A stretch of 64,000 bases of DNA from positions 1 through 64,000 of the forward strand of contig JARWMV010000036.1 in assembly GCA_030998015.1 (NCBI GenBank), written 5' to 3'. Below, piece after piece: positions 1-64,000 of this stretch (position 1 is its first letter; each line of letters starts with the position of its first letter). The position numbers and the translations under genes are program-made. The stretch comes from Ceratorhiza oryzae-sativae (Eukaryota > Basidiomycota > Agaricomycetes > Cantharellales > Ceratobasidiaceae). The notes beneath the pieces are model-generated. The model was not told the origin of the DNA. It made no database searches and saw only the letters and a list, made by a program, of their open reading frames with translations.

Positions 1-615
1 CTTACCATTGGAAGCTCCCAGTCAAGGCCCTCATTTCGAGATTGGATGGCCAACTCCTCCCTCTCCAGGGTTGGAGCCAACCCCATTTGATCTGGTTCTG
101 ATGCATGGATGGGGCAGGAGGGATGAAAGGCCTGTGCCTCCCCCAAGGAGTGCAAGCCCTGTTGACTATGAGGAGTTCCTGGAGAGGATGGACTGGTAAG
201 TTCTTGACTTCGATTGAGTCAAGATCTAAAGCTGATCTGTCTAGGGATTATGCACATCGGCCCCATGAGGCTTCCAGAGAGCCTTCCATACTCTCTGAAG
301 CGCCTACTGATGGGGAATATGAGTCAGGAGGAGAGCTTCCTGAATATCAGTGAGTTCGCTTCTCTTGAGTCAAGATCTAAAGTTGACTTGTTTAGACTCG
401 CTTACCCTCCTTCCCCTTCTCCTGAGTACCAGCCAGAATCACCATCTGACCCACTTTCTGATGGAACTGAGTCATCTGGTGACCTTCTGGTGACGGAGTT
501 GGCTTTAGAAAGTAGGGTACAGGAGTTGAATAGGGAACTGGTGGAAGAAGTAGGGAACCTCAGAGCTGCACAAAGACGTCTGAGGGATATCATGGAGACT
601 CATGACATGTACTAG
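1..615 (+). CDS. Spliced accessory gene, 5' end outside window, coiled-coil C-terminus
   Basis: Three exons can be followed: up to 195, 245-349 and 396-615. The introns (196-244, 350-395) have GTAAGT and GTGAGT donors and TAG acceptors, and both keep the frame. No ATG is seen before the first exon, so the gene starts upstream of the window. The encoded part is rich in Pro, Ser and Glu in the middle and ends in about 45 residues of Glu/Arg/Leu-rich heptad-like sequence that looks like a coiled coil, then a stop at 613-615. The two introns resemble each other, sharing GAGTCAAGATCTAAAG, so one may be a duplicate of the other. I do not recognise the family. It lies upstream of a G-run polypurine tract and an LTR, so it may be cargo of retrotransposon family E rather than a host gene. 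Confidence 0.55.
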
Positions 616-717
616 TTTAGTTTGCTTGGAATTTATGCTATTGTCCCCCAATTCCACTTGTGTGAACTTAAGGGGCAATCCTATGATTCCAAAGAGCAAA
701 GCAAGACGACTCTGGGC

Positions 718-725
718 TATAAAAA
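718..725 (+). promoter_or_regulatory. TATA box of the 815-1951 gene
   Basis: CTATAAAAAC lies about 95 bases before the ATG at 815, which has a good CACCATG context. The rest of 616-814 holds no coding signal and looks like a compact promoter plus leader. A separate promoter here means the second accessory gene does not depend on the LTR. Confidence 0.5.
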
Positions 726-814
726 CAGCCTTGGAGAGCCCTCTCTCTTCAGTGGTTCAACACCCTACCAGCTCTTAAGCACTTTTTCACCCACTATCTC
801 TCTATTCTTGCACC

Positions 815-1951
815 ATGCAGTCCCCTCCTATGATGCTCAATGAGGAGCAAGCCAAGGCAGTAGCAGATTCAATTCTGTTGTCCAAGTACTTCGCTTGCCT
901 GGCAGCCTCTATGCGCATGGGGGAAGGGCTATATGCCTCCAGTACTTCCATCTTGGAACGAAAGTTCAGGGATGGCATTGAAATTTACTACAGTTTCAAT
1001 GAGGACTGGGGCACTGATGGATGGTATGTGCATGATCAAGTAGCCCATGCCTTGGTAGATGCACTTCTCCAAGTGCGAGATGCAGTGGGAACCTACTTGC
1101 AGAATGGGACTTTGGAAGAGGCCTACAGGTCTCATAACTTTTCAGTGGATTCACCTCTATATGCACGCTTCAGGGAAGCAGGAATTGCTTTCCCTATAGA
1201 GCCAATAACAGGCTTCACTGCTTGGGACTGGCAGAATCCTTTTGAATCTCTTCCTGCCCTTATTTCTGAAGTGGTTCGATTGCAGATTTGGGCCTTACAG
1301 ATGGTTTGCAGCCTGCGCTGTCTGGCTATGTATGATGGTAGGGACAAGACATCTGTCCTCCCTCCTTTCCCTTGTGCCATGATAGCTGCAGGAAAGGATT
1401 GTTTCCATCTATATTGCTCTATATTCTGCAAGAAGGGATGGCTGGAGCCCAATAAGTCTGGAGTTCCTAGACTTGGGGAGATGATATGGTAAGCCCAATC
1501 CTACTACCTTGGGTTAGAAGCTGACAACCAAGGAACAGCATGTCTACTTCACTCTGAGGCAGCAATTGTCTGCCAAGAAGTTTTACCAGTTCTTGACAAG
1601 CAAGATGGAACAATTGGCTGCTGCTGGAGGGCCCAAAACTGTCCCTTGGTATGCTTAAAATCCTAGTAAATGGAAGTAGCATATCCAGCTAACCAAATGG
1701 GTTACAGGTCTTCCAACCCCAAGGATACAGGGGTGACAGATGGTCGCCCTAGGGTTCATTTTGAAAATGAAGCTGGACCATCCCAATCTGTCTCTCTCTC
1801 TGAAGCTGATCCTGAGGCTAAAGAGTCAGATGAGGAGTCCTTTACTGTGTCTGGTGCCTCCACTCCTTCTGAACCAGCTGAACCAAGCCAGTTGGAAGAG
1901 AGGGAGTACATTTACATCAGCTCTGATGATGAGGGATATGATTCTCTCTAA
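815..1951 (+). CDS. Spliced accessory gene of unknown function
   Basis: Exon 1 (815 to about 1488) encodes 224 codons. The next coding stretch, about 1518-1648, is clearly open in another frame. A last exon, 1708-1951, has an acidic Ser/Glu-rich tail. Intron 1649-1707 is textbook: GTATGC donor, AGCTAAC branch site and TACAG acceptor, with phase 2 kept on both sides. The first junction near 1489 has a GTAAGC donor, but none of the acceptors tried gives a convincing in-frame join to the coding-looking stretch (the one at 1558 would skip part of it), so this copy may carry a small indel. I recognise no domain; the protein is helical-looking with many aromatic residues. It ends 32 bases before the family E LTR, so it is probably element cargo. 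Confidence 0.5.
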
Positions 1952-1968
1952 TGTGAGTTGACATACCA

Positions 1969-1982
1969 GACTGGGGGGGCTA
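1969..1982 (+). other. Polypurine tract-like G-run before LTR
   Basis: GACTGGGGGGGCTA directly precedes the TG of the family E LTR at 1983. The same type of G-run sits just before the 3' LTRs of families B, C, D and H in this window, where it serves as the plus-strand primer. This marks LTR copy 1 as a 3' LTR and places the two spliced genes upstream inside an element. Confidence 0.55.
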
Positions 1983-3288
1983 TGTTATGGATCACTAACA
2001 TTTTCTATTGTTTTAGTCTGCTCTGCCAACAAGCGATGCCTCTGTAATTAAATTGTGAAATACTCGAATTTGTATGCGCTCTGAATTGTACTATTTTCTG
2101 TTTCATTAAATAGTACAAAATTCCCGCTCTCCAACGCATATTTTATTAAGTTTTTACGATAAGATCTCAGAGAGATACAGAGGTTGCGATATTTCCTCTT
2201 ATCAGGAGATATTGATTACAACATCGCACCGCTCATATCTCGGCAACCGCTTACGCTATCAAAGCGATCTTGTGCTCTATCGATAGCCAATCTTCGGCGG
2301 TATCTGCTGCCCGAAGATCGTCGCGATCCACCGGATCCTCGCGCCGGAATGGCCCGAAGATCATTAGAATCTTACTGGACCATCAATCAAGATCTAATGA
2401 CTCCAGTGAGTCAGGAGAGCTTCCCAAATTGATCCAGAAGCTTCTCTGACTCACTTTATGACTCACTGAGATGTAGCCTCCATTCATTACATGTATATAC
2501 TATGATAATATGATCTACAAGCCAATAGCAGGTCTCAGATGCATCAATGCCTTCGATCCACACCCTGTCTTTACTCTTTTATCCTATACTGGGCTAGGGT
2601 GTACCCCAAGTATAGCAGTACCCTCTTTTGATGATCGCACTGGCATGCATGTATCTATTTGGCTCTGGAATGCCCTCCTCAGGGTATAAAAGGACCTCCT
2701 CTGAGGCCCTTCCAGACCACCTCCCTTCACTCTACTCAACCCAGACTGGTTATTGGTTTCTTTTCTCTTTCTATTTCTCTTGTCTGTGTGTGATTTCTTA
2801 TATAACTAGTACTGAGGAATAAAGTACCATATTAGTTATATACTGTCTGAGTCATTGTATCTTATATACAGAGATATATAAGGATACAATATTGCCTGAT
2901 TGAGCGTGACATTAAGTACCAGCTATTAGAGGAAATCTAAGTACCTGTAGCTGAGGAAGTACACGCATTAGGCAGCCCACCATCTATCCTATAAGCTATC
3001 ACTTAAGCCTAGTATTAAGATTAGTATCAGTTAGTCCAAGCAACTAGGGCTGAACTACATTTAAGATATCTAAGGGAACCTGACCATAGTAGTCTTGCTC
3101 TTTATACCTATAAATTAGTCAGTTTACACTGTGAAAGATTAAGACTACCTTGAGTGTTACTTGATCGCATTGCAACTACTTTGAGCCTTCTTACTCTAGT
3201 CTAAGAAGTATTGAGTACGATTAGTGTATACTAACATATCTACATTTACTTAAGCTCTAGATATTCAAGTGTACCCTGACCCGTAACA
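1983..3288 (+). repeat. Family E LTR, copy 1
   Basis: A 1306-bp unit with TG...CA ends (TGTTATGGATCAC to CCGTAACA) recurs at 5858-7112, 33336-34642 and 45963-47270. It has a TATA box (GTATAAAAGG, near 2685) and an AATAAA signal near 2819, as expected for U3-R-U5. The short open frames inside it recur in every copy only because the LTR does; they are not genes. No target duplication is seen: GGCTA on the left and GCATG on the right. Confidence 0.8.
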
Positions 3289-5857
3289 GCATGTTTCCCA
3301 TTATTATACGCAAATTCCCCAAGTGGCAGTGCAGCAACCCAGTCTGTCTGTCAATGGTTTATGTAATGACACAGATAAATTTCAATGAACTGGTTGAGTC
3401 TTTCACTTTGACTGTCTACCTGTGGTCAGTAGGCCATGGAATAATGTGGCTCTATACCAAGGTGACTGTATACTTGGCGTAGGAATTTGGCATTGAAGTT
3501 GGGACCACAATCAGAGATTGTTTTTCAGGGAAGTCTGTGTAGTTTCCAGACAAAGTTTACAAATAGGTTTGCAACATCTACTGCAGTGGCGTTTGAGTGA
3601 GTTTGTATAAAGTGCACCATCTTTGATAAACAATCAACCACTGTGTGTATTGCATTGTAACCCTCAGACATCAGCAATCCAACAATCAGGTTGTAAGTGA
3701 TTTCCTCCCAGGGCTTAGTGGGTAGGTCTATGGGTTGGAGTAACCCTGGAGGTGCCTGATTTGAATGTTTGTTGCAGATGCATGAGTCACATGCCTGGAC
3801 ATATTTGACAATGGACTTTTTCATTCCTGACCAATAGTATTCCCTTGATATGAGATCTAAGGTTCGGAAGTGCCCAGGGTGCCCTGCTGCAGGATTGTCA
3901 TGCTGGCTTTCTATCACTGCACATCTGATTTCAAGCTCACTTGGTATGTAGATTTGGTCGTGATAGTGTAACAAGTTGTTTTCAAGACACCAGCCTTTAA
4001 CTGGAATGTTTTCCTCAAGGGACTTCAGGATCTTGGATACAGACTTATCATCTGGCAACACATCCCTTATCATGTCATTGAGGGAATGGTCAGTCAGAAT
4101 TGCCAAAATGAAAAGCTTGGGGCTGATAAGTGGTGGGATTTCACCCCTCTCTTGTCATGGCCTAGACCATGATGCAGATTTTATTATGATTTTCCTATAT
4201 TTTATACATCTCTCTCATATTTTTGGACAAGTCCTGTTTAATCAGATATATGCATAGAATTACTTACATGATCACGTGACCTTGTTGTTGTTTATGTTCT
4301 GTTTGTACCTTCTGGAATATTCCGTTACATGGCACCATTCTCACATCATACAATAGTTGTCTCGCACCATACGTGTATTTGATATAGCTCATCATATGAA
4401 TATATAAGGGAGAGTCTGAGAGCCTTAAGCCTCAGAACTCAACCTCCTGTTGTATCCCCTCTACTACCTGTGTGACTTACAGTCCATAGTCCCTGCCCAG
4501 TCCTCTTAAGGACAAGTGCACCTACTTCCACATCCTTGTGTCTTATCACACCCTCACTGCACATCCTACCTTAGACGTTGTCAGTACAGCCTCTGGCATC
4601 ACTGCCCATAGGCTTGTCATCACCACTTAGGTGTTTGACATTACCCTTCAGGTCATAGCTCTGACATCTCTTTAAGTGCCTGTTCCCGGAGGTCTTCTCG
4701 ATGGGAGAGGATATCCACTTTGCCATTTTGTGCCCCTGAATGGTATTTGAACCTATAATTATAATCAGCTAAGAAACCCATCCACCTTGCCTGTCGTCAA
4801 TTCAGGTCCCTCTTTGTCTGGAAAAACTCTAAGTTTTTATGATCTGACAAGACTTTGATAGGGATTTCTGATCCTTCTAACAGGTGACGCCACTCTTTAA
4901 AAGCCCTTATCATTGCTAGTAACTCCTTATCATGGATATTGTAGTTACGTTCAGCAGGAGACAGGGTTTTGGAGTAGAAGGCTACCAGGTGGAGCTTGCC
5001 ATCTTTGCCTAACTGGTTCAGGATTGCACCAGTGGCATAGTTGGAAGCATCACACTCCAAGGTAAACTCCTTTGTTACGTCAGGCTGGATTAGGATAGGA
5101 GATTTGATTAGTGCTCATTTAAGAATGTTAAAGGAGCTTTCTTTGTTTTGACCCCACCACCAAGGATTTTCTTTTCACAATAATTGGTAGAGCAGGTATG
5201 CTCTTCCAGTGAAATCCTCAATGAATTTGCAGTAGTAGTTTACAAAGCCTAGGAATTCCTGAATGCCTTTCACAGTTTTCAGTGTTGCCCAATTCACTGC
5301 TTCCATGATTTTTGCTGGGTTAGCTTGTACTCCTTTGCTGTTGGCGATGACACCTAGATATTCCACTTCTGGAGCTTTGAACATGCATTTTGACAAGTTA
5401 CAGTACAGCTGGTGGAGTTTTAATCAACGCAGTACTTCTGCAACATGCTTGGCATGATCTTCTGGGTTCTTGGAAAAGATAAGGATATCATCTAAGTATA
5501 CAATTACATAGATGTCCAAAATGTCCTGGAAGATTTCATTCATGAAGTTTTGGAATGTGGCAGGAGCATTGCATAGCCCAAATGGCATTACCAGGTATTC
5601 GAACAAGCTGTACTTTGTTTTAAACACAGTCTTCCACTTGTCACCTTCCTTGATTCAAACAAGGTTGTAACCCCATTTCAAATCCAAGGTAGTGAAAACT
5701 TTGGCACCCTGAAGTGTTTCCACTAGTGTGGAAATTAGTGGGATAGGGTATGAGTTTTTCACTGTATTTTCATTTAGTGCACAGTAGTCGACACACATTC
5801 TCCTTTTGCCATTCTTTTTGGGTACGAAGATTACCAGAGAGCAATAACGAGACTTGG
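3289..5857 (-). pseudogene. Family C Ty3/gypsy pol relic, inverted, both ends cut
   Basis: Read on the minus strand, this is reverse transcriptase (about 5857-5200, with [13 protein letters not shown], so YLDD), RNase H (about 5060-4800, starting MECDASNYATGAIL) and the integrase H2C2 finger and core (4106 down to 3289). It has several stops and frameshifts, and a solo LTR (4153-4666) splits it. Both ends abut family E LTRs, so protease, gag and the chromodomain are missing. It matches the pol at 34,643-37,649. CpG is scarce, as in old methylated repeats. Not functional. Confidence 0.85.
4153..4666 (+). repeat. Family C solo LTR with TCTCT target duplication
   Basis: A 514-bp unit with TG...CA ends (TGTCATGGCCTAGACC to GCTCTGACA) is flanked by exact 5-bp repeats, TCTCT at 4148-4152 and 4667-4671. 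It interrupts the RNase H-to-integrase stretch of the inverted pol. It carries a TATATAAGGG TATA box near 4402. This is a family C LTR inside a family C element, left by recombination between the two LTRs of a later insertion. Confidence 0.9.
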
Positions 5858-7112
5858 TGTTATGGGTCAGGATACACTTGGATATCTAGAGCTTAAGCAA
5901 AGGTAGATATGTTAGTATACACTAATCGTACTCAATACTTCCTAGACTAGAGTAAGAAGGCTCAAAGTAGTTGCAATGTGATCAAGTAACACTCAAGGTA
6001 GTCTTAATCTTTCACAGTGTAGACTGACTAATTTATAGGTATAAAGAGCAAGACTACTATGGTCAGGTTCCCTTAGATATCTTAAATGTAGTTCAGCCCT
6101 AGTTGCTTGGACTAACTGATACTAATCTTAATACTAGACTTAAGCAATAGCTTACAGGATAGATGGTGGGCTGCCTAATGTGTGTACTTCCTCAGCTACA
6201 GGTACTTAGATTTCCTCTAATAGCTGGTACTTAATGTCATCCTCAATCAGGCAAAATTGTATCCTTATATATCTCTGTATATAAGATACAATGAATCAGA
6301 CAGTATACAACTAATATGGTACTTTATTCCTCAGTACTATTTATATAAGAAATCACACACAGACAAGAGAAAATAGAAAGAGAAAAGAAACCAATAACCA
6401 GTCTGGGTTGAGTAGAGGAAGAGAGGTGGTCTGGAAGGGCCTCAGAGGAGGTCCTTTTATACCCTGAGGAGGGCATTCCAGAGCCAAATAGATGCATGCA
6501 TGACAGTGCAATCATCAAAAGAGGGTACTGCTATACTTGGGGTACACCCTAGCCCAGTATAGGATATGAGAGTAAAGATAGGGTGTGGATCAAAGGCATT
6601 GATGCATCTGAGACCTGCTATTGGCTTGTAGATCATATTATCATAGTATATACATGTAATGAACAGAGGCTACATCTCAGTGAGTCATAAAGTGAGTCAG
6701 AGAAGCTTCTGGATCAATTTGGAAGGCTCTCCTGACTCACTGGAGTCATTAGATCTTGATTGATGGTCCAGTAAGATTCTAATGATCTTCGGGCCATTCC
6801 GGCGCGAGGATCCGGTGGATCGCGACGATCTTCGGGCAGCAGATACCGCCGAAGATTAGCTATCGATAGAGCATAAGATCGCTTTGATAGCGTAAGCGGT
6901 TGCCGAGATATGAGCGGTGCGATGTTGTAATCAATATCTCCTGATAAGAGGAAATATCGCAACCTCTATATCTCTCTGAGATCTTATCGTAAAAACTTAA
7001 TAAAATATGCGTTGGAAAGCGGGAAATTTGTACTATTTAATGGAATGGAAAATAGTACAATTTGGAGTGCATACAAATTCAAGTATTTCACAAATTAATT
7101 ACAGAGGCATTG
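5858..7112 (-). repeat. Family E LTR, copy 2, truncated
   Basis: This is the reverse complement of copy 1, starting TGTTATGGGTCAGG at 5858. About 50 bases of the U3 end are lost at 7112, where sequence from another LTR family begins. It cuts the family C pol relic inside the reverse transcriptase. Confidence 0.8.
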
Positions 7113-7386
7113 TGCTATGACCTGCTGGGGAGGCTGTATGGTCACACAAGAGGTGATAGAGGGGGATGCAAAGGTATTTCGACCTACAGAGTAGGATTGA
7201 ACCCCTTTGGTATATATTCACATCCTGTACATCTAAAATACATAGGAATCCAATACATTGGTTCATAACTAACTAAATAGGAGACAAGTGAAGAAAGTAG
7301 CATATATGCAACACTAAATTAGGCCACAGAGCCCTTGCTGAATGACCACAAGTTAGGGGTAAGGCTGGGCCTTGTGGCTCACAACA
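7113..7386 (-). repeat. Family H LTR fragment with polypurine tract
   Basis: On the minus strand, a G-run (AAAGGGGGGATAG, about 7387-7399) is followed by TGTTGTGAGCC, the start of another LTR, which runs to about 7113 before being cut by the family E LTR. Only this copy is present, so its far end is unknown. Confidence 0.5.
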
Positions 7387-7686
7387 CTATCCCCCCTTTA
7401 AGGATCTCTTGGAGGATTTCAAGAGTCCTTTTTGGGGCTGAGCAGATCCCTTTTCCTTGGCAGCTTTCAAGTGTTCTCTCTTGTAGTTCCTGACTGTATC
7501 TTTGGCACCAGTAAGCTCATCCTCCCATAGCCATTCATTCTCTTCAGGTCCAAACCCAACCCATTTAACAAGGAACTTCCAGTGCTTTTTCTCCTGTTTG
7601 CCATCAAGTATTTTCTCCACATCCTGGATATTATCCTCTCCATCTGGTGTCTCAATAGGGGGTGGGGGAGGAGGATTTTGGACTGA
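7387..7686 (-). pseudogene. Family H pol 3' end: chromodomain
   Basis: About 100 residues on the minus strand end just before the polypurine tract. The core reads WKFLVKWVGFGPEENEW, a chromodomain with the usual aromatic residues, followed by a Lys-rich tail. It is cut upstream by the old family B LTR at 7687. Chromodomains of this kind sit at the C-terminus of chromovirus integrases and steer insertion to heterochromatin. Confidence 0.7.
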
Positions 7687-8045
7687 TGTCATGAACTGAC
7701 ATGCATATATCCATTCTATAATATTTTCTCGATTTGTTACATTTTATGAGACCACTTTCCAAACATACTTGCCTTTTATGGTATATCTGTGTCATGTGAC
7801 TCAAAGGATGTTCCGGACCAGTGACCAAGATGTATTTCAACTCTGATGTGAAATTCCACAGCTCCACAATCGCTTCTATCTCTTATTGGTCATGACTCAC
7901 TGTATGGTCTTGTTTGTAATGATGTGGCTCTTATCATGTATATAAACCAGGTCAAGTTTGCAGAGGACTCCTCAAGAACTTGACCTTGTCAAATACAAGT
8001 TCTTTCTTACTATTTTCCTCATCACCTGACTTGTTGTTGTTGACA
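7687..8045 (+). repeat. Family B LTR, old decayed copy
   Basis: TGTCATGAACTGACATGC to GTTGTTGACA is homologous to the 376-bp LTRs at 37,650 and 44,218. At its 3' end, TTGTTGTTGTTGACA stands where the younger copy has TTGTCGTCGTCGACA. This is direct CpG-to-TpG decay. It is followed by the same TCAGGTCAAGTTCTT primer-binding sequence. Confidence 0.75.
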
Positions 8046-8394
8046 TCAGGTCAAGTTCTTTTCAATTGTAAGTCTCAGTGTTGTCTGGGATATGTCTGGA
8101 ATGCCATTGGCATTGTCTCAAGATAACACTCTGTTGCCTTCCTCAATCCTACTCCACCTATCCACAGTCATGAGACATTGTTGCCCTATATGTGCCTCTG
8201 TGAAACCTTGTATACCTATATCAGTTGAAGCACTATTGGTCCTCATGGACACAGCTGCTCACTGACCAAAGGTTGGGTCCCTCACATGTCATGACAAGCT
8301 TTGGTTCTCTAATCTCTTTTGTCAACAAGAGGTGGGGTTGCTCATTGCCCTTAAGTAGCTGAGCAACAGAGGTCACCTTCCTATTCCAATAGAC

Positions 8395-9366
8395 TTGGGA
8401 AAGGGTCTATTTTTCTTCTTGTTCTATCTTGCTTGCTTGAGTACATCTCTGATGGAACACATGGCCCTCAGTGGCACAACCTTTTACAGAAGACCAGTGC
8501 TGCCATTTGTGTGGGTGGTTCGGACACCTGTCTATCCACTGCTTCACTCTCAACTTGGTCAAAGACATCCTCAAAGAGGCCAGGCACATTAATTTTAACT
8601 GTGTGAAAATTGTCAAGGTCCGCCCCCAGAAAGTCAGATGAGCCCAACAAGCCTTTGTTACTGAGCTGGGTGCCCCTGAGTGCAAAATTTGCCATCAGGC
8701 AAATGGAGCCACCTTCCCTGCACGCTGCCCTTACTGTCCTAAGAAGGACAAATTCCTATACTACAACATCATCCCCCATCACCAGCTATAAGCTGGAGAA
8801 CCTTGGCCAACAACTCTTTTGTCACCTACTAGATACCATTGAAAGTTTCCAAGACAGGTATCATCATTACCATAATAGGTATGAAGAAACTTGTGAGAAA
8901 CTTCACGAAGCCAAGGCCCACTGTGCATACCTCACTGAGTGGTTGCATGAACACCAGGAGGACTATCTATCCCTCCTCCATGACCATCTTGCACTACAAG
9001 TACTAGTCCAAGAGACAACTGCACCCCATGAGTACACCTTCCCTACCTTCTCAACCCCTTCAGACCTCCCTCACCCACTCTTTCTAAGTGGCATGGACTC
9101 GCCAATTTAGGAAGAAGCACCCCTTCCAGCAGCCCAAATCAATTCTCCCCAAGGAAGCATTCCTTCAGGATCAAACTAAACTGAAGAGGGTAGAACTGCT
9201 GTATTGTTGCCAGGACACCAAGAGTTGGGACTTGGACAATACATGGCTGAGATTTGGGGGGATTGAACACTTTGAAATTTATAGACTTGTGTGGGGTACA
9301 GAAATCTTCTACTATCAAAACAACTCTCTATTTCCTGTAATTCCCTATCACCTCCATCATTCTTAA
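8395..9366 (+). pseudogene. Family B leader-region coding relic (CCHC knuckle and coiled coil)
   Basis: Between LTR and gag, this copy keeps the three coding stretches seen in the younger element: a CCHC knuckle (C-x2-C-x4-H-x4-C) near 8500, a helical segment (about 8780-9110) and a third open frame (about 9088-9366). Amino-acid similarity to 38,348-39,287 holds in each frame, so the region was coding in both ancestors. Frame changes between segments are unresolved here too. Function unknown. Confidence 0.5.
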
Positions 9367-9393
9367 GAATCTATCTGAGGTCTCCTTAAAAAA

Positions 9394-10584
9394 ATGGCAT
9401 CACAACCCTCTGCCCCTGCTCGGGCAAATATGTTGGATGGAGAGAAAGTCATTTATATGCTTCAGTCAATGGACAAATTGCAAGAATGAACCAACAACCT
9501 CCAAGACGATATTGGAGATGTCAAACATAATAACAAAACCTACACAGATTCACTTGAAGCAAAACTCACCACAAACCAGACAAAGATAAACACTGATGTG
9601 GCCAGGCTGGCCACAAATGTCAACAACCTAGTTGGCATGTTAGCAATACTCCAAACCACCATCACACACATTGAACTGCAAGTCAATACCTCCTCGGGTG
9701 GCTCAGGTGCCGCCCAAGTACAACCCTCCTCTAGTGTGACCCAGCCACAACTGGCTGCCACCACTACCTCTAGCAGATCAACTGCCAAGGTTAAAATGGC
9801 TGTGCCCCAAAAGTTTGATGGCATGAAGTGTGAAGACACCATTTCATTTAGGATCACATGTGCTCAATACATCAGCACAAACATGAGTGGGCACTCTGCA
9901 GATCAGGTGGTCGCCTTTATTACGTCCTACCTTGAAGGGTCCACTGCTGATTGGGTCAACTCATACAAGGAATTTGAAATCCTAAACCCTGGAACTATGA
10001 TCCCATGGCTTCATGATGCCAACCTGTTCTGGCAAGAATTCACTACCTGTTATGGGGACTTGAACCACACTGAAAATAACCATGATAAATGGCAGAAACT
10101 GAAACAATCCAAGACAGTTCAGGATTATCTCACCCTATTCAACTTATACTCAACAGGGCTCAATTACAATGACACAGCCATGCATGACCAATTCTATGAT
10201 GGCCTATCATCCAATGTAACAGACAGCATGGTGGCCCAAAACTATGACCCCCACACCAAAACTTTTGCCCAGCTCACTCAGTTGGCCCTGGAAATTGACC
10301 ACCACCTCATCTTGTTCGGTAGCAAAAGAATGTCCCATGGAGGCAACAAGTCTAGCAGCAATAATGCCTCATCCAGTAGGCCAATGACCACCCAAAGCAA
10401 TCCCCCAAGGGAAAAGTTCAAGAATGGGGAGCGGGTATACAAGATCAAGGACGGTAAAGTGGTGAAGGGCCAAATTGTGGCCATCAGGCCCAACATGAAG
10501 GGCTTTATGGTTCCTACTGTTCGCTATGACAGTAGCAACTCTAATGTACAAGAGTCCTTTAAGGACATAAAGAAGGACAACCAC
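9394..10584 (+). pseudogene. Family B-type gag relic, 3' truncated
   Basis: It starts ATGGCATCACAACC at 9394 and runs parallel to the gag at 39,312. A TGA interrupts it near 9487. The capsid part (conserved WLHDANLFWQEF) and the basic linker are present, but the zinc knuckle is lost where a DNA transposon begins at 10,585. Normal length would be about 460 codons. CpG-poor compared with the younger copy. Confidence 0.75.
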
Positions 10585-10586
10585 TA

Positions 10587-12023
10587 GAGAAGCTGTGCCA
10601 GAATTTTGCAGGACTCTGGCACCTGCAGCAGGACTCCTGCGCTTTTTGGCCATTCTGGCACTGGCACTGGCACTGGCTCGCCAGTTGCCGGAGTCTGTGC
10701 CAGAATTCTGGCAGGTGCAGGAGCATGCCAGAATCCCGGGACTCCTGCAACTGGCTATGGTCAGAACTCACCACATCAAGTTGTGTAATAGCTCATTAGA
10801 TGCGCAGAAGAGAGAGCATTCCAATGATATAGAGCACGTTTCATACGAAATTCATTCTGGCAAATTTTACGCAGTTCTTTTGTTCGGGTCTTTGTGGCCA
10901 ACATTTCCAGGGCCATAAACCTCACCACAATCTCTCGCAAAGTAGCTCATTAAATGCGCAAAAATCAGGAGATCACAGATATGTCATTTGCTCCGCGCAA
11001 AAAATTCGATAACGCATAGTTCGCTCCAAATTGATGCTCAGGAAATATTCTGGGAAATGCACACATGCTATTTCACCACAAAGAAAGCTGTTTGAAGCTT
11101 ATCCGACCAGCTAGCCTTTCTCCTGAGCTTGAAAACCCCCTACTGACATTATATCTAGTAAATACATTGACTGGATAACTATGAACTGGGGTGTGTGCAG
11201 GCAACCTCACTGTCAACCCAGCAGAATCACTGCACATGGTTGGAAATTTATGTTATAAGCTTGTTCCAGATGTTTCAGGTACCTGAGATAGGGCAATAAG
11301 CATCCCTGAATCTGTCTGTGATACTAAGAAAGCCAGAATAGCACTGTGTGGGTGTCCATGGCGCATTTCAGGGGGTTTTCAGCATCAGGGGCGCTGTTCC
11401 CCCAGTTTCACCAGCTAAAACACCTTCAATCAGGCTGGTTTTTGGTATATAGAGTCCTTATGATAATGCGCATCGACTCCGCGCAAGGGAGCGAGGTTTG
11501 CACGGCTGGTTTCACTAGCGCTTGTGGCGCTGTTCAGGGGTTTCCCCCTTTATATCGCTGATAACTTTCGATAAAAGCGTTCGTTTATTATGAAAATATG
11601 TGCATTCGATTCCTCTCAGTGAGACGAGTCGATTGGTATGTATATCGCCCCAATTAGAGCTCAGGATAGCGAGCTTGAACATCTGCACATCCCCCTGAAT
11701 ATTTTTCTTAGACGATTCTGCGCCGATACTGCTCATTTCTTAACCGTTTGTAATCAAGTAAAGTACAATTTGATCCGCTGAATTTTGCGCATTTTATGAG
11801 TGCTTAATATATGCAATCCGTGGTGGTCATGTACAGGTGACAATGTGCCAGTATTCAGGTATGCAGGTATGCAGGTATGCCAGTACTGCAGGACTCCGCC
11901 TAGGACTCTGGCACCCTTGAGGCTATTCTGGCACCTGCACTGGCAACTGGCACACCGGAATTTGCTGGAATTTTAGCCAGAATTCTGGCAAGTTCTGGCT
12001 GCAGGAGCCTGGCACAGCACCTC
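10587..12023 (+). mobile_element. Non-autonomous TIR DNA transposon with TA duplication
   Basis: A 1437-bp unit is bounded by TA (10,585-10,586 and 12,024-12,025). Its inverted ends match at 13 of 15 positions: GAGAAGCTGTGCCAG on the left, and GAGGTGCTGTGCCAG as the reverse complement of the right end. Subterminal parts are full of GGCACTGGCACT and TGCCAGAATTCTGGC motifs in both orientations, and GGTATGCA repeats three times near 11,860. No transposase frame is seen. TA duplication plus short inverted repeats fits a Tc1/mariner-like MITE, but the family is not identified. The two sides are not contiguous parts of one gene, so a deletion or recombination has also occurred. Confidence 0.6.
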
Positions 12024-12025
12024 TA

Positions 12026-12499
12026 GAATACTACAACTGGAAGCATCGTGAGGCAGCCAAGATCAAAGTAGGCTCAAAGGTTTTCTTAGATGGATCAAAT
12101 ATCAAAACCACCCAACCATCCAAGAAATTGGACAATAGGCACTTTGGCCCCTACAAGGTTGTTGAGCAAATTGGGAAATATACTTTCAAATTGGATTTGC
12201 CCAAATCCATGAAAGTGTACCCAGTTTTCCAGACTGCTCTTCTGTATCCTAAACCAGTGGACAATTACCAAAGGGACCCTGTTCCAGTACCCACAGTAGT
12301 AACCCCTGAGGGAGAGGAACAATATGAAGTCGAATGTATCCTGGACTTGTGCAAAGTTGGTTGGAGACTCAAATATTATGTCAGTTGGAAAGGCTACAGT
12401 ACAGAAGAGAATAGTTGGGAACCCAAAGCCCATCTCAAAAATGCACCAGAAGCATTATCCGATTTCCACCGAGATCACCCCAATGTGCCTGGGCCTTAA
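12026..12499 (+). pseudogene. Family C pol 3' end: integrase tail and chromodomain
   Basis: The integrase C-terminus (VFLDGSNIKTTQPSKKLDN) is followed by a chromodomain (KYYVSWKGYSTEENSWEP) and a stop at 12,497-12,499. Twelve bases later, after a G-run, the family C 3' LTR begins. Upstream pol is missing; a DNA transposon abuts it. Confidence 0.8.
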
Positions 12500-12510
12500 T
12501 GGGGGGGAAG

Positions 12511-13028
12511 TGTCATGGCCTAGACCATGACCATGATTTTATTATGATTTTTCTATATTTTATTATTCTCATTTTTACTTTGTTTTGGACAAGTCCTGTT
12601 TATTCAGATATATGCATAGATTAATCACCCTGTCATGTGACATTGTTGTTGTTGACCTAAGTTGATGTCTTCCAGAATATTCTGTAGTGACGTGGCATGA
12701 CTTACTTCTTATTGGTCCTGGTATTGGATATGTACTGCCTTGGCCATGAATATATAAGGGTGAGTCTGAGAGCCTTAAGCCTCAGAACTCGACCTCCTGT
12801 TCTACCCTTCCTTGTTGTCTACCTGCTAGGCTCTGCCAGCAGTACCTTGCCCAGATCTCTTTAGATCAAGTGCACCCTGACTAAACCTTGTGTCTCATTG
12901 CACCAAACCTCTTCCTCACTGCATGTCCCATCTTAGACGTCACAGTTTGACCTTCAGCCTTCATAGCCCATAGGTCCGCCATCCCCTCATCAGTGTTTGG
13001 CCTTAGTTGTGATGGTGTGGCCTTTACA
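12511..13028 (+). repeat. Family C 3' LTR
   Basis: TGTCATGGCCTAGACC to GGCCTTTACA, 518 bp, preceded by the polypurine run GGGGGGGAAG. A TATA box (ATATATAAGGG) lies near 12,752. Its partner 5' LTR is not in the window. The 3' end agrees with the LTR at 45,037-45,558. Confidence 0.8.
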
Positions 13029-13613
13029 ATATCCCAACATTTTGGTGGAGGGGCATTTAGCAGCAATGTGCCCTTGTCCCCCACAGTTGAAGCAGGTATT
13101 TGTCCCTTTTCCTTTTCCTGTGCTATCTAGATCCATTGCATCAGGATCCTTAGCCTTGGCAGCAGCCAGGGGGTGGTTGTCCCTCTTGATGTCCTTGAAA
13201 GACTCCTGGACATTGGTACTGCTTCTGTCATAGTGCACAGCTGGAACTGTAAATCCATTGTTGTTGGGCCTGATAGTCACAATTTGGCTTTTGACAGCCT
13301 TCCTGTCCTTGATTTTGTAGATATGCTCCCCATTCTTGAAAATTTCTTTGGGCAGGTTGCTTGGTGTGGCACTGTTCCCTTTGTTTTGGGATGAGTTGCT
13401 GGTACTGGCCTTGTTTACCCCATGGGATGACTGCTTGCTCCCAAACAAGATAAGGTGGTGGTCAATTTCAAGGGCCTGCTGGGTCAGTTGGGTGAAGGTT
13501 TTGGTCTGGGGGTTGTAATTTTGCACCACCATACTATCTGTCACATCTGAAGATAGACCATCATAAAATTGGTCTCACATGGCTGCATCATTGTAGTTGA
13601 GGCCAGTGGACTA
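13029..13613 (-). pseudogene. Gag fragment with zinc knuckle, inverted
   Basis: Read on the minus strand, this is the C-terminal half of a gag related to that of family B: the end of the capsid, the basic linker, and a CFNCGGQGHIAAKC zinc knuckle that is cut soon after by the family C LTR. The N-terminal half is cut off at 13,613 by the family D LTR. Confidence 0.75.
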
Positions 13614-14393
13614 TGTTGTGACCCTCTGGAGGCTCCCTTGTGGAGCACTTAAGTAGTGGCTGCGTTGACGGTTTGGTGCTATGCAGTATGTATTGAGCGT
13701 TCTAGTTACAGTGTTTGCTATGGTCTATGGTGGTTGATGAGATAAAGCAAGCTGAGGCGTTCAGTCTTGCTTTACTCCCCTTATATACATGTGACTGCGG
13801 TTGCTGCGGTGGCCCCCCTTTCCTAAGCACCGTCTACAGCAGTTATAGGTTCTATATAGTACTAGGTCTTAGGTAATTGTTTATCCTAAGTTTGTGCGGC
13901 TCCGAATCTTATAGAGCCGTGTGAGGTCCGAGGGTCATGTGACTTTTGGACTTAAGCACCCAGCGCTTAATCGCTGGATAAGCGCCAAGGTCACGTGACA
14001 ACTTGCTCCTCGCTCCAAGTAACATGGGAGAGAAACGCTGGAGCGAGTTCAGGGTAACCACCAGCACTTGATCGCTGAGTAAGCGCCAAGGTCATGTGAC
14101 AACTCGCTCCTCGCTCCAAGTAACATGGGAGAGAAATGCTGGAGCGAGTTCAGGGTAACCACCGGCGCTTAATTGTTGGGTAAGCGCCGAGGTCATGTGA
14201 CAACTCGCTCCTCGCTCCAAGTAACATGGGAGAGAAATGCTGGAGTGAGTTCAGGGTAACCACTGGTGCTTAATCGTTGGGTAAGCGCCAAGATCACGTG
14301 ATCCTGTTTATGGTTTGTTCCGCTTCGGGAAAAATGCCATAAATCTGTACAATATTTGGTTGTTAGGTTATGTCTGCTAGGCGGGTCATAACA
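13614..14393 (-). repeat. Family D 3' LTR of copy A
   Basis: 780 bp in reverse orientation: TGTTGTGACCC at 13,614 to GGTCATAACA at 14,393, with the polypurine tract (C-run on the plus strand, 14,394-14,410) beside it. It contains three tandem units of about 105 bp. Each can fold because AACTCGCTCCAG and CTGGAGCGAG pair. The units are separated by TCACGTGA-like sites. Confidence 0.85.
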
Positions 14394-14470
14394 TTATCCC
14401 CCCCTTTGGACATGTCTTGGGGGATCTCAAGGCATGTTTCTTTTCTGGGTTCTAAAAGTTTCTAAAAGGT

Positions 14471-14595
14471 ATCTCATATATCAAGGAGGTTAAGGGCGCT
14501 GGACTCAAACCAACAACCTTCCGTTCGATGTGTAATTGCTCAGCTAGGAGATGATGAGTCAGGCTAGACCCCTTAACCTCTACGCTACATGAGAT
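14471..14595 (-). other. tRNA-like fold, copy A
   Basis: The ends pair (ATCTCATGTA with TATATGAGAT), as does an inner GGTTAAGGG/CCCTTAACC stem. The T-arm-like segment has decayed to GGTTTGAGTCC. See copy B for the better version. It lies between the Rep stop and the polypurine tract. Confidence 0.5.
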
Positions 14596-14690
14596 TACTT
14601 TCTCCTTGCTTATTTCCTTGTTTAAGCTTACTTCTCGACACATGGTCTGTGAATAAAACAGCTTATACAAAGATAATTTATTTTTATTTT

Positions 14691-15978
14691 TTAAGGAAAA
14701 ACAAAAAATGGCTTCCCTCCTGAGTATACCCAGTCTACATTTTTGGATACCCATAAGTCCCCTTCTTCCCCCTCTATGTCCGTCCAACACTTCATTATGG
14801 CCGACCAGCTATTCCCCAGGATCACCGTCGGCCATACCTTCATTGACTTCACATGAGCATATCTGCCTGTGAAGTCTGCCTTGTACTGGCTCAGGGCTTT
14901 GAGCAAGTACTTCCCGTTTGACTGGACCATGTCATCCAGGATCCAGATGTTGGTGTCCTCCAACAGATTCCCCACGTTCCAGACGTTGCACATCTGGCTA
15001 TGGGAGCCCTTGGATCGCGCATACGCTGTCTTCCCAGTTCCTGTTTCACCTTCGATCACCAGGATGCGATGGCGCACGCCCCTCCCTCTCTTCTCAGCCT
15101 CTTCCGCAAACCATTGGTCCGCCCTGTCGATGTGCACCCAGTCTTCTGGGACTTCCAACTCCACTGGGATTGCAGGCATGCATCCCCAGTCCTCCTTATA
15201 CGTGTACTCAGCATATGCTCGTACCGAGTTCCACGTCGTCACCATCTGGAGGGGGCGCAGGTGCTTGAATGCCTGGTAGTACTCTTTTTTTTGTTGCCGA
15301 GGCAACAATCTCCGCCCCGTCCTCCAGGTCCGCCTCTGCCCTCGACCTTTTCCTGCCGTTCCCCTTCACCAGGATTTCCTCCAACCTTTCCAAGGTCAGG
15401 TCCCCCACCATCAGCTCCTCTACCTCCTCGCTGTTAGCTCCGACATCCTTCCAGAGGTAGTTGAAAGCCTCCCTTGCAGGGTTGCCTCCTGGTCCGTCCT
15501 TGAGGTCCTTCGGCAGGATGTTGGGGTGTTGCCCCTCGAAGTCCCAGAACCAGGTGTTCTGGGTGTTCCAGCCGCCCTTCCGCTCCTGACTGATGGAGAG
15601 GGCGTGGACATGGAGGGGCTGGGCTGGGTCGTAGTTTGGTTCCTTGGGGTTGTGGTGTTCCACCACCGCCAAAGTTGCCCAATGATTTGGCCGTTGGCGG
15701 CAGAATGCCTCGTATCGGGCGACGAGCCCACTTGAGGGCTGATCGCGTAGCTTCGACCAGGTCAGCAGCACCGCCCTGGTCTGGACGCGGAACCGAGGGG
15801 CTGGCGCGGTTTCGGTCAGCTCTTCGGACCCTCGATCCGTCGGCATAGGCTGCATAGAAGTGGGCGAGGGGGCTTGGCTTGATACCGAGGGTGCTGGCAA
15901 TGGTGATGCTGACCTCCGCCCTTTGCTTGATCCGCTTGGCTGGGGTGTTGCCACGTTCGATCCATTTCCGCTTAGCAT
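14691..15978 (-). pseudogene. rep: CRESS-type Rep, copy A, one frameshift
   Basis: Rolling-circle replication initiator related to those of small circular ssDNA viruses. On the minus strand the HUH endonuclease has motif I VLLTWSK, motif II HVH, a geminivirus-like HPNI segment and motif III YLWK. The SF3 helicase has Walker A GETGTGKT, Walker B WILDD and motif C VILGN. The frame breaks near 15,283-15,290 in an A-run that is 8 long here and 7 in copy B, so nuclease and helicase lie in different frames. Some Trp changes (for example R to W) look like C-to-T decay. Full length would be about 430 residues. The family nicks an origin hairpin and joins its ends; the function inside a retrotransposon is unknown. 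Confidence 0.85.
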
Positions 15979-16519
15979 CGTTTACAGTTTTAGAGGTATT
16001 TGGGGACTGGGAAGAGAGCATGAGAGTGCGGGTTATCTCGGGCCTTGTGCTTGTCTATATAAGCTGCAAGGTCCATTTTGATCATCACATGACTCTGTCT
16101 TGCATTTGTTGTGATCACATGACCTTATTTCAGTGATGACGCATCTCCGAGGGGTGCCCTTCCATCCGTTCCTCCACGTCGGCCTTGATCCTCGCTGCGC
16201 TCAGGGCCTCCGCTCCCCCACTTCGGTCGGTGCCCCCTCTCCGACCCCTCCAGTAGTTAGGGGATAGCTTATATTCATGTGACTAGGCTAGGTCATGTGA
16301 TTCCTGTGCTTTGTTGTTTGTTTTCTGGCAGGTGGTCACATGACTAGGCTAGGTCATGTGATTCCCGTGCTTTGTTGTTTGTTTTCTGGCAGATGGTCAC
16401 GTGTCTGTTGGTGTCACCTGACCAGACCTTGTTTTGATGTTTGTGCAAGTTATTGTGTTGCACTGTGATTTTTTAATGTTTGTGGTTTTGTTGTTTTCCT
16501 TCCTCATCCCATCTTTACT
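15979..16519. promoter_or_regulatory. Divergent Rep/ORF2 intergenic region, copy A
   Basis: It holds the candidate origin hairpin at 16,245-16,263 (stems CCCCT/AGGGG, loop variant with T for C), two direct repeats of about 61 bp at about 16,277-16,398 containing CATGTGACTAGGCTAGGTCATG palindromes, and a TATATAAGC promoter element near 16,055 facing Rep. Same arrangement as copies B and C. Confidence 0.65.
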
Positions 16520-17061
16520 ATGTGTGTTATTTCCCTTAACTACAATCCCCTTGACTGCAACTGCTGGTCTCTCCCTGAGGGGGAGTACTGCGCCTACTGT
16601 GATGCCGTGTGCGACACCTCCCTTGAAGACTTCTATCAAGGTGTTGGGGACTGGTTCTTCTGTGGGGTGCCAGGTATGTGTGTTCATTCTTTGTCGTTCT
16701 CACGTAGCTAACTCGTTCTGTAGAAGAGCGCATCCTCCTTGATGGTCGGGCCCATGAGGCCACCCTTGAGCATGTCTGGGCGCTCGTTGATCAGGACTAC
16801 AAGTCCTTTGAGGAGCGGTCTCACCAGGCTGCTCTTGCTGAATTCTTCAAGGAGGGCTCTGCTCCCTTGTTTGATGAGGCTTCGCCCTTTGCAGCGTCTG
16901 GTTCTGGGTGTTTCCAGAACTACATGGCCGACTTCCCAGGGGGGGAGGCTCCTTGGCTGCAGCCCACTACCCAGTCAGTTGTTCAGACCAATAAGAAGGA
17001 TAAAAGGGGCAAGAAGCCCTATACCCGGCCCCTCAAGGGCAAACGTAAAAATAGAGAGTAA
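16520..17061 (+). CDS. Cargo ORF2, copy A: cysteine-rich, basic tail, one intron
   Basis: Exon 1 (16,520-16,673) has a dense cysteine pattern (CNC, CAYC, then single Cys) suggesting zinc binding. Intron 16,674-16,723 has a GTATGT donor, AGCTAAC branch site and CTGTAG acceptor. Exon 2 (16,724-17,061) runs in phase to a Lys/Arg-rich tail. About 163 residues. It is antisense to the retrotransposon, so its intron is not removed from the element's genomic RNA. The start is chosen because MxxIS is conserved at this point in copies A, B and C. The position opposite Rep is where ambisense ssDNA viruses keep their capsid gene, and the basic tail could bind nucleic acid, but I see no capsid homology. 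Confidence 0.65.
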
Positions 17062-17143
17062 AAGGAAATGTATTAAGTTTGGTGTGTAAAAGAAAAATAA
17101 AACTCTTATACATTTGGGAGACAATTTGTGGGAGGCAAAGTGG

Positions 17144-17525
17144 TCATATGGGGGTTGGTTCCAACAGTGGCACCTCCTCCAGAGCTTCGACAAGCTTGTT
17201 TTCCCACCGGTCCCAGTCCTGTTTGGCTTCCTCCACAGCTGGGTCCAGGGTGGGTTCCTTTATTTCTGGCTTGGCTTCTTCCTCAGCCACGACCAGTGAT
17301 TCTAGGCTTGATGTAAGGCTTGTCATATCAGTGTCGTAATTGGTGTTTTTGTTTGGGTGCACCTTCACCCGATTTCGGAAGTCGCTCATGTTTGCCTGCT
17401 TCGTCCTGATAGCAGTAAACATCTCATCAGTGGTAGTTGCTTCAAGCAGTCCCACATATGGTGCAGCTGGTGTCAACTTCCATTCTTCCAGCAATGCCTT
17501 TGCCCGGCGCTCCACCTCCCAGTCC
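17144..17525 (-). pseudogene. Cargo ORF1, copy A, N-terminus lost
   Basis: The last 120 or so codons of ORF1, ending at 17,144 and matching the C-terminal third of the copies at 23,765 and 28,427. It is cut at 17,525 by the start of copy B. It converges on ORF2, with about 80 bases between the stops. Confidence 0.75.
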
Positions 17526-18305
17526 TGTTATGACCTGCCTAGCAGACATAACCTAACAACCAAATATTGTACAGATTTATGGCATTTTTCCCGAAGTGGA
17601 ACAAACCATAAACAGGATCACGTGATCTCGGCGCTTACCTAACGATTAAGCACCAGTGGTTACCCTGAACTCGCTCCAGTGTTTCTCTCCCATGTTACCT
17701 GGAGTGAGGAGCGAGTTGTCACATGATCTCGGCGCTTACCTAACGATTAAGCGCCGGTGATTACCCTGAACTCGCTCCAGCGTTTCTCTCCCATGTTACC
17801 TGGAGCGAGGAGCGAGTTGTCACGTGATCTTGGCGCTTACCAACGATTAAGCGCCAGTGGTTACCCAGAACTCGCTCCACTGTTTCTCTCCCATGTTACC
17901 TGGAGCGAGGAGCGAGTTGTCACGTGACCTCGGCGCTTATTCAGCGATTAAGCGCCAGGTGCTTAAGTCCAAAAAGTCACATGACCCTCGGACCTCGCAC
18001 GGCTCTATAAGATTCGGAGCTGCACAAACTTAAGACAAACAATTACCTAACCCATAGTACTGTACATAACCTACACCTACTGCGGAATGTGCTTAGATAA
18101 TACGTCCGCAGCCACCGCAGCCACAGGTATATATAAGGAGGATAAAGCAAGACTGGATGCCTCAGCTTGCTTTATCTCGTCAACCACCATAGACCATAGC
18201 AAAAACACTGTAACTAGAACACTCAATACATACTGCATAGCACCAAACTGTCAACGCAGCCACTACTTAAGTGCTCCACAAGGGAGCCTCCAGAGGGTCA
18301 CGACA
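17526..18305 (+). repeat. Family D 5' LTR of copy B
   Basis: 780 bp, TGTTATGACC to GTCACGACA. It has three foldable tandem units of about 105 bp, then the promoter: a TATATATAAGG TATA box near 18,128 and the likely RNA start about 30 bases on. The 3' partner is 105 bp shorter because it has one unit fewer. Confidence 0.9.
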
Positions 18306-18307
18306 TT

Positions 18308-18319
18308 ATAAAGCAAGCT
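18308..18319 (+). other. Self-complementary primer-binding site of family D
   Basis: ATAAAGCAAGCT starts two bases after the LTR and is the exact complement of AGCTTGCTTTAT at 18,164-18,175, close to the predicted transcript start. This is the Tf1/sushi self-priming layout, in which the RNA 5' end rather than a tRNA primes cDNA synthesis. Confidence 0.6.
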
Positions 18320-18426
18320 CTTAACTTAACTAGTGGCGAACATAAGTATACTACACAGATACTAAGGGCTGAGTACACAAGAAAACCAGCTAACTCCTGT
18401 GATACATAAGAGAACATAAGGAAACT

Positions 18427-20331
18427 ATGTCACAGAGACCACAAACTCGATCTCAAAGCAGAGTGGCAAATAGTAGGCCACAATCACCCAAACCCATTGC
18501 TTCCCCAGAGGCTGAAGGTAACCCAGATGAGACCCTCCAAGGAATGCCAGGGGGGTTGCCACAAAACCCACGACCAGTGGCTCAACCCAACCCCACTCGG
18601 GCCCCCACCCTGGGAGGGGAAATAGGGGGAATACCACTCCACAGCCCTCAACCGCCAATTCACCTGACAAATCCAGACCCAGAAGATATCTCAAACCCAG
18701 AGAGAGATGAGGTAGAAGATATGACCTGAACCATATACGAACAAGGCACAGCCTTGGCGGAAGAGGCAAGGACACAACCCCAGCCAGGTCCCGGAACCAT
18801 AGCCACTGCCAACCCTATTCACACCATTGCCACAGCCATCAGGGTGGGGCTCAAGGAACTTAGAGACAATAATCATAGGGAACTAGAAAAGGCAATCACG
18901 GGTATAAATCAGTGTCAAATATCACTAACCCGACAAGAAGGAAATGTGGACTGGATGGTAAGGTCTATGGAAACATCCAACAAAAATGTCCTCTATGTGG
19001 CAAAGAACCAGGACGACCTAAAAGCAGAAATGGGAAACCTGATAAAAGAATTAAAGGACATCTCCATGGAAATAAACCAGGTACTGGGAATGCAAGAGCG
19101 AAAGCTTGAAAGCTTAGAGAAGAAAACCGAAAACACAGGGGAGATCCTAATCGCACTAGAACAACGGGTAACCAATCTAGGAAATGAGCTCCGGAAAAAC
19201 ACTGAAGCAGGAAGGCCAAGGGAAGGGACAGAAGAAACCAGGGGAAGAACTAGGGTGGTCATAGGAAGCCCCTCACGATCCCCCTCAGCCTCCCCAGTAC
19301 AAACACCCTTTCTGGGAAGAACCTTCCAGGCTGAGTCCACAATAAGACCCCGAACAGAACCTCCATCCCAAGCAAACCAACCTACCCTTGCTGCAAACCA
19401 CACTCCTAAGGAGGCGAGACTAGGGAGACCCAGCAAATTTAATGGGAAAAAGGGGAAGGAAGCAGAGAACTTCATAATCAGCATGGAACTTTTCTTTGCT
19501 GACTATGACGAATCAGCCTTTGATGACCGAAAAAAGATATCTGCTGTGCTAATGAACATGGAGGATGGGGAAGCAGCAAACTGGGCACAACCTTACCGCC
19601 AGAAACTATTAGCAGCGAACACACAGTATTCTTGCATCCTGGAAGGATTTCAGGAAGGGATTCCTGGATGCTTTTAATAACCCAGTCATAAAGGAAAAGA
19701 CCATCCGGAAACTAAGGAAATTAACACAGACCAAGAGTGCATTGGATTATGCTACCCAATTCCAGATCCTGATCCAAGAGGTAGACTGGAACCAGAAGCC
19801 CTCAAGGACCAATTCAGGGAAGGGTTAAAACCCAAAGTACGACAAGAGATCTTAAGGATTGAAGTACTGCAAATGAGGCTGAAGGTCCATCATATACCTT
19901 AGATCAATTAATCGACTTTGCCTGCAAAATGGATGACATGCAGTTTGCAAACCAGAAAATGAATACAAGGACCAGCAACTCATCAAATTCAACCTGGGCA
20001 CCAGCGAAATACAAACAAGGAGGGAACAAGCCTTAGGGACCACGGCAAACAGGGGAATACCCAAACCAACAACATGGTAAGGATACCAAACAGCGAAAAG
20101 GACAGGCGAAGGAAAGAAGGACTCTGTATCAAATGCGGTAAATCAGGGCATGTCCTGAAGGAGTGCCGAGGCCAGTGGACTACGACAAAGCTAAGATACA
20201 AGGGAAGGCCAGCAGACAAGTCGAGGAAGAAAGCAGCTCTGAGTCGGAAAACTAATTGGTCCTACCACTTCCATGTTGGAGGACCCCAATATAACCCCTA
20301 CCACAGATGTATGTTACCTCAAGAAGTCTAG
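18427..20331 (+). pseudogene. gag: Family D gag, broken
   Basis: Nucleocapsid/capsid precursor. It starts ATGTCACAGAGACC at 18,427. A Pro-rich N-terminus is followed by an in-frame TGA at 18,727-18,729, after which the same frame continues through a long helical stretch and capsid region to about 19,650. There it shifts frame. The zinc knuckle CIKCGKSGHVLKEC lies near 20,125-20,166 in the last part. At least one stop and two frame changes make it non-functional. It lies just before pol in the usual order. Confidence 0.75.
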
Positions 20332-20367
20332 TAATCAATCAATAAATACACTACGGTAGAGGGAATC

Positions 20368-23300
20368 ATGGAACCAGCTAAGACACTGATTGACTCAGGA
20401 TCTTCAACCAACTTCATCGATAAGGCCTATTCAAGGGAAAAAGGGATTCCAACCACTCCCCTCAAACACAAGAAGTCAATTGTGGCCATTGATGGAAATG
20501 AAATCAAGGATGCCATAGAAGAAAGGGCAGAACTAAACATCGAAGTGGAAGGGAAGACACTAAAATGCTCCCTTTATGTAATGACCCTAGGTGACACAGA
20601 CATAGTCCTAGGGAAAGAATGGCTTGAAGAAGCAGAACCTATCATAGATTGGAAAGACCTTACCATCTCATACCCAGACGAAATCAAGGCAAGGGCAGCA
20701 AGTGAAAGCCTACAAATCCCAGAAGAATTTAGGGATTTTGAAGACCTATTTGGGGAGGAAGGTTTCCAAGAACTTCCACCCCACCGAGGTAACCTAGACT
20801 TCAAAATGGACCTGATCGAGGGAGCAGAGCTGCCAAAGCCTGCAAAGAGGTACAGTATGTTGCCAGCAGAAACAAAGGCGCTCAGGGAGTACCTAGAGGA
20901 GGAACTAAGAAACGGGAAAATAAGGCCCAGCCAGTCAGTTGTAGCTGCACCCTGTTTCTATGTGAACAAAGCAGATGGAGGGCTCAGGTTGGTAGTCGAC
21001 TACCATAAGATGAATGACATCACCAAGCCAGACAGGTTTCCACTTCCAATCCAAATAGAATTGATTGAGAGACTGAAGGATGCAACCATCTATTCAAAAA
21101 TGGATGTTCGATGGGGGTTCAACAACATCAGGGTAAAAGAGGGAGACGAATGGAAAACAGCTTTCAGGACAGGAGAAGGCCAGTTTGAATGCTTGGTCAT
21201 GCCATTCGGAGTAAAAGAAGGACCAAGAACCTTTACCAGGTTCATGATGGAAAAGTTCCGTGATATAATAGACGATTATGTGGTAATCTACATGGACGAT
21301 GTACTAGTGTTTTCCAGAAACAGGGAAGAACATGTACAACATGTCAGGGAAGTGTTAAGAAGAATGAGGGAAAACCACCTCTTCCTCAAACCACACAAGT
21401 GTCAGTTCTTTGTGAAGGAAGTTAGCTTCATTGGAATTGTCATATCCCCAGGTGGGATATCGATGGAAAAGGAAAAGATAAAGGCAGTTCTAGAATGGCC
21501 AGAACCTAACACAGTAAAAGAAGTCCAAGCCTTCCTAGGCTTTGTGGGGTTCTATAGAAGGTGGATAGAGAAGTTTAGTACCTTAGCTAAACCCCTCACA
21601 GATCTCACCCAAAAGGATGCCAAATTTCTGTGGGAAAGAAAACAACAGGAAGCATTTGAAGCCATCAAAGAAGCAGTAGCAAGAGAACCAGTCCTGATCC
21701 ACCCAAACCCAAACAAGCCATACATACTGGAAACAGATGCCTCAGGAGTGGCCATGGGGGCGGTACTAAGCCAAAAGGGTGATGACAACTGATTGCATCC
21801 AATTGCCTTCCTATTGAAGAGCTTCACCCCACCAGAGAAAAATTATGACACCTACAACAAGGAGTTGCTTGCAATTGTTAGGTCCTTAGAGCACTGGAGG
21901 TTATACTTAGAAGGGACAGAGGAACCTATTGTGATATACACTGACCATAGGAACCTCCAGTACTGGCAAAATGCCCAGATGTGGAACAGAAGGCATGCCA
22001 GATGGTATCTCACTCTGGCACCCTTCAATTTTCAGATTGTGTATAGACCAGGGAAACTCTCACAAAAGCCAGATGCCCTTTCCAGAAGGAGCGACCATGG
22101 GGATACCCCTATGGAACCACAGATCATGATCCCAGAAGAAAGATTCATAGGTTTCATGGCAGAAGTACAGGGGAATTTCTGGGAAGAGCTTAAAGAAGCT
22201 CAGGAAGAAGACAAATCTATCAGATCCTTAAGGCTGAGTGTGGCAAATAAGGAACAACTACCACCCTCAGTACAGAAGGAATTTAGACGGTACGAAATGA
22301 AGGAGGGCCTATTAAGGTATGACAATAGGCTCTACATCCCGGATGACAAGGACTTGAGGTTGAGTCTCCTTGAGGAGTGCCATGACGCCCCAGTGGCAGG
22401 TCATCAGGGACAAGCCCGAACACTAGAATTACTATCAAGGGATTACTATTGGCCAGGAATGAAGGCCCAAGTAAACCGATATGTGGAATCTTGTGAAACG
22501 TGTCAAAGAAGCAAAGGACACAAACAAGGCACTCCCTGAAGTCCTTACCAATCCCATGGAAACCATGGGCAGATGTCGCATATGATTTCATCGTCAAATT
22601 ACCTGTCTCAAAGGGGTACGACAGTATTTGACAGTTGTAGATCGCTTCTCCGGCAGGCCCATTTTGTACCATGTCTGGAGAGCACCAATGCAGAAGAACT
22701 GGCAGAAATATTCATAAGGGAAGTATGGAGACATCACGGGACCCCAGAAACCACTGTCTCAGACCGAGGGCCAACCTTTAACAGCCAATTCCTAAAGCCC
22801 TATACAAAGGAATTGGGACAAAGCCCAGATTCTCCACTGCTTTCCATCCAGAAACAGATGGTCTGTCGGAAAGGACAAATCAATGGGTAGAAGGGTTCTT
22901 AAGAACCTTCTGCAATTATAGACAAGATGATTGGGTAAAATGGTTACCCATTGCCGAATTCTGCCATAACAACCACGTAAATGCTACAACAGGACAAACC
23001 CCATTTGAAACAGTATATGGAAAAAACCCAAGATGGGTTGTCCGAGAGGGAGAAGAACCATCTGAGGCACCCGCTGCAGACAACATGCGTAATCAAATGG
23101 AAAAGGTATGGGATGAGGCAAGAGCCTCAATGGAATTACACCAACAAATGGAAAAGAAAGGGAGGGAATTCAAGGTAGGAGACAAGGTTTGGCTGCTCCT
23201 AACAAACCTCTCATCCAGGAGACCCTCCAAGAAACTGGACAACCGAAAAGGGGGGCCCTTTGAAATCACAGAAAAGATCTCATCCCATGCATATCGCCTG

Positions 23301-23679
23301 GACCTACCTAAAACCATATGTACACAATGTATTCCATGTAGATCTCCTCTCGCCATTCACAGAAGATAAAGACTTCCGAAGAAGGCAGGCCAAACCACCA
23401 CCAATCATAACGGAAAAAGGAGAGGAGGAATACGAGGTGGACCACATTGCAAATTATGAATGGCGGAATGGCGAGCTGTTTTACCAAATCAGATGGAAGG
23501 GCTACGACCCAATAGAAGACACAATGGAACGTGCCAGCAAGTTTGCTGACATGAAAGAGGTTCTAAATGACTTGCAAAGGCGCTTACCAGACGCACCAAT
23601 GCCAGTCAAGACAAGTCAGCACTCAGGTGACTCGAAAGGCAGGCCAAAGAGAACCAAACGAGGATCTGGAAAGCTTTAA
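20368..23679 (+). pseudogene. pol: Family D pol, Ty3/gypsy chromovirus type, broken
   Basis: Domains in order: aspartic protease (LIDSGSSTNF near residue 7), reverse transcriptase with VVIYMDDVLVF (about 21,280), RNase H (ETDASGVAMGAVL), an in-frame TGA at 21,790-21,792, the rest of RNase H, integrase H2C2 finger (HDAPVAGH ... CETC), a frameshift near 22,540, the integrase core in shifted frames, and a chromodomain (LFYQIRWKGYDPIEDTMERA, about 23,470-23,540) ending at 23,679. The first break looks like CGA to TGA. Chromodomain and order define a chromovirus. The copy cannot make a full polyprotein. Confidence 0.85.
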
Positions 23680-23764
23680 AAGGAGCCATCCAGGATACCC
23701 AAGAGGCCAGAGCCTGCTCTACTACCTCACTTGCACCACAACACACCTGCGAAACCCCAAAAGC

Positions 23765-24580
23765 ATGCCTTTCGTCACTCACCCAATCGCACATCCCAAC
23801 CGTTACACCCCACTTGCCGAAAATCAGGTGGCCCCACTTCGGCAGCCACCCACCACCAGGCGGCCAGCACCCTACCCTGGCAGGGAAAATCGTCCTAAAC
23901 CAGGGATGTACTGCTCCAGTGTGGAAGACGCCCAGAGGTACGCCGAACGACTGTTGCCAGGGGCTAACCTAGTGTACATCCCAAAGAAGTTAAGGGATGA
24001 AAGGAACTGGATTGACGATGACAAGTACCTGGATCCCAGGTTAGGGGTCCTGACATGGCATGGAAGCCGGAAGCCAACGACGAAACGCCTTGTTAAGAAC
24101 ACCGATGTATGTGTCGACAATATCGTGGGACCAACAGTCGACGTGGTGACCAAGGCAGCAAGGCAACAGAGGAGGGCCACAGGCCAAATGGCAGACGGAG
24201 GGGACTGGGAGGTGGAGCGCCGGGCAAAGGCACTGTTGGAGCAGTGGAAGCTGGCACCGGCGGCACCGTATGTGGGACTGCTTGAGGCCACTACCACTGA
24301 TGAAATGTTTACTGCCATCAGGTTGAAGGAAGCAAACTTGGCCGACTTCCGTAACTGGGTGAAGGTACGCCCAAACCTGCACGGTTACGACACAGATATG
24401 TCGAGCCTCACGGCAAGCCTGGAGTCCCTGGTGGTGAAGGAGGAGGAGCCGAGAGTAACGATAAAGGAACCAACCCCGGACCCGGCCCAAGAGGGAGTCC
24501 AAACGGATTGGGCCAAATGGGAGGATGAGCTGGCGGGCGCCTTGGAGGAAGTGCCCCTGCTGGCCCCGGAGCCCCTGTGA
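23765..24580 (+). CDS. Cargo ORF1, copy B, unknown function
   Basis: 271 residues from ATG at 23,765, 86 bases after the pol stop. The start is placed at MPFVTHP because it is shared with copy C; the frame is open further upstream only as an overlap of pol. The N-terminal third is Pro/Arg-rich, the middle is Lys/Arg- and Leu-rich (YAERLLPGANLVYIPKKLR), and the C-terminus is acidic (ALEEVPLL). Two small compensating indels alter about 12 residues relative to copy C near 24,080-24,110. No domain recognised. It runs head-on into ORF2 with about 85 bases between the stops, as convergent genes do in ambisense ssDNA genomes. Confidence 0.6.
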   Translation: MPFVTHPIAHPNRYTPLAENQVAPLRQPPTTRRPAPYPGRENRPKPGMYCSSVEDAQRYAERLLPGANLVYIPKKLRDERNWIDDDKYLDPRLGVLTWHGSRKPTTKRLVKNTDVCVDNIVGPTVDVVTKAARQQRRATGQMADGGDWEVERRAKALLEQWKLAPAAPYVGLLEATTTDEMFTAIRLKEANLADFRNWVKVRPNLHGYDTDMSSLTASLESLVVKEEEPRVTIKEPTPDPAQEGVQTDWAKWEDELAGALEEVPLLAPEPL

Positions 24581-24664
24581 TTATCGGGCCTATCACACGT
24601 TTTTTTTGGAATGTCTTAAGAATAATTTTTCATAATCATATAATAATACATTTCAAAAATGTTT

Positions 24665-25206
24665 CTATTTTTTCTTGCCCTTGAGGGGCCGGGTATAGGG
24701 TTTTTTTGCCTTCTTATCCTTCCTAGTAGTACGGGCCGCAGAACCACCGGCCCGGTTCTCAGGCAACAGCCAGGGGGCCTCCCCCCCTGGGAGATCAGCC
24801 ATATAGTTCTGGAAACATCCAGAACCAGAAGCCGCAAAGGGTGAGGCCTCATCAAACAAAGGGGCCGAGCCCTCCTCAAAAAACTCAGCAAGGGCAGCCT
24901 GGTGTTGCCGCTCCTCAAATAACCGGCAGTCCTGGTCAACGAGCGCCCAGACACGCTCAAGGGTGGCCTCATGGGCCCGACCATCAAGGAGGATGCGCTC
25001 TTCTACAGAACAAGTTAGCTACGTGAGAACGACGAAGAACAAACACACATACCGGGCACCCCACAGAAGAACCAGTCCCCAACACCTTGATAGAAATCTT
25101 CAAGGGAGGCGTCGCACACGGCATCACAGTAGGCGCAGTACTCCCCCTCAGGGAGAGACCAGCAGGTGCAGTCAAGGGGATTATAGTTAAGGGAAATAAC
25201 ACGCAT
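24665..25206 (-). CDS. Cargo ORF2, copy B: cysteine-rich, basic tail, one intron
   Basis: Exon 1 is 25,206-25,053, intron 25,052-25,003 (50 bp, GTATGTG donor, AGCTAAC branch, CTGTAG acceptor) and exon 2 is 25,002-24,665. The reading phase and intron position equal those of copies A and C. Exon 1 holds CTC and CAYC pairs. The tail is KKDKKAKKPYTRPLKGKKK. It appears intact, unlike gag, pol and Rep around it. It is antisense to the element and divergent from Rep. Confidence 0.65.
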
Positions 25207-25747
25207 AGTAAAGACGGGATGAGGAAGGAAAACAACAAAACCACGAACATTAAAAAATCACAGTGCAACACAATAACGTGCACAAACATCAAAACAAGGT
25301 CTGGTCAGGTGACACCAACAGACATGTGACCATCTGCCAGAAAACAAACAACAAAGCACGGGAGTCACATGACCTAGCCTAGTCATGTGACCACCTGCCA
25401 GAAAACAAACAACAAAGCACAGGAATCACATGACCCAGCCTAGTCACGTGAATATACGCTATCCCCTAACTACCGGAGGGGTCGGAGAGGGGGCACCGAC
25501 CGAAGTGGGGGAGCGGAGGCCCCGAGCGTAGCGAGGATCAAGGCCGACGCGGAGGAACGGATGGGAGGGCACCCCTCGGAGATGCATCATCACCAAAATA
25601 AGGTCATGTGATCACAACAAATGCAAGACAGAGTCATGTGACAATTAAAACGGACCTTGCAGCTTATATAGACAAGCACAAGACCCGAGATAACCCACAC
25701 TCTCATGCTCTCTTCCCAGTCCCCAAATACCTCTAAAACTGTAAACG
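25207..25747. promoter_or_regulatory. Divergent intergenic region with candidate replication origin, copy B
   Basis: Contents: two direct repeats of 61 bp (25,323-25,383 and 25,384-25,444) each with TCACATGACCTAGCC and AACAAACAACAAAGCAC; the hairpin CCCCTAACTACCGGAGGGG at 25,463-25,481 (5-bp stem, 9-nt loop AACTACCGG); a G-rich stretch to about 25,525; and a TTATATA box at 25,664-25,670 for Rep. Repeats beside a short hairpin with a 9-nt loop match the architecture of a CRESS-virus origin, although the loop is not the familiar TAATATTAC. Confidence 0.6.
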
Positions 25748-27034
25748 ATGCTAAGCGGAAATGGATCGAACGCGGCAACACCCCAGCCAAGCGGATCAAG
25801 CGAAGGGCGGAGGTCGGCGTCGCCATTGCCAGCGCCCTCGGTATCAAGCCGAGCCCACTCACCCGCTTCTATGCGGCCTACGCTGACGGATCGAGGGTCC
25901 GAAGAGCTGACCGAAACTGCGCCGGCCCCTCGGTTCCGCGTCCAGACCAGGGTGGTGCTGCTGACCTGGTCGAAGCTACACGATCAGCCCTCAAGTGGGC
26001 TTGTCGCCTGATACGAGGCGTTCTGCCGCCAACGGCCAAATCATTGGGCAACTTTGGCGGTGGTGGAACGCCACAACCCCGAGGAACCGAACTACGACCC
26101 GGCCCGGCCCCTCCATGTCCACGCCCTCTCCATCAGTCAGGAGCGGAAGGGCGGCTGGAACACCCAGAACACCCGGTTCTGGGACTTCGAGGGGCAACAC
26201 CCCAACATCCTGCCGAAGGACCTCAAGGACGGACCAGGAGGCAACCCTGCAAGGGAGGCTTTCAACTACCTCTGGAAGGATGTCGGAGCTAACGGCGAGG
26301 AGGTAGAGGAGCTGATGGCAGGGGACCTGACCTTGGAAAGGTTAGAGGAAATCCTGGTGAAGGGAAAGGGCAGGAAAAGGTCAAGGGCGGAGGCGGACCT
26401 GGAGGACGGGGCGGAGATTGTTGCCTCAGCGACAAAAAAAGAATACTACCAGGCATTCAAGCGCCTGCGCCCCCTCCAGATGGTGACAACATGGAACTCA
26501 GTACGAGCATATGCTGAGTACACGTATAAGGAGGACCGGGGATGCATGCCTGCAATCCCGGTGGAGTTGGAAGTCCCAGAAGACCGGGCGCACATCGACA
26601 GGGCGGACCGATGGTTTGCGGAAGAGGCTGAGAAGAGAGGGAGGGGCGTGCGCCATCGCATCCTGGTGATCGAAGGCGAAACAGGAACTGGGAAGACGGC
26701 GTATGCGCGATCCAAGGGCTCCCATAGCCGGATGTGCAACGTCTGGAACGTGGGGAATCTGTCGGAGGACGCCGACATCTGGATCCTGGATGACATGGTC
26801 CAGTCAAACGGGAAGTACTCGCTCAAAGCCCTGAGCCAGTACGAAGCAGACTTCACAGGCAGATATGCTCATGTGAAGTCAATGAAGGTACGACCAACGG
26901 TGATCCTGGGGAATAGCCGGTCGGCCATAATGAAGTGTTGGACGGACATAGAGGGGGAAGAAGGGGACTTATGGGTATCCAAAAACGTAGACTGGGTATA
27001 CTCAGGAGGGAAGCCATTTTTTATTTTTCCTTAA
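25748..27034 (+). pseudogene. rep: CRESS-type Rep, copy B, one nonsense codon
   Basis: 429 codons from ATG at 25,748 to the stop at 27,032-27,034, broken only by TGA at 26,009-26,011 where copies A and C have an Arg codon (CGA to TGA). The nuclease motifs VLLTWSK, HVH, HPNI and YLWK lie at about residues 75-180. The helicase motifs GETGTGKT, WILDD and VILGN lie at about residues 310-395. The break falls between motif I and motif II, so the frame from 26,054 on lacks a complete nuclease. An overlapping frame (25,705-26,292) is also open; see findings. Identity as Rep is firm. The closest lineage (Geplafuvirales-like) is inferred from the HPNI segment. Confidence 0.88.
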
Positions 27035-27070
27035 AAATAAAAATAAATTATCTTTGTCAAGGAGAAAGTA

Positions 27071-27195
27071 ATCTCATGTAGCGTAGAGGTTAAGGGGTCT
27101 AGCCTGACTCATCATCTCCTAGCTAATCAATTACACATTGAACGGAAGGTCGTTGGTTCGAGTCCAGCGCCCTTAACCTCCTCGATATATGGGAT
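27071..27195 (+). other. tRNA-like fold before the polypurine tract, copy B
   Basis: An outer stem (ATCTCATGTA with TATATGGGAT) and an inner stem (GGTTAAGGG with CCCTTAACC) enclose CTAG...CTAG and a T-arm look-alike, GTTGGTTCGAGTCCAGC. GGTTCGAGTCC fits the tRNA B box and TAGCGTAGAGGTTAAGG resembles an A box. It is not a normal cloverleaf: the outer stem lies beyond the T arm by about 20 bases. Found at the same place in all three copies. Confidence 0.5.
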
Positions 27196-27273
27196 ACCTT
27201 TTAGAAAACTTTTAGAACCCAGAAAAGAAACATGCCTCGAGATCCCCCAAGACATGTCCAAAGGGGGGGATAA

Positions 27274-27948
27274 TGTTATGACCCGCCTAGCAGACATAAC
27301 CTAACAACCGAATATTGTACAGATTTATGGCATTTTTCCCGAAGCGGAACAAACCATAAACAGGATCACGTGATCTCGGCGCTTACCTAACGATTAAGCG
27401 CCGGTGGTTACCCTGAACTCGCTCCAGCGTTTCTCTCCCATGTTACCTGGAGCGAGGAGCGAGTTGTCACGTGACCTCGGCGCTTATTCAGCGATTAAGC
27501 GCCGGTGGTTACCCTGAACTCGCTCCAGCGTTTCTCTCCCATGTTACCTGGAGCGAGGAGCGAGTTGTCACGTGACCTCGGCGCTTATTCAGCGATTAAG
27601 CGCCGGGTGCTTAAGTCCAAAAGGTCACATGACCCTCGGACCTCGCGCAGCTCTATAAGATTCGGAGCCGCACAAACTTAAGACAAACAATTACCTAACC
27701 CATAGTACTGTACATAACCTACACCTACTGCGGAGTGTGCTTAGATAATACGTCCGCAGCCACCGCAGCCACAGGTATATAAGGAGGATAAAGCAAGACT
27801 GGATGCCTCAGCTTGCTTTATCTCGTCAACCACCATAGACCATGCAAACACTGTAACTAGAACACTCAATACATACCGCATAGCACCAAACCGTCAACGC
27901 AGCCACTACTTAAGTGCTCCACAAGGGAGCCTCCAGAGGGTCACGACA
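27274..27948 (+). repeat. Family D 3' LTR of copy B
   Basis: 675 bp, TGTTATGACC to TCACGACA, preceded by the polypurine tract AAAGGGGGGGATAA (27,260-27,273). It has two tandem units against three in the 5' LTR; otherwise the two are closely similar. The junction at 27,949 passes directly into integrase sequence of copy C. Confidence 0.9.
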
Positions 27949-28340
27949 CATATCGCCTGGACCTGCCTAAAACTATACGTGTACACAATGTATTCCATGT
28001 AAATCTCCTCTCGCCATTCACAGAAGATAAAGACTTCTGAAGAAGGCAGGCCAAGCCACCACCAATCATAACGGAAAAAGGAGAGGAGGAATACGAGGTG
28101 GACCACATTGCAAATTATGAATGGCGGAATGGTGAGCTGTTTTACCAAATCAGATGGAAGGGCTACGACCCAATAGAAGACACAATGGAACGTGCCAGCA
28201 AGTTTGCTGACATGAAAGAAGTTCTAAATGACTTGCAAAGGCGCTTACCAGACGCACCAATGCCAGTCAAGACAAGTCAGCACTCAGGTGACTCGAAAGG
28301 CAGGCCAAAGAGAACCAAACGAGGATCTGGAAAGCTTTAA
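27949..28340 (+). pseudogene. pol: Family D pol 3' end (integrase tail, chromodomain), copy C
   Basis: Integrase C-terminus, a stop near 28,038, then an intact chromodomain frame (28,098-28,340) with QIRWKGYDPIEDTMERA and a basic tail. Nearly identical to 23,288-23,679. Confidence 0.8.
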
Positions 28341-28426
28341 AAAGAGCCATCCAAGATACCCAAGAAAGGCCAGAGCCTGCTCTACCACCTCACTTGCACC
28401 ACAACACACCTGCGAAACCCCAAAAC

Positions 28427-29248
28427 ATGCCTTTCGTCACTCACCCAGTCGCACATCCCAACTGTTACACCCCACTTGCTGAAAATCAGGTGGCCCCACT
28501 TCGGCAGCCACCCACCACCAGGCGGCCAGCACCCTACCCTGGCAGGGAAAATTGTCCTAAACCAGGGATGTACTGCTCCAGTGTGGAAGACGCCCAGAGG
28601 TACGCTGAACGACTGTTGCCAGGGGCTAACCTAGTATACATCCCAAAGAAGTTAAGGGATGAAAGGAACTGGATTGACAATGACAAGTACCTGGATCCCA
28701 GGTTAGGGGTCCTGACATGGCATGGAAGCCGGAAGCCAACAACAAGAAACGCCTTGTTAAGAACACCGATGTATGTCGTCGACAATATCGTGGGACCAAC
28801 AGTCGACATGGTGACCAAGGCAGCAAGACAACAGAGGAGGGCCACAGGCCAAATGGCAGATGGAGGGGACTGGGAGGTGGAGCGCCGGGCAAAGGCATTG
28901 CTGGAAGAATGGAAGTTGACACCAGCTGCACTGTATGTGGGACTGCTCGAAGCAACTACCACTGATGAGATGTTTACTGCTATCAGGACAAAGCAGGCAA
29001 ACATGAATGACTTCCGAAATTGGGTGAAGGTGCACCCAAACAAAAACACCAATTACGACACTGATATGACAAGCCTTACATCAAGCCTAGAATCACTGGT
29101 TGTGGCTGAGGAAGAAGCCAAGCCAGAAATAAAGGAACCCACCCTGGACCCAGCTGCAGAGGAAGCCAAACAGGACTGGGACCGGTGGGAAAACGAGCTT
29201 GTCGAAGCTCTGGAGGAGGTGCCACTGTTGGAACCAACCCCCAAATGA
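28427..29248 (+). CDS. Cargo ORF1, copy C, unknown function
   Basis: 273 residues from the conserved ATG (MPFVTHP). It appears complete, with the same Pro/Arg-rich N-terminus and acidic C-terminus as copy B. About 130 codons from the end, the motif VERRAKALLEEWKLTPA begins a helical region shared by all three copies. Differences between copies are mostly substitutions that keep the frame, which suggests selection on the protein at least until recently. No family recognised. Confidence 0.65.
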   Translation: MPFVTHPVAHPNCYTPLAENQVAPLRQPPTTRRPAPYPGRENCPKPGMYCSSVEDAQRYAERLLPGANLVYIPKKLRDERNWIDNDKYLDPRLGVLTWHGSRKPTTRNALLRTPMYVVDNIVGPTVDMVTKAARQQRRATGQMADGGDWEVERRAKALLEEWKLTPAALYVGLLEATTTDEMFTAIRTKQANMNDFRNWVKVHPNKNTNYDTDMTSLTSSLESLVVAEEEAKPEIKEPTLDPAAEEAKQDWDRWENELVEALEEVPLLEPTPK

Positions 29249-29329
29249 CCACTTTGCCTCCCACAAATTGTCTCCCGAATGTATAAGAGTTTTATTTTTC
29301 TTTTACACACCAAACTTAATACATTTCTT

Positions 29330-29871
29330 TTACTCTCTATTTTTACGTTTGCCCTTGAGGGGCTGGGTATAGGGCTTCTTGCCCCTGTTATCCTTCTTAT
29401 TGGTCCGAACAACTGACCGGGTAGTGGGCTGCAGCCAAGGAGCCTCCCCCCCTGGGAGGTCGGCCATGTAGTTCTGGAAACACCCAGAACCAGACGCTGC
29501 AAAGGGCAAAGCCTCATCAAACAAGGGAGCAGAGCCCTCCTCGAAGAATTCGGCAAGAGCAGCCTGGTGAGACCGCTCCTCAAAGGACTTGTACTCCTGA
29601 TCAACGAGCGCCCAGACACGCTCAAGGGTGGCCTCATGGGCCCGACCATCAAGGAGGATGCGCTCTTCTACAGAACAAGTTAGCTACATGAGAATGACGA
29701 AGAACGAACACACATACCTGGCACCCCACAGAAGAACCAATCCCCAACACCTTGATAGAAGTCTTCAAGGGAGGCGTCACACACAGCATCACAGTAGGCG
29801 CAGTACTCCCCCTCAGGGAGAGACCAGCAGGTGCAGTCAAGGGGATTGTAGTTAAGGGAAATAATACGCAT
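29330..29871 (-). CDS. Cargo ORF2, copy C: cysteine-rich, basic tail, one intron
   Basis: Exon 1 is 29,871-29,718, intron 29,717-29,668 (50 bp) and exon 2 is 29,667-29,330. Donor, branch site, acceptor and phase equal those of copies A and B. The frame is also open upstream of the chosen ATG to 29,916, but that part is not shared as coding with copy A. The tail is RGKKPYTQPLKGKRKNRE. The gene looks intact. Confidence 0.65.
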
Positions 29872-30415
29872 AGTAAAGAACGGGATGAGGAAGGAAAACA
29901 ACAAAACCATGAACATTAAAAAAAATCATGGTGCAACACAATAACTTGCACAAACATCAAAACAAGGACTGGTCAGGTGACACCAACAGACACGTGACCA
30001 TCTGCCAGAAAACAAACAACAAAGCATGGGAATCACATGACCTAGCCTAGTCACATGACCACCTGCCAGAAAACAAACAACAAAGCACAGGAATCACATG
30101 ACCTAGCCTAGTCACGTGAATATACGCTATCCCCTAACTACCGGAGGGGTCGGAGAGGGGGCACCAACCGAAGTGGGGGAGCGGAGGCCCCAAGCGTAGC
30201 AAGGATCAAGGCCGATGTGGAGGAACGGATGGGAGGGCACCCCTCGGAGATGCGTCATCACCGAAATAAGGTCATGTGATCACAACAAATGCAAGACGGA
30301 GTCATGTGACAATCAAAACGGACCTTGCAGCTTATATAGACAAGCACAAGGCCCGAGATAACCCGCACTCTCATGCTCTCTTCCCAGTCCCCAAATACCT
30401 CTAAAACTGTAAACG
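29872..30415. promoter_or_regulatory. Divergent intergenic region with candidate origin, copy C
   Basis: Direct repeats of 61 bp at 29,991-30,051 and 30,052-30,112, hairpin CCCCTAACTACCGGAGGGG at 30,131-30,149, and a TATATAGAC promoter element near 30,335 facing Rep. The hairpin is identical to copy B although the GC-rich stretch beside it has substitutions. Confidence 0.6.
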
Positions 30416-31701
30416 ATGCTAAGCGGAAATGGATCGAACGCGGCAACACCCCAGCCAAGTGGATCAAGCGAAGGGCAGAGGTCGGCGTCGCCATCGCCAG
30501 CGCCCTTGGTATCAAGCCGAGCCCCCTCGCCCACTTCTATGCGGCCTACGCCAACGGATCGAGGGTCCGAAGAGCTGACCGAAACTGCACCAGCCCCTCA
30601 GTTCCGCGTCCAGACCAGGGTGGTGCTGCTGACCTGGTCGAAGCTACACGATCAGCCCTCAAGTGGGCTCGTCGCCCGATACGAGGCGTTCTGCTGCCAA
30701 CGGCCAAATCATTGGGCGACTTTGGCGGTGGTGGAACGCCACAACCCCGAGGAACCGAACTATGACCCGGCCTGGCCCCTCCATGTCCACGCCCTCTCCA
30801 TCAGTCAGGAGCGGAAGGGCAGCTGGAACACCCAGAACACCCGGTTCTGGGACTTTGAGGGGCAACACCCCAACATCCTGCCGAAGGACCTCAAGGATGG
30901 ACCAGGAGGCAACCCAGCAAGGGATGCCTTCAACTATCTTTGGAAGGACGTTGGAGCTAATGGCGAGGAGATAGAGGACCTGATGGCGGGGGACCTGACC
31001 TTGGAAAGGTTGGAGGAGATTTTGGTAAAGGGAAAGGGCGGAAAAAGGTCAAGGATGGAGGCAGACTTGGAGGATGGGACAGAGATTGTTGCCTCAGCAA
31101 CAAAACAGGAGTACTACCAGGCGTTCAAGTGCCTCCGCCCCCTCCAGATGGTGACGACATGGAACTCGGTACGAGCATATGCCGAGTACACATACAAGGA
31201 AGACCGGGGTTGCATGCCTGCAATCCCTGTGGAGTTAGAGGTCCCGGAAGACCGGGAGCACATCGACCGAGCAGACAGATGGTTTGCGAGGAAGTCGAGA
31301 AGAAGGGAAGAGGGGTGCGCCATCGCATCCTGGTGATAGAAGGAGAAACTGGAACAGGGAAAACAGCATATGCACGATCCAAGGGCTGCCACAGCCGGAT
31401 GTGCAATGTGTGGAATATGGGCAACTTGTCGGAAGATGCCGACATTTGGATCCTGGATGACATGGTCCAGTCGAACGGGAAGTACTCGCTCAAGGCCCTG
31501 AGCCAGTACGAGGTGGACTTCACAGGCAGGTACGCGCATGTGAAATCGATGAAGGTACAGCCAACAGTCATTCTGGGAAATAGCCGGTCGGCAATCATGA
31601 AATGTTGGTCGGACATAGAGGGGGAAGAAGGGGACTTATGGGTATCAAGAAATGTGGAATGGGTGTATGCAGGAGGAAAGCCATTCTTTGTATTCCCTTA
31701 G
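30416..31701 (+). pseudogene. rep: CRESS-type Rep, copy C, one frameshift
   Basis: The nuclease half (30,416 to about 31,285) is open, with VLLTWSK, HVH, HPNI and YLWK. A one-base loss near 31,287, relative to copy B, moves the helicase half (about 31,290-31,701, GETGTGKT, WILDD, VILGN) into another frame. The helicase half differs from copies A and B mostly at synonymous sites (EEVEKKGRG against EEAEKRGRG), a sign of past protein-level selection. Confidence 0.87.
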
Positions 31702-31819
31702 AATAATTTATGGTACTGTACAACTTCTGCTATGCCCATCCAAACAGTTGGGGCTTTCTGAGAAGAAGCAGACAAATCCTCACCCCTAAATAACCTCCAC
31801 AACAAAGAAAAGAAAAACA

Positions 31820-31944
31820 ATCTCATGTAACAGAGAGGTTAAGGGGTCTAGCCTGACTCAGCCTGACCTCATCAAACAATACTGAATCAGCCAAAAGGTC
31901 GTTGGTTCGAGTCCAGTGCCCTTAACCTCCTTGGTGCATGAGAT
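31820..31944 (+). other. tRNA-like fold, copy C
   Basis: Outer stem ATCTCATG/CATGAGAT is perfect here, inner stem GAGGTTAAGGG/CCCTTAACCTC is longer, and the T-arm look-alike GTTGGTTCGAGTCCAG is kept although the middle has diverged. Compensation in the outer stem between copies argues for a folded RNA. Confidence 0.5.
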
Positions 31945-32010
31945 TCCTTTTGCATAAGGAACTAAACCATGTCTCGAGGTCCCCCAAGACATGTCCAAAG
32001 GGGGGGATAA

Positions 32011-32906
32011 TGTTATGACCTGTCAAACGGACATAACAAAACAACCAAATATTTCTACAGATTTATGGCATTTTTCCTAAGCGGAACAAGCCATAAACAA
32101 GGTCACGTGACCTTGGTGCTTAGCCGGCGCTTACGGTGGTTACCCTGAACTCGCTCCAGCATTTCTCTCCATTGTTACTTGGAGCGAGGAGCGAGTTGTC
32201 ATGTGATCTTGGCGCTTACGGCAGGATCACGTGACCTCAGCGCCTACGGTGGTTACCCTGAACTCGCTCCAGCATTTCTCTCCCTTGTTACTTGGAGCGA
32301 GGAGCGAGTTATCACGTGATCTTGGCGCTTACAGCATGATCACGTGACCTCAGCGCCTGTGGTGGTTACCCTGAACTCGCTCCAGCATTTCTCTCCCTTG
32401 TTACTTGGAGTGAGGAGCGAGTTGTCACGTGATCTTGGCGCTTACAGCAGGGTCATGTGACCTCAGCGCTTACAGTTGTTACCCTGAACTCGCTCCAGCA
32501 TTTCTCTCCCATGTTACTTGGAGCGAGGAGCGAGTTGTCACGTGATCTCGGCGCTTATGGCAGGATCACGTGACCTCAGCGCCTACCCCTCGGACCTCGT
32601 GTGGCTCTATAAGATTCGGAGCCACACAAACTTAAGACAAACAATTACCTAACCCATAGTATTATACATAACCTACACCTACTGCAGAGTGTGCTTAGAT
32701 AATACGTCCGCAGCCACCGCAGCCACAGGTATATATAAGGAGGATAAAGCAAGACTGGACGCCTCAGCTTGCTTTATCTCGTCAACCACCATAGACCATA
32801 GCAAAACACTGTAACTAGAACACTCAATACATACTGCATAGCACCAAACCGTCAACATAGCCACTACTTAAGTGCTCCACCAGGGAGCCTCCAGAGGGTC
32901 ATGACA
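32011..32906 (+). repeat. Family D 3' LTR of copy C, expanded
   Basis: 896 bp, TGTTATGACC to GTCATGACA, after the tract AAAGGGGGGGATAA. It has four foldable tandem units, the most in the window, separated by TCACGTGATC- and TCACGTGACC-type sites. The TATATATAAGG promoter lies near 32,731. Confidence 0.85.
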
Positions 32907-33335
32907 TCTGACCCTCATTAATCATATTAATATATCCTTACAGGAAACACAGTGCATGCAAGATTTTATTTGCAGGGAAAGATCACAAAGGTTACTTCAC
33001 AAATAACAACATATGCAAACAGCTTTGAAGTGCTATTTTATTGGTCAAGAAGGAATACCCTAATGAAGACCATGTTTTTGTCTACAATAATGCACGCATA
33101 CATACCAGGTGCCAACCAACAGCACTGTCTGCATGCTTCATGCCAAAGGGCGAATCGGAGTCTTTCATGGTTTCTTTCAAGGGGCCAGATGGAGAGCTGC
33201 ATAAAGCTCATATGGATAACCCAAAGCTGCCAGATGGTTCCAAACAGAAACTTTATTTACCCAATGGTAAATTCAAAGGCATGGCTTGATTACTACAGGA
33301 GTGAGGCTACAATACATCAGAGCTTAGAGCACAAT
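32907..33335 (+). pseudogene. DDE-type transposase relic
   Basis: From about 32,950 the translation resembles a DDE endonuclease transposase common in basidiomycetes: a GYFTN segment, then DHVFVYNNARIHT (catalytic aspartate position occupied by Asn in YNN, so likely dead), MPKGESESF and PDGSKQKLYLPNGKFKGMA. It has a frameshift and a stop and is cut at 33,335 by a family E LTR. Assigned from memory of the family's look; no active site can be completed. Confidence 0.45.
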
Positions 33336-34642
33336 TGTTACAGGTCAGGGTACACTTGAATATCTAGAGCTTAAGCAAATGTAGATATGTTAGTATACAC
33401 TAATCATACTCAATACTTCTTAGACTAGAGTAAGAAGGCTCAAAGTAGTTGCAATGCAATCAAGTAACACTCAAGGTAGTCTTAATCTTTCACAGTGTAA
33501 ACTGACTAATTTATAGGTATAAAGAGCAAGACTACTATGGTCAGGTTCCCTTAGATATCTTAAATGTAGTTCAGCCCTAGTCGCTTGGACTAACTGATAC
33601 TAATCTTAATACTAGACTTAAGCAATAGCTTATAGGATAGATGGTGGGCTGCCTAATGTGTGTACTTCCTCAGCTACAGGTACTTAGATTTCCTCTAATA
33701 GCTGGTACTTAAAGTCATGCTCAATCAGGCAATATTGTATCCTTATATATCTCTGTATATAAGATACAATGAATCAGACAGTATATAACTAATATGGTAC
33801 TTTATTCCTCAGTACTAGTTATATAAGAAATCACACACAGACAAGAGAAATAGAAAGAGAAAAGAAACCAATAACCAGTCTGGATTGAGTAGAGGAGGGA
33901 GGTGGTCTGGAAGGGCCTCAGAGGAGGTCCTTTTATACCCTGAGGAGGGCATTCCAGAGCCAAATAGATACATGCATGCCAGTGCAATCATCAAAAGAGG
34001 GTACTGCTATACTTGGGGTACACCCTAGCCCAGTATAGGATATGAGAGTAAAGACAGGGTGTGGATCAAAGGCATTGATGCATCTGAGACCTGCTATTGG
34101 CTTGTAGATCATATTATCATAGTATATACATGTAATGAACAGAGGCTACATCTCAGTGAGTCATAAAGGGAGTCAGAGAAGCTTCTGGATCAATTTGGAA
34201 GGCTCTCCTGACTCACTGGAGTCATTAGATCTTGATTGATGGTCCAGTAAGATTCTAATGATCTTCAGGCTATTCTGGTGTGAGGATCTGGTGGATTGCG
34301 ATGATCTTTGGGCAGCAGATACCGACGAAGATTAGCTATCGATAGAGCATAAGGTTGCTTTGATAGCGTAAGCGGTTGCCGAGATATGAGCAGTGCAATG
34401 TTGTAATCAATATCTCCTGATAAGAGGAAATATTGCAACCTCTGTATTTCTCTGAGATCTTATCGTAAAAACTTAATAAAATATGCGTTGGAAAGCGGGA
34501 AATTTGTACTATTTAATGGAACGAAAAATAGTACAATTTGGAGCGCATACAAATTCAAGTATTTCACAAATTAATTACAGAGGCATTGCTTGAGGTTGGC
34601 AGAGCAGACTAAAATAATAGAAAAAGTTAGTGATCCATAACA
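33336..34642 (-). repeat. Family E LTR, copy 3
   Basis: 1307 bp in reverse orientation (TGTTACAGGTCAGGG to TGATCCATAACA). Flanks ACAAT and ACTAT differ at one of five positions, possibly a decayed target duplication. On the right it directly abuts family C reverse transcriptase. Confidence 0.8.
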
Positions 34643-37600
34643 ACTATGCAGACGTATTTGCTGACAATGATGTGGTGATGGAGTTACCTCCCCATTGACT
34701 GTATGATCTGGAGATAGTCCTCCAAGATCCACAAAAACCAGTTAAAGGACCTGTATATCCCTTATGCCCTTCTGACAATGAAGAATTACACTGGATACTC
34801 AAAGAACAACTAGACAAAGGACTTATCAGACTGTCCAAGTCTCAGTATTGTTCCCCAGTTATCTTTGTCCCAAAGAAAAATGGCAAAAGGAGAATGTGTG
34901 TTGACTATCATGCGCTCAATGACAATACTGTAAAAAACTTGTACCCCATTCCACTTATATCTACATTAGTGGATAAGCTAAGGGGTGCTAAAGTCTTTAC
35001 AACCTTGGATCTTAAATGGGGTTATAACCTCATTAGGATCAAGGAGGGTGACAAATGGAAAACTGCATTCAAAACTAAATACAGTCTGTTTGAATACTTG
35101 GTTATGCCATTTGGGTTATGCAATGCTCCAGCTGTGTTCCAAAACTTCATGAACAAAATCTTCCAGGATATTCTTGACATCTATGTAATTGTCTATCTTG
35201 ACAATATACTGATATTGTTGAAAAACCCTGAAGATCATGCCAAGCATGTTGCAGAAGTACTTCGCTCATTAAGGCTTCATCAACTATACTGCAACCTGTC
35301 TAAATGCATGTTCAATGCTCCTGAAGTGGAATATTTAGGTGTTATTGCTAACAGCAAAGGAGTTCGTGCCAACCCAGCAAAAATTACAGAAGTGGTGAAC
35401 TGGGCAACACCAAAATCTGTGAAAGGTGTACAGGAGTTCCTAGGCTTTGTGAACTACTACTGCAAATTCATAGAGGATTTCACTGGGAGAGCTTACCCAT
35501 TATACCAGCTCCTGCAAAAAGAGAATCCTTGGTGGTGGGGTCAAAATGAATAATGCTCATTTAACATTCTTAGAAGAGCACTAGTTGAATCTCCTATCCT
35601 AATCCAACCTGATGTTTCCAAGGAGTTCACCCTGGAGTGTGATGCTTCCAATTACACTACTGGTGCTATTCTCAACCAGCTGGGCAAAGACAGGAAGTTG
35701 CATCCGGTGGCCTTCTACTCCAAAACCCTGTCACCTGCTGAGTGTCAAGGCCAGAGCCTTAGACAGGGGCAAATACCTCAATGGGGTAGTGCCTGACTCT
35801 ACTGCAATGAATACAGAGAGTCAACCTGCAATACCTAAAAGGACATGCAGGGAAGGAGGAAGGGTAGAAGGTGATGAGACACCAAGGGTAATGGTTATTC
35901 AGAGGTGCACTTGTACTTAAGAGTACTGGGCAGAGACTGTTATGGCTTGGTGACCACACAGGTAGAAGGGATGACAGGACAAGAGGTTGAGTTCTGAGAC
36001 TTAAGGCTCTCAGACTCTCCCTTATATATTCAGCTAGCTACTGTGTACAAGTTCCCATACAGCACAGAGGTGAGATACAACTGCAAGAGAGTAACTGAGA
36101 TGAGACAAATACAGTGTTAGAGCAAGCTGAGATGAAAATACTCAAAATAAGCGCTGTGGCACTATTACATAATGTGGCAACACATATATTGTAAAAATAG
36201 AATAAACTCAACTTAGAGAAAAATATAAAAGATGAAAAATGAAAATAAAATATAATAAATGGTGCTCATGACATTGGGTCATGACACTGAGTGCAACTAT
36301 GATATTCATGACAAAGAGTTGTTAGCAATGATCAGGGCATTTAAGGAATGGCATCACCTGCTTGAAGGTTCTGAAATCCCAATAAAAGTTCTAACAGACC
36401 ATTGTAACCTGGAATACTTCCAGACAAAAAGGGACTTGAACCAAAGGCAAGCAAGGTGGATGGGATTTTTAGCCAATTACAACTACAGGATCAAATACTG
36501 GTTAGGGGCTCAAAATGGCAAAGCAGACATCCTCTCCTGTCAAGAAGACCACTGGGAACAGGCACTTAAAGAGGGGGGTGAAATCCCACTGCTTATCAAC
36601 CCTGAGCTTTTCATTTCAGCAATTCTGACAGACCACTCCCTCAATGATATGATAAGGGATGCATTACCAGATCATAAGTCCATATCCAAGATCCTGAAGT
36701 CCCTTGAGGAAAACATCCCAGTTAAAGGCTGGCGTCTAGAAAATGACTTGTTGTACTATCATGACCACATTTATGTACCAAACAAGTTAGAAATCAGATG
36801 TGCAGTGATAGAAAGCTGGCATGACAATCCTGCAGCAGGGCACCCCAGGCACTTCCAGACCTTAGATCTCCTTTCAAGGGATTATTACTGGTTGGGAATG
36901 AAAAGTTCAGTTGTCAAATATGTGCAGGTGTGTGACTTGTGTATCCACAACAAACATTCAAATCGGGCACCTCCAGGGTTACTACAACCAATAGAATTAC
37001 CTAATAAACCCTGGGAGGAAATCATCTACAACCTGATTGTTGGGTTACCAATGTCTGAGGGATACAACACAATACTAATGGTGGTCGACTGTCTTTCCAA
37101 GATGGTTCACTTCATACCTATGCATTCAAATGCCACCACAGTAGACATTGCAAACCTATTTGTCAACTTTGTCTGGAAACTGCACAGACTTCCCTGGAAA
37201 ACAATCTTGGAGTGCAGACCCAACTTTAATGCAAAATTCTTGTGCCAAGTCTATAGTTGCCTAGGAATCGAGCCACACTACTACACAGCTTACCAACTTC
37301 AGGTAGATGGACAAAGCAAGCACCTAAACCAGTTCATCAAAATATATCTGTGCCATTATATCAATCATCAACAAACAGACTGGGTAGCTGTGCTCCCTCT
37401 AGCAGAATTTGCATATAATAATGGGAAACATCCCAGGTCTAATCACATGCTGTTCTTTGCCTGCTATGGTTACAACCCTGACTTCACAGTAGGGAATACC
37501 AGAGGAAGCAGTGTACCTCAAGCCAATGAATATGCTGAACACCTCAAGTCCATTCACAACAAGGCAAAGGCAGCACTCACAATTGCAAACTGGACTTATA

Positions 37601-37649
37601 CCAAGTACTATAACTGGAAACATTGTGAGGCACCCAAATTTGATGAAGG
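34643..37649 (+). pseudogene. pol: Family C pol (reverse transcriptase to integrase), interrupted twice
   Basis: Reverse transcriptase from 34,643 (its start is lost at the LTR) with [13 protein letters not shown], where YLDD has become YLDN. RNase H is split by a solo LTR at 35,743-36,286. Integrase H2C2 and core continue to 37,649, where element B is inserted; the last part resumes at 44,594. Stops occur at 34,724 and 35,551-35,553. Changes such as R to C and R to W point to CpG decay. Dead copy. Confidence 0.85.
35743..36286 (-). repeat. Family C-related solo LTR with CTGAG target duplication
   Basis: 544 bp, TG...CA in both directions, flanked by CTGAG at 35,738-35,742 and 36,287-36,291. 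Excising it and one duplication makes the RNase H frame continuous. On the minus strand, the promoter part (GAATATATAAGGGAGAG) and R region match family C, but U3 differs, so it is a subfamily. Confidence 0.9.
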
Positions 37650-38025
37650 TGTCACAAACTGACATGCATACATCCACTCTACAATATTTTCTTGATTTAC
37701 TACATTTTATGAGATCATCTTCAAAACATACTTGCCTTTTATGGTATATCTGTGTCATGTGACTCAGGGAATGTTCCGGACTGGTAACCGAGATATATTT
37801 CAACTCTGATGTGAAATTCCGCAGTTCCACAGTCGCTTCTACTGCTTCTATCTCTTATCTGTCGTGACTCACTGTACAGACTTGTTTGTTATGATGTGGC
37901 TTGTACTATGTATATAAACCAGGTCAAGTTCGCAGAGGACTCCTCAAGAACTTGACCTCTCGTCGAATACAAGTTCTTTTATTCTCTTACTATTTTTCTC
38001 GCCACCTGACTTGTCGTCGTCGACA
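37650..38025 (+). repeat. Family B 5' LTR
   Basis: TGTCACAAACTGACATGC to GTCGTCGTCGACA, 376 bp. TATA box TATATAAACC at 37,911. The predicted RNA start, about 30 bases on, falls in a hairpin (AGGTCAAGTT ... AACTTGACCT, 37,921-37,958). Confidence 0.92.
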
Positions 38026-38027
38026 TC

Positions 38028-38042
38028 AGGTCAAGTTCTTGA
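38028..38042 (+). other. Self-complementary primer-binding site of family B
   Basis: AGGTCAAGTTCTTGA begins two bases after the 5' LTR and is the exact complement of TCAAGAACTTGACCT at 37,944-37,958, at the predicted transcript 5' end. Fifteen perfect pairs. This matches the self-priming of Tf1/sushi elements. Confidence 0.65.
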
Positions 38043-38347
38043 CAATCGTAAGTCTCAGTGTTGTCTGGGATACGTTCTGGAACGCCATTGGCGTTGTCTC
38101 AAGATAACTTCCCATTGCCTTCCCCAATCCCACTCCACCTATCCACAGCCACAAGATATCGTTGCCCTATACGCGCCTCTGTGAAACCTTGCATAGCTAG
38201 GTCCCTCACACGTTGTAACAAGCTTCGGTTCTCCAATCTCTTTCGTCAACAAGAGGTGGGGTCACTCATTGCCCTTAAGTAGTTGAGCAACGGAGGTCAC
38301 CTTCCTATTCCAATAGACTCAGGAAAGGGTCTATTTTTCCTTTTATC

Positions 38348-39287
38348 TTGCTCTTGCTCGAGTACGTCTCTGACAGAACGCATGGCCCTCAAGTGGCACA
38401 ACCTTTTACAGAAGATCAGTGCTGCCATCTGTGTGGGTGGTTCGGACACTTATCGATCCACTGCTTCACCCTCAACTCGGTCGAAAGTATCCTTGAAGAA
38501 GTGGGGCACATCGATTTCAACCAAGTAGTAATCATCAAAGTCCGCCCCCAGAGAGTCGGACGTGCCCAACAAGCCTTCGTCACCAAGCCAGGTGCCCCTG
38601 AGTGCAAAATCTGCCATTGGGCAAATGGAGCCACTTTCCCAGTGTGCTGCCCCTATTGTCCTAAGAAGGACAAATTCCTTTATTACTACACCATCCCCTG
38701 CAACCAGCTATAAGCTGGAGAACCTCGGCCAACAGCTTCTTCGTCACCTGCTAAACACTATCGAAAACTTCCAAGACAGGTACCATTACTACTGGAATAA
38801 GTATGAAGAAACCGTGAAAAACTTCACGAAGCCAAGGCCCATTGCGCATACTTAACCAAGCGTTTGCGCGAACACCAGGAGGACTACCTATCCCTCCTCC
38901 AAGACCATCTCAGACTAGAAGCAATAGTCCAAGAAACAATTGAACCCCACAAGTACACCTTTCCCGTCTTCTCAACGCCGTCAGACCTCCCTCACCCCAC
39001 CTTTCTAAGTGGCACAGGCTTGCCAATTCAGGAAGAAGCACCCCTTCCAGCAGCCCAAATCAATCCTTCCCAAGGAAGCACTCCTTCAGGACCAAATTAA
39101 ACTAAAGAGGGTGGAGTGTCCATATCGTTGCCAGGACACCAAAAGCTGGGACTTGGACGATACTTGGTTGAGGTTCGCGGGAATCGGGAACTTTGAAATC
39201 TATAGACTTGTGAGGGGGATGGAAATCCTTTATTACCAAAACAACTCTCAATTCCCTGTACTTCCTTACCGTCTCTGTCACCTTTAA
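38348..39287 (+). CDS. Leader coding region between LTR and gag, three overlapping frames
   Basis: Frame 1 (38,348-38,713, 121 residues) contains a CCHC knuckle, CHLCGWFGHLSIHC, and a second Cys cluster (CKIC ... CCPYC). Frame 2 continues with a helical segment (about 38,700-39,100), broken by a frameshift near 38,815 relative to the old copy. Frame 3 (39,009-39,287) is conserved with the old copy as well. How the three are joined (splicing, frameshifting or separate starts) is not resolved. Most chromoviruses have a short untranslated leader, so 1.3 kb of conserved coding-like sequence is odd. Confidence 0.5.
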
Positions 39288-39311
39288 AAATCTATTCGAG
39301 TCCCTTCTGAA

Positions 39312-40703
39312 ATGGCATCGCCAGCCCCTGCCCCTGCTTGGGCGAATATGTCTGATGAAGATAAGGTCATCTATATGCTTCGATCAATGGATGAACTGCA
39401 AGAGCGAACCAATAATCTCCAAAATGATATTGGGGACGTCGAACACAACAATAAAACCTACACAGATTCACTCGAGGCCAAACTTACCACAAATCAGACG
39501 AAAATAGATGCGGATGTGGCCGGACTAGCCACCAATGTCAACAACCTAGTGGGAATGTTAGCCATTCTCCAAACTACTATCACATGCATTGAGGCGCAAA
39601 TCAACGCCTCCATGGGTGGCCCAGGCGCTGCTCAAGTACTAGCTCCCACTGGTACAGTTCAACCACAACCAACAGCACCTGCTCCCTCTGGAGGATTGAC
39701 CGCAAAGGTTAAGATGGCCACCCCTCAAAAATTTGATGGCACAAAACAGGAAGACACCATCTCATTCAGAATTGCATGTGCCCGATATATCAATACAAAC
39801 ATGAGTGGGCACTTGGCTGACCAAGTGGTCGCCTTCATCACCTCTTATCTTGAAGGGTCAGCAGCTGAATGGGTCAACTCATACGAAGAATTCAAAATTC
39901 TCAACCCTGGAACTGCGATCCCCTGGCTTCACGATGCCAATTTATTCTGGCAAGAGTTTACTACCCGATATGGGGATCTGAACTGCACCGAAAATAACCG
40001 CGACAAGTGGCAGAAGCTGAAACAATCCAAGACGGTGCAGGACTACCTCACCCTATTCAACTTATATTCCACAGGCCTCAACTACAACGATGCTGCCATG
40101 TGTGATCAGTTCTATGATGGTCTGTCGTCAGACGTAACAGATAGCATGGTGGCCCAAAACTATGATCCCTGCACAAAGACATTTGCCCAGCTCACGCAGC
40201 AGGCCCTGGAAATTGACTGCCACCTCATTTCCTTTGGTAGCAAGAGGACATCACATGGGGGTAATAAGTCCAGCAGCAACAACGCCTCGACTAGCAGGCC
40301 CACAAATAACCCCCAAAGCGCTCCCCAAAAGGAGAAATTCAAGAATGGGGAACGCATATACAAGATTAAGGACGGTAGGGCTGTAAAAGGTCAAATCGTA
40401 GCCATTGGCCCCAATGCAAAGGGCTTCACGGTTCCAACCGTCTGTTACGATGGCAGTAATGCCAACATACAAGAGTCCTTCAAGGACATAAAGAAGGATA
40501 ACCATCCGCCAGCGGCCCCCAAGGCAAAGGACCCAGACGCAATGGATCTGGATAGCGCAGGAAAAGGGAAGGGTACAAACACCTGCTACAACTGTGGAGG
40601 GCGTGGCCACATTGCTGCCAAATGCCCTTCAGCCAAAATGTCAGGATACGAGGCAGCAGTTGAGGATGTAGAAACGACCGATGACGAGTCGGTAAAAGAA
40701 TGA
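39312..40703 (+). CDS. gag: Family B gag
   Basis: 463 residues, intact. The N-terminus includes a coiled-coil-like Leu/Asn-rich stretch (about 25-95), then a Ser/Ala/Pro linker, a capsid region (about 140-300, with WLHDANLFWQEF and SKTVQDYL), a basic linker, and a CYNCGGRGHIAAKC zinc knuckle at residues 425-438 for RNA binding. The stop TGA (40,701-40,703) overlaps the ATG of pol as ATGA. The start is chosen because it is the first ATG of the open frame and is conserved in the old copy. Confidence 0.88.
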   Translation: MASPAPAPAWANMSDEDKVIYMLRSMDELQERTNNLQNDIGDVEHNNKTYTDSLEAKLTTNQTKIDADVAGLATNVNNLVGMLAILQTTITCIEAQINASMGGPGAAQVLAPTGTVQPQPTAPAPSGGLTAKVKMATPQKFDGTKQEDTISFRIACARYINTNMSGHLADQVVAFITSYLEGSAAEWVNSYEEFKILNPGTAIPWLHDANLFWQEFTTRYGDLNCTENNRDKWQKLKQSKTVQDYLTLFNLYSTGLNYNDAAMCDQFYDGLSSDVTDSMVAQNYDPCTKTFAQLTQQALEIDCHLISFGSKRTSHGGNKSSSNNASTSRPTNNPQSAPQKEKFKNGERIYKIKDGRAVKGQIVAIGPNAKGFTVPTVCYDGSNANIQESFKDIKKDNHPPAAPKAKDPDAMDLDSAGKGKGTNTCYNCGGRGHIAAKCPSAKMSGYEAAVEDVETTDDESVKE

Positions 40704-43700
40704 GCTCAAACCGTGCCAGGGGGGTGGTTTTGGGCGCTATGTTACAAAATGTGCATAATGAAAATAAAAAAATGGAAATGGAATGTATGTCGTTAGGAAA
40801 TCAATCACAACTACAGTTTTTCTTTCATGCATTCCCTCTGCGCATAACCCCTGAACACAAGTCTGCATATAACATGAAAAAATTCAACGGATGGGCCATG
40901 ATCGACTCAGGGGCCACATCAGTATTTATACATGAAGATTTGGTTAAACAATACCGTATTCCTACCATTGCCCTAAAAACACCCAAGAAACTGAGGGTAA
41001 TCGATGGAAGGGAGATCGACTCTGGGTCAGTGACCCACTACTGCACCTTTGAGTTGTGCATTCAAGAGCACCGAGAAATCCTCAGTGCCTATGTTGTGAA
41101 CGTTGGCAAAAACGATTTAGTCCTGGGCATGTCATGGCTCAAATTCCATAACCCTAACATTGATTGGGATGGAAAAGACATGAAGTTCAACTTGCCAATA
41201 TGCCTGAAGCATTGCATCACAAAACCATTGCACGTGTGTGCAAATGAACCTAAGGAGCTTCAGTTGGACTCCTTAGACTCACTCCCAACAAAATATAAAG
41301 AATTCCAGAAAATATTCGCTGAAGAAGACGATGTCCAACCACTACCACCCCATAGAAAGTGGGATATGGAAATAGATTTAAAACCAGACGCCAAGCCAAG
41401 GCATGGTCCCATATATAGTGTGGGTGTCAAGGAAGATGCAGAATTGCGCAAAACCTTGGATCGCCAACTGAAAGCAGGGCATATCAGACCCTCAAGGTCA
41501 CCAATGGCATCTCCGGTCATATTTGTCAAAAAGAAGAATGGGAAGCTGCGCATGTGCATTGACTACCGGCGGCTAAACGAAATGACTATCTCCAATGTGT
41601 ACCCGCTCCCACGCATCAATGATATTGTGGAAACCTTGTGGGGGGCAAAGATATTCACCAAGTTTGACCTAAAGTGGGGTTTCAACCTCATACGAATTCG
41701 GGAAGGAGATGAATGGAAGGCTGCTTTCAAGACCAAATACGGGCTGTATGAGCCCCTAGTCATGCAATTTGGTCAAAAGAATGCACCAGGAACCTTCATG
41801 GCCATGATCCGAGAAGAATTCCAGGACATCGAGGGTATTTACATTGTAATTTACATGGACGACATATTAGTATTCTCAAAGAACCAGGAAGAACACGATG
41901 AACATGTCAGAGAAGTCCTGCGCCAGCTTCAAAAAGCCAGTCTATACTGCGCCCTGGAGAAATGCGTTTTTGACGTCACCGAAGTGGACTACCTGGGAAT
42001 AGTAGTAACTCCCCAAGGGATTAAAGTAGACCCAGCCAAGGTTGAAAAGGCTGTTGAATGGCCAACCCCTACAAACCCAACCGAAGTCCTGGAAGGGTTG
42101 GGGTTTGCAAACTGGTTAAGGTACTTCATAAAAGACTTCTCAAAAATCACAAAATGTCTCTACGAACTTGTCAAGAAGGACACAAAGTGGGAATGGACAG
42201 AAGAAAGGGATCAGGCATGGAACTTGCTAAAGCAGAAATTGAAAGAAGCACCCCTCCTAATTCAGCCAGAACCCAGCAAACCATTTATCTTAGAAACAGA
42301 CGCCTCAGGCTATGCCACAGGTGCTGTGTTATTGCAATATGGAGAAGACGGAATGCTTCATCCAATCTCCTACTACTCCAAAGCAATGGTCCCAGCAGAA
42401 AGAAACTACGATATCTACAACAAAGAAATGCTGGCAATTATCAAAGCCCTTAAACACTGGCGACATCTGCTAGAAGGGGCCGAACACCCAGTAAACATTG
42501 TTTGCGATCACAAGAACCTGGAATATTGGAAGACAAATCGGCCACTGAACGGTCGGGTCACATGGTGGCATGAGTTCTTATCCAGGTTCGAATTCAAGAT
42601 TTTATACATTGAAGGGGCAAAGAATGGCCGTGCAGACATACTCTCTAGGCTGTCAAGACACATCCCTAAAGAGGGGGGTGAGAGCCAAGCTCTGCTTGCA
42701 CAAAACCAATTTTTGGAACTAAAATCTCTGTGGTTACAAGCAATCACACCAGACCATGACCTGGAACAACTCATTAGGGACGCTATCCCAGGGGATGAGC
42801 ACCTGTCAAAAGTGCTAAAAGCCCTAGATGACAATGAGAAGGTCAAAGATTGGGAATGGGATGAAGGACTCTTATGACACAAGGGCAGAATCTATGTCCC
42901 AAATAACAAAGAACTTCGCAAACTGGTCATTGAAAGCCGTCACGATAGTCCAGCAGCAGGACACCCAGGACAGTTCAGAACATATGAGTTGTTAAATCGC
43001 AAATACATGTGGTTATCAATGAAAAAATCAGTCAACGAATATGTCACACACTGCGAGTCATGCATCAGGAACAAGCACAGCAACCAAGTTCCCCCAGGGC
43101 TCTTAAACCCAATACCTGCACCAGAAAAACCTTGGGAAGAAATTACCTACGATCTGATCACTGGGCTACCCCTGTCAGAGGGATTTGATGCCATATTTAC
43201 AGTTGTCGACCGCCTGACAAAAATGGTCCACTTTATCCCATGTCAATCGGAAGCCAGTGCTATGGATTGCGCCAACCTGTTCCTAACATATGTATGGAAA
43301 CTCCATGGGTTACCACGGAAAACAATCTCAGACCGTGGCCCCAACTTCGCATCCAAATTCTTAAGGCACTTATACAAACAACTGGATATAAAACCCTCCT
43401 ACTCCACAGCATACCACCCTCAGACAGATGGCCAGTCCAAACGAGCCAACCAAGTAGTGGAAGGGTACATCAGACACTATGTATCAGACAGACAAGATGA
43501 CTGGGTCTCGCTCCTACCATTAGCTGAATTTGCCTACAATAATGGTGTCAATGCCTCAACTGGCAAATCACCATTTTTTGCAAACTACAGTTTCCACCCA
43601 AGGCTAGCAGTCAGGGACAGGGAGGAAGCAGAACTCCCTTTAGTGGACAACCATGCAGAATGGCTCCAGAAGGGCCACGACGAACTTAAGGCAGCCCTGG

Positions 43701-44230
43701 AAATAGCCAATCAGAGGATCAAGGAATACTACGACCAGAAGCATCGGACTCCTGAAGCTATTAAGGTTGGAGACAAAGTCTGGCTTGATACCAAAAACAT
43801 ACGGACACAGCAGGCCTCCAGGAAACTGGCCCACAAAAGAGTTGGACCATTCAGGGTGGTAGCACAACATGGCACACATGCCTACAAATTGGACCTACCG
43901 ATAACCATGAAAATACACCCAGTATTTCATGTCTTGCTCCTGACCAAATATAAAGACGACCCCTATGGCCGCCAGGTTCCCCCACCACCACCTGTGGTAA
44001 CTCCTGAAGGGGAAGAAGAGTTCAAAGTGGAACAGATCATAAAGTCACGATACAACAAAAGATCCAACATCTTTGAATACTACGTCAAGTGGCTTGGCTA
44101 CGACGAGCGACAATGGTTAACCTATGACAACCTGGTGAACACACCAGAACTCATCGACGACTATGTCAAGTCACACCCAAAGGCACCCCAGGACCCCCAT
44201 GCCTTGAAGGGGGGAAGTGTCACAAACTGA
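40700..44230 (+). pseudogene. pol: Family B pol, one nonsense codon
   Basis: One frame of 1177 codons, broken only by TGA at 42,875-42,877 (probably CGA to TGA). Domains: aspartic protease (MIDSGATSVFI, near residue 67), reverse transcriptase with VIYMDDILVF (near residue 385), RNase H (ETDASGYATGAVL, near 533), integrase H2C2 finger after the stop, integrase core (VVDRLTKMVHFIP; DRGPNF), GPY/F-type tail and a chromodomain (YYVKWLGYDERQWL). The stop sits between RNase H and integrase, so a truncated protein with protease and reverse transcriptase could still be made, but integrase could not. Confidence 0.88.
44206..44217 (+). other. Family B polypurine tract
   Basis: GAAGGGGGGAAG immediately before the 3' LTR. 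It overlaps the end of the pol frame, whose last codons run into the LTR. Confidence 0.75.
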
Positions 44231-44593
44231 CATGCATACATCCACTCTACAATATTTTCTTGATTTACTACATTTTATGAGATCATCTTCAAAACATACT
44301 TGCCTTTTATGGTATATCTGTGTCATGTGACTCAGGGAATGTTCCGGACCGGTAACCGAGATATATTTCAACTCTGATGTGAAATTCCGCAGTTCCGCAG
44401 TCGCTTCTACTGCTTCTATCTCTTATCTGTCGTGACTCACTGTACAGACTTGTTTGTTATGATGTGGCTCGTACTATGTATATAAACCAGGTCAAGTTTG
44501 CAGAGGACTCCTCAAGAACTTGACCTCTCGTCGAATACAAGTTCTTTTATTCTCTTACTATTTTTCTCGCCACCTGACTTGTTGTTGTCGACA
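44218..44593 (+). repeat. Family B 3' LTR
   Basis: 376 bp, equal in length to the 5' LTR, with only a few differences that are mostly CG against TG (for example TTGTTGTCGACA against TCGTCGTCGACA). Followed by the GAAGG duplication. Confidence 0.92.
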
Positions 44594-45025
44594 GAAGGCT
44601 CAAAAGTTTTCCTTGACCACTCTAATATTAAAACCATACAACCATCCAAGAAGTTGGACAATCATTGCTTTGACCCATATAAGGTTATCAAGAAACTTGG
44701 GAAATATATGTACCAATTGGAATTTCCCAAATCCATGAAGGTGCACCCAGTTTTCCACACCTTGCTTCTATTCCCAAAACCAGTTGATGAGTACCAAAGG
44801 GAGCCAGCACCAGTGCCCACAGTTGTAACTCCTGAGGGTGAAGAGGAATACAAAGTCAAGCAAATCCTGGACTCATGCAAAGTTGGAAGATGTCTTGAAT
44901 ACTATGTCAGTTGGAAAGGCTATGGTGCAGAAGAAAACAGTTGGGAACCCAAAGCTCATCTCAACAATGCACCCAAAGAATTAGCCAACTTCCACCAAGA
45001 CCATCCCAACATGCCTGGACCTTGA
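44594..45025 (+). pseudogene. pol: Family C pol, distal part after element B
   Basis: Continuation of the 34,643-37,649 pol: integrase tail and chromodomain (YYVSWKGYGAEENSWEP), stop at 45,023-45,025. A G-run and the family C 3' LTR follow at once. Confidence 0.85.
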
Positions 45026-45036
45026 TGGGGGGGAAG

Positions 45037-45558
45037 TGTCATGGCCTAGACCATGACCATGATTTTATTATGAATTTTAATCATTTTATTTATCAATGAT
45101 TTCTTTGTATTTTGGACAAGTCCTGTTTATTCAGATATATGCAGTTTATTTACCTAGATGTCATGTGACCTTGTTGTTTTTGACTCACTGTTTGGTATTG
45201 CCAGAATGTTCTGTGATAACATGGCATTTAGTACTTCTTATTGGTCCTGGTATTTGATATGTACAGCCTCAGCCATGAATATATAAGGGAGAGTCTGAGA
45301 GCCTTAAGCCTCAGAACTCAACCTCCTGTTCTACCCTCTTCATTGTCTACCCTCTAGGCCACCAAGCCAGAGGTCTCTTGCCCAGCTATCTTCATAGCAA
45401 GTGCACTGTTACTCTACCCTGCATCTCATCACACCAAACCCCTTGTTCACTGCACATTCTACCTTAGACGTTGCAGTCTGACCTCCAGCTGTTATAGCCC
45501 ATAGGTCTGCCATTGCCTGATCAGTGTTTGGCCTTATTCGTGATGGTGTGGCCTTTAC
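45037..45558 (+). repeat. Family C 3' LTR
   Basis: 522 bp, TGTCATGGCCTAGACC to GGCCTTTACA, after GGGGGGGAAG. TATA box near 45,281. It terminates the element that hosts element B and interrupts a Rep relic on its right. Confidence 0.85.
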
Positions 45559-45962
45559 AATCCATATGTTAGCATCTTCCAACAGTGCCCCTACATTCCA
45601 CACATTGCACACTCAGCTGTGGGAGCCTTTTGATCATGCATAGGCCATCCTCCCTATCCCAGTCTCTCCTTCAATCACCAGGATGTGGTGAAACCTGCCC
45701 CTCTCCTTCCTCTGGACTTCCTGTGTGAACCACCTGTCTGCCTGTTCCACATGGTCCCTTACTTCTGGTGTTTCCAGTTGCACTGGTATTGCTGGTATCA
45801 GGCCAGTGTCTTCCCTGTAGGTGTAGTCTGCATATGCCTGTACCAAGTTCCAGGCTGTTGTCATTTGGAGTGGTTGGAGTCATTTGTATGTTTTGTAAAA
45901 CTCCTCCTTTGTGGCTGCCCCTACAATCTCCTGTCCATCCTCCATGTCAGCCTGTTGCCACA
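45559..45962 (-). pseudogene. Old Rep relic
   Basis: On the minus strand, this is the middle of Rep: the segment linking nuclease and helicase, then Walker A decayed to GETGIGR and the start of the next helicase block (CNVWNVGALLEDANIWI), where a family C LTR cuts it. It is CpG-poor and more diverged than copies A-C, so the Rep-bearing family has been here for a long time. The nuclease part is missing. Confidence 0.75.
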
Positions 45963-47270
45963 TGTTATGGATCACTAACATTTTTCTATTATTTTAGTCT
46001 GCTTTGCCAACCTCAAGTGATGCCTCTGTAATTTTCTTGAAATTAAATGAATTTGTATGCATCTGAATTGTACTATTTGTGTTTCATTAAAATAGTACAA
46101 AATCTCCTCTTTCCAATGCATATTTTATCGTGATTTTATCTTAAGAACTCAGAGAGATATAGAGGTTGTGATATTTCCTCTTATCAGGAGATATTGATTA
46201 CAACATTGCACCACTCATATCTTGGCAACCGCTTATGCTATCAAAGCAACCTTATGCTCTATCGATAGCTAATCTTCGTCGGTATCTGCTGCCCAAAGAT
46301 CATCGCAATCCACCAGATCCTCACACCAGAATAGCCTGAAGATCATTAGAATCTTACTGGACCATCAATCAAGATCTAATGACTCCAGTGAGTCAGGAGA
46401 GCCTTCCAAATTGATCCAGAAGCTTCTCTGACTCCCTTTATGACTCACTGAGATGTAGCCTCTGTTCATTACATGTATATACTATGATAATATGATCTAC
46501 AAGCCAATAGCAGGTCTCAGATGCATCAATGCCTTCAATCCACACCCTGTCTTTACTCTCATATCCTATACTGGGCTAGGGTGTACCCCAAGTATAGCAG
46601 TACCCTCTTTTGATGATTGCACTGGCATGCATGTATCTATTTGGCTCTGGAATGCCCTCCTCAGGGTATAAAAGGACCTCCTCTGAGGCCCTTCCAGACC
46701 CCCCTCCTACTCTACTCAACCCAGACTGGTTATTGGTTTCTTTTCTCTTTCTATTTTTCTCTTGTCTGTGTGTGATTTCTTATATAACTAGTACTGAGGA
46801 ATAAAGTACCATATTAGTTATATACTGTCTGATTCATTGTATCTTATATACAGAGATATATAAGGATACAATATTGCCTGATTGAGCATGACTTTAAGTA
46901 CCAGCTATTAGAGGAAATCTAAGTACCTGTAGCTGAGGAAGTACACACATTAGGCAGCCCACCATCTATCCTATAAGCTATTGCTTAAGTTTAGTATTAA
47001 GATTAGTATCAGTTAGTCCAAGCGACTAGGGCTGAACTACATTTAAGATATCTAAGGGAACCTGACCATAGTAGTCTTGCTCTTTATACCTATAAATTAG
47101 TCAGTTTACACTGTGAAAGATTAAGACTACCTTGAGTGTTACTTGATTGCATTGCAACTACTTTGAGCCTTCTTACTCTAGTCAAAGAAGTATTGAGTAC
47201 AATTAGTGTATACTAACATATCTACATTTTCTTAAGCTCTAGATATTCAAGTGTACCCTGACCTGTAACA
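45963..47270 (+). repeat. Family E LTR, copy 4
   Basis: 1308 bp, TGTTATGGATCAC to ACCTGTAACA. It has a TATA box near 46,666 and AATAAAG near 46,800. Flanks CCACA and TTAGG do not match. It lies between the old Rep relic and an old family D LTR. Confidence 0.8.
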
Positions 47271-47530
47271 TTAGGGTTGTTGCAGCTCTGAATCTTATAG
47301 AGCTGCACAAGGTCTGAGGGTCATGTGATTTAAGTGCTGAGTTCATGTGCCAACTTGCTCCTCACTCCAAGTTACAATGGAGAGAATTGCAGGAGCAAGT
47401 TAGATAACCACCATAAGTGCCAAAGGTCACATGACTTTGTTTACAGCTTGTTCAACTCAGGAGAAAATGCTATAAACTATAGATTAATTCCCATGTTACA
47501 TTATGGCTGTCTCTGCAGGTCATAATACCC
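47271..47530 (-). repeat. Decayed family D LTR remnant
   Basis: It shows TCTTATAGAGCTGCACAAGG, AACTTGCTCCTCACTCCAAG and CTGCAGGTCATAA in the same order as the inverted family D LTR at 13,850-14,390, with CG turned to TG/CA throughout and only one tandem unit. It probably belongs with the old Rep relic. It marks the right edge of the repeat-rich half. Confidence 0.6.
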
Positions 47531-48789
47531 TCATGTTAATTGTATCATGCAGAAGTAATGTACCTTCATTGTGCCTAGTGTACAAGATCATACAACAATT
47601 GTACTCTGCTTTAGCACTAGCAGAGCAACAATCTTGGGCTCCAGGAAGGGTGTAGTACCAAAAACAAAAGGTGACTTGCTGATTAGTACAAGTGTAAACA
47701 TTGTACTTAGAATAGGTACAGCCATTTGCCACAGTGACAGGCAAAGGTCAATGCATCTGTGAACCCTAAGACAAAGTAGACAATGGGTATATGCAGCACT
47801 GCAAAGATTTGATTTTCAATTTTTCTCTCTCACTCTCTCATGTGTGTACATTTATTGTTTCTTCCATGATTTGTATCCCGTTTTTATGGCCATTTCACAA
47901 ATTCTAGTTTGATTGTGATAAGAAACACCAAGATTGTAAAATAATCATTAGATAGAGGGACCAATAAGATCAGACAGAGATACAAATAAAGATAAAGATA
48001 TAGATGCAACGGTAAGGTTAGAAACGCTGCGAACTAAGAGCCAGCACGGAAGTGCATCACGCTAAAGTTCACGTAGTGGCCAGTCAGACCTGGTAGAAGC
48101 ACGTGGGCGTATTAACGAACTTTGGGGCAGCACATCCAAACACTACATGCGCTTAAACAGAGCAAGAGAATAGTACAGTCTCACACCACAGTACCCCAGT
48201 GTAGTACGACCTTGCACTTCGGCGGACATTTTGTACTACAGTTAATACGAAGTGTGTTCTGGGCCGGTACTCCCTGAAAATTTTCATTTATTTTTCTGCT
48301 CGGGTCCGCTTGACATTTTCTTGGTACAAGCCCGCAGTACCTATCATACTGTAATAGGTACCACATAGTAGCACCAGGGAAAGTACCCCAATTTGCTACA
48401 GTGCTCGAGCCTGACACGAATAGCTTTGCATACCTCATACATCTGGCTGCCGCCGTAAACGCCCTCGCAACAATGAATTTTGTACTAATGGCCCCATTAC
48501 CGAAGGCTTTCAGCGTCAACTACACCTGAATATTTACCTCGAGATTACTAGGGTTCTCAATATATTGCGAGCAGTTCATAAAGGTGTGCCAAGCGTATGG
48601 GCCTGAGCTACCTTGTGCACCTTGTTAAACAAGCTTCAGGACATTATAATATCAGGCCTGACATCCCGGTGTAGGCAATCGACTCAACTCTCGTCACGAC
48701 GGTGGACACAGCGAGGTACTTGATAGCTATAGCGTGGTACAGGATCACTCAGGGCACAGCCATCCGACAACAACGTAAAACTATACATG
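47531..48789. other. Spacer without recognisable gene
   Basis: Short open frames on both strands (for example 48,519-48,181 on the minus strand) lack recognisable domains and consistent splice sites. I see no rRNA, tRNA or clear repeat. Confidence 0.5.
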
Positions 48790-49459
48790 CTACGAGAGGA
48801 ACGGCAAGAGGCTCATGATGATCGAAATCACCGAAGGCGCGGCCTGAATAATCGTGTTTAGGATGTCAATAATTGCTTGGAATTTTTCTCCTGCAGTTTG
48901 GGCCGATGCTGCCGTCTTTATTTGATCAACGAGTGTCAAAACGTCCTGCAGGACATCTCATGAGTTCTTACCCTTTTAGACTTTGTGCCTCATACTAACC
49001 TTGACAACCTCATAAATGTCTCCAACCACCGGCCACGATTTGGGATCAAATATACCGTTGAGCGAGAGTTTAGCATTGACTCCATCGGTCTTGGCCTTGT
49101 GCAGAGACTGCATACCACCGACAAAGTCTTCGAAGGCCGTCTTAAGTTCGGCAGCGGCAGTTTCCGGGGACATAGTTGTCTTAGCGTTGTCACCACCGGC
49201 TAATCACAAGCCATGGTAAGCTTCCAGTAATGTTTCATACTCAAATCTTACCAAGCTGAGATTTGATACTTGTGACTTGGTCTCGAATGCCAGCAACCAA
49301 GTCATCCAATGAAGCAATTTTTTGGGAGGCTATTTCTTCAACGGACTGGCGAACTGATAACTCCTTCTTCATCTGAAGAGGCAAAGTAGATGGGGCGGCA
49401 TACACCTGAACAACAGGTAGAAGCGCCACAACGACAGAGAGGATACGAGTGAAAAGCAT
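48790..49459 (-). CDS. Small secreted protein, three exons
   Basis: Exons 49,459-49,252, 49,199-49,000 and 48,945-48,790. The introns (52 and 54 bp) have GTAAG and GTTAGT donors and TTAG and TGCAG acceptors, and phases agree. The product is 187 residues. It begins with a clear signal peptide (MLFTRILSVVVALLPVV, cleavage likely after VYA-A) and has no later membrane segment except a hydrophobic C-terminus (SIIMSLLPFLS). The mature part is amphipathic and helical, with DLVAGIRDQVTSIKSQLG and DVLTLVDQIKTAASAQ, and contains no cysteine, unlike many effectors. A TATA-like ATAAATAC lies about 100 bases upstream. It is the first host gene beside the transposon block. No family recognised. Confidence 0.75.
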
Positions 49460-52400
49460 GCTGAGCTGGAAAAAGGATTGGGATACAGCAAAACGAACGA
49501 ATGAATGTGAGTTTCGATGAAGCGACGGTGCAACCATAGGCTCCATCTCTCAGGTATTTATGTACTCTGTCTTGTATTCCACTCGCCTCATTCTCATTTG
49601 ACGCACGATGCGATTCCGGCAATCCACACATCAACGTTCCGACTCCTTCACATTCTTCTGCGTATTTACCTACGGTTGCTACGGAGGAGCCCCCATTAGC
49701 CAGGACTTGAGCCTTGGCGCTTCGATATCTACCCTCCTGAAATGGTCTATCCCTCTATTTCTATCGTTGCAGCCTCCGTACGGCATTCTGGTTGACATAG
49801 GAGTTCGATGTGTGTCTCGCTTAGCGTATACGTGATCTCTGGAAGGCGCCCCAGCCCACTAGAACCTTGCGACTCGCACCGTGATTGTGACGACGAAGCT
49901 GGTACCACTGTGCTGCTTCCAAATTCACATCGATAGAATCTTCCAGTGCATGCGGAGAATTCCTGGCGTACAAGTCTTCCAGGTTGACTTGTTCGTCCAT
50001 CACTTTTGTGTTCCGTGGTCCCTGCGAACGCACTCCACCGACCCGCTCGGAAAGTATCGGCATTCCAGTCAGGCTAACCAACTGCGTACCTAGCGAGCGA
50101 ACAGATGGACACATCAACTCTGCGCAACGAATCGCCCCCCCCCCCATATTTCAATCATATTGAATAACCTTGCCCTTTCCTGCCTGCGTGAATTATTCAA
50201 TGTTTCGCCCCCAGCTTATAGGTATGCATTAATAAATCGCCGCTTCTTGTTAGGTTGTTTATGTATGCGCTCTGTTATAATCATCACCACTATCGCCAAA
50301 CTCTAGCTATCAGTCTCCCACCATAACATTCACTTTAATGTTCATTAAATTTCGGCATTTCACCAGCCATCGGACTCAGCATCGCGTCACGGGCGATATC
50401 AGTCAAATTACCAGAGACAGCCACTGTCGCTTTGGCCAGTGCTGAGGTTTACCATCTGTTCCCATTCCCATTTTTGGCTCAAAATTTACTCCTAGTGAAT
50501 TTTGAACACGCTGATTAAGCGGCTTCACGGCTTCGAACTTGCAATATGCTGCATCGAAATTTGAGTATAAGCCGTGAGTGACTTATAACTATTGGTTGAT
50601 CTTTGCCGCTCCAGGAAGGCTGAATTTCTCAATACTGCCGGATGAGCTACGATAAGAGAGCAACTCATTCGTATCGATGATCAAAAAATATTCAGAAACC
50701 CTACCGTGCTAACTAACCATGGTAATCCGACCTGGTGTAAGCAGCCGCATAGTAGACTGAGAGAAAATTGAGTTCACTTACGGCGCGATCAATCCTTTTG
50801 GTCAGCGATGTGAATTATTAAATTGTTACAAAACACCACCTTACACTCGACGAGTATTGGCTTGATAGCAGCTAGGATCTCGTCGTGAATAAGAGAATAA
50901 TTCGTAATTTTCAAATCCTGGAATACTATATTGGTTCTCGCGCGGTTTCGAGAATGGGTCGAGACGGCAAGTCGAAGGCCCGGTATGCCTTTCTCACATT
51001 TTTATCGCCGTAGAGAGACTGCATAAACAAGTAGGCTATTCGGAGCTAGAAATTAGTAACTAGCTAGTACCGAGGTTTTGACAAGGGTTCTGGTCTACCT
51101 CATCACTTCAGCGATTATAATCGAACGGGTATTGAAGACTGGAGGGTGTTATATGGGTTACAAATCAAACAATTGGCGTGTTCAAACTGACGGCTAAGTC
51201 GTTATGCGCGATTTAATCCAGGTAGTCTCTCCGATCACCAATGTCCATCGTAGGCTCCGGGCAGAACAATGGTCGCATTGGATGGCTTCCCGCAAGATCT
51301 AAAGCTAAGCTAGGCTAAGCAAGACCATTCTAAAACCTGGATGACGTGACATTTCCTAATGATTGATTTCCCCATCTTGTAATTGCTCCGCCTTTAGGAC
51401 GGTTTCGTTTAGCTAAGCTATGTGTTTAGATGTTGTGGGAAGCTATCCATTGCATTTCCCATCAAACAGGGCAAGATAACTGAACAGTGCCGGTTATAAG
51501 GTAGACTTGAAAGTCAAATTTGTATCAGAATGAATACTTGCATTACCTTTCAAGCAGCGTTCAGAAGACGTGGTTGAGATACTAATTGGACAGTTCGAGC
51601 ATCCAGTATGTGTGCAAGTTTAACGAAAATCCCGAGGCGAAATGTAAACTGTCTATAAATCCCATGTATTCTGTAAAATGTACTAGAAGAACGAGTCATA
51701 AATCGATTCGGTAGTCGAGTCAACTGTAAATGAGCGCTATATGCGCAGCACCAGTTGGAATAACTCACTCGCATTCGTAGGGTATCAATAAGGGCTCTGC
51801 CAGCCCTTCGTACCCCATCGATCCACCCAAACATTGAGGTCCTTTTGTAAACTTAATCTATAACATTTATCGTATACATATGGTTTCAATAAATCGTCTG
51901 ACCGATTTGACTCTGTCAATCCCATGTCTCCAACTTTGCATCAGATACTAATATCAGGGGTAACTCAGCCTCGGCGTTTGATATTGAACCTGTTTCACTC
52001 ACCAACCGTTAGTCGCCCTAGTCCGACCACCGCGGCCACGACAAAGAAGGAAAAAACTTCACAAACTAGCCAAGTTAAATCAAAGCATGCACGAAGAGAT
52101 CTGCCCTACATATTTAGTATGCAACATGTCCTTCACACCGTTGCGACAGATGAACCTGATTATTCATACATCCGAGCCAAGAGTTGTACGTGTGTGTAGA
52201 ACACAAAGCTGTGCCATTAACTTCAGCCCGCACTTGGCATTAGGACTTGGGCACCTCACGCCCCCGTATTGCTAACCGGCCCAAACGGGGGCCGTTCGCT
52301 ATCATCATGAACCAATTTGAATCATTACGGCGCTCCGCCAGTCTGTAATTATTTGTGCGTCGTGTTCGATCGGAACGAGGTGATATCTACATTCAGGCAG
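49460..52400. other. Spacer, no convincing gene
   Basis: The only frame worth noting is 50,147-49,821 (minus, 108 residues), which starts in a C-run and has no domain or neighbouring exon that I can join. 50,200-52,300 is AT-richer with many stops in all frames. No transposon ends were recognised. Confidence 0.45.
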
Positions 52401-53540
52401 TTACAGGGCGGGGTCGAGGTACACTTCACTACTTTCGGAACTGATTACGACGACCACCGAACTACTATCAAGTTGTGCAAGAATTTTGGAGTCGAGCTTG
52501 GATCCCTCTTCAATCAGAGAGTGAAGAGCGGCGATAGTAGCGGCTCCACAGGGTCCTGAGGATATCCCCAAATCCGCGAGATCCCTGATTGACCTGTCTA
52601 CTCCCCCGTCAGTTATGCTGGTGGCAATATCGACGCCAGACAGAAGATCTGGCCATGCAAGGCTTGAAACAGTCCCGCAGTTAAGCCCTGCCATGATTGT
52701 TTGTGAAGTCGCTACGGTCATTGATTTGCCCGCCTGCAGGCTAGCGAGGAGACAGGCAGCAACTCGAGGTTCCACCGTCATGATCAACGGAGGAGAGGGG
52801 AATTCTTTAGATCGATAATGCAGGACAGCAGCATGAGCAAGAGATCCGACCCCTACGGGTACAACAACTAGTGCTGGCGATGGCATATTGTAGGAGCGGA
52901 GCTGCTGGTCTATCTCGGTATACATAGTTGTATATCCGTGGACAATTTGCATCGGAATTGAAGTGTAACCCTCCCAAGCAGTGTCCTGCACCAGGATCGA
53001 GTTTGAGGAATTTGTCGAATTGCATGCGGTTTGTGCCGCAACGACCGATGCGTCGTAGTCACCCGCAATTTGAATAACAGTCGCTCCCTCTGAGGCAATG
53101 AACGAGCGGGAGCGCATTGACACAGCCTCCGGAACGAATACAAAGCAAGGGACTCTGAGAATATCTGCCATGCGGGCCACAGCACGCCCATGGTTACCGT
53201 CGGTAGCTGCATAGAGCGAAACGCTTGCTCCCTCGCAACTAGCCCGGACCTCGTCAAGCGTCGCAAGCGAGGGGTCTAGTTTGAATCGTGCGCAAAGTAC
53301 ATCGAAAATCGCCCAGGAGGCTCCGAGAATTTTGAAAGCGGGAAGCCCAAGGCGGCTCGACTCGTCCTTGAGGAACACACGGCCGATCGACGAACCTTGA
53401 AGGATCGGAGTGACATCGACTAATGGCGTGGTAGAGTAATTGGGCAGACATCGCGAGTGAAAAGAACTGAGAGCTTGGCTGTCACCAAGATTTGGCGCTT
53501 TCCAGTCTCGCGCAGAAGGATTAAAGTACCAGTCTTCCAT
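52401..53540 (-). CDS. PLP-dependent lyase, diaminopropionate ammonia-lyase-like
   Basis: 379 residues in one exon, close to the family's usual length of about 400. Fold-type II PLP enzyme: the PLP lysine is probably K70 in GLPAFKILGAS, which follows LKDESSRLG; the substrate/phosphate loop DGNHG is at 114-118; a Gly-rich PVGVGSLAHAA lies near 230; and SGPCGAA near 335 matches this subfamily. Diaminopropionate ammonia-lyase splits 2,3-diaminopropionate to pyruvate and two ammonia; threonine or serine dehydratase-like activity is an alternative. Cytosolic, with no targeting signal seen. The lack of introns, against the intron-rich neighbours, hints at horizontal origin or a retrocopy. The start at 53,540 is the first ATG of the frame. 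Confidence 0.8.
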   Translation of the reverse strand: MEDWYFNPSARDWKAPNLGDSQALSSFHSRCLPNYSTTPLVDVTPILQGSSIGRVFLKDESSRLGLPAFKILGASWAIFDVLCARFKLDPSLATLDEVRASCEGASVSLYAATDGNHGRAVARMADILRVPCFVFVPEAVSMRSRSFIASEGATVIQIAGDYDASVVAAQTACNSTNSSNSILVQDTAWEGYTSIPMQIVHGYTTMYTEIDQQLRSYNMPSPALVVVPVGVGSLAHAAVLHYRSKEFPSPPLIMTVEPRVAACLLASLQAGKSMTVATSQTIMAGLNCGTVSSLAWPDLLSGVDIATSITDGGVDRSIRDLADLGISSGPCGAATIAALHSLIEEGSKLDSKILAQLDSSSVVVVISSESSEVYLDPAL

Positions 53541-54129
53541 TAGTGGACGTCGATAGCGACCATAGCACTCGGAAGCAAACTAAATGCTTGAGCTCCGGAC
53601 TCTCACGTGATCAAGATTTTTTGCATGCATATTTAGAGGCAACATCGAGCCGGTATAAGAAACACACAAGCGAAGCACGGTCAGAAACGAAGCACAGAGG
53701 GCAAAACGGGAGACAGGCTCCAAACGGCCAAACGGTGTACAAAAAGCCAGAATGTGGTCATGATGAAAACACACTTGATCACGGCAGTTCTGTTCTTATC
53801 TTGGATGCTCTTGAAAGGGAATACATCCTCTTTGAATATCGCTGCTGCCCATAATATAACAAAAAAAACCGGATAGCGAATGGGTATATTGCTTTGGGCG
53901 TCGGCTCCTCGAATCAACTCTGGTCAACCCCAGAAATCTAGCTAGCATATACCAGCTCCACAGGTCCAAGTATGCTTCTAAGCGCCAACCAGATGCTGAT
54001 TGTACCGGTAGCCCGTGCTACTTTGGATCTAATGAATGCTCAGAAGCATACTTGGGCGGCGGGGTATTATCACGTGCTAACGAGATATGTGCGGGTCACG
54101 TGGTCACTTTGTGCCTAGTGACCGCCTAC
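53541..54129. other. Divergent promoter spacer
   Basis: 588 bases between the minus-strand lyase and the plus-strand RS protein. It probably holds both promoters. GTCACGTGGTCAC, an E-box, is at about 54,095-54,107 just before the RS gene start. No gene seen. Confidence 0.4.
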
Positions 54130-55274
54130 ATGTCTTCGGACCGCCGACGTGAAAACATCGCTCGGAGAGAACAAGAGGGGAGGACGGACTCGCCATACCG
54201 ACAGCGAGACCACCGGTCCAGGTCTCCCGAACGACGCCGACCACGATCCAGATCTCGTTCTCCAGATCGTCAACATCACTCACGCCGTTCCCGGTCGCCT
54301 CATCGGCGCCTGTTGAATGAACGCACGAGGCGATCTCGCTCAAGGTCCGGGTCTCCTGTTCGTCGTTCTTCTCGGTCTGCATCTCCCGACCGTCGGCGTT
54401 CGCATTCTGTCTCATCGAATTCCTCGGGTGATTCCAACGACCGGTCGCGACGCCGGAAGCGAAAGGACAAAGAGGAGAGGAGAGAGAAAAGGGCTAGGAG
54501 AAAAGAGAAGAAAGAAAAACGGGAGCGTAAGAAGCTCAAAATGGGGGTGAGTACGCGTAGTTTGTGGTGTGTTCGAGGCTGATCCTCTTAGAAATCGGCG
54601 GCGGTCACAGGTCAATGGGGCCAGTATGGAATCATCAACGAGTCGGATATGTACAACAAGGATGCCGTGAGTCGACCAATACATGGAAGCGGCTGCTAAT
54701 GTCCAACTCGTAGGAATTCCGTACGTGGCTAGTGGAGGAATGTAAACTCAACCCGGAGACGTTATCAAAGGACGCGACCAAGAAACAATTTGCCAAGTAA
54801 TTTTTTTGCCCCAAGCAATTGCGCATATCTAACGCAACCTACAATAGGTTTGTTGAAGATTACAACACGGCGACGCTCCCCCACCAGAAGTTCTACAACA
54901 TGGAGGTGTACGAGAGACGGATGAACCTCATCCGAAGTGGCGAAGCGATTCCTACGGAAACCAAGTATGACTTGTCTGCCGACCTTGCTGTGAGTTTTTC
55001 GGTATCGAGTGTCATTGGCATGGGCAGATCGTTCGAGTGCGGTTAGGCACATTCGTCTCGGCATAAACGCAATCCTGTGGAACAGGAGAGCTATCTCAAT
55101 CGGGAGCAGCTCATGGAGCTTAGACGTGTCCAGCATGAGCGTATCGAGGTATTCAATTGTGTATCGCCACTTTCCCCAGAGTACTGACCCTCAAAATAGG
55201 CTGGGAAAATGAAGGCCATGGGGCTGGAGGTTAAAACGAATATGGGTGTCCGGATGGAGACGGAATACGAATAG
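54130..55274 (+). CDS. RS-rich nuclear protein with SCI1-like C-terminal domain, six exons
   Basis: Exons 54,130-54,546, 54,592-54,666, 54,714-54,796, 54,848-54,989, 55,047-55,148 and 55,200-55,274; introns 45-57 bp, all phases consistent; 297 residues. Residues 1-115 are Arg/Ser-rich, with repeated RSRSP and SPDR motifs typical of splicing-associated proteins. They are followed by a Lys/Arg/Glu helix (about 112-137) that would serve as a nuclear signal. The C-terminal half has GQWGQYGIINESDMYNK, FRTWLVEE and FVEDYNTATLPHQKFYN, which I associate with the conserved family that includes plant style cell-cycle inhibitor 1. Probable nuclear, spliceosome-linked role; the family name is from memory. 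Confidence 0.8.
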
Positions 55275-55581
55275 GTCAGCCCTACGTATCTCGGTTGATA
55301 TCTCAACTCTGTAAACAGTTTCACCAATCTGCAATGGAATACGATATTTATGGGGTTTACGGCAACGCTTGGCATCGGGATGTATTCTTAACCGGTCGCC
55401 GAGAATCGGCCTCGCTTGCTAATGACTCGGCTTGCGGTCCGGTCGAGTTTATAATGCTCGGGATCACTTGAGAAGGATTCCACGAATAGGGCCACTGATC
55501 TGCATCAGGAACGATCACATGACCATGGTGTCATTCAAAAAGTCGCGTCACGAACCGTACGATTCGTTCTCGTCTCCCACC
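55275..55581. promoter_or_regulatory. Short spacer and likely ERG4 promoter
   Basis: 307 bases between the RS gene stop and the sterol reductase ATG. No coding sequence is seen. GATCACATGACC at about 55,512 is an E-box-type site. Confidence 0.3.
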
Positions 55582-57482
55582 ATGGCGGAAAAAGGCAGCG
55601 CCCCGCGTCAGCGCAAGACCAACGGAGATGTTGCTCCCTCGGCCGCTGGGAAAGAATCCGACGCCAGACTCGACAAGCATGAAACGTACGCCGCCTCGTG
55701 CTCTCGGAGTTACCGGCATACGCTCAACGCTTTTTTTTTCCTGCTGCCAGATACGAGTTTGGAGGGCCAGTAGGCGTCACAGCGATGATATTCGGCTTCC
55801 CAGTGCTCATGTACTACCTATGGATATGTCTGTGGTTCTATGATGGCCGCCTTGTCCACCCACACTCGATCTCGGACGTGCAGCCATTCCTGCAGCAAAT
55901 GTGGGCACATGTTGTTCAGGTATGCCCGCTGGGCTTTCGTTTCTACGTTCTGGGGGCTAACATATACCCAGGACGCGTACCCTACCCGCCACGCATTCAA
56001 CATGTATACTGGCCTCATGATCTTTCAGCTTGGCCTTGCGTTTGTCATGCCTGGATACATCCAGGAAGGCCTTCCCGTCCCCTCGCTCAACTACAAAACG
56101 CTCCAGTACAACTGTAATGCACTTGCGTCGTTTTATGCGACGCTCGTCACATGTGCCGTTCTTCACTGGACCAGGCTCTTCCGGCTGACAGAGATTATTG
56201 ACAACTTTGGCGAGCTCATGACGGTCGCAATGATCTATGGATTCGTGGTCAGTTTCTTGGTATACTTTATCACTATCGCGAGGGGAGAGCAGATGCGCAT
56301 GAGTGGCAACTTTATGTATGATTTCTTCATGTGAGTATGGTTTGCCTGTTGGACCTTGGTTCACAGTGCTAACGCGTGAGCAAGGGGCGCATGCTTGAAC
56401 CCCCGCATCGGAAGCGTCGACCTGAAGATGTGGGCCGAAGTTCGCATCCCTTGGGTTCTCCTCTTCTTGATTGCCGTATCAGGAGGCTGCAAGCAGTATG
56501 AGACGTATGGATATGTCACTCCTGTGGGTGAGATTAGAGTTTCGCGGCTACCTCTACTGAGCTCTTTCACAGAACATGGCGTTTATGATTCTCGCCACCG
56601 GCCTCTACATCAACGCTTGTGCCAAGGGCGAGGAGTGCATCCCTCAGACGTGGGACATGTTCCATGAAAAGTTTGTTCTAGCCAATTTATCCAAATGACA
56701 TTGCTGACGGATTCTTTCAGGTGGGGGTTCATGATCATCTTCTGGAACTTTGCTGGGGTGCCATTTGTAGGTCAAGACTGATCGTTTTCACACAGGTACT
56801 AATGGGGGACTAGACGTACTGCTACTCGATCGTATACATGGCTTCGCACGACCCATCGGCGTATCGGTTTTCGACTCCGACTTATGTTGCCCTCTACTGC
56901 ACCTTGCTCACCGCCTACTACATGTGCGTGTTAGCCGGCTGCCTTGGTGAACCAAACTCATGACGTAAATTGTGTAGATTCGATACATCCATGTCGCAAA
57001 AGTCCCGGTTCAAGATGCAAATGCAGGGCACATATGAACCCCGCTGGACATTCCCGCAGCTTCCGTGGGGTACGATTGAAAACCCGACGTATATCCAGAC
57101 GGCACATGGAAACAAGCTATTGACAAGCGGGTGGTGGAAGTATGCACGCAAGCCGGCAAGTGCCTACTACACATTTACCGGACGCGGCTTTTCTCATCCC
57201 GACTGGCTCGTTTGTAGAATTATTCCGCCGACTGGATCCAAAGCCTGACTTGGGGCTTGTGTGTTGGGCCATGCTCGCCGATTCCTTATTTCTATTCAAT
57301 GTTTTTCTTCACAGTCTTGGTTCATCGGTAAGATTTTAACACTCTGACTGGTTGATTCAACGCTCACCTCGCCATCACGTAGCTGCGGGCGGGATTTCGA
57401 GCGCTGCGAGAAAAAGTACGGCAAGGACTGGGAGGAATACTGCCGAATCGTTCCATGGAGATTCATTCCTGGTGTTTACTAG
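55582..57482 (+). CDS. ERG4: Delta(24(24(1)))-sterol reductase (ERG4), ten exons
   Basis: Exons 55,582-55,685, 55,751-55,919, 55,972-56,330, 56,385-56,523, 56,573-56,670, 56,721-56,766, 56,814-56,923, 56,978-57,155, 57,218-57,327 and 57,383-57,482; 470 residues, normal for the family. It catalyses the last step of ergosterol synthesis, NADPH-dependent reduction of the C24(28) bond, in the ER membrane. Many hydrophobic segments are visible (for example [20 protein letters not shown]). Family signatures include [21 protein letters not shown], whose first part lies near residue 275, [15 protein letters not shown], and a C-terminus ending [19 protein letters not shown]. Intron 8 (57,156-57,217) has a GC donor (GCAAGT); intron 4 uses GTGGGT. 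Both are needed to keep the conserved frame. Confidence 0.9.
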
Positions 57483-58262
57483 AATTCACGTGACTGAAAT
57501 ATACTCTTTTTCTCCTCGAATTTGCTCGGTTGCCATCGATGGGATGGATCAGGCGTTCAGAGATTGAACATATGGTAGCAGATGGCTGCGACTCGAATAC
57601 CCTTTTGCCTGGATGTGTATTCCCGATTGTGAGCGAGCCAATGTAAACTGTGTCTGATGAACTTTTGCGGGTCAAGGTGTTGTTCAAAGTATTGCCCGGG
57701 CAAAAGACGGTATCTTTAGATTTGGGCCGCGTTCTCGTTATCAAGAGCCAAGCCCGTGTAGGATTATTTCCAATTTGCTTGGCTTGGGGTGATGCAGTTT
57801 ACGATCGGCCACGATTTCCAATGTCATTGATGAAAAATGTTCAGAACGGCACGGGAACCACAAATTGTGCTCCAAGTGGGCACTATACTCGCTGAACAGC
57901 TCAGCTGCTTGGGTCATGCGTCAACTCGACGCAAGTGAACAAAGCGCCTCATATTTTGGGCTAGAGCATCCCAACGTTCTGCACATCAGACCAAGACGTG
58001 ATTTAGACTGGGCACGGTCTATGTTTAAAGGAATCCTTCTCGGGATGAGATACAACATCGATTAGCCGACTCTACATTAAAGGATGTGCGACAGCCTACA
58101 TGACATGCAAAAGGATTATGAAGGAACTGATATGTGCTGATTGCGATATGTTTGGTCTAGTCATACACGAGGGAAAACAATGGATGGTCATGGCATTGTC
58201 GGAGCAGAGGATTCATGGGTACACGAGCGAGGGAACGGGAAGATGAATAAACACAGCTGGTC
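57483..58262. other. Convergent 3' spacer
   Basis: 780 bases between convergent genes. It contains several short frames without domains. It probably holds the 3' ends of ERG4 and of the minus-strand gene. Confidence 0.4.
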
Positions 58263-59065
58263 CTAGTCGGATGACGCGCCTGGGTCTGCTCGAGATATCC
58301 TCGTCCGTTTGCGGTCTCTTTGTTCGTCCTCCTCGAGCTCCATCGGATCTGGAACCCGATTGTCCACCATCAGGCTATTCCGCTCACGTTCGGGGCCTCG
58401 TTTGGCGCGTCGGGGTGCTGAAGGACCAGGTGCGACTGGGGAAGGGAATACGCGGGAGCGGCGACGTCCGAGAGAAGGATCGTGGGGCGCGATGGCGGCG
58501 TGGCGGCGCTTGAGGGCAGGCGAGGCGTCCGCAGAGAGCAGTGGGGCAGGGATCGGTGTCAGATCGGTGGAGGCCAGCGGAGCATTGTCTTGTTTCCGGG
58601 GTGTTTGGTGCGGTGACCGGGTGGCTGGCGGTTGCGTCGGCCGTCGCGAGGGAGAAAACGAGCGCCGGGCCGATGCCGAGGCGACAGGGCCGTCGTCGAG
58701 AGGATTGGGTCCCCGTTGGAACTCGGCGCCTGCTCGGTATCGTTCGAGTTGGCCTTCGACCCAGTCCATGATGCGCGCCACACCCATCGCGTCGTCGCCA
58801 GCGCCGGTGGAAAGCCCGGTCTGGATGAGCTGGAGCATGTCCTGGAGACATGCTGCGTATCCCGCATCGTGTGCGTGCTTGACTGTCTGCTTGGACGACT
58901 TGTAGAATGCGGCGAGCGACTGGGCCGCAGCTGTCCATCCGGGTTAGCGACCGAACCGGCGCAACCGGCCAAACGCTCACCTTTGAAGTCGTTGGACATG
59001 TCTCGCTCAGAGGACTCGAGCTTTGCGTTCGGAAGACATTCGCGCAGCAGCGACAGCGAGTCCAT
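58263..59065 (-). CDS. Conserved nuclear-type protein, possibly HAPSTR1-like, two exons
   Basis: Exon 1 is 59,065-58,981, intron 58,980-58,931 (50 bp, GTGAGC donor, GACAG acceptor) and exon 2 is 58,930-58,263; 250 residues. The N-terminal 90 residues are helical: a short acidic start, then FKAAAQSLAAFYKSSKQTV, an HDAGYAACLQDMLQLIQ segment and an MDWVEGQLERYR segment. The rest is disordered and Pro/Ser/Arg-rich, with KRRHAA and DRKRTR nuclear-type signals. The spacing of AA..YK.S..G....D.L and a basic tail recalls HAPSTR1 (C16orf72), a stress regulator bound to HUWE1; this link is tentative. An in-frame ATG 33 bases upstream (59,098) is an alternative start. Confidence 0.6.
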
Positions 59066-61077
59066 GATACACTCGGATGGCGGTGGTCGCCGGTTCAAAG
59101 GGAATCGAGGGCGCCAGCTCCATCAAATTGTTTCACGTGACTTGGGGTCCACCCACACCTCTCCTAACTGGCCCCGCAGAATCCAACTCTCCGCTCTAGC
59201 TTCATGTTACATGTGTGGTACCTCGTTTTGGAGTCCTAAACTGCGTGCTCAGTGACTCACCTCTCGGCAGCGCCAGCAGTGCTCCCTTTGATACACTCTG
59301 TCTAGATCCCTTTTTTGCCCAACAAATCCCCACTGCTGCGAATATGCTGCTATCAAATCTGACCATGAGCTCATTCACTATGCCTCGTATTCGCTGCTTT
59401 GGCTGCAATATCTCGCCTCAGGTCATCCGAGTGATAGAATCTATCCCACCCGTGGCTGCGCTCCTATTTTACTTTAGCTGGTCTATGATATCCTTCTCCT
59501 GGCGGATTGTCGGCAAACGCAATAGACCTCTTGCCTCCATCATCCCGTCGACCTGTTTTTCTAACTGCTAACTGACCCCCCTCTGGTACCAAGTCGGTAC
59601 ATGCGAAACATTCTTGTTCCGTCGTCATGCTTTCCTATCCAGTTGGGCACTCTAAAAAGAGGGGGAACAAACCTAAACACTCTCTCGGGATTGATTTTCA
59701 GTCATGCTAGTACCAATTCCCGCCGCGAGGTTTGTTATCTCGCCCGTGCTCGACGAAAGTCTTGAATCAGTGGCCGAATACTGCTCCAGCATTATTCCAG
59801 TGAAATATGTCGACGCCCTGTCGACCTAGGGTTTGGCTCCTGGGCGAATAAAAGAACCTCTCACTTATACCGCAAGGTCTACTTGGTTTCCGGTGGCTCA
59901 CGCCATTGATTGGGTTTTGTCGCTTTGCTGTTCGTTATAGGCCTGCTATGAAAGCCACATCTCCTAAAGTCCGCTTTACGGAAAAGCGATAGAAAGAGAC
60001 AAGGTTTGATCGAAATGCTAGTTGACCTAGCTAATACATCGGACATGGCGTCCTACTACGACCATCGTGCGTAGGATGGAAAGTATTGGCTAGACAAGTC
60101 TGCGCGTTCAATATATCCGCACTTTCTGTCGAACGTTATGCGCACTTTCGTACGAGCAAATACGATTTGTTCTCTCGGTATGGGCAACAGGCACGTTTCG
60201 CACAAACTAACGCTTTTATACTTGACCGTAGAGCACTGGCTCTGGTTTGAGCATAGGGTGGCGACCCTCCGAGGCGACAAGCGAGGTCAATGTGTAGCCA
60301 TTGTGCCCAATACCATTAACAGCCCGCAAGAACATACTATAAGGATATTATCTGGGAATTGATGTGGTGTTACGATCTCAATCTCATTCAGAAGCTTCCA
60401 GTCATAATTTCGCGTAAATGAATGCTCAAGTATACTTTCAGGAGCCCGAATCACGGAGACTTTACTGTCGGCATGTGTGTGCATAAATCCAGCTGAATAG
60501 ATTCTCTCTGGAGAAGCTTTATATGCATCGCATACTTTATTCATGGAGCATGGAGCCCGATTTATTCGGTGGGGGTAGGGCATTACTCGCTGGTGATCCA
60601 GTCGCCGTCGATTGTGGTTAGCCGACCAGCCGGACTGCCCCGACGTCACCTGTCAAGACATACCTAACCACACGTCATAGCGATACAATCTTTCCACCCT
60701 CGAAGAACAGCCTGCTCATTTTCACTTCCAGTAGCACGTGTTTACCAACCGGCGACGGAAACAAGGTTTCAATCCCCAACCGTTGAGTCATGTGCGGTCC
60801 CTGCGCCTCGGCTGTTCATAGAACTCAGAGCTGCCCGAATTTATCGGTACCTGGTTCACAATTGCGACTGATCACCCGTCATTGGGTTCATCGCCACAGC
60901 ACAACCTCGCCCGAGAAGTTCGGGGTGCGGGTCAATTGCAAATTGATTTCAGTTATATGAGGCCTTCACTCCGTTCGACTGCTCTGCTCCACTTCATTAC
61001 CCACGTGCCCTCCTACACCACAAATCAACCAAATTCGATTCATTTCTTTGATCTGCACTTTTTCATTGATTGCTACT
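59066..61077. other. Spacer, no convincing gene
   Basis: 2 kb without recognisable coding sequence. Frames at 59,215-59,571 (+) and 60,649-60,287 (-) are open for about 120 codons but show no domains, splice partners or codon bias that I can judge. The last 200 bases probably carry the P450 promoter. Confidence 0.45.
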
Positions 61078-63528
61078 ATGAATCATTCTTCGACTGTAAC
61101 CATCGACCATATCATAGGGCACTTGTCACTCAGGAACCTCGCATATATCTCAGGAGCATATCTAGGACTCCAAGCTCTGATTTTCGCTTATGGGATTGTC
61201 AGACGTCGCTTTAGCATCATCCGACACCTCCCCGGCCCGTCGAGCCCAAGTTTTATTTTTGGCAACTATCATGAACTTCGCTCTGCCCCGATAGGCGTGG
61301 TGCAAGAGAACTGGATCAAAACGTATGGTCACACATATCGATTCAACGGATTTCTGGGAGTGAGTTATATCCTAGTTGAACGTTCCAATCCGCTCAAAGT
61401 GTTTTTCCTAGACATTGCAGGTGTTTACCTCTGACCCGAAGGCTCTTAGCTTGTAGGTTATTAATCTATGAAAATTGGTGATAAAATCAATCTCTGTGAT
61501 ACAGCGTTATGAACCAAAGTAACACCTTTGTCCGACCGGAACTTGTTAGGAACCACTTTGGTAGTATTCTGGGATATGGTTAGTCAATCCACTATCAAAG
61601 CCCATACCTACAAGCTTACAAGAGACATTCTAGGACTTTTAGCGGTCGAATTTGAAGCGCACAAACGGCAGGTCAGTTCAACCATCGTAGAGTCGCGAGA
61701 TAGGTGCTGAATTAACCTGCCTAGCGTCGCCTCATGGTACATACACACGGCATGGCTCATAAGTTAATCCTACTGACCACCGTGATTAGAACCCATCTTT
61801 TGGTCCAGCTCAAATTCGTGCGCTTGTCCCTGTTTTCTGGAACAAGGCCAACCAAGTAAGCTCGCACCGTATCAAGCCGCTGCTGATAATTTAAGAAAAA
61901 ATGATTAGTTGCGAGATATTTGGATTGATTCGCTTAAAGATCAAGAAAGCGGCGTCATCAACGTCTTGCATTGGTTGTCCCGAGCTACCCTCGACATTAT
62001 AGGTGTAGCAGGTACACGCAATATTAAATAAAATTTCCCTGTCACTAATGTTACGAATGATGGGCAGGTTTCGATTACCACTTCAATGCATTAGGAAATG
62101 ACGATGAGGACGAGCTCGCCAAGGCATTTGCGAGTGTATTCCAATCTGGAAAAGGAATATCAGCCTACCACTATATCAAGGCCAGAGTCCCCGGTGGAAG
62201 CTTGCTGGTTAGCATTCTCAGCTCCGACTATCATTCTGATTAAAAATTTTTTGTCAACATAGCCCGATGCGCGACACAGGATGCTGCAGAAAAACAAGGC
62301 AATGTGAGAAACATTATTTCAGTCATATTCCGGGGGCTTATAAATACGGGCCAGTATGAATCAAATCGGCCAAAGACTTGTCGCTCAAAAGAAGGAAGCA
62401 CTAGCGGAAGAGTCAAAAACAGGGGCGACCGCCCAAGGACGTGACTTGCTGACGCTCTGCATCAAATCAAACATGATGGCTGAAGACGATGATCATAGAA
62501 TGTCTGATGAGGAAGTATTGGCTCGTGAGCGATCTCACCTTGCTACGCGCTACAAGTTAACTAACCCAGACACGTAGAAATCGCTACATTTCTGGTCGCT
62601 GGCCACGAAACAACCGCCACTTCCACGACGTGGGCGCTATATGCGCTGGCAAGGAACAAGAAATGTCAACAAAAGCTCCGCCAGGAAATCCTCCGCGCCG
62701 GCCTAGGCGAAGAGCCTAGTATGGCCGACCTTGATAAGCTTCCGTATTTGGATGCGGTTGTTCGTGAGACCATGCGGATTCACCCTGCTGTAACAAGTTC
62801 CATACGCCAAGCGACAAAGGATGAGAGTATTCCAGTGTCAAAGAGCTTCAAAGATCGCAACGGCTTAGATCAGGGACACATCTGGTATGATTTATTAATT
62901 TGCTATTGTCACGAACTCGTCTGATAAATAATGCTAGCGTTCAAAAGGGTGATATTATTCTTATCCCAATTGCGATTATGAACCGCAGTAAAGACATCTG
63001 GGGCGAGGACGCTATGGAGTTCCGGTATGTGATTCCAACATTGCGAAAGATATTTCGTTCATGGGTTTCGCCCCCTTTTCAAGTCCGGAACGATGGGAGT
63101 CAATTCCCGAAAGTGTGAAAGACTTGCCAGGCGTCTGGAGCCATCTTATGAGGTTTGGGCTTTCTATCACAACATAGCTGGCATCTTGACAGATCTAATC
63201 GGAATAGCTTCCTGTCTGGACCTCATGGATGCATAGGTTTCCGATTTGCTGTCATCGAGTGAGTCGAGCTCTGTCTCCAGATTTGCCCTGCTGATATTTT
63301 GTCAGGATGAAAGCTTTGTTGTATTCACTGATTCCGGCTATTGAATTTGATATCGACCCCATTGTTGAGGTTGAAGCGCAAGATAGGTATGTTAGCGTTC
63401 ACTCACATTCCCACTTTGGGTTCACATGTCATATATCTAGCACTATTGTAGCTCGTCCACGCATACGATCAGAACCCGATAAAGGCAACCAGATGCCGTT
63501 AATATGCAAAACTGTGATTTCCATATAG
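61078..63528 (+). CDS. Cytochrome P450 monooxygenase, multi-exon
   Basis: The N-terminus has a membrane anchor ([19 protein letters not shown]) and the proline hinge ([10 protein letters not shown]). Later exons give, in order, TSDPKAL, FEAHKRQRRLMNPSFGP (C-helix), the I-helix AGHETT (about 62,615), ETMRIHP (K-helix ExxR, about 62,770), FRPERW across an intron near 63,024, and the haem loop [15 protein letters not shown] with its Cys ligand near 63,233. At least ten short introns are needed, for example 62,526-62,577 and about 63,025-63,079. The frame seems open throughout and ends at 63,528. The haem loop has His where many P450s have Arg, which is seen in some basidiomycete families. It uses haem and a reductase partner in the ER; the substrate cannot be inferred. 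Confidence 0.85.
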
Positions 63529-64000
63529 ACTTTGGGAAATTCGTTGACTTCTGCGCTCCTCTCTTTGAAATTCGTATAACAAGGAACCACTGCATTTATT
63601 GCAGATCAATACGAATATTGGTTGGCTGTGTTAAATTCACAATCATAACCGTTCATGTATGCGGTGTGTTTGTATTGGTGTGTCCACTTCTGATATCATG
63701 CGTTCCCCCTGTGAAAAAATTCGTCCCTTAGTTCTCTACCTTCGTAGTTGAGCTAAGGTATAAATTTATCTTTCTTTTCTCATGTATTTCTTTCCTTATT
63801 TTCCTTTGTCGTACATTCGTATCTAGGTACAGTCAATATACAAGTTATCTACCTTCGTAGTTGGGCTAATTACATTCGTACCTAGCTCTCCCTAAACCTG
63901 CCCTGCGTGAGAGGCTCGTGTCATTGACTTGTACGAATTATCTCTGATGCATTGTCGGTGAAAGGATCACGAGCAATGGCTTGTAAGAAGGACCGGCTGG
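63529..64000. other. 3' spacer with two short direct repeats
   Basis: TCTACCTTCGTAGTTG(A/G)GCTA occurs at 63,734-63,754 and 63,848-63,868, with ACATTCGTAYCTAG after or near each. These may be part of a repeat continuing beyond the window. No gene is seen. Confidence 0.4.

What the first reader, a model, noticed from the sequence alone, without database searches (positions are those of the whole stretch)
17526..27948. LTR retrotransposon carrying a CRESS-DNA-virus-type replication module
A chromovirus with its own gag, pol, primer site, polypurine tract and LTRs holds a Rep gene plus two other genes between pol and the 3' LTR. Three copies (A 13,614-17,525 inverted; B complete; C 27,949-32,906) keep the module in the same place and order, so it is part of the mobile unit. 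A reverse-transcribing element that also encodes a rolling-circle initiator could in principle make extrachromosomal circles, or amplify by a second route. Rep-like sequences are known as integrants in fungal genomes; a stable place inside an LTR element is what looks new.
Basis: partly seen in the sequence, partly recalled or inferred. Interest (0 to 1): 0.95.

Follow-up and report, generated by a model that had tools for sequence, protein, structure and literature searches.

The report
Retrotransposon carrying a virus-type Rep gene
A family of jumping genes in a fungus copies itself through RNA yet also carries, in the same mobile unit, a conserved replication-starter gene of the kind used by tiny circular DNA viruses, a combination that would join two quite different ways of copying DNA.

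Summary
Window 17526-27948 is a Ty3/gypsy chromodomain retrotransposon (LTRs, self-priming site, gag, pol, PPT) with three genes between pol and PPT: ORF1 (+), ORF2 (-, predicted intron), Rep (+). Genome-wide: 30 of 30 Rep loci read (best-scoring ones) run into the family's 3' LTR; 18 of 25 elements read at both ends have matching 5-bp target duplications around the Rep-bearing unit; 50 of 90 RT loci have a Rep 5.1-7.1 kb downstream, 0 of 90 in three controls. A second subfamily (RT 64-65%, Rep 71-73% identical) carries Rep at the same place. The 12 catalytic residues tested are kept in 30 of 30 copies; dN/dS between diverged copies is mostly 0.09-0.22, but 0.86 in one decayed pair. Motifs, including a geminivirus/genomovirus-like GRS block, are those of a CRESS-DNA Rep; motif I deviates, Pfam support is sub-threshold, fold prediction failed. 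Copy B is broken and lacks a target duplication. No canonical origin was found, so rolling-circle copying stays a hypothesis. Named relatives of Rep and ORF1 are all Ceratobasidium. The papers I could search listed no such element.

The parts
17526..18305 (+). 5' LTR of copy B, TGTTATGACC...GGTCACGACA; U3 with ~101-bp tandem units
18164..18175 (+). LTR stretch complementary to the primer site (putative mRNA 5' end, 36 nt after TATATA at 18128)
   Evidence: mRNA start is inferred
18308..18319 (+). primer-binding site, self-priming (Tf1/sushi-like)
18427..19680 (+). gag region, end approximate (interrupted by a TGA in B)
   Evidence: DUF4939 E 0.00035, below cut-off
20368..22539 (+). pol: aspartic protease, RT, RNase H, integrase H2C2 (two ORFs in B)
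22540..23679 (+). pol: rest of integrase with SH3_Tf2-1 and chromodomain; frames broken in B
   Evidence: domains called on the homologous fused ORF of C143
23765..24580 (+). ORF1, about 272 aa, no known domain; relatives in Ceratobasidium sp. AG-Ba
24665..25206 (-). ORF2, 163 aa after removal of a predicted 50-nt intron (25052-25003); divergent from Rep
   Evidence: no RNA evidence
25207..25747 (.). ORF2-Rep intergenic region, putative bidirectional promoter
   Evidence: promoter role inferred
25748..27034 (+). Rep: HUH nuclease plus SF3 helicase motifs; one TGA in B
27071..27200 (+). conserved tRNA-like hairpin before the PPT
   Evidence: not a tRNA by ARAGORN; no tRNA in Rfam scan
27260..27273 (+). 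polypurine tract AAAGGGGGGGATAA
27274..27948 (+). 3' LTR of copy B
13614..17525 (-). copy A: 5'-truncated inverted copy (module plus LTR 13614-14393)
27949..32906 (+). copy C: 5'-truncated copy, starts in integrase C terminus; LTR 32011-32906
45556..45954 (-). decayed Rep relic, 63% identical over 133 aa; not part of B

Best explanation
It is a multicopy, recently mobile, self-priming chromodomain LTR retrotransposon that has incorporated, as a stable part of its genome, a three-gene module with a Rep of geminivirus/genomovirus lineage. Shown: the Rep-bearing LTR-to-LTR unit inserts with 5-bp duplications; module order is constant; two diverged subfamilies share it; Rep is under purifying selection with catalytic residues kept. 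Inferred: genomic RNA from the 5' LTR primes itself, is reverse transcribed and integrated by the element's integrase; Rep and ORF2 are made from the divergent internal promoter, since ORF2 and its predicted intron lie antisense to the genomic RNA and so would survive retrotransposition. The likeliest role of Rep is to act on DNA for the element: nicking, unwinding and recruiting host replication factors as viral Reps do (recalled), helping its extrachromosomal DNA. Whether this goes as far as rolling-circle copying is open.
For: 30 of 30 Rep loci read (B included) run Rep, tail, LTR. Target duplications in 18 of 25, each with Rep between its ends (C14); 14 of the 18 also have an RT row or 83 inside. 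RT-Rep association 50 of 90, controls 0/0/0 of 90. Of the 40 RT loci without a scored Rep, C14 and C20:288398 do have one, and of 16 others probed at one point 7 hold module sequence. ORF1-Rep order 85 of 129, controls 2/0/0 of 129. Second subfamily C12/C20: RT 65/64%, Rep 72.6/70.6% over 343 aa with the PPT-LTR junction, ORF1 present. LTR pairs 96.4-99.7% identical in 12 elements. dN/dS 0.088 (L011-L035), 0.026 in its helicase part, 0.141 (L011-L092), 0.216 (L035-L092), 0.085 (L035-L094). 12 catalytic or motif residues kept in 30 of 30. Ordered motif set in 0 of 20000 shuffles.
Against: The 30 loci are the best scoring of 123 scored Rep copies (222 candidates), so biased to intact ones. 7 of 25 elements show no duplication, B among them. 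14 of 30 Reps carry TGA. dN/dS is 0.859 for L093-L094, 0.407 for L011-L010, and the median of 435 pairs among the 30 is 0.31; dS was not computable for L011 against L093 or L094. L035 looks recombinant (little synonymous change in codons 1-182). 9 of 16 RT loci probed showed no module sequence at the predicted point, two of them none further upstream either: elements without the module are not excluded. Relatives elsewhere keep the residues less fully, e.g. Tyr 51 of 56, motif I Thr 29 of 48. Pfam Gemini_AL1_M below cut-off; fold tests inconclusive. No expression data.
Confidence: 0.85

Rival explanations
1. Dual replication: Rep nicks an origin in the element's circular DNA (1- or 2-LTR circles) and amplifies it by rolling circle, beside reverse transcription.
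For: HUH, Tyr and SF3 residues kept in 30 of 30 copies; strong selection on the helicase part; short palindromes in U3 units and upstream of Rep, seen by eye; a TATTATTAT word at one place between ORF1 and ORF2 (window 24640) in 20 of 31 segments, against a mean of 1.9 of 31 for the whole pattern in shuffles, though copies share it by descent and no stem was seen by eye.
Against: No TAATATTAC, TAATATTA, TAGTATTAC or TAATGTTA in 31 upstream segments; the same exact hairpin in only 4 of 31; motif I LLTWSK lacks the Y and Q of uuTYxQ; the target duplications need only the integrase.
Confidence: 0.2
2. Passenger: a viral Rep captured by chance and merely hitchhiking.
For: LTR elements capture extra ORFs (PMC5408684, PMC7264820, passages); 14 of 30 copies carry TGA in Rep, and L093-L094 give dN/dS 0.859.
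Against: dN/dS well below 1 between the other diverged copies, residues kept, presence in two subfamilies.
Confidence: 0.07
3. The Rep module is a separate mobile element that inserted many times beside LTRs.
For: A geminivirus-like transposon with TIRs is known in Tuber melanosporum (PMC3198968, passages); 44 of 129 ORF1 copies have no scored Rep downstream.
Against: Constant place, orientation and PPT/LTR junction; duplications flank the whole unit.
Confidence: 0.03
4. Host-level use: Rep kept because it protects the fungus against related ssDNA mycoviruses.
For: Protection by endogenous viral sequences is suggested in PMC3198968 (passage).
Against: Over a hundred copies tied to one kind of element fit selection on the element better than on one host locus.
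Confidence: 0.05

Closest known systems
Tf1/sushi-type self-priming chromoviruses (Ty3/gypsy) of fungi (group features recalled)
   Same: LTRs, self-complementary primer site, SH3_Tf2-1 and chromodomain at the integrase end, 5-bp duplications
   Different: none that I recall, or that my searches listed, carries a Rep/ORF1/ORF2 module between pol and PPT
Genomoviridae/Geminiviridae Rep (CRESS-DNA viruses)
   Same: order of motifs: LHVHA, GRS-like RFWDFEGQHPNILPKD (mycovirus: DFLDYCNHHPNILPIR, PMC8309985), YLWK, GETGTGKT, WILDDM, VILGN; Rep divergent from a second gene
   Different: motif I LLTWSK instead of uuTYxQ; no canonical origin seen; no capsid gene recognised; lies inside an LTR element
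Geminivirus-like transposon of Tuber melanosporum (PMC3198968)
   Same: multicopy fungal mobile element with a gemini-like Rep
   Different: TIRs and transposase ORFs, no obvious target duplications; not a retroelement
LTR retrotransposons with additional ORFs (bdelloid Juno/Vesta, PMC5408684; plant aORFs, PMC7264820)
   Same: extra sense or antisense ORFs, often between pol and 3' LTR
   Different: those named in the passages read are exonuclease, esterase, env-like or unknown, none a Rep

Membership tests
LTR retrotransposon, Ty3/gypsy chromovirus | Two LTRs with short target-site duplication | tested here: met
   18 of 25 elements with 5-bp duplications; not B itself
LTR retrotransposon, Ty3/gypsy chromovirus | PR-RT-RNaseH-integrase order and chromodomain | tested here: met
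   (Chromo E 1.1e-05, just over its cut-off, on the C143 ORF)
Tf1/sushi self-priming group | Primer site complementary to mRNA 5' end | tested here: met
   12-nt complement; mRNA start itself not mapped
CRESS-DNA Rep | HUH motif II and YxxK motif III | tested here: met
   LHVHA, YLWK; 30 of 30 copies
CRESS-DNA Rep | SF3 helicase Walker A, B, motif C | tested here: met
   consensus from PMC11052389
Geminivirus/genomovirus-type Rep | Motif I uuTYxQ | tested here: not met
   LLTWSK; T kept, Y and Q not
Geminivirus/genomovirus-type Rep | GRS block between motifs II and III | tested here: met
   RFWDFEGQHPNILPKD versus DFLDYCNHHPNILPIR, compared by eye
Geminivirus/genomovirus-type Rep | Pfam Gemini_AL1 / Gemini_AL1_M above cut-off | tested here: not met
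   AL1_M over 10-106 of 107 but 19.5 bits at best (cut-off 24), 8 of 26 members; AL1 not listed
CRESS-DNA Rep | HUH fold | tested here: inconclusive
   model pLDDT 54; searches
CRESS-DNA replicon | Stem-loop origin with nonanucleotide | tested here: inconclusive
   canonical words absent upstream of Rep; a TATTATTAT word elsewhere in the module; LTR not scanned for these words
CRESS-DNA replicon | Circular ssDNA form | not testable with these tools
   no reads

The most novel reading that the evidence does not exclude
A class of mobile element with two replication engines: reverse transcription for genomic insertion and a virus-derived HUH initiator that copies its extrachromosomal DNA by rolling circle, the two held together since before the split of two element subfamilies and possibly of Ceratobasidium species.
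Probability: 0.2. Interest if true: 0.95.

Novelty: new variant of a known kind. Interest (0 to 1): 0.85.

Why it matters
RNA-based retroelements and Rep-based ssDNA replicons are treated as separate worlds of mobile DNA. Here a Rep of the ssDNA-virus kind is a conserved, selected gene of a retrotransposon. It gives a testable system for asking what a rolling-circle initiator can do for a retroelement, and a possible route by which ssDNA viral genes persist and spread in eukaryotic genomes.

Tried and rejected

Sequence: no PDB match of use for Rep or ORF1; PHROGs nothing below E 0.08; viral contigs none (that collection may lack such viruses); plasmids one match at E 3; own genome with PF08283 two sub-threshold places.

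Dual coding of the Rep N-terminal half (195-aa ORF in another frame): synonymous change is low there between L011 and L035 but not clearly between other copies, so I read L035 as recombinant and drop the idea.

tRNA gene in the tail: ARAGORN with and without introns negative; Rfam no tRNA. A conserved hairpin remains.

Elements without the module: undecided.

Literature: searches; three found nothing, the others show at most 20 rows each, e.g. 20 of 78 and 20 of 100. No title or abstract start listed an LTR retrotransposon with a CRESS Rep. Only open-licence papers are held. Passages were read in PMC3198968, PMC11052389, PMC8309985, PMC6668415, PMC5408684 and PMC7264820; other papers only as search listings.
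Full report
What is there. Copy B (17526-27948) reads 5' LTR, primer site, gag, pol, ORF1, ORF2 (antisense), Rep, hairpin, PPT, 3' LTR. Pfam finds protease, RT, RNase H and integrase zinc domain in B, and Tf2-type SH3 and chromodomain in the homologous ORF of copy C143. The primer site is complementary to the LTR just after its TATA box (12 nt, 1 of 1000 shuffles), the mark of Tf1/sushi-like self-priming (recalled). B is a damaged copy: TGA in Rep, pol split by stops, no target duplication. Neighbours A and C join it exactly at LTR ends, so the window is a rearranged island and cannot prove mobility by itself.

Does the module move with the element? The genome (48.8 Mb, 253 contigs) was searched. 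Rep gave 124 rows (123 of 222 candidates scored). I read the 30 best loci: 30 of 30 continue into the tail and 3' LTR in the same orientation; the 3' flanks printed for 10 of them all differ. I then compared both ends of 25 elements: 18 have identical 5-bp flanks, 7 do not (B, C247, C44, C143, C186, C164, and C251b, whose 5' end was not found). All 18 have Rep between their ends (C14), and 14 of them an RT row; the other four are C36 (second element), C8, C17 and C3, C3 being a short derivative. From coordinates alone, 50 of 90 RT loci (90 of 1133 candidates scored) have Rep 5.1-7.1 kb downstream on the same strand; wrong side or strand gives 0 of 90 three times. The 40 others are partly a scoring limit: C14 and C20:288398 do have Rep and 7 of 16 further ones probed hold module sequence, 9 do not. 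ORF1 (129 of 209 candidates scored) precedes Rep in 85 of 129, controls 2, 0 and 0. LTR pairs of 12 elements, B and three others without duplication included, are 96.4-99.7% identical, so movement is recent.

How old is the union? Two RT loci are only 65% and 64% identical to B. Both elements carry Rep (72.6% and 70.6% over 343 aa), both have the PPT-LTR junction, and the one whose ORF2 region was read shows ORF2; ORF1 lies in both. The Rep tree puts this subfamily, the main one, Ceratobasidium sp. AG-Ba and Ceratobasidium spp. 395/428 on an unresolved fork, so the split may be as old as these species. The profile search scored the 7994 candidates with most shared words and listed 80 proteins; those that bear an organism name are all Ceratobasidium, the rest bear none. 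ORF1 has two relatives, both in AG-Ba. The host is therefore probably of that family; I did not identify it further.

Is Rep functional? dN/dS is 0.088 for L011-L035 (93 synonymous, 34 nonsynonymous changes), 0.141 for L011-L092, 0.216 for L035-L092 and 0.085 for L035-L094 (dS near saturation); for L011 against L093 or L094 dS could not be computed; the close, decayed pair L093-L094 gives 0.859 and L011-L010, whose N terminus aligns badly, 0.407. In L011-L035 the first 182 codons have little synonymous change, a sign of recombination; the helicase part alone gives 0.026, the N-terminal 62 codons 1.19. Among the 30 loci the ratio of summed dN to dS is 0.28, the median 0.31, and 14 of 30 carry one or two TGA, all at codons that are CGA or CAA in L011, which fits cytosine deamination. 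The 12 motif residues tested are kept in 30 of 30, and in three diverged copies where covered; in relatives elsewhere they are kept in, for example, 49 of 52 and 48 of 53 (the two His), 51 of 56 (Tyr) and 29 of 48 (motif I Thr). ORF1 gives 0.22 between L090 and window copy C but 0.57-0.58 for two close pairs; ORF2 gives 0.27 over 351 pairs, though L011-L035 gives 0.775.

What kind of Rep? Consensus motifs for genomoviruses (PMC11052389, passages) and a Botrytis mycovirus (PMC8309985, passage) were compared by eye. Motif II, GRS, motif III, Walker A, Walker B and motif C agree in order; motif I keeps only the hydrophobics and T. An ordered pattern of these (motif I relaxed) occurs in 0 of 20000 shuffles of Rep, and in 14 of 32 relatives over 340 aa; why the other 18 fail was not examined one by one, but several are gene models with altered N termini or inner gaps. 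Pfam's Gemini_AL1_M aligns over nearly its whole length but under its cut-off (best 19.5 bits, E 0.001; 8 of 26 members). So I call it CRESS-type, geminivirus/genomovirus side, by motifs, at about 0.9; fold prediction could not test it.

How it may work. Insertion is by the retroelement route. ORF2 and Rep diverge from 25207-25747. A 50-52-nt intron of ORF2 can be placed at one position in 27 of 30 loci, starting GT in 27 and ending TAG in 26; removing it gives the 163-aa frame in 14 of 27, while unspliced the frame stops by residue 63 in 27 of 27. Being antisense to the genomic RNA it would not be lost in retrotransposition, so it points to separate transcription; no RNA was seen. Rep thus is likely an accessory protein for the element's DNA stage. 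Rolling-circle copying is possible but no origin supports it: no TAATATTAC or TAATATTA in 31 upstream segments, and one exact hairpin shared by only 4 of 31, two others having an unrelated one. A looser pattern matched in 22 of 31: 20 are the word TATTATTAT on the minus strand at one place between ORF1 and ORF2 (window 24640), where shuffles give a mean of 1.9 of 31 for the pattern. The copies share it by descent, so this is a lead only.

Comparison. Known neighbours are self-priming chromoviruses, LTR elements with additional ORFs (PMC5408684, PMC7264820, passages) and the Tuber geminivirus-like transposon with TIRs (PMC3198968, passages). None seen combines an LTR retroelement with a Rep; the searches behind that are listed under Tried and rejected. 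I rate it a new variant of a known kind: an LTR retrotransposon with a captured, conserved gene set of unexpected type.

Noticed in passing
27071-27200; L093, L094, L035, L092: tRNA-like hairpin (36 predicted pairs, 5 with changes on both sides in 7 sequences) conserved between Rep and PPT in both subfamilies; not recognised as tRNA.
   Followed up: partly
17600-17980, 27366-27600, 32127-32691 and LTRs of other copies: U3 holds tandem units of about 101 (or 113) bp; in 10 of 12 elements the two LTRs differ in length by 92-201 bp, about one or two units.
   Followed up: partly
window 24640 and same place in other copies: Word TATTATTAT (minus strand) between the ends of ORF1 and ORF2 in 20 of 31 module segments; resembles a viral origin nonanucleotide, no stem seen by eye.
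   Followed up: partly
L069 (C143), L083-L085: Shorter derivative: in C143 the gag start is fused in frame to the integrase C terminus and chromodomain while the module is kept. C143, C186, C164 and C3 share one 5' flank; only C3 has a target duplication.
   Followed up: partly
25705-26292 and same place in other copies: 195-aa ORF in another frame over the Rep N-terminal half; part of it is seen by eye in some Ceratobasidium AG-Ba gene models.
   Followed up: partly
45556-45954 and about 47285-47545: Decayed Rep fragment and, by eye, an LTR-like relic, both on the minus strand, perhaps remains of an older copy.
   Followed up: no
37649-44516: Another LTR retrotransposon family (300-bp direct repeat 6568 bp apart, 99%) with gag and pol ORFs; no Rep found inside it.
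   Followed up: no
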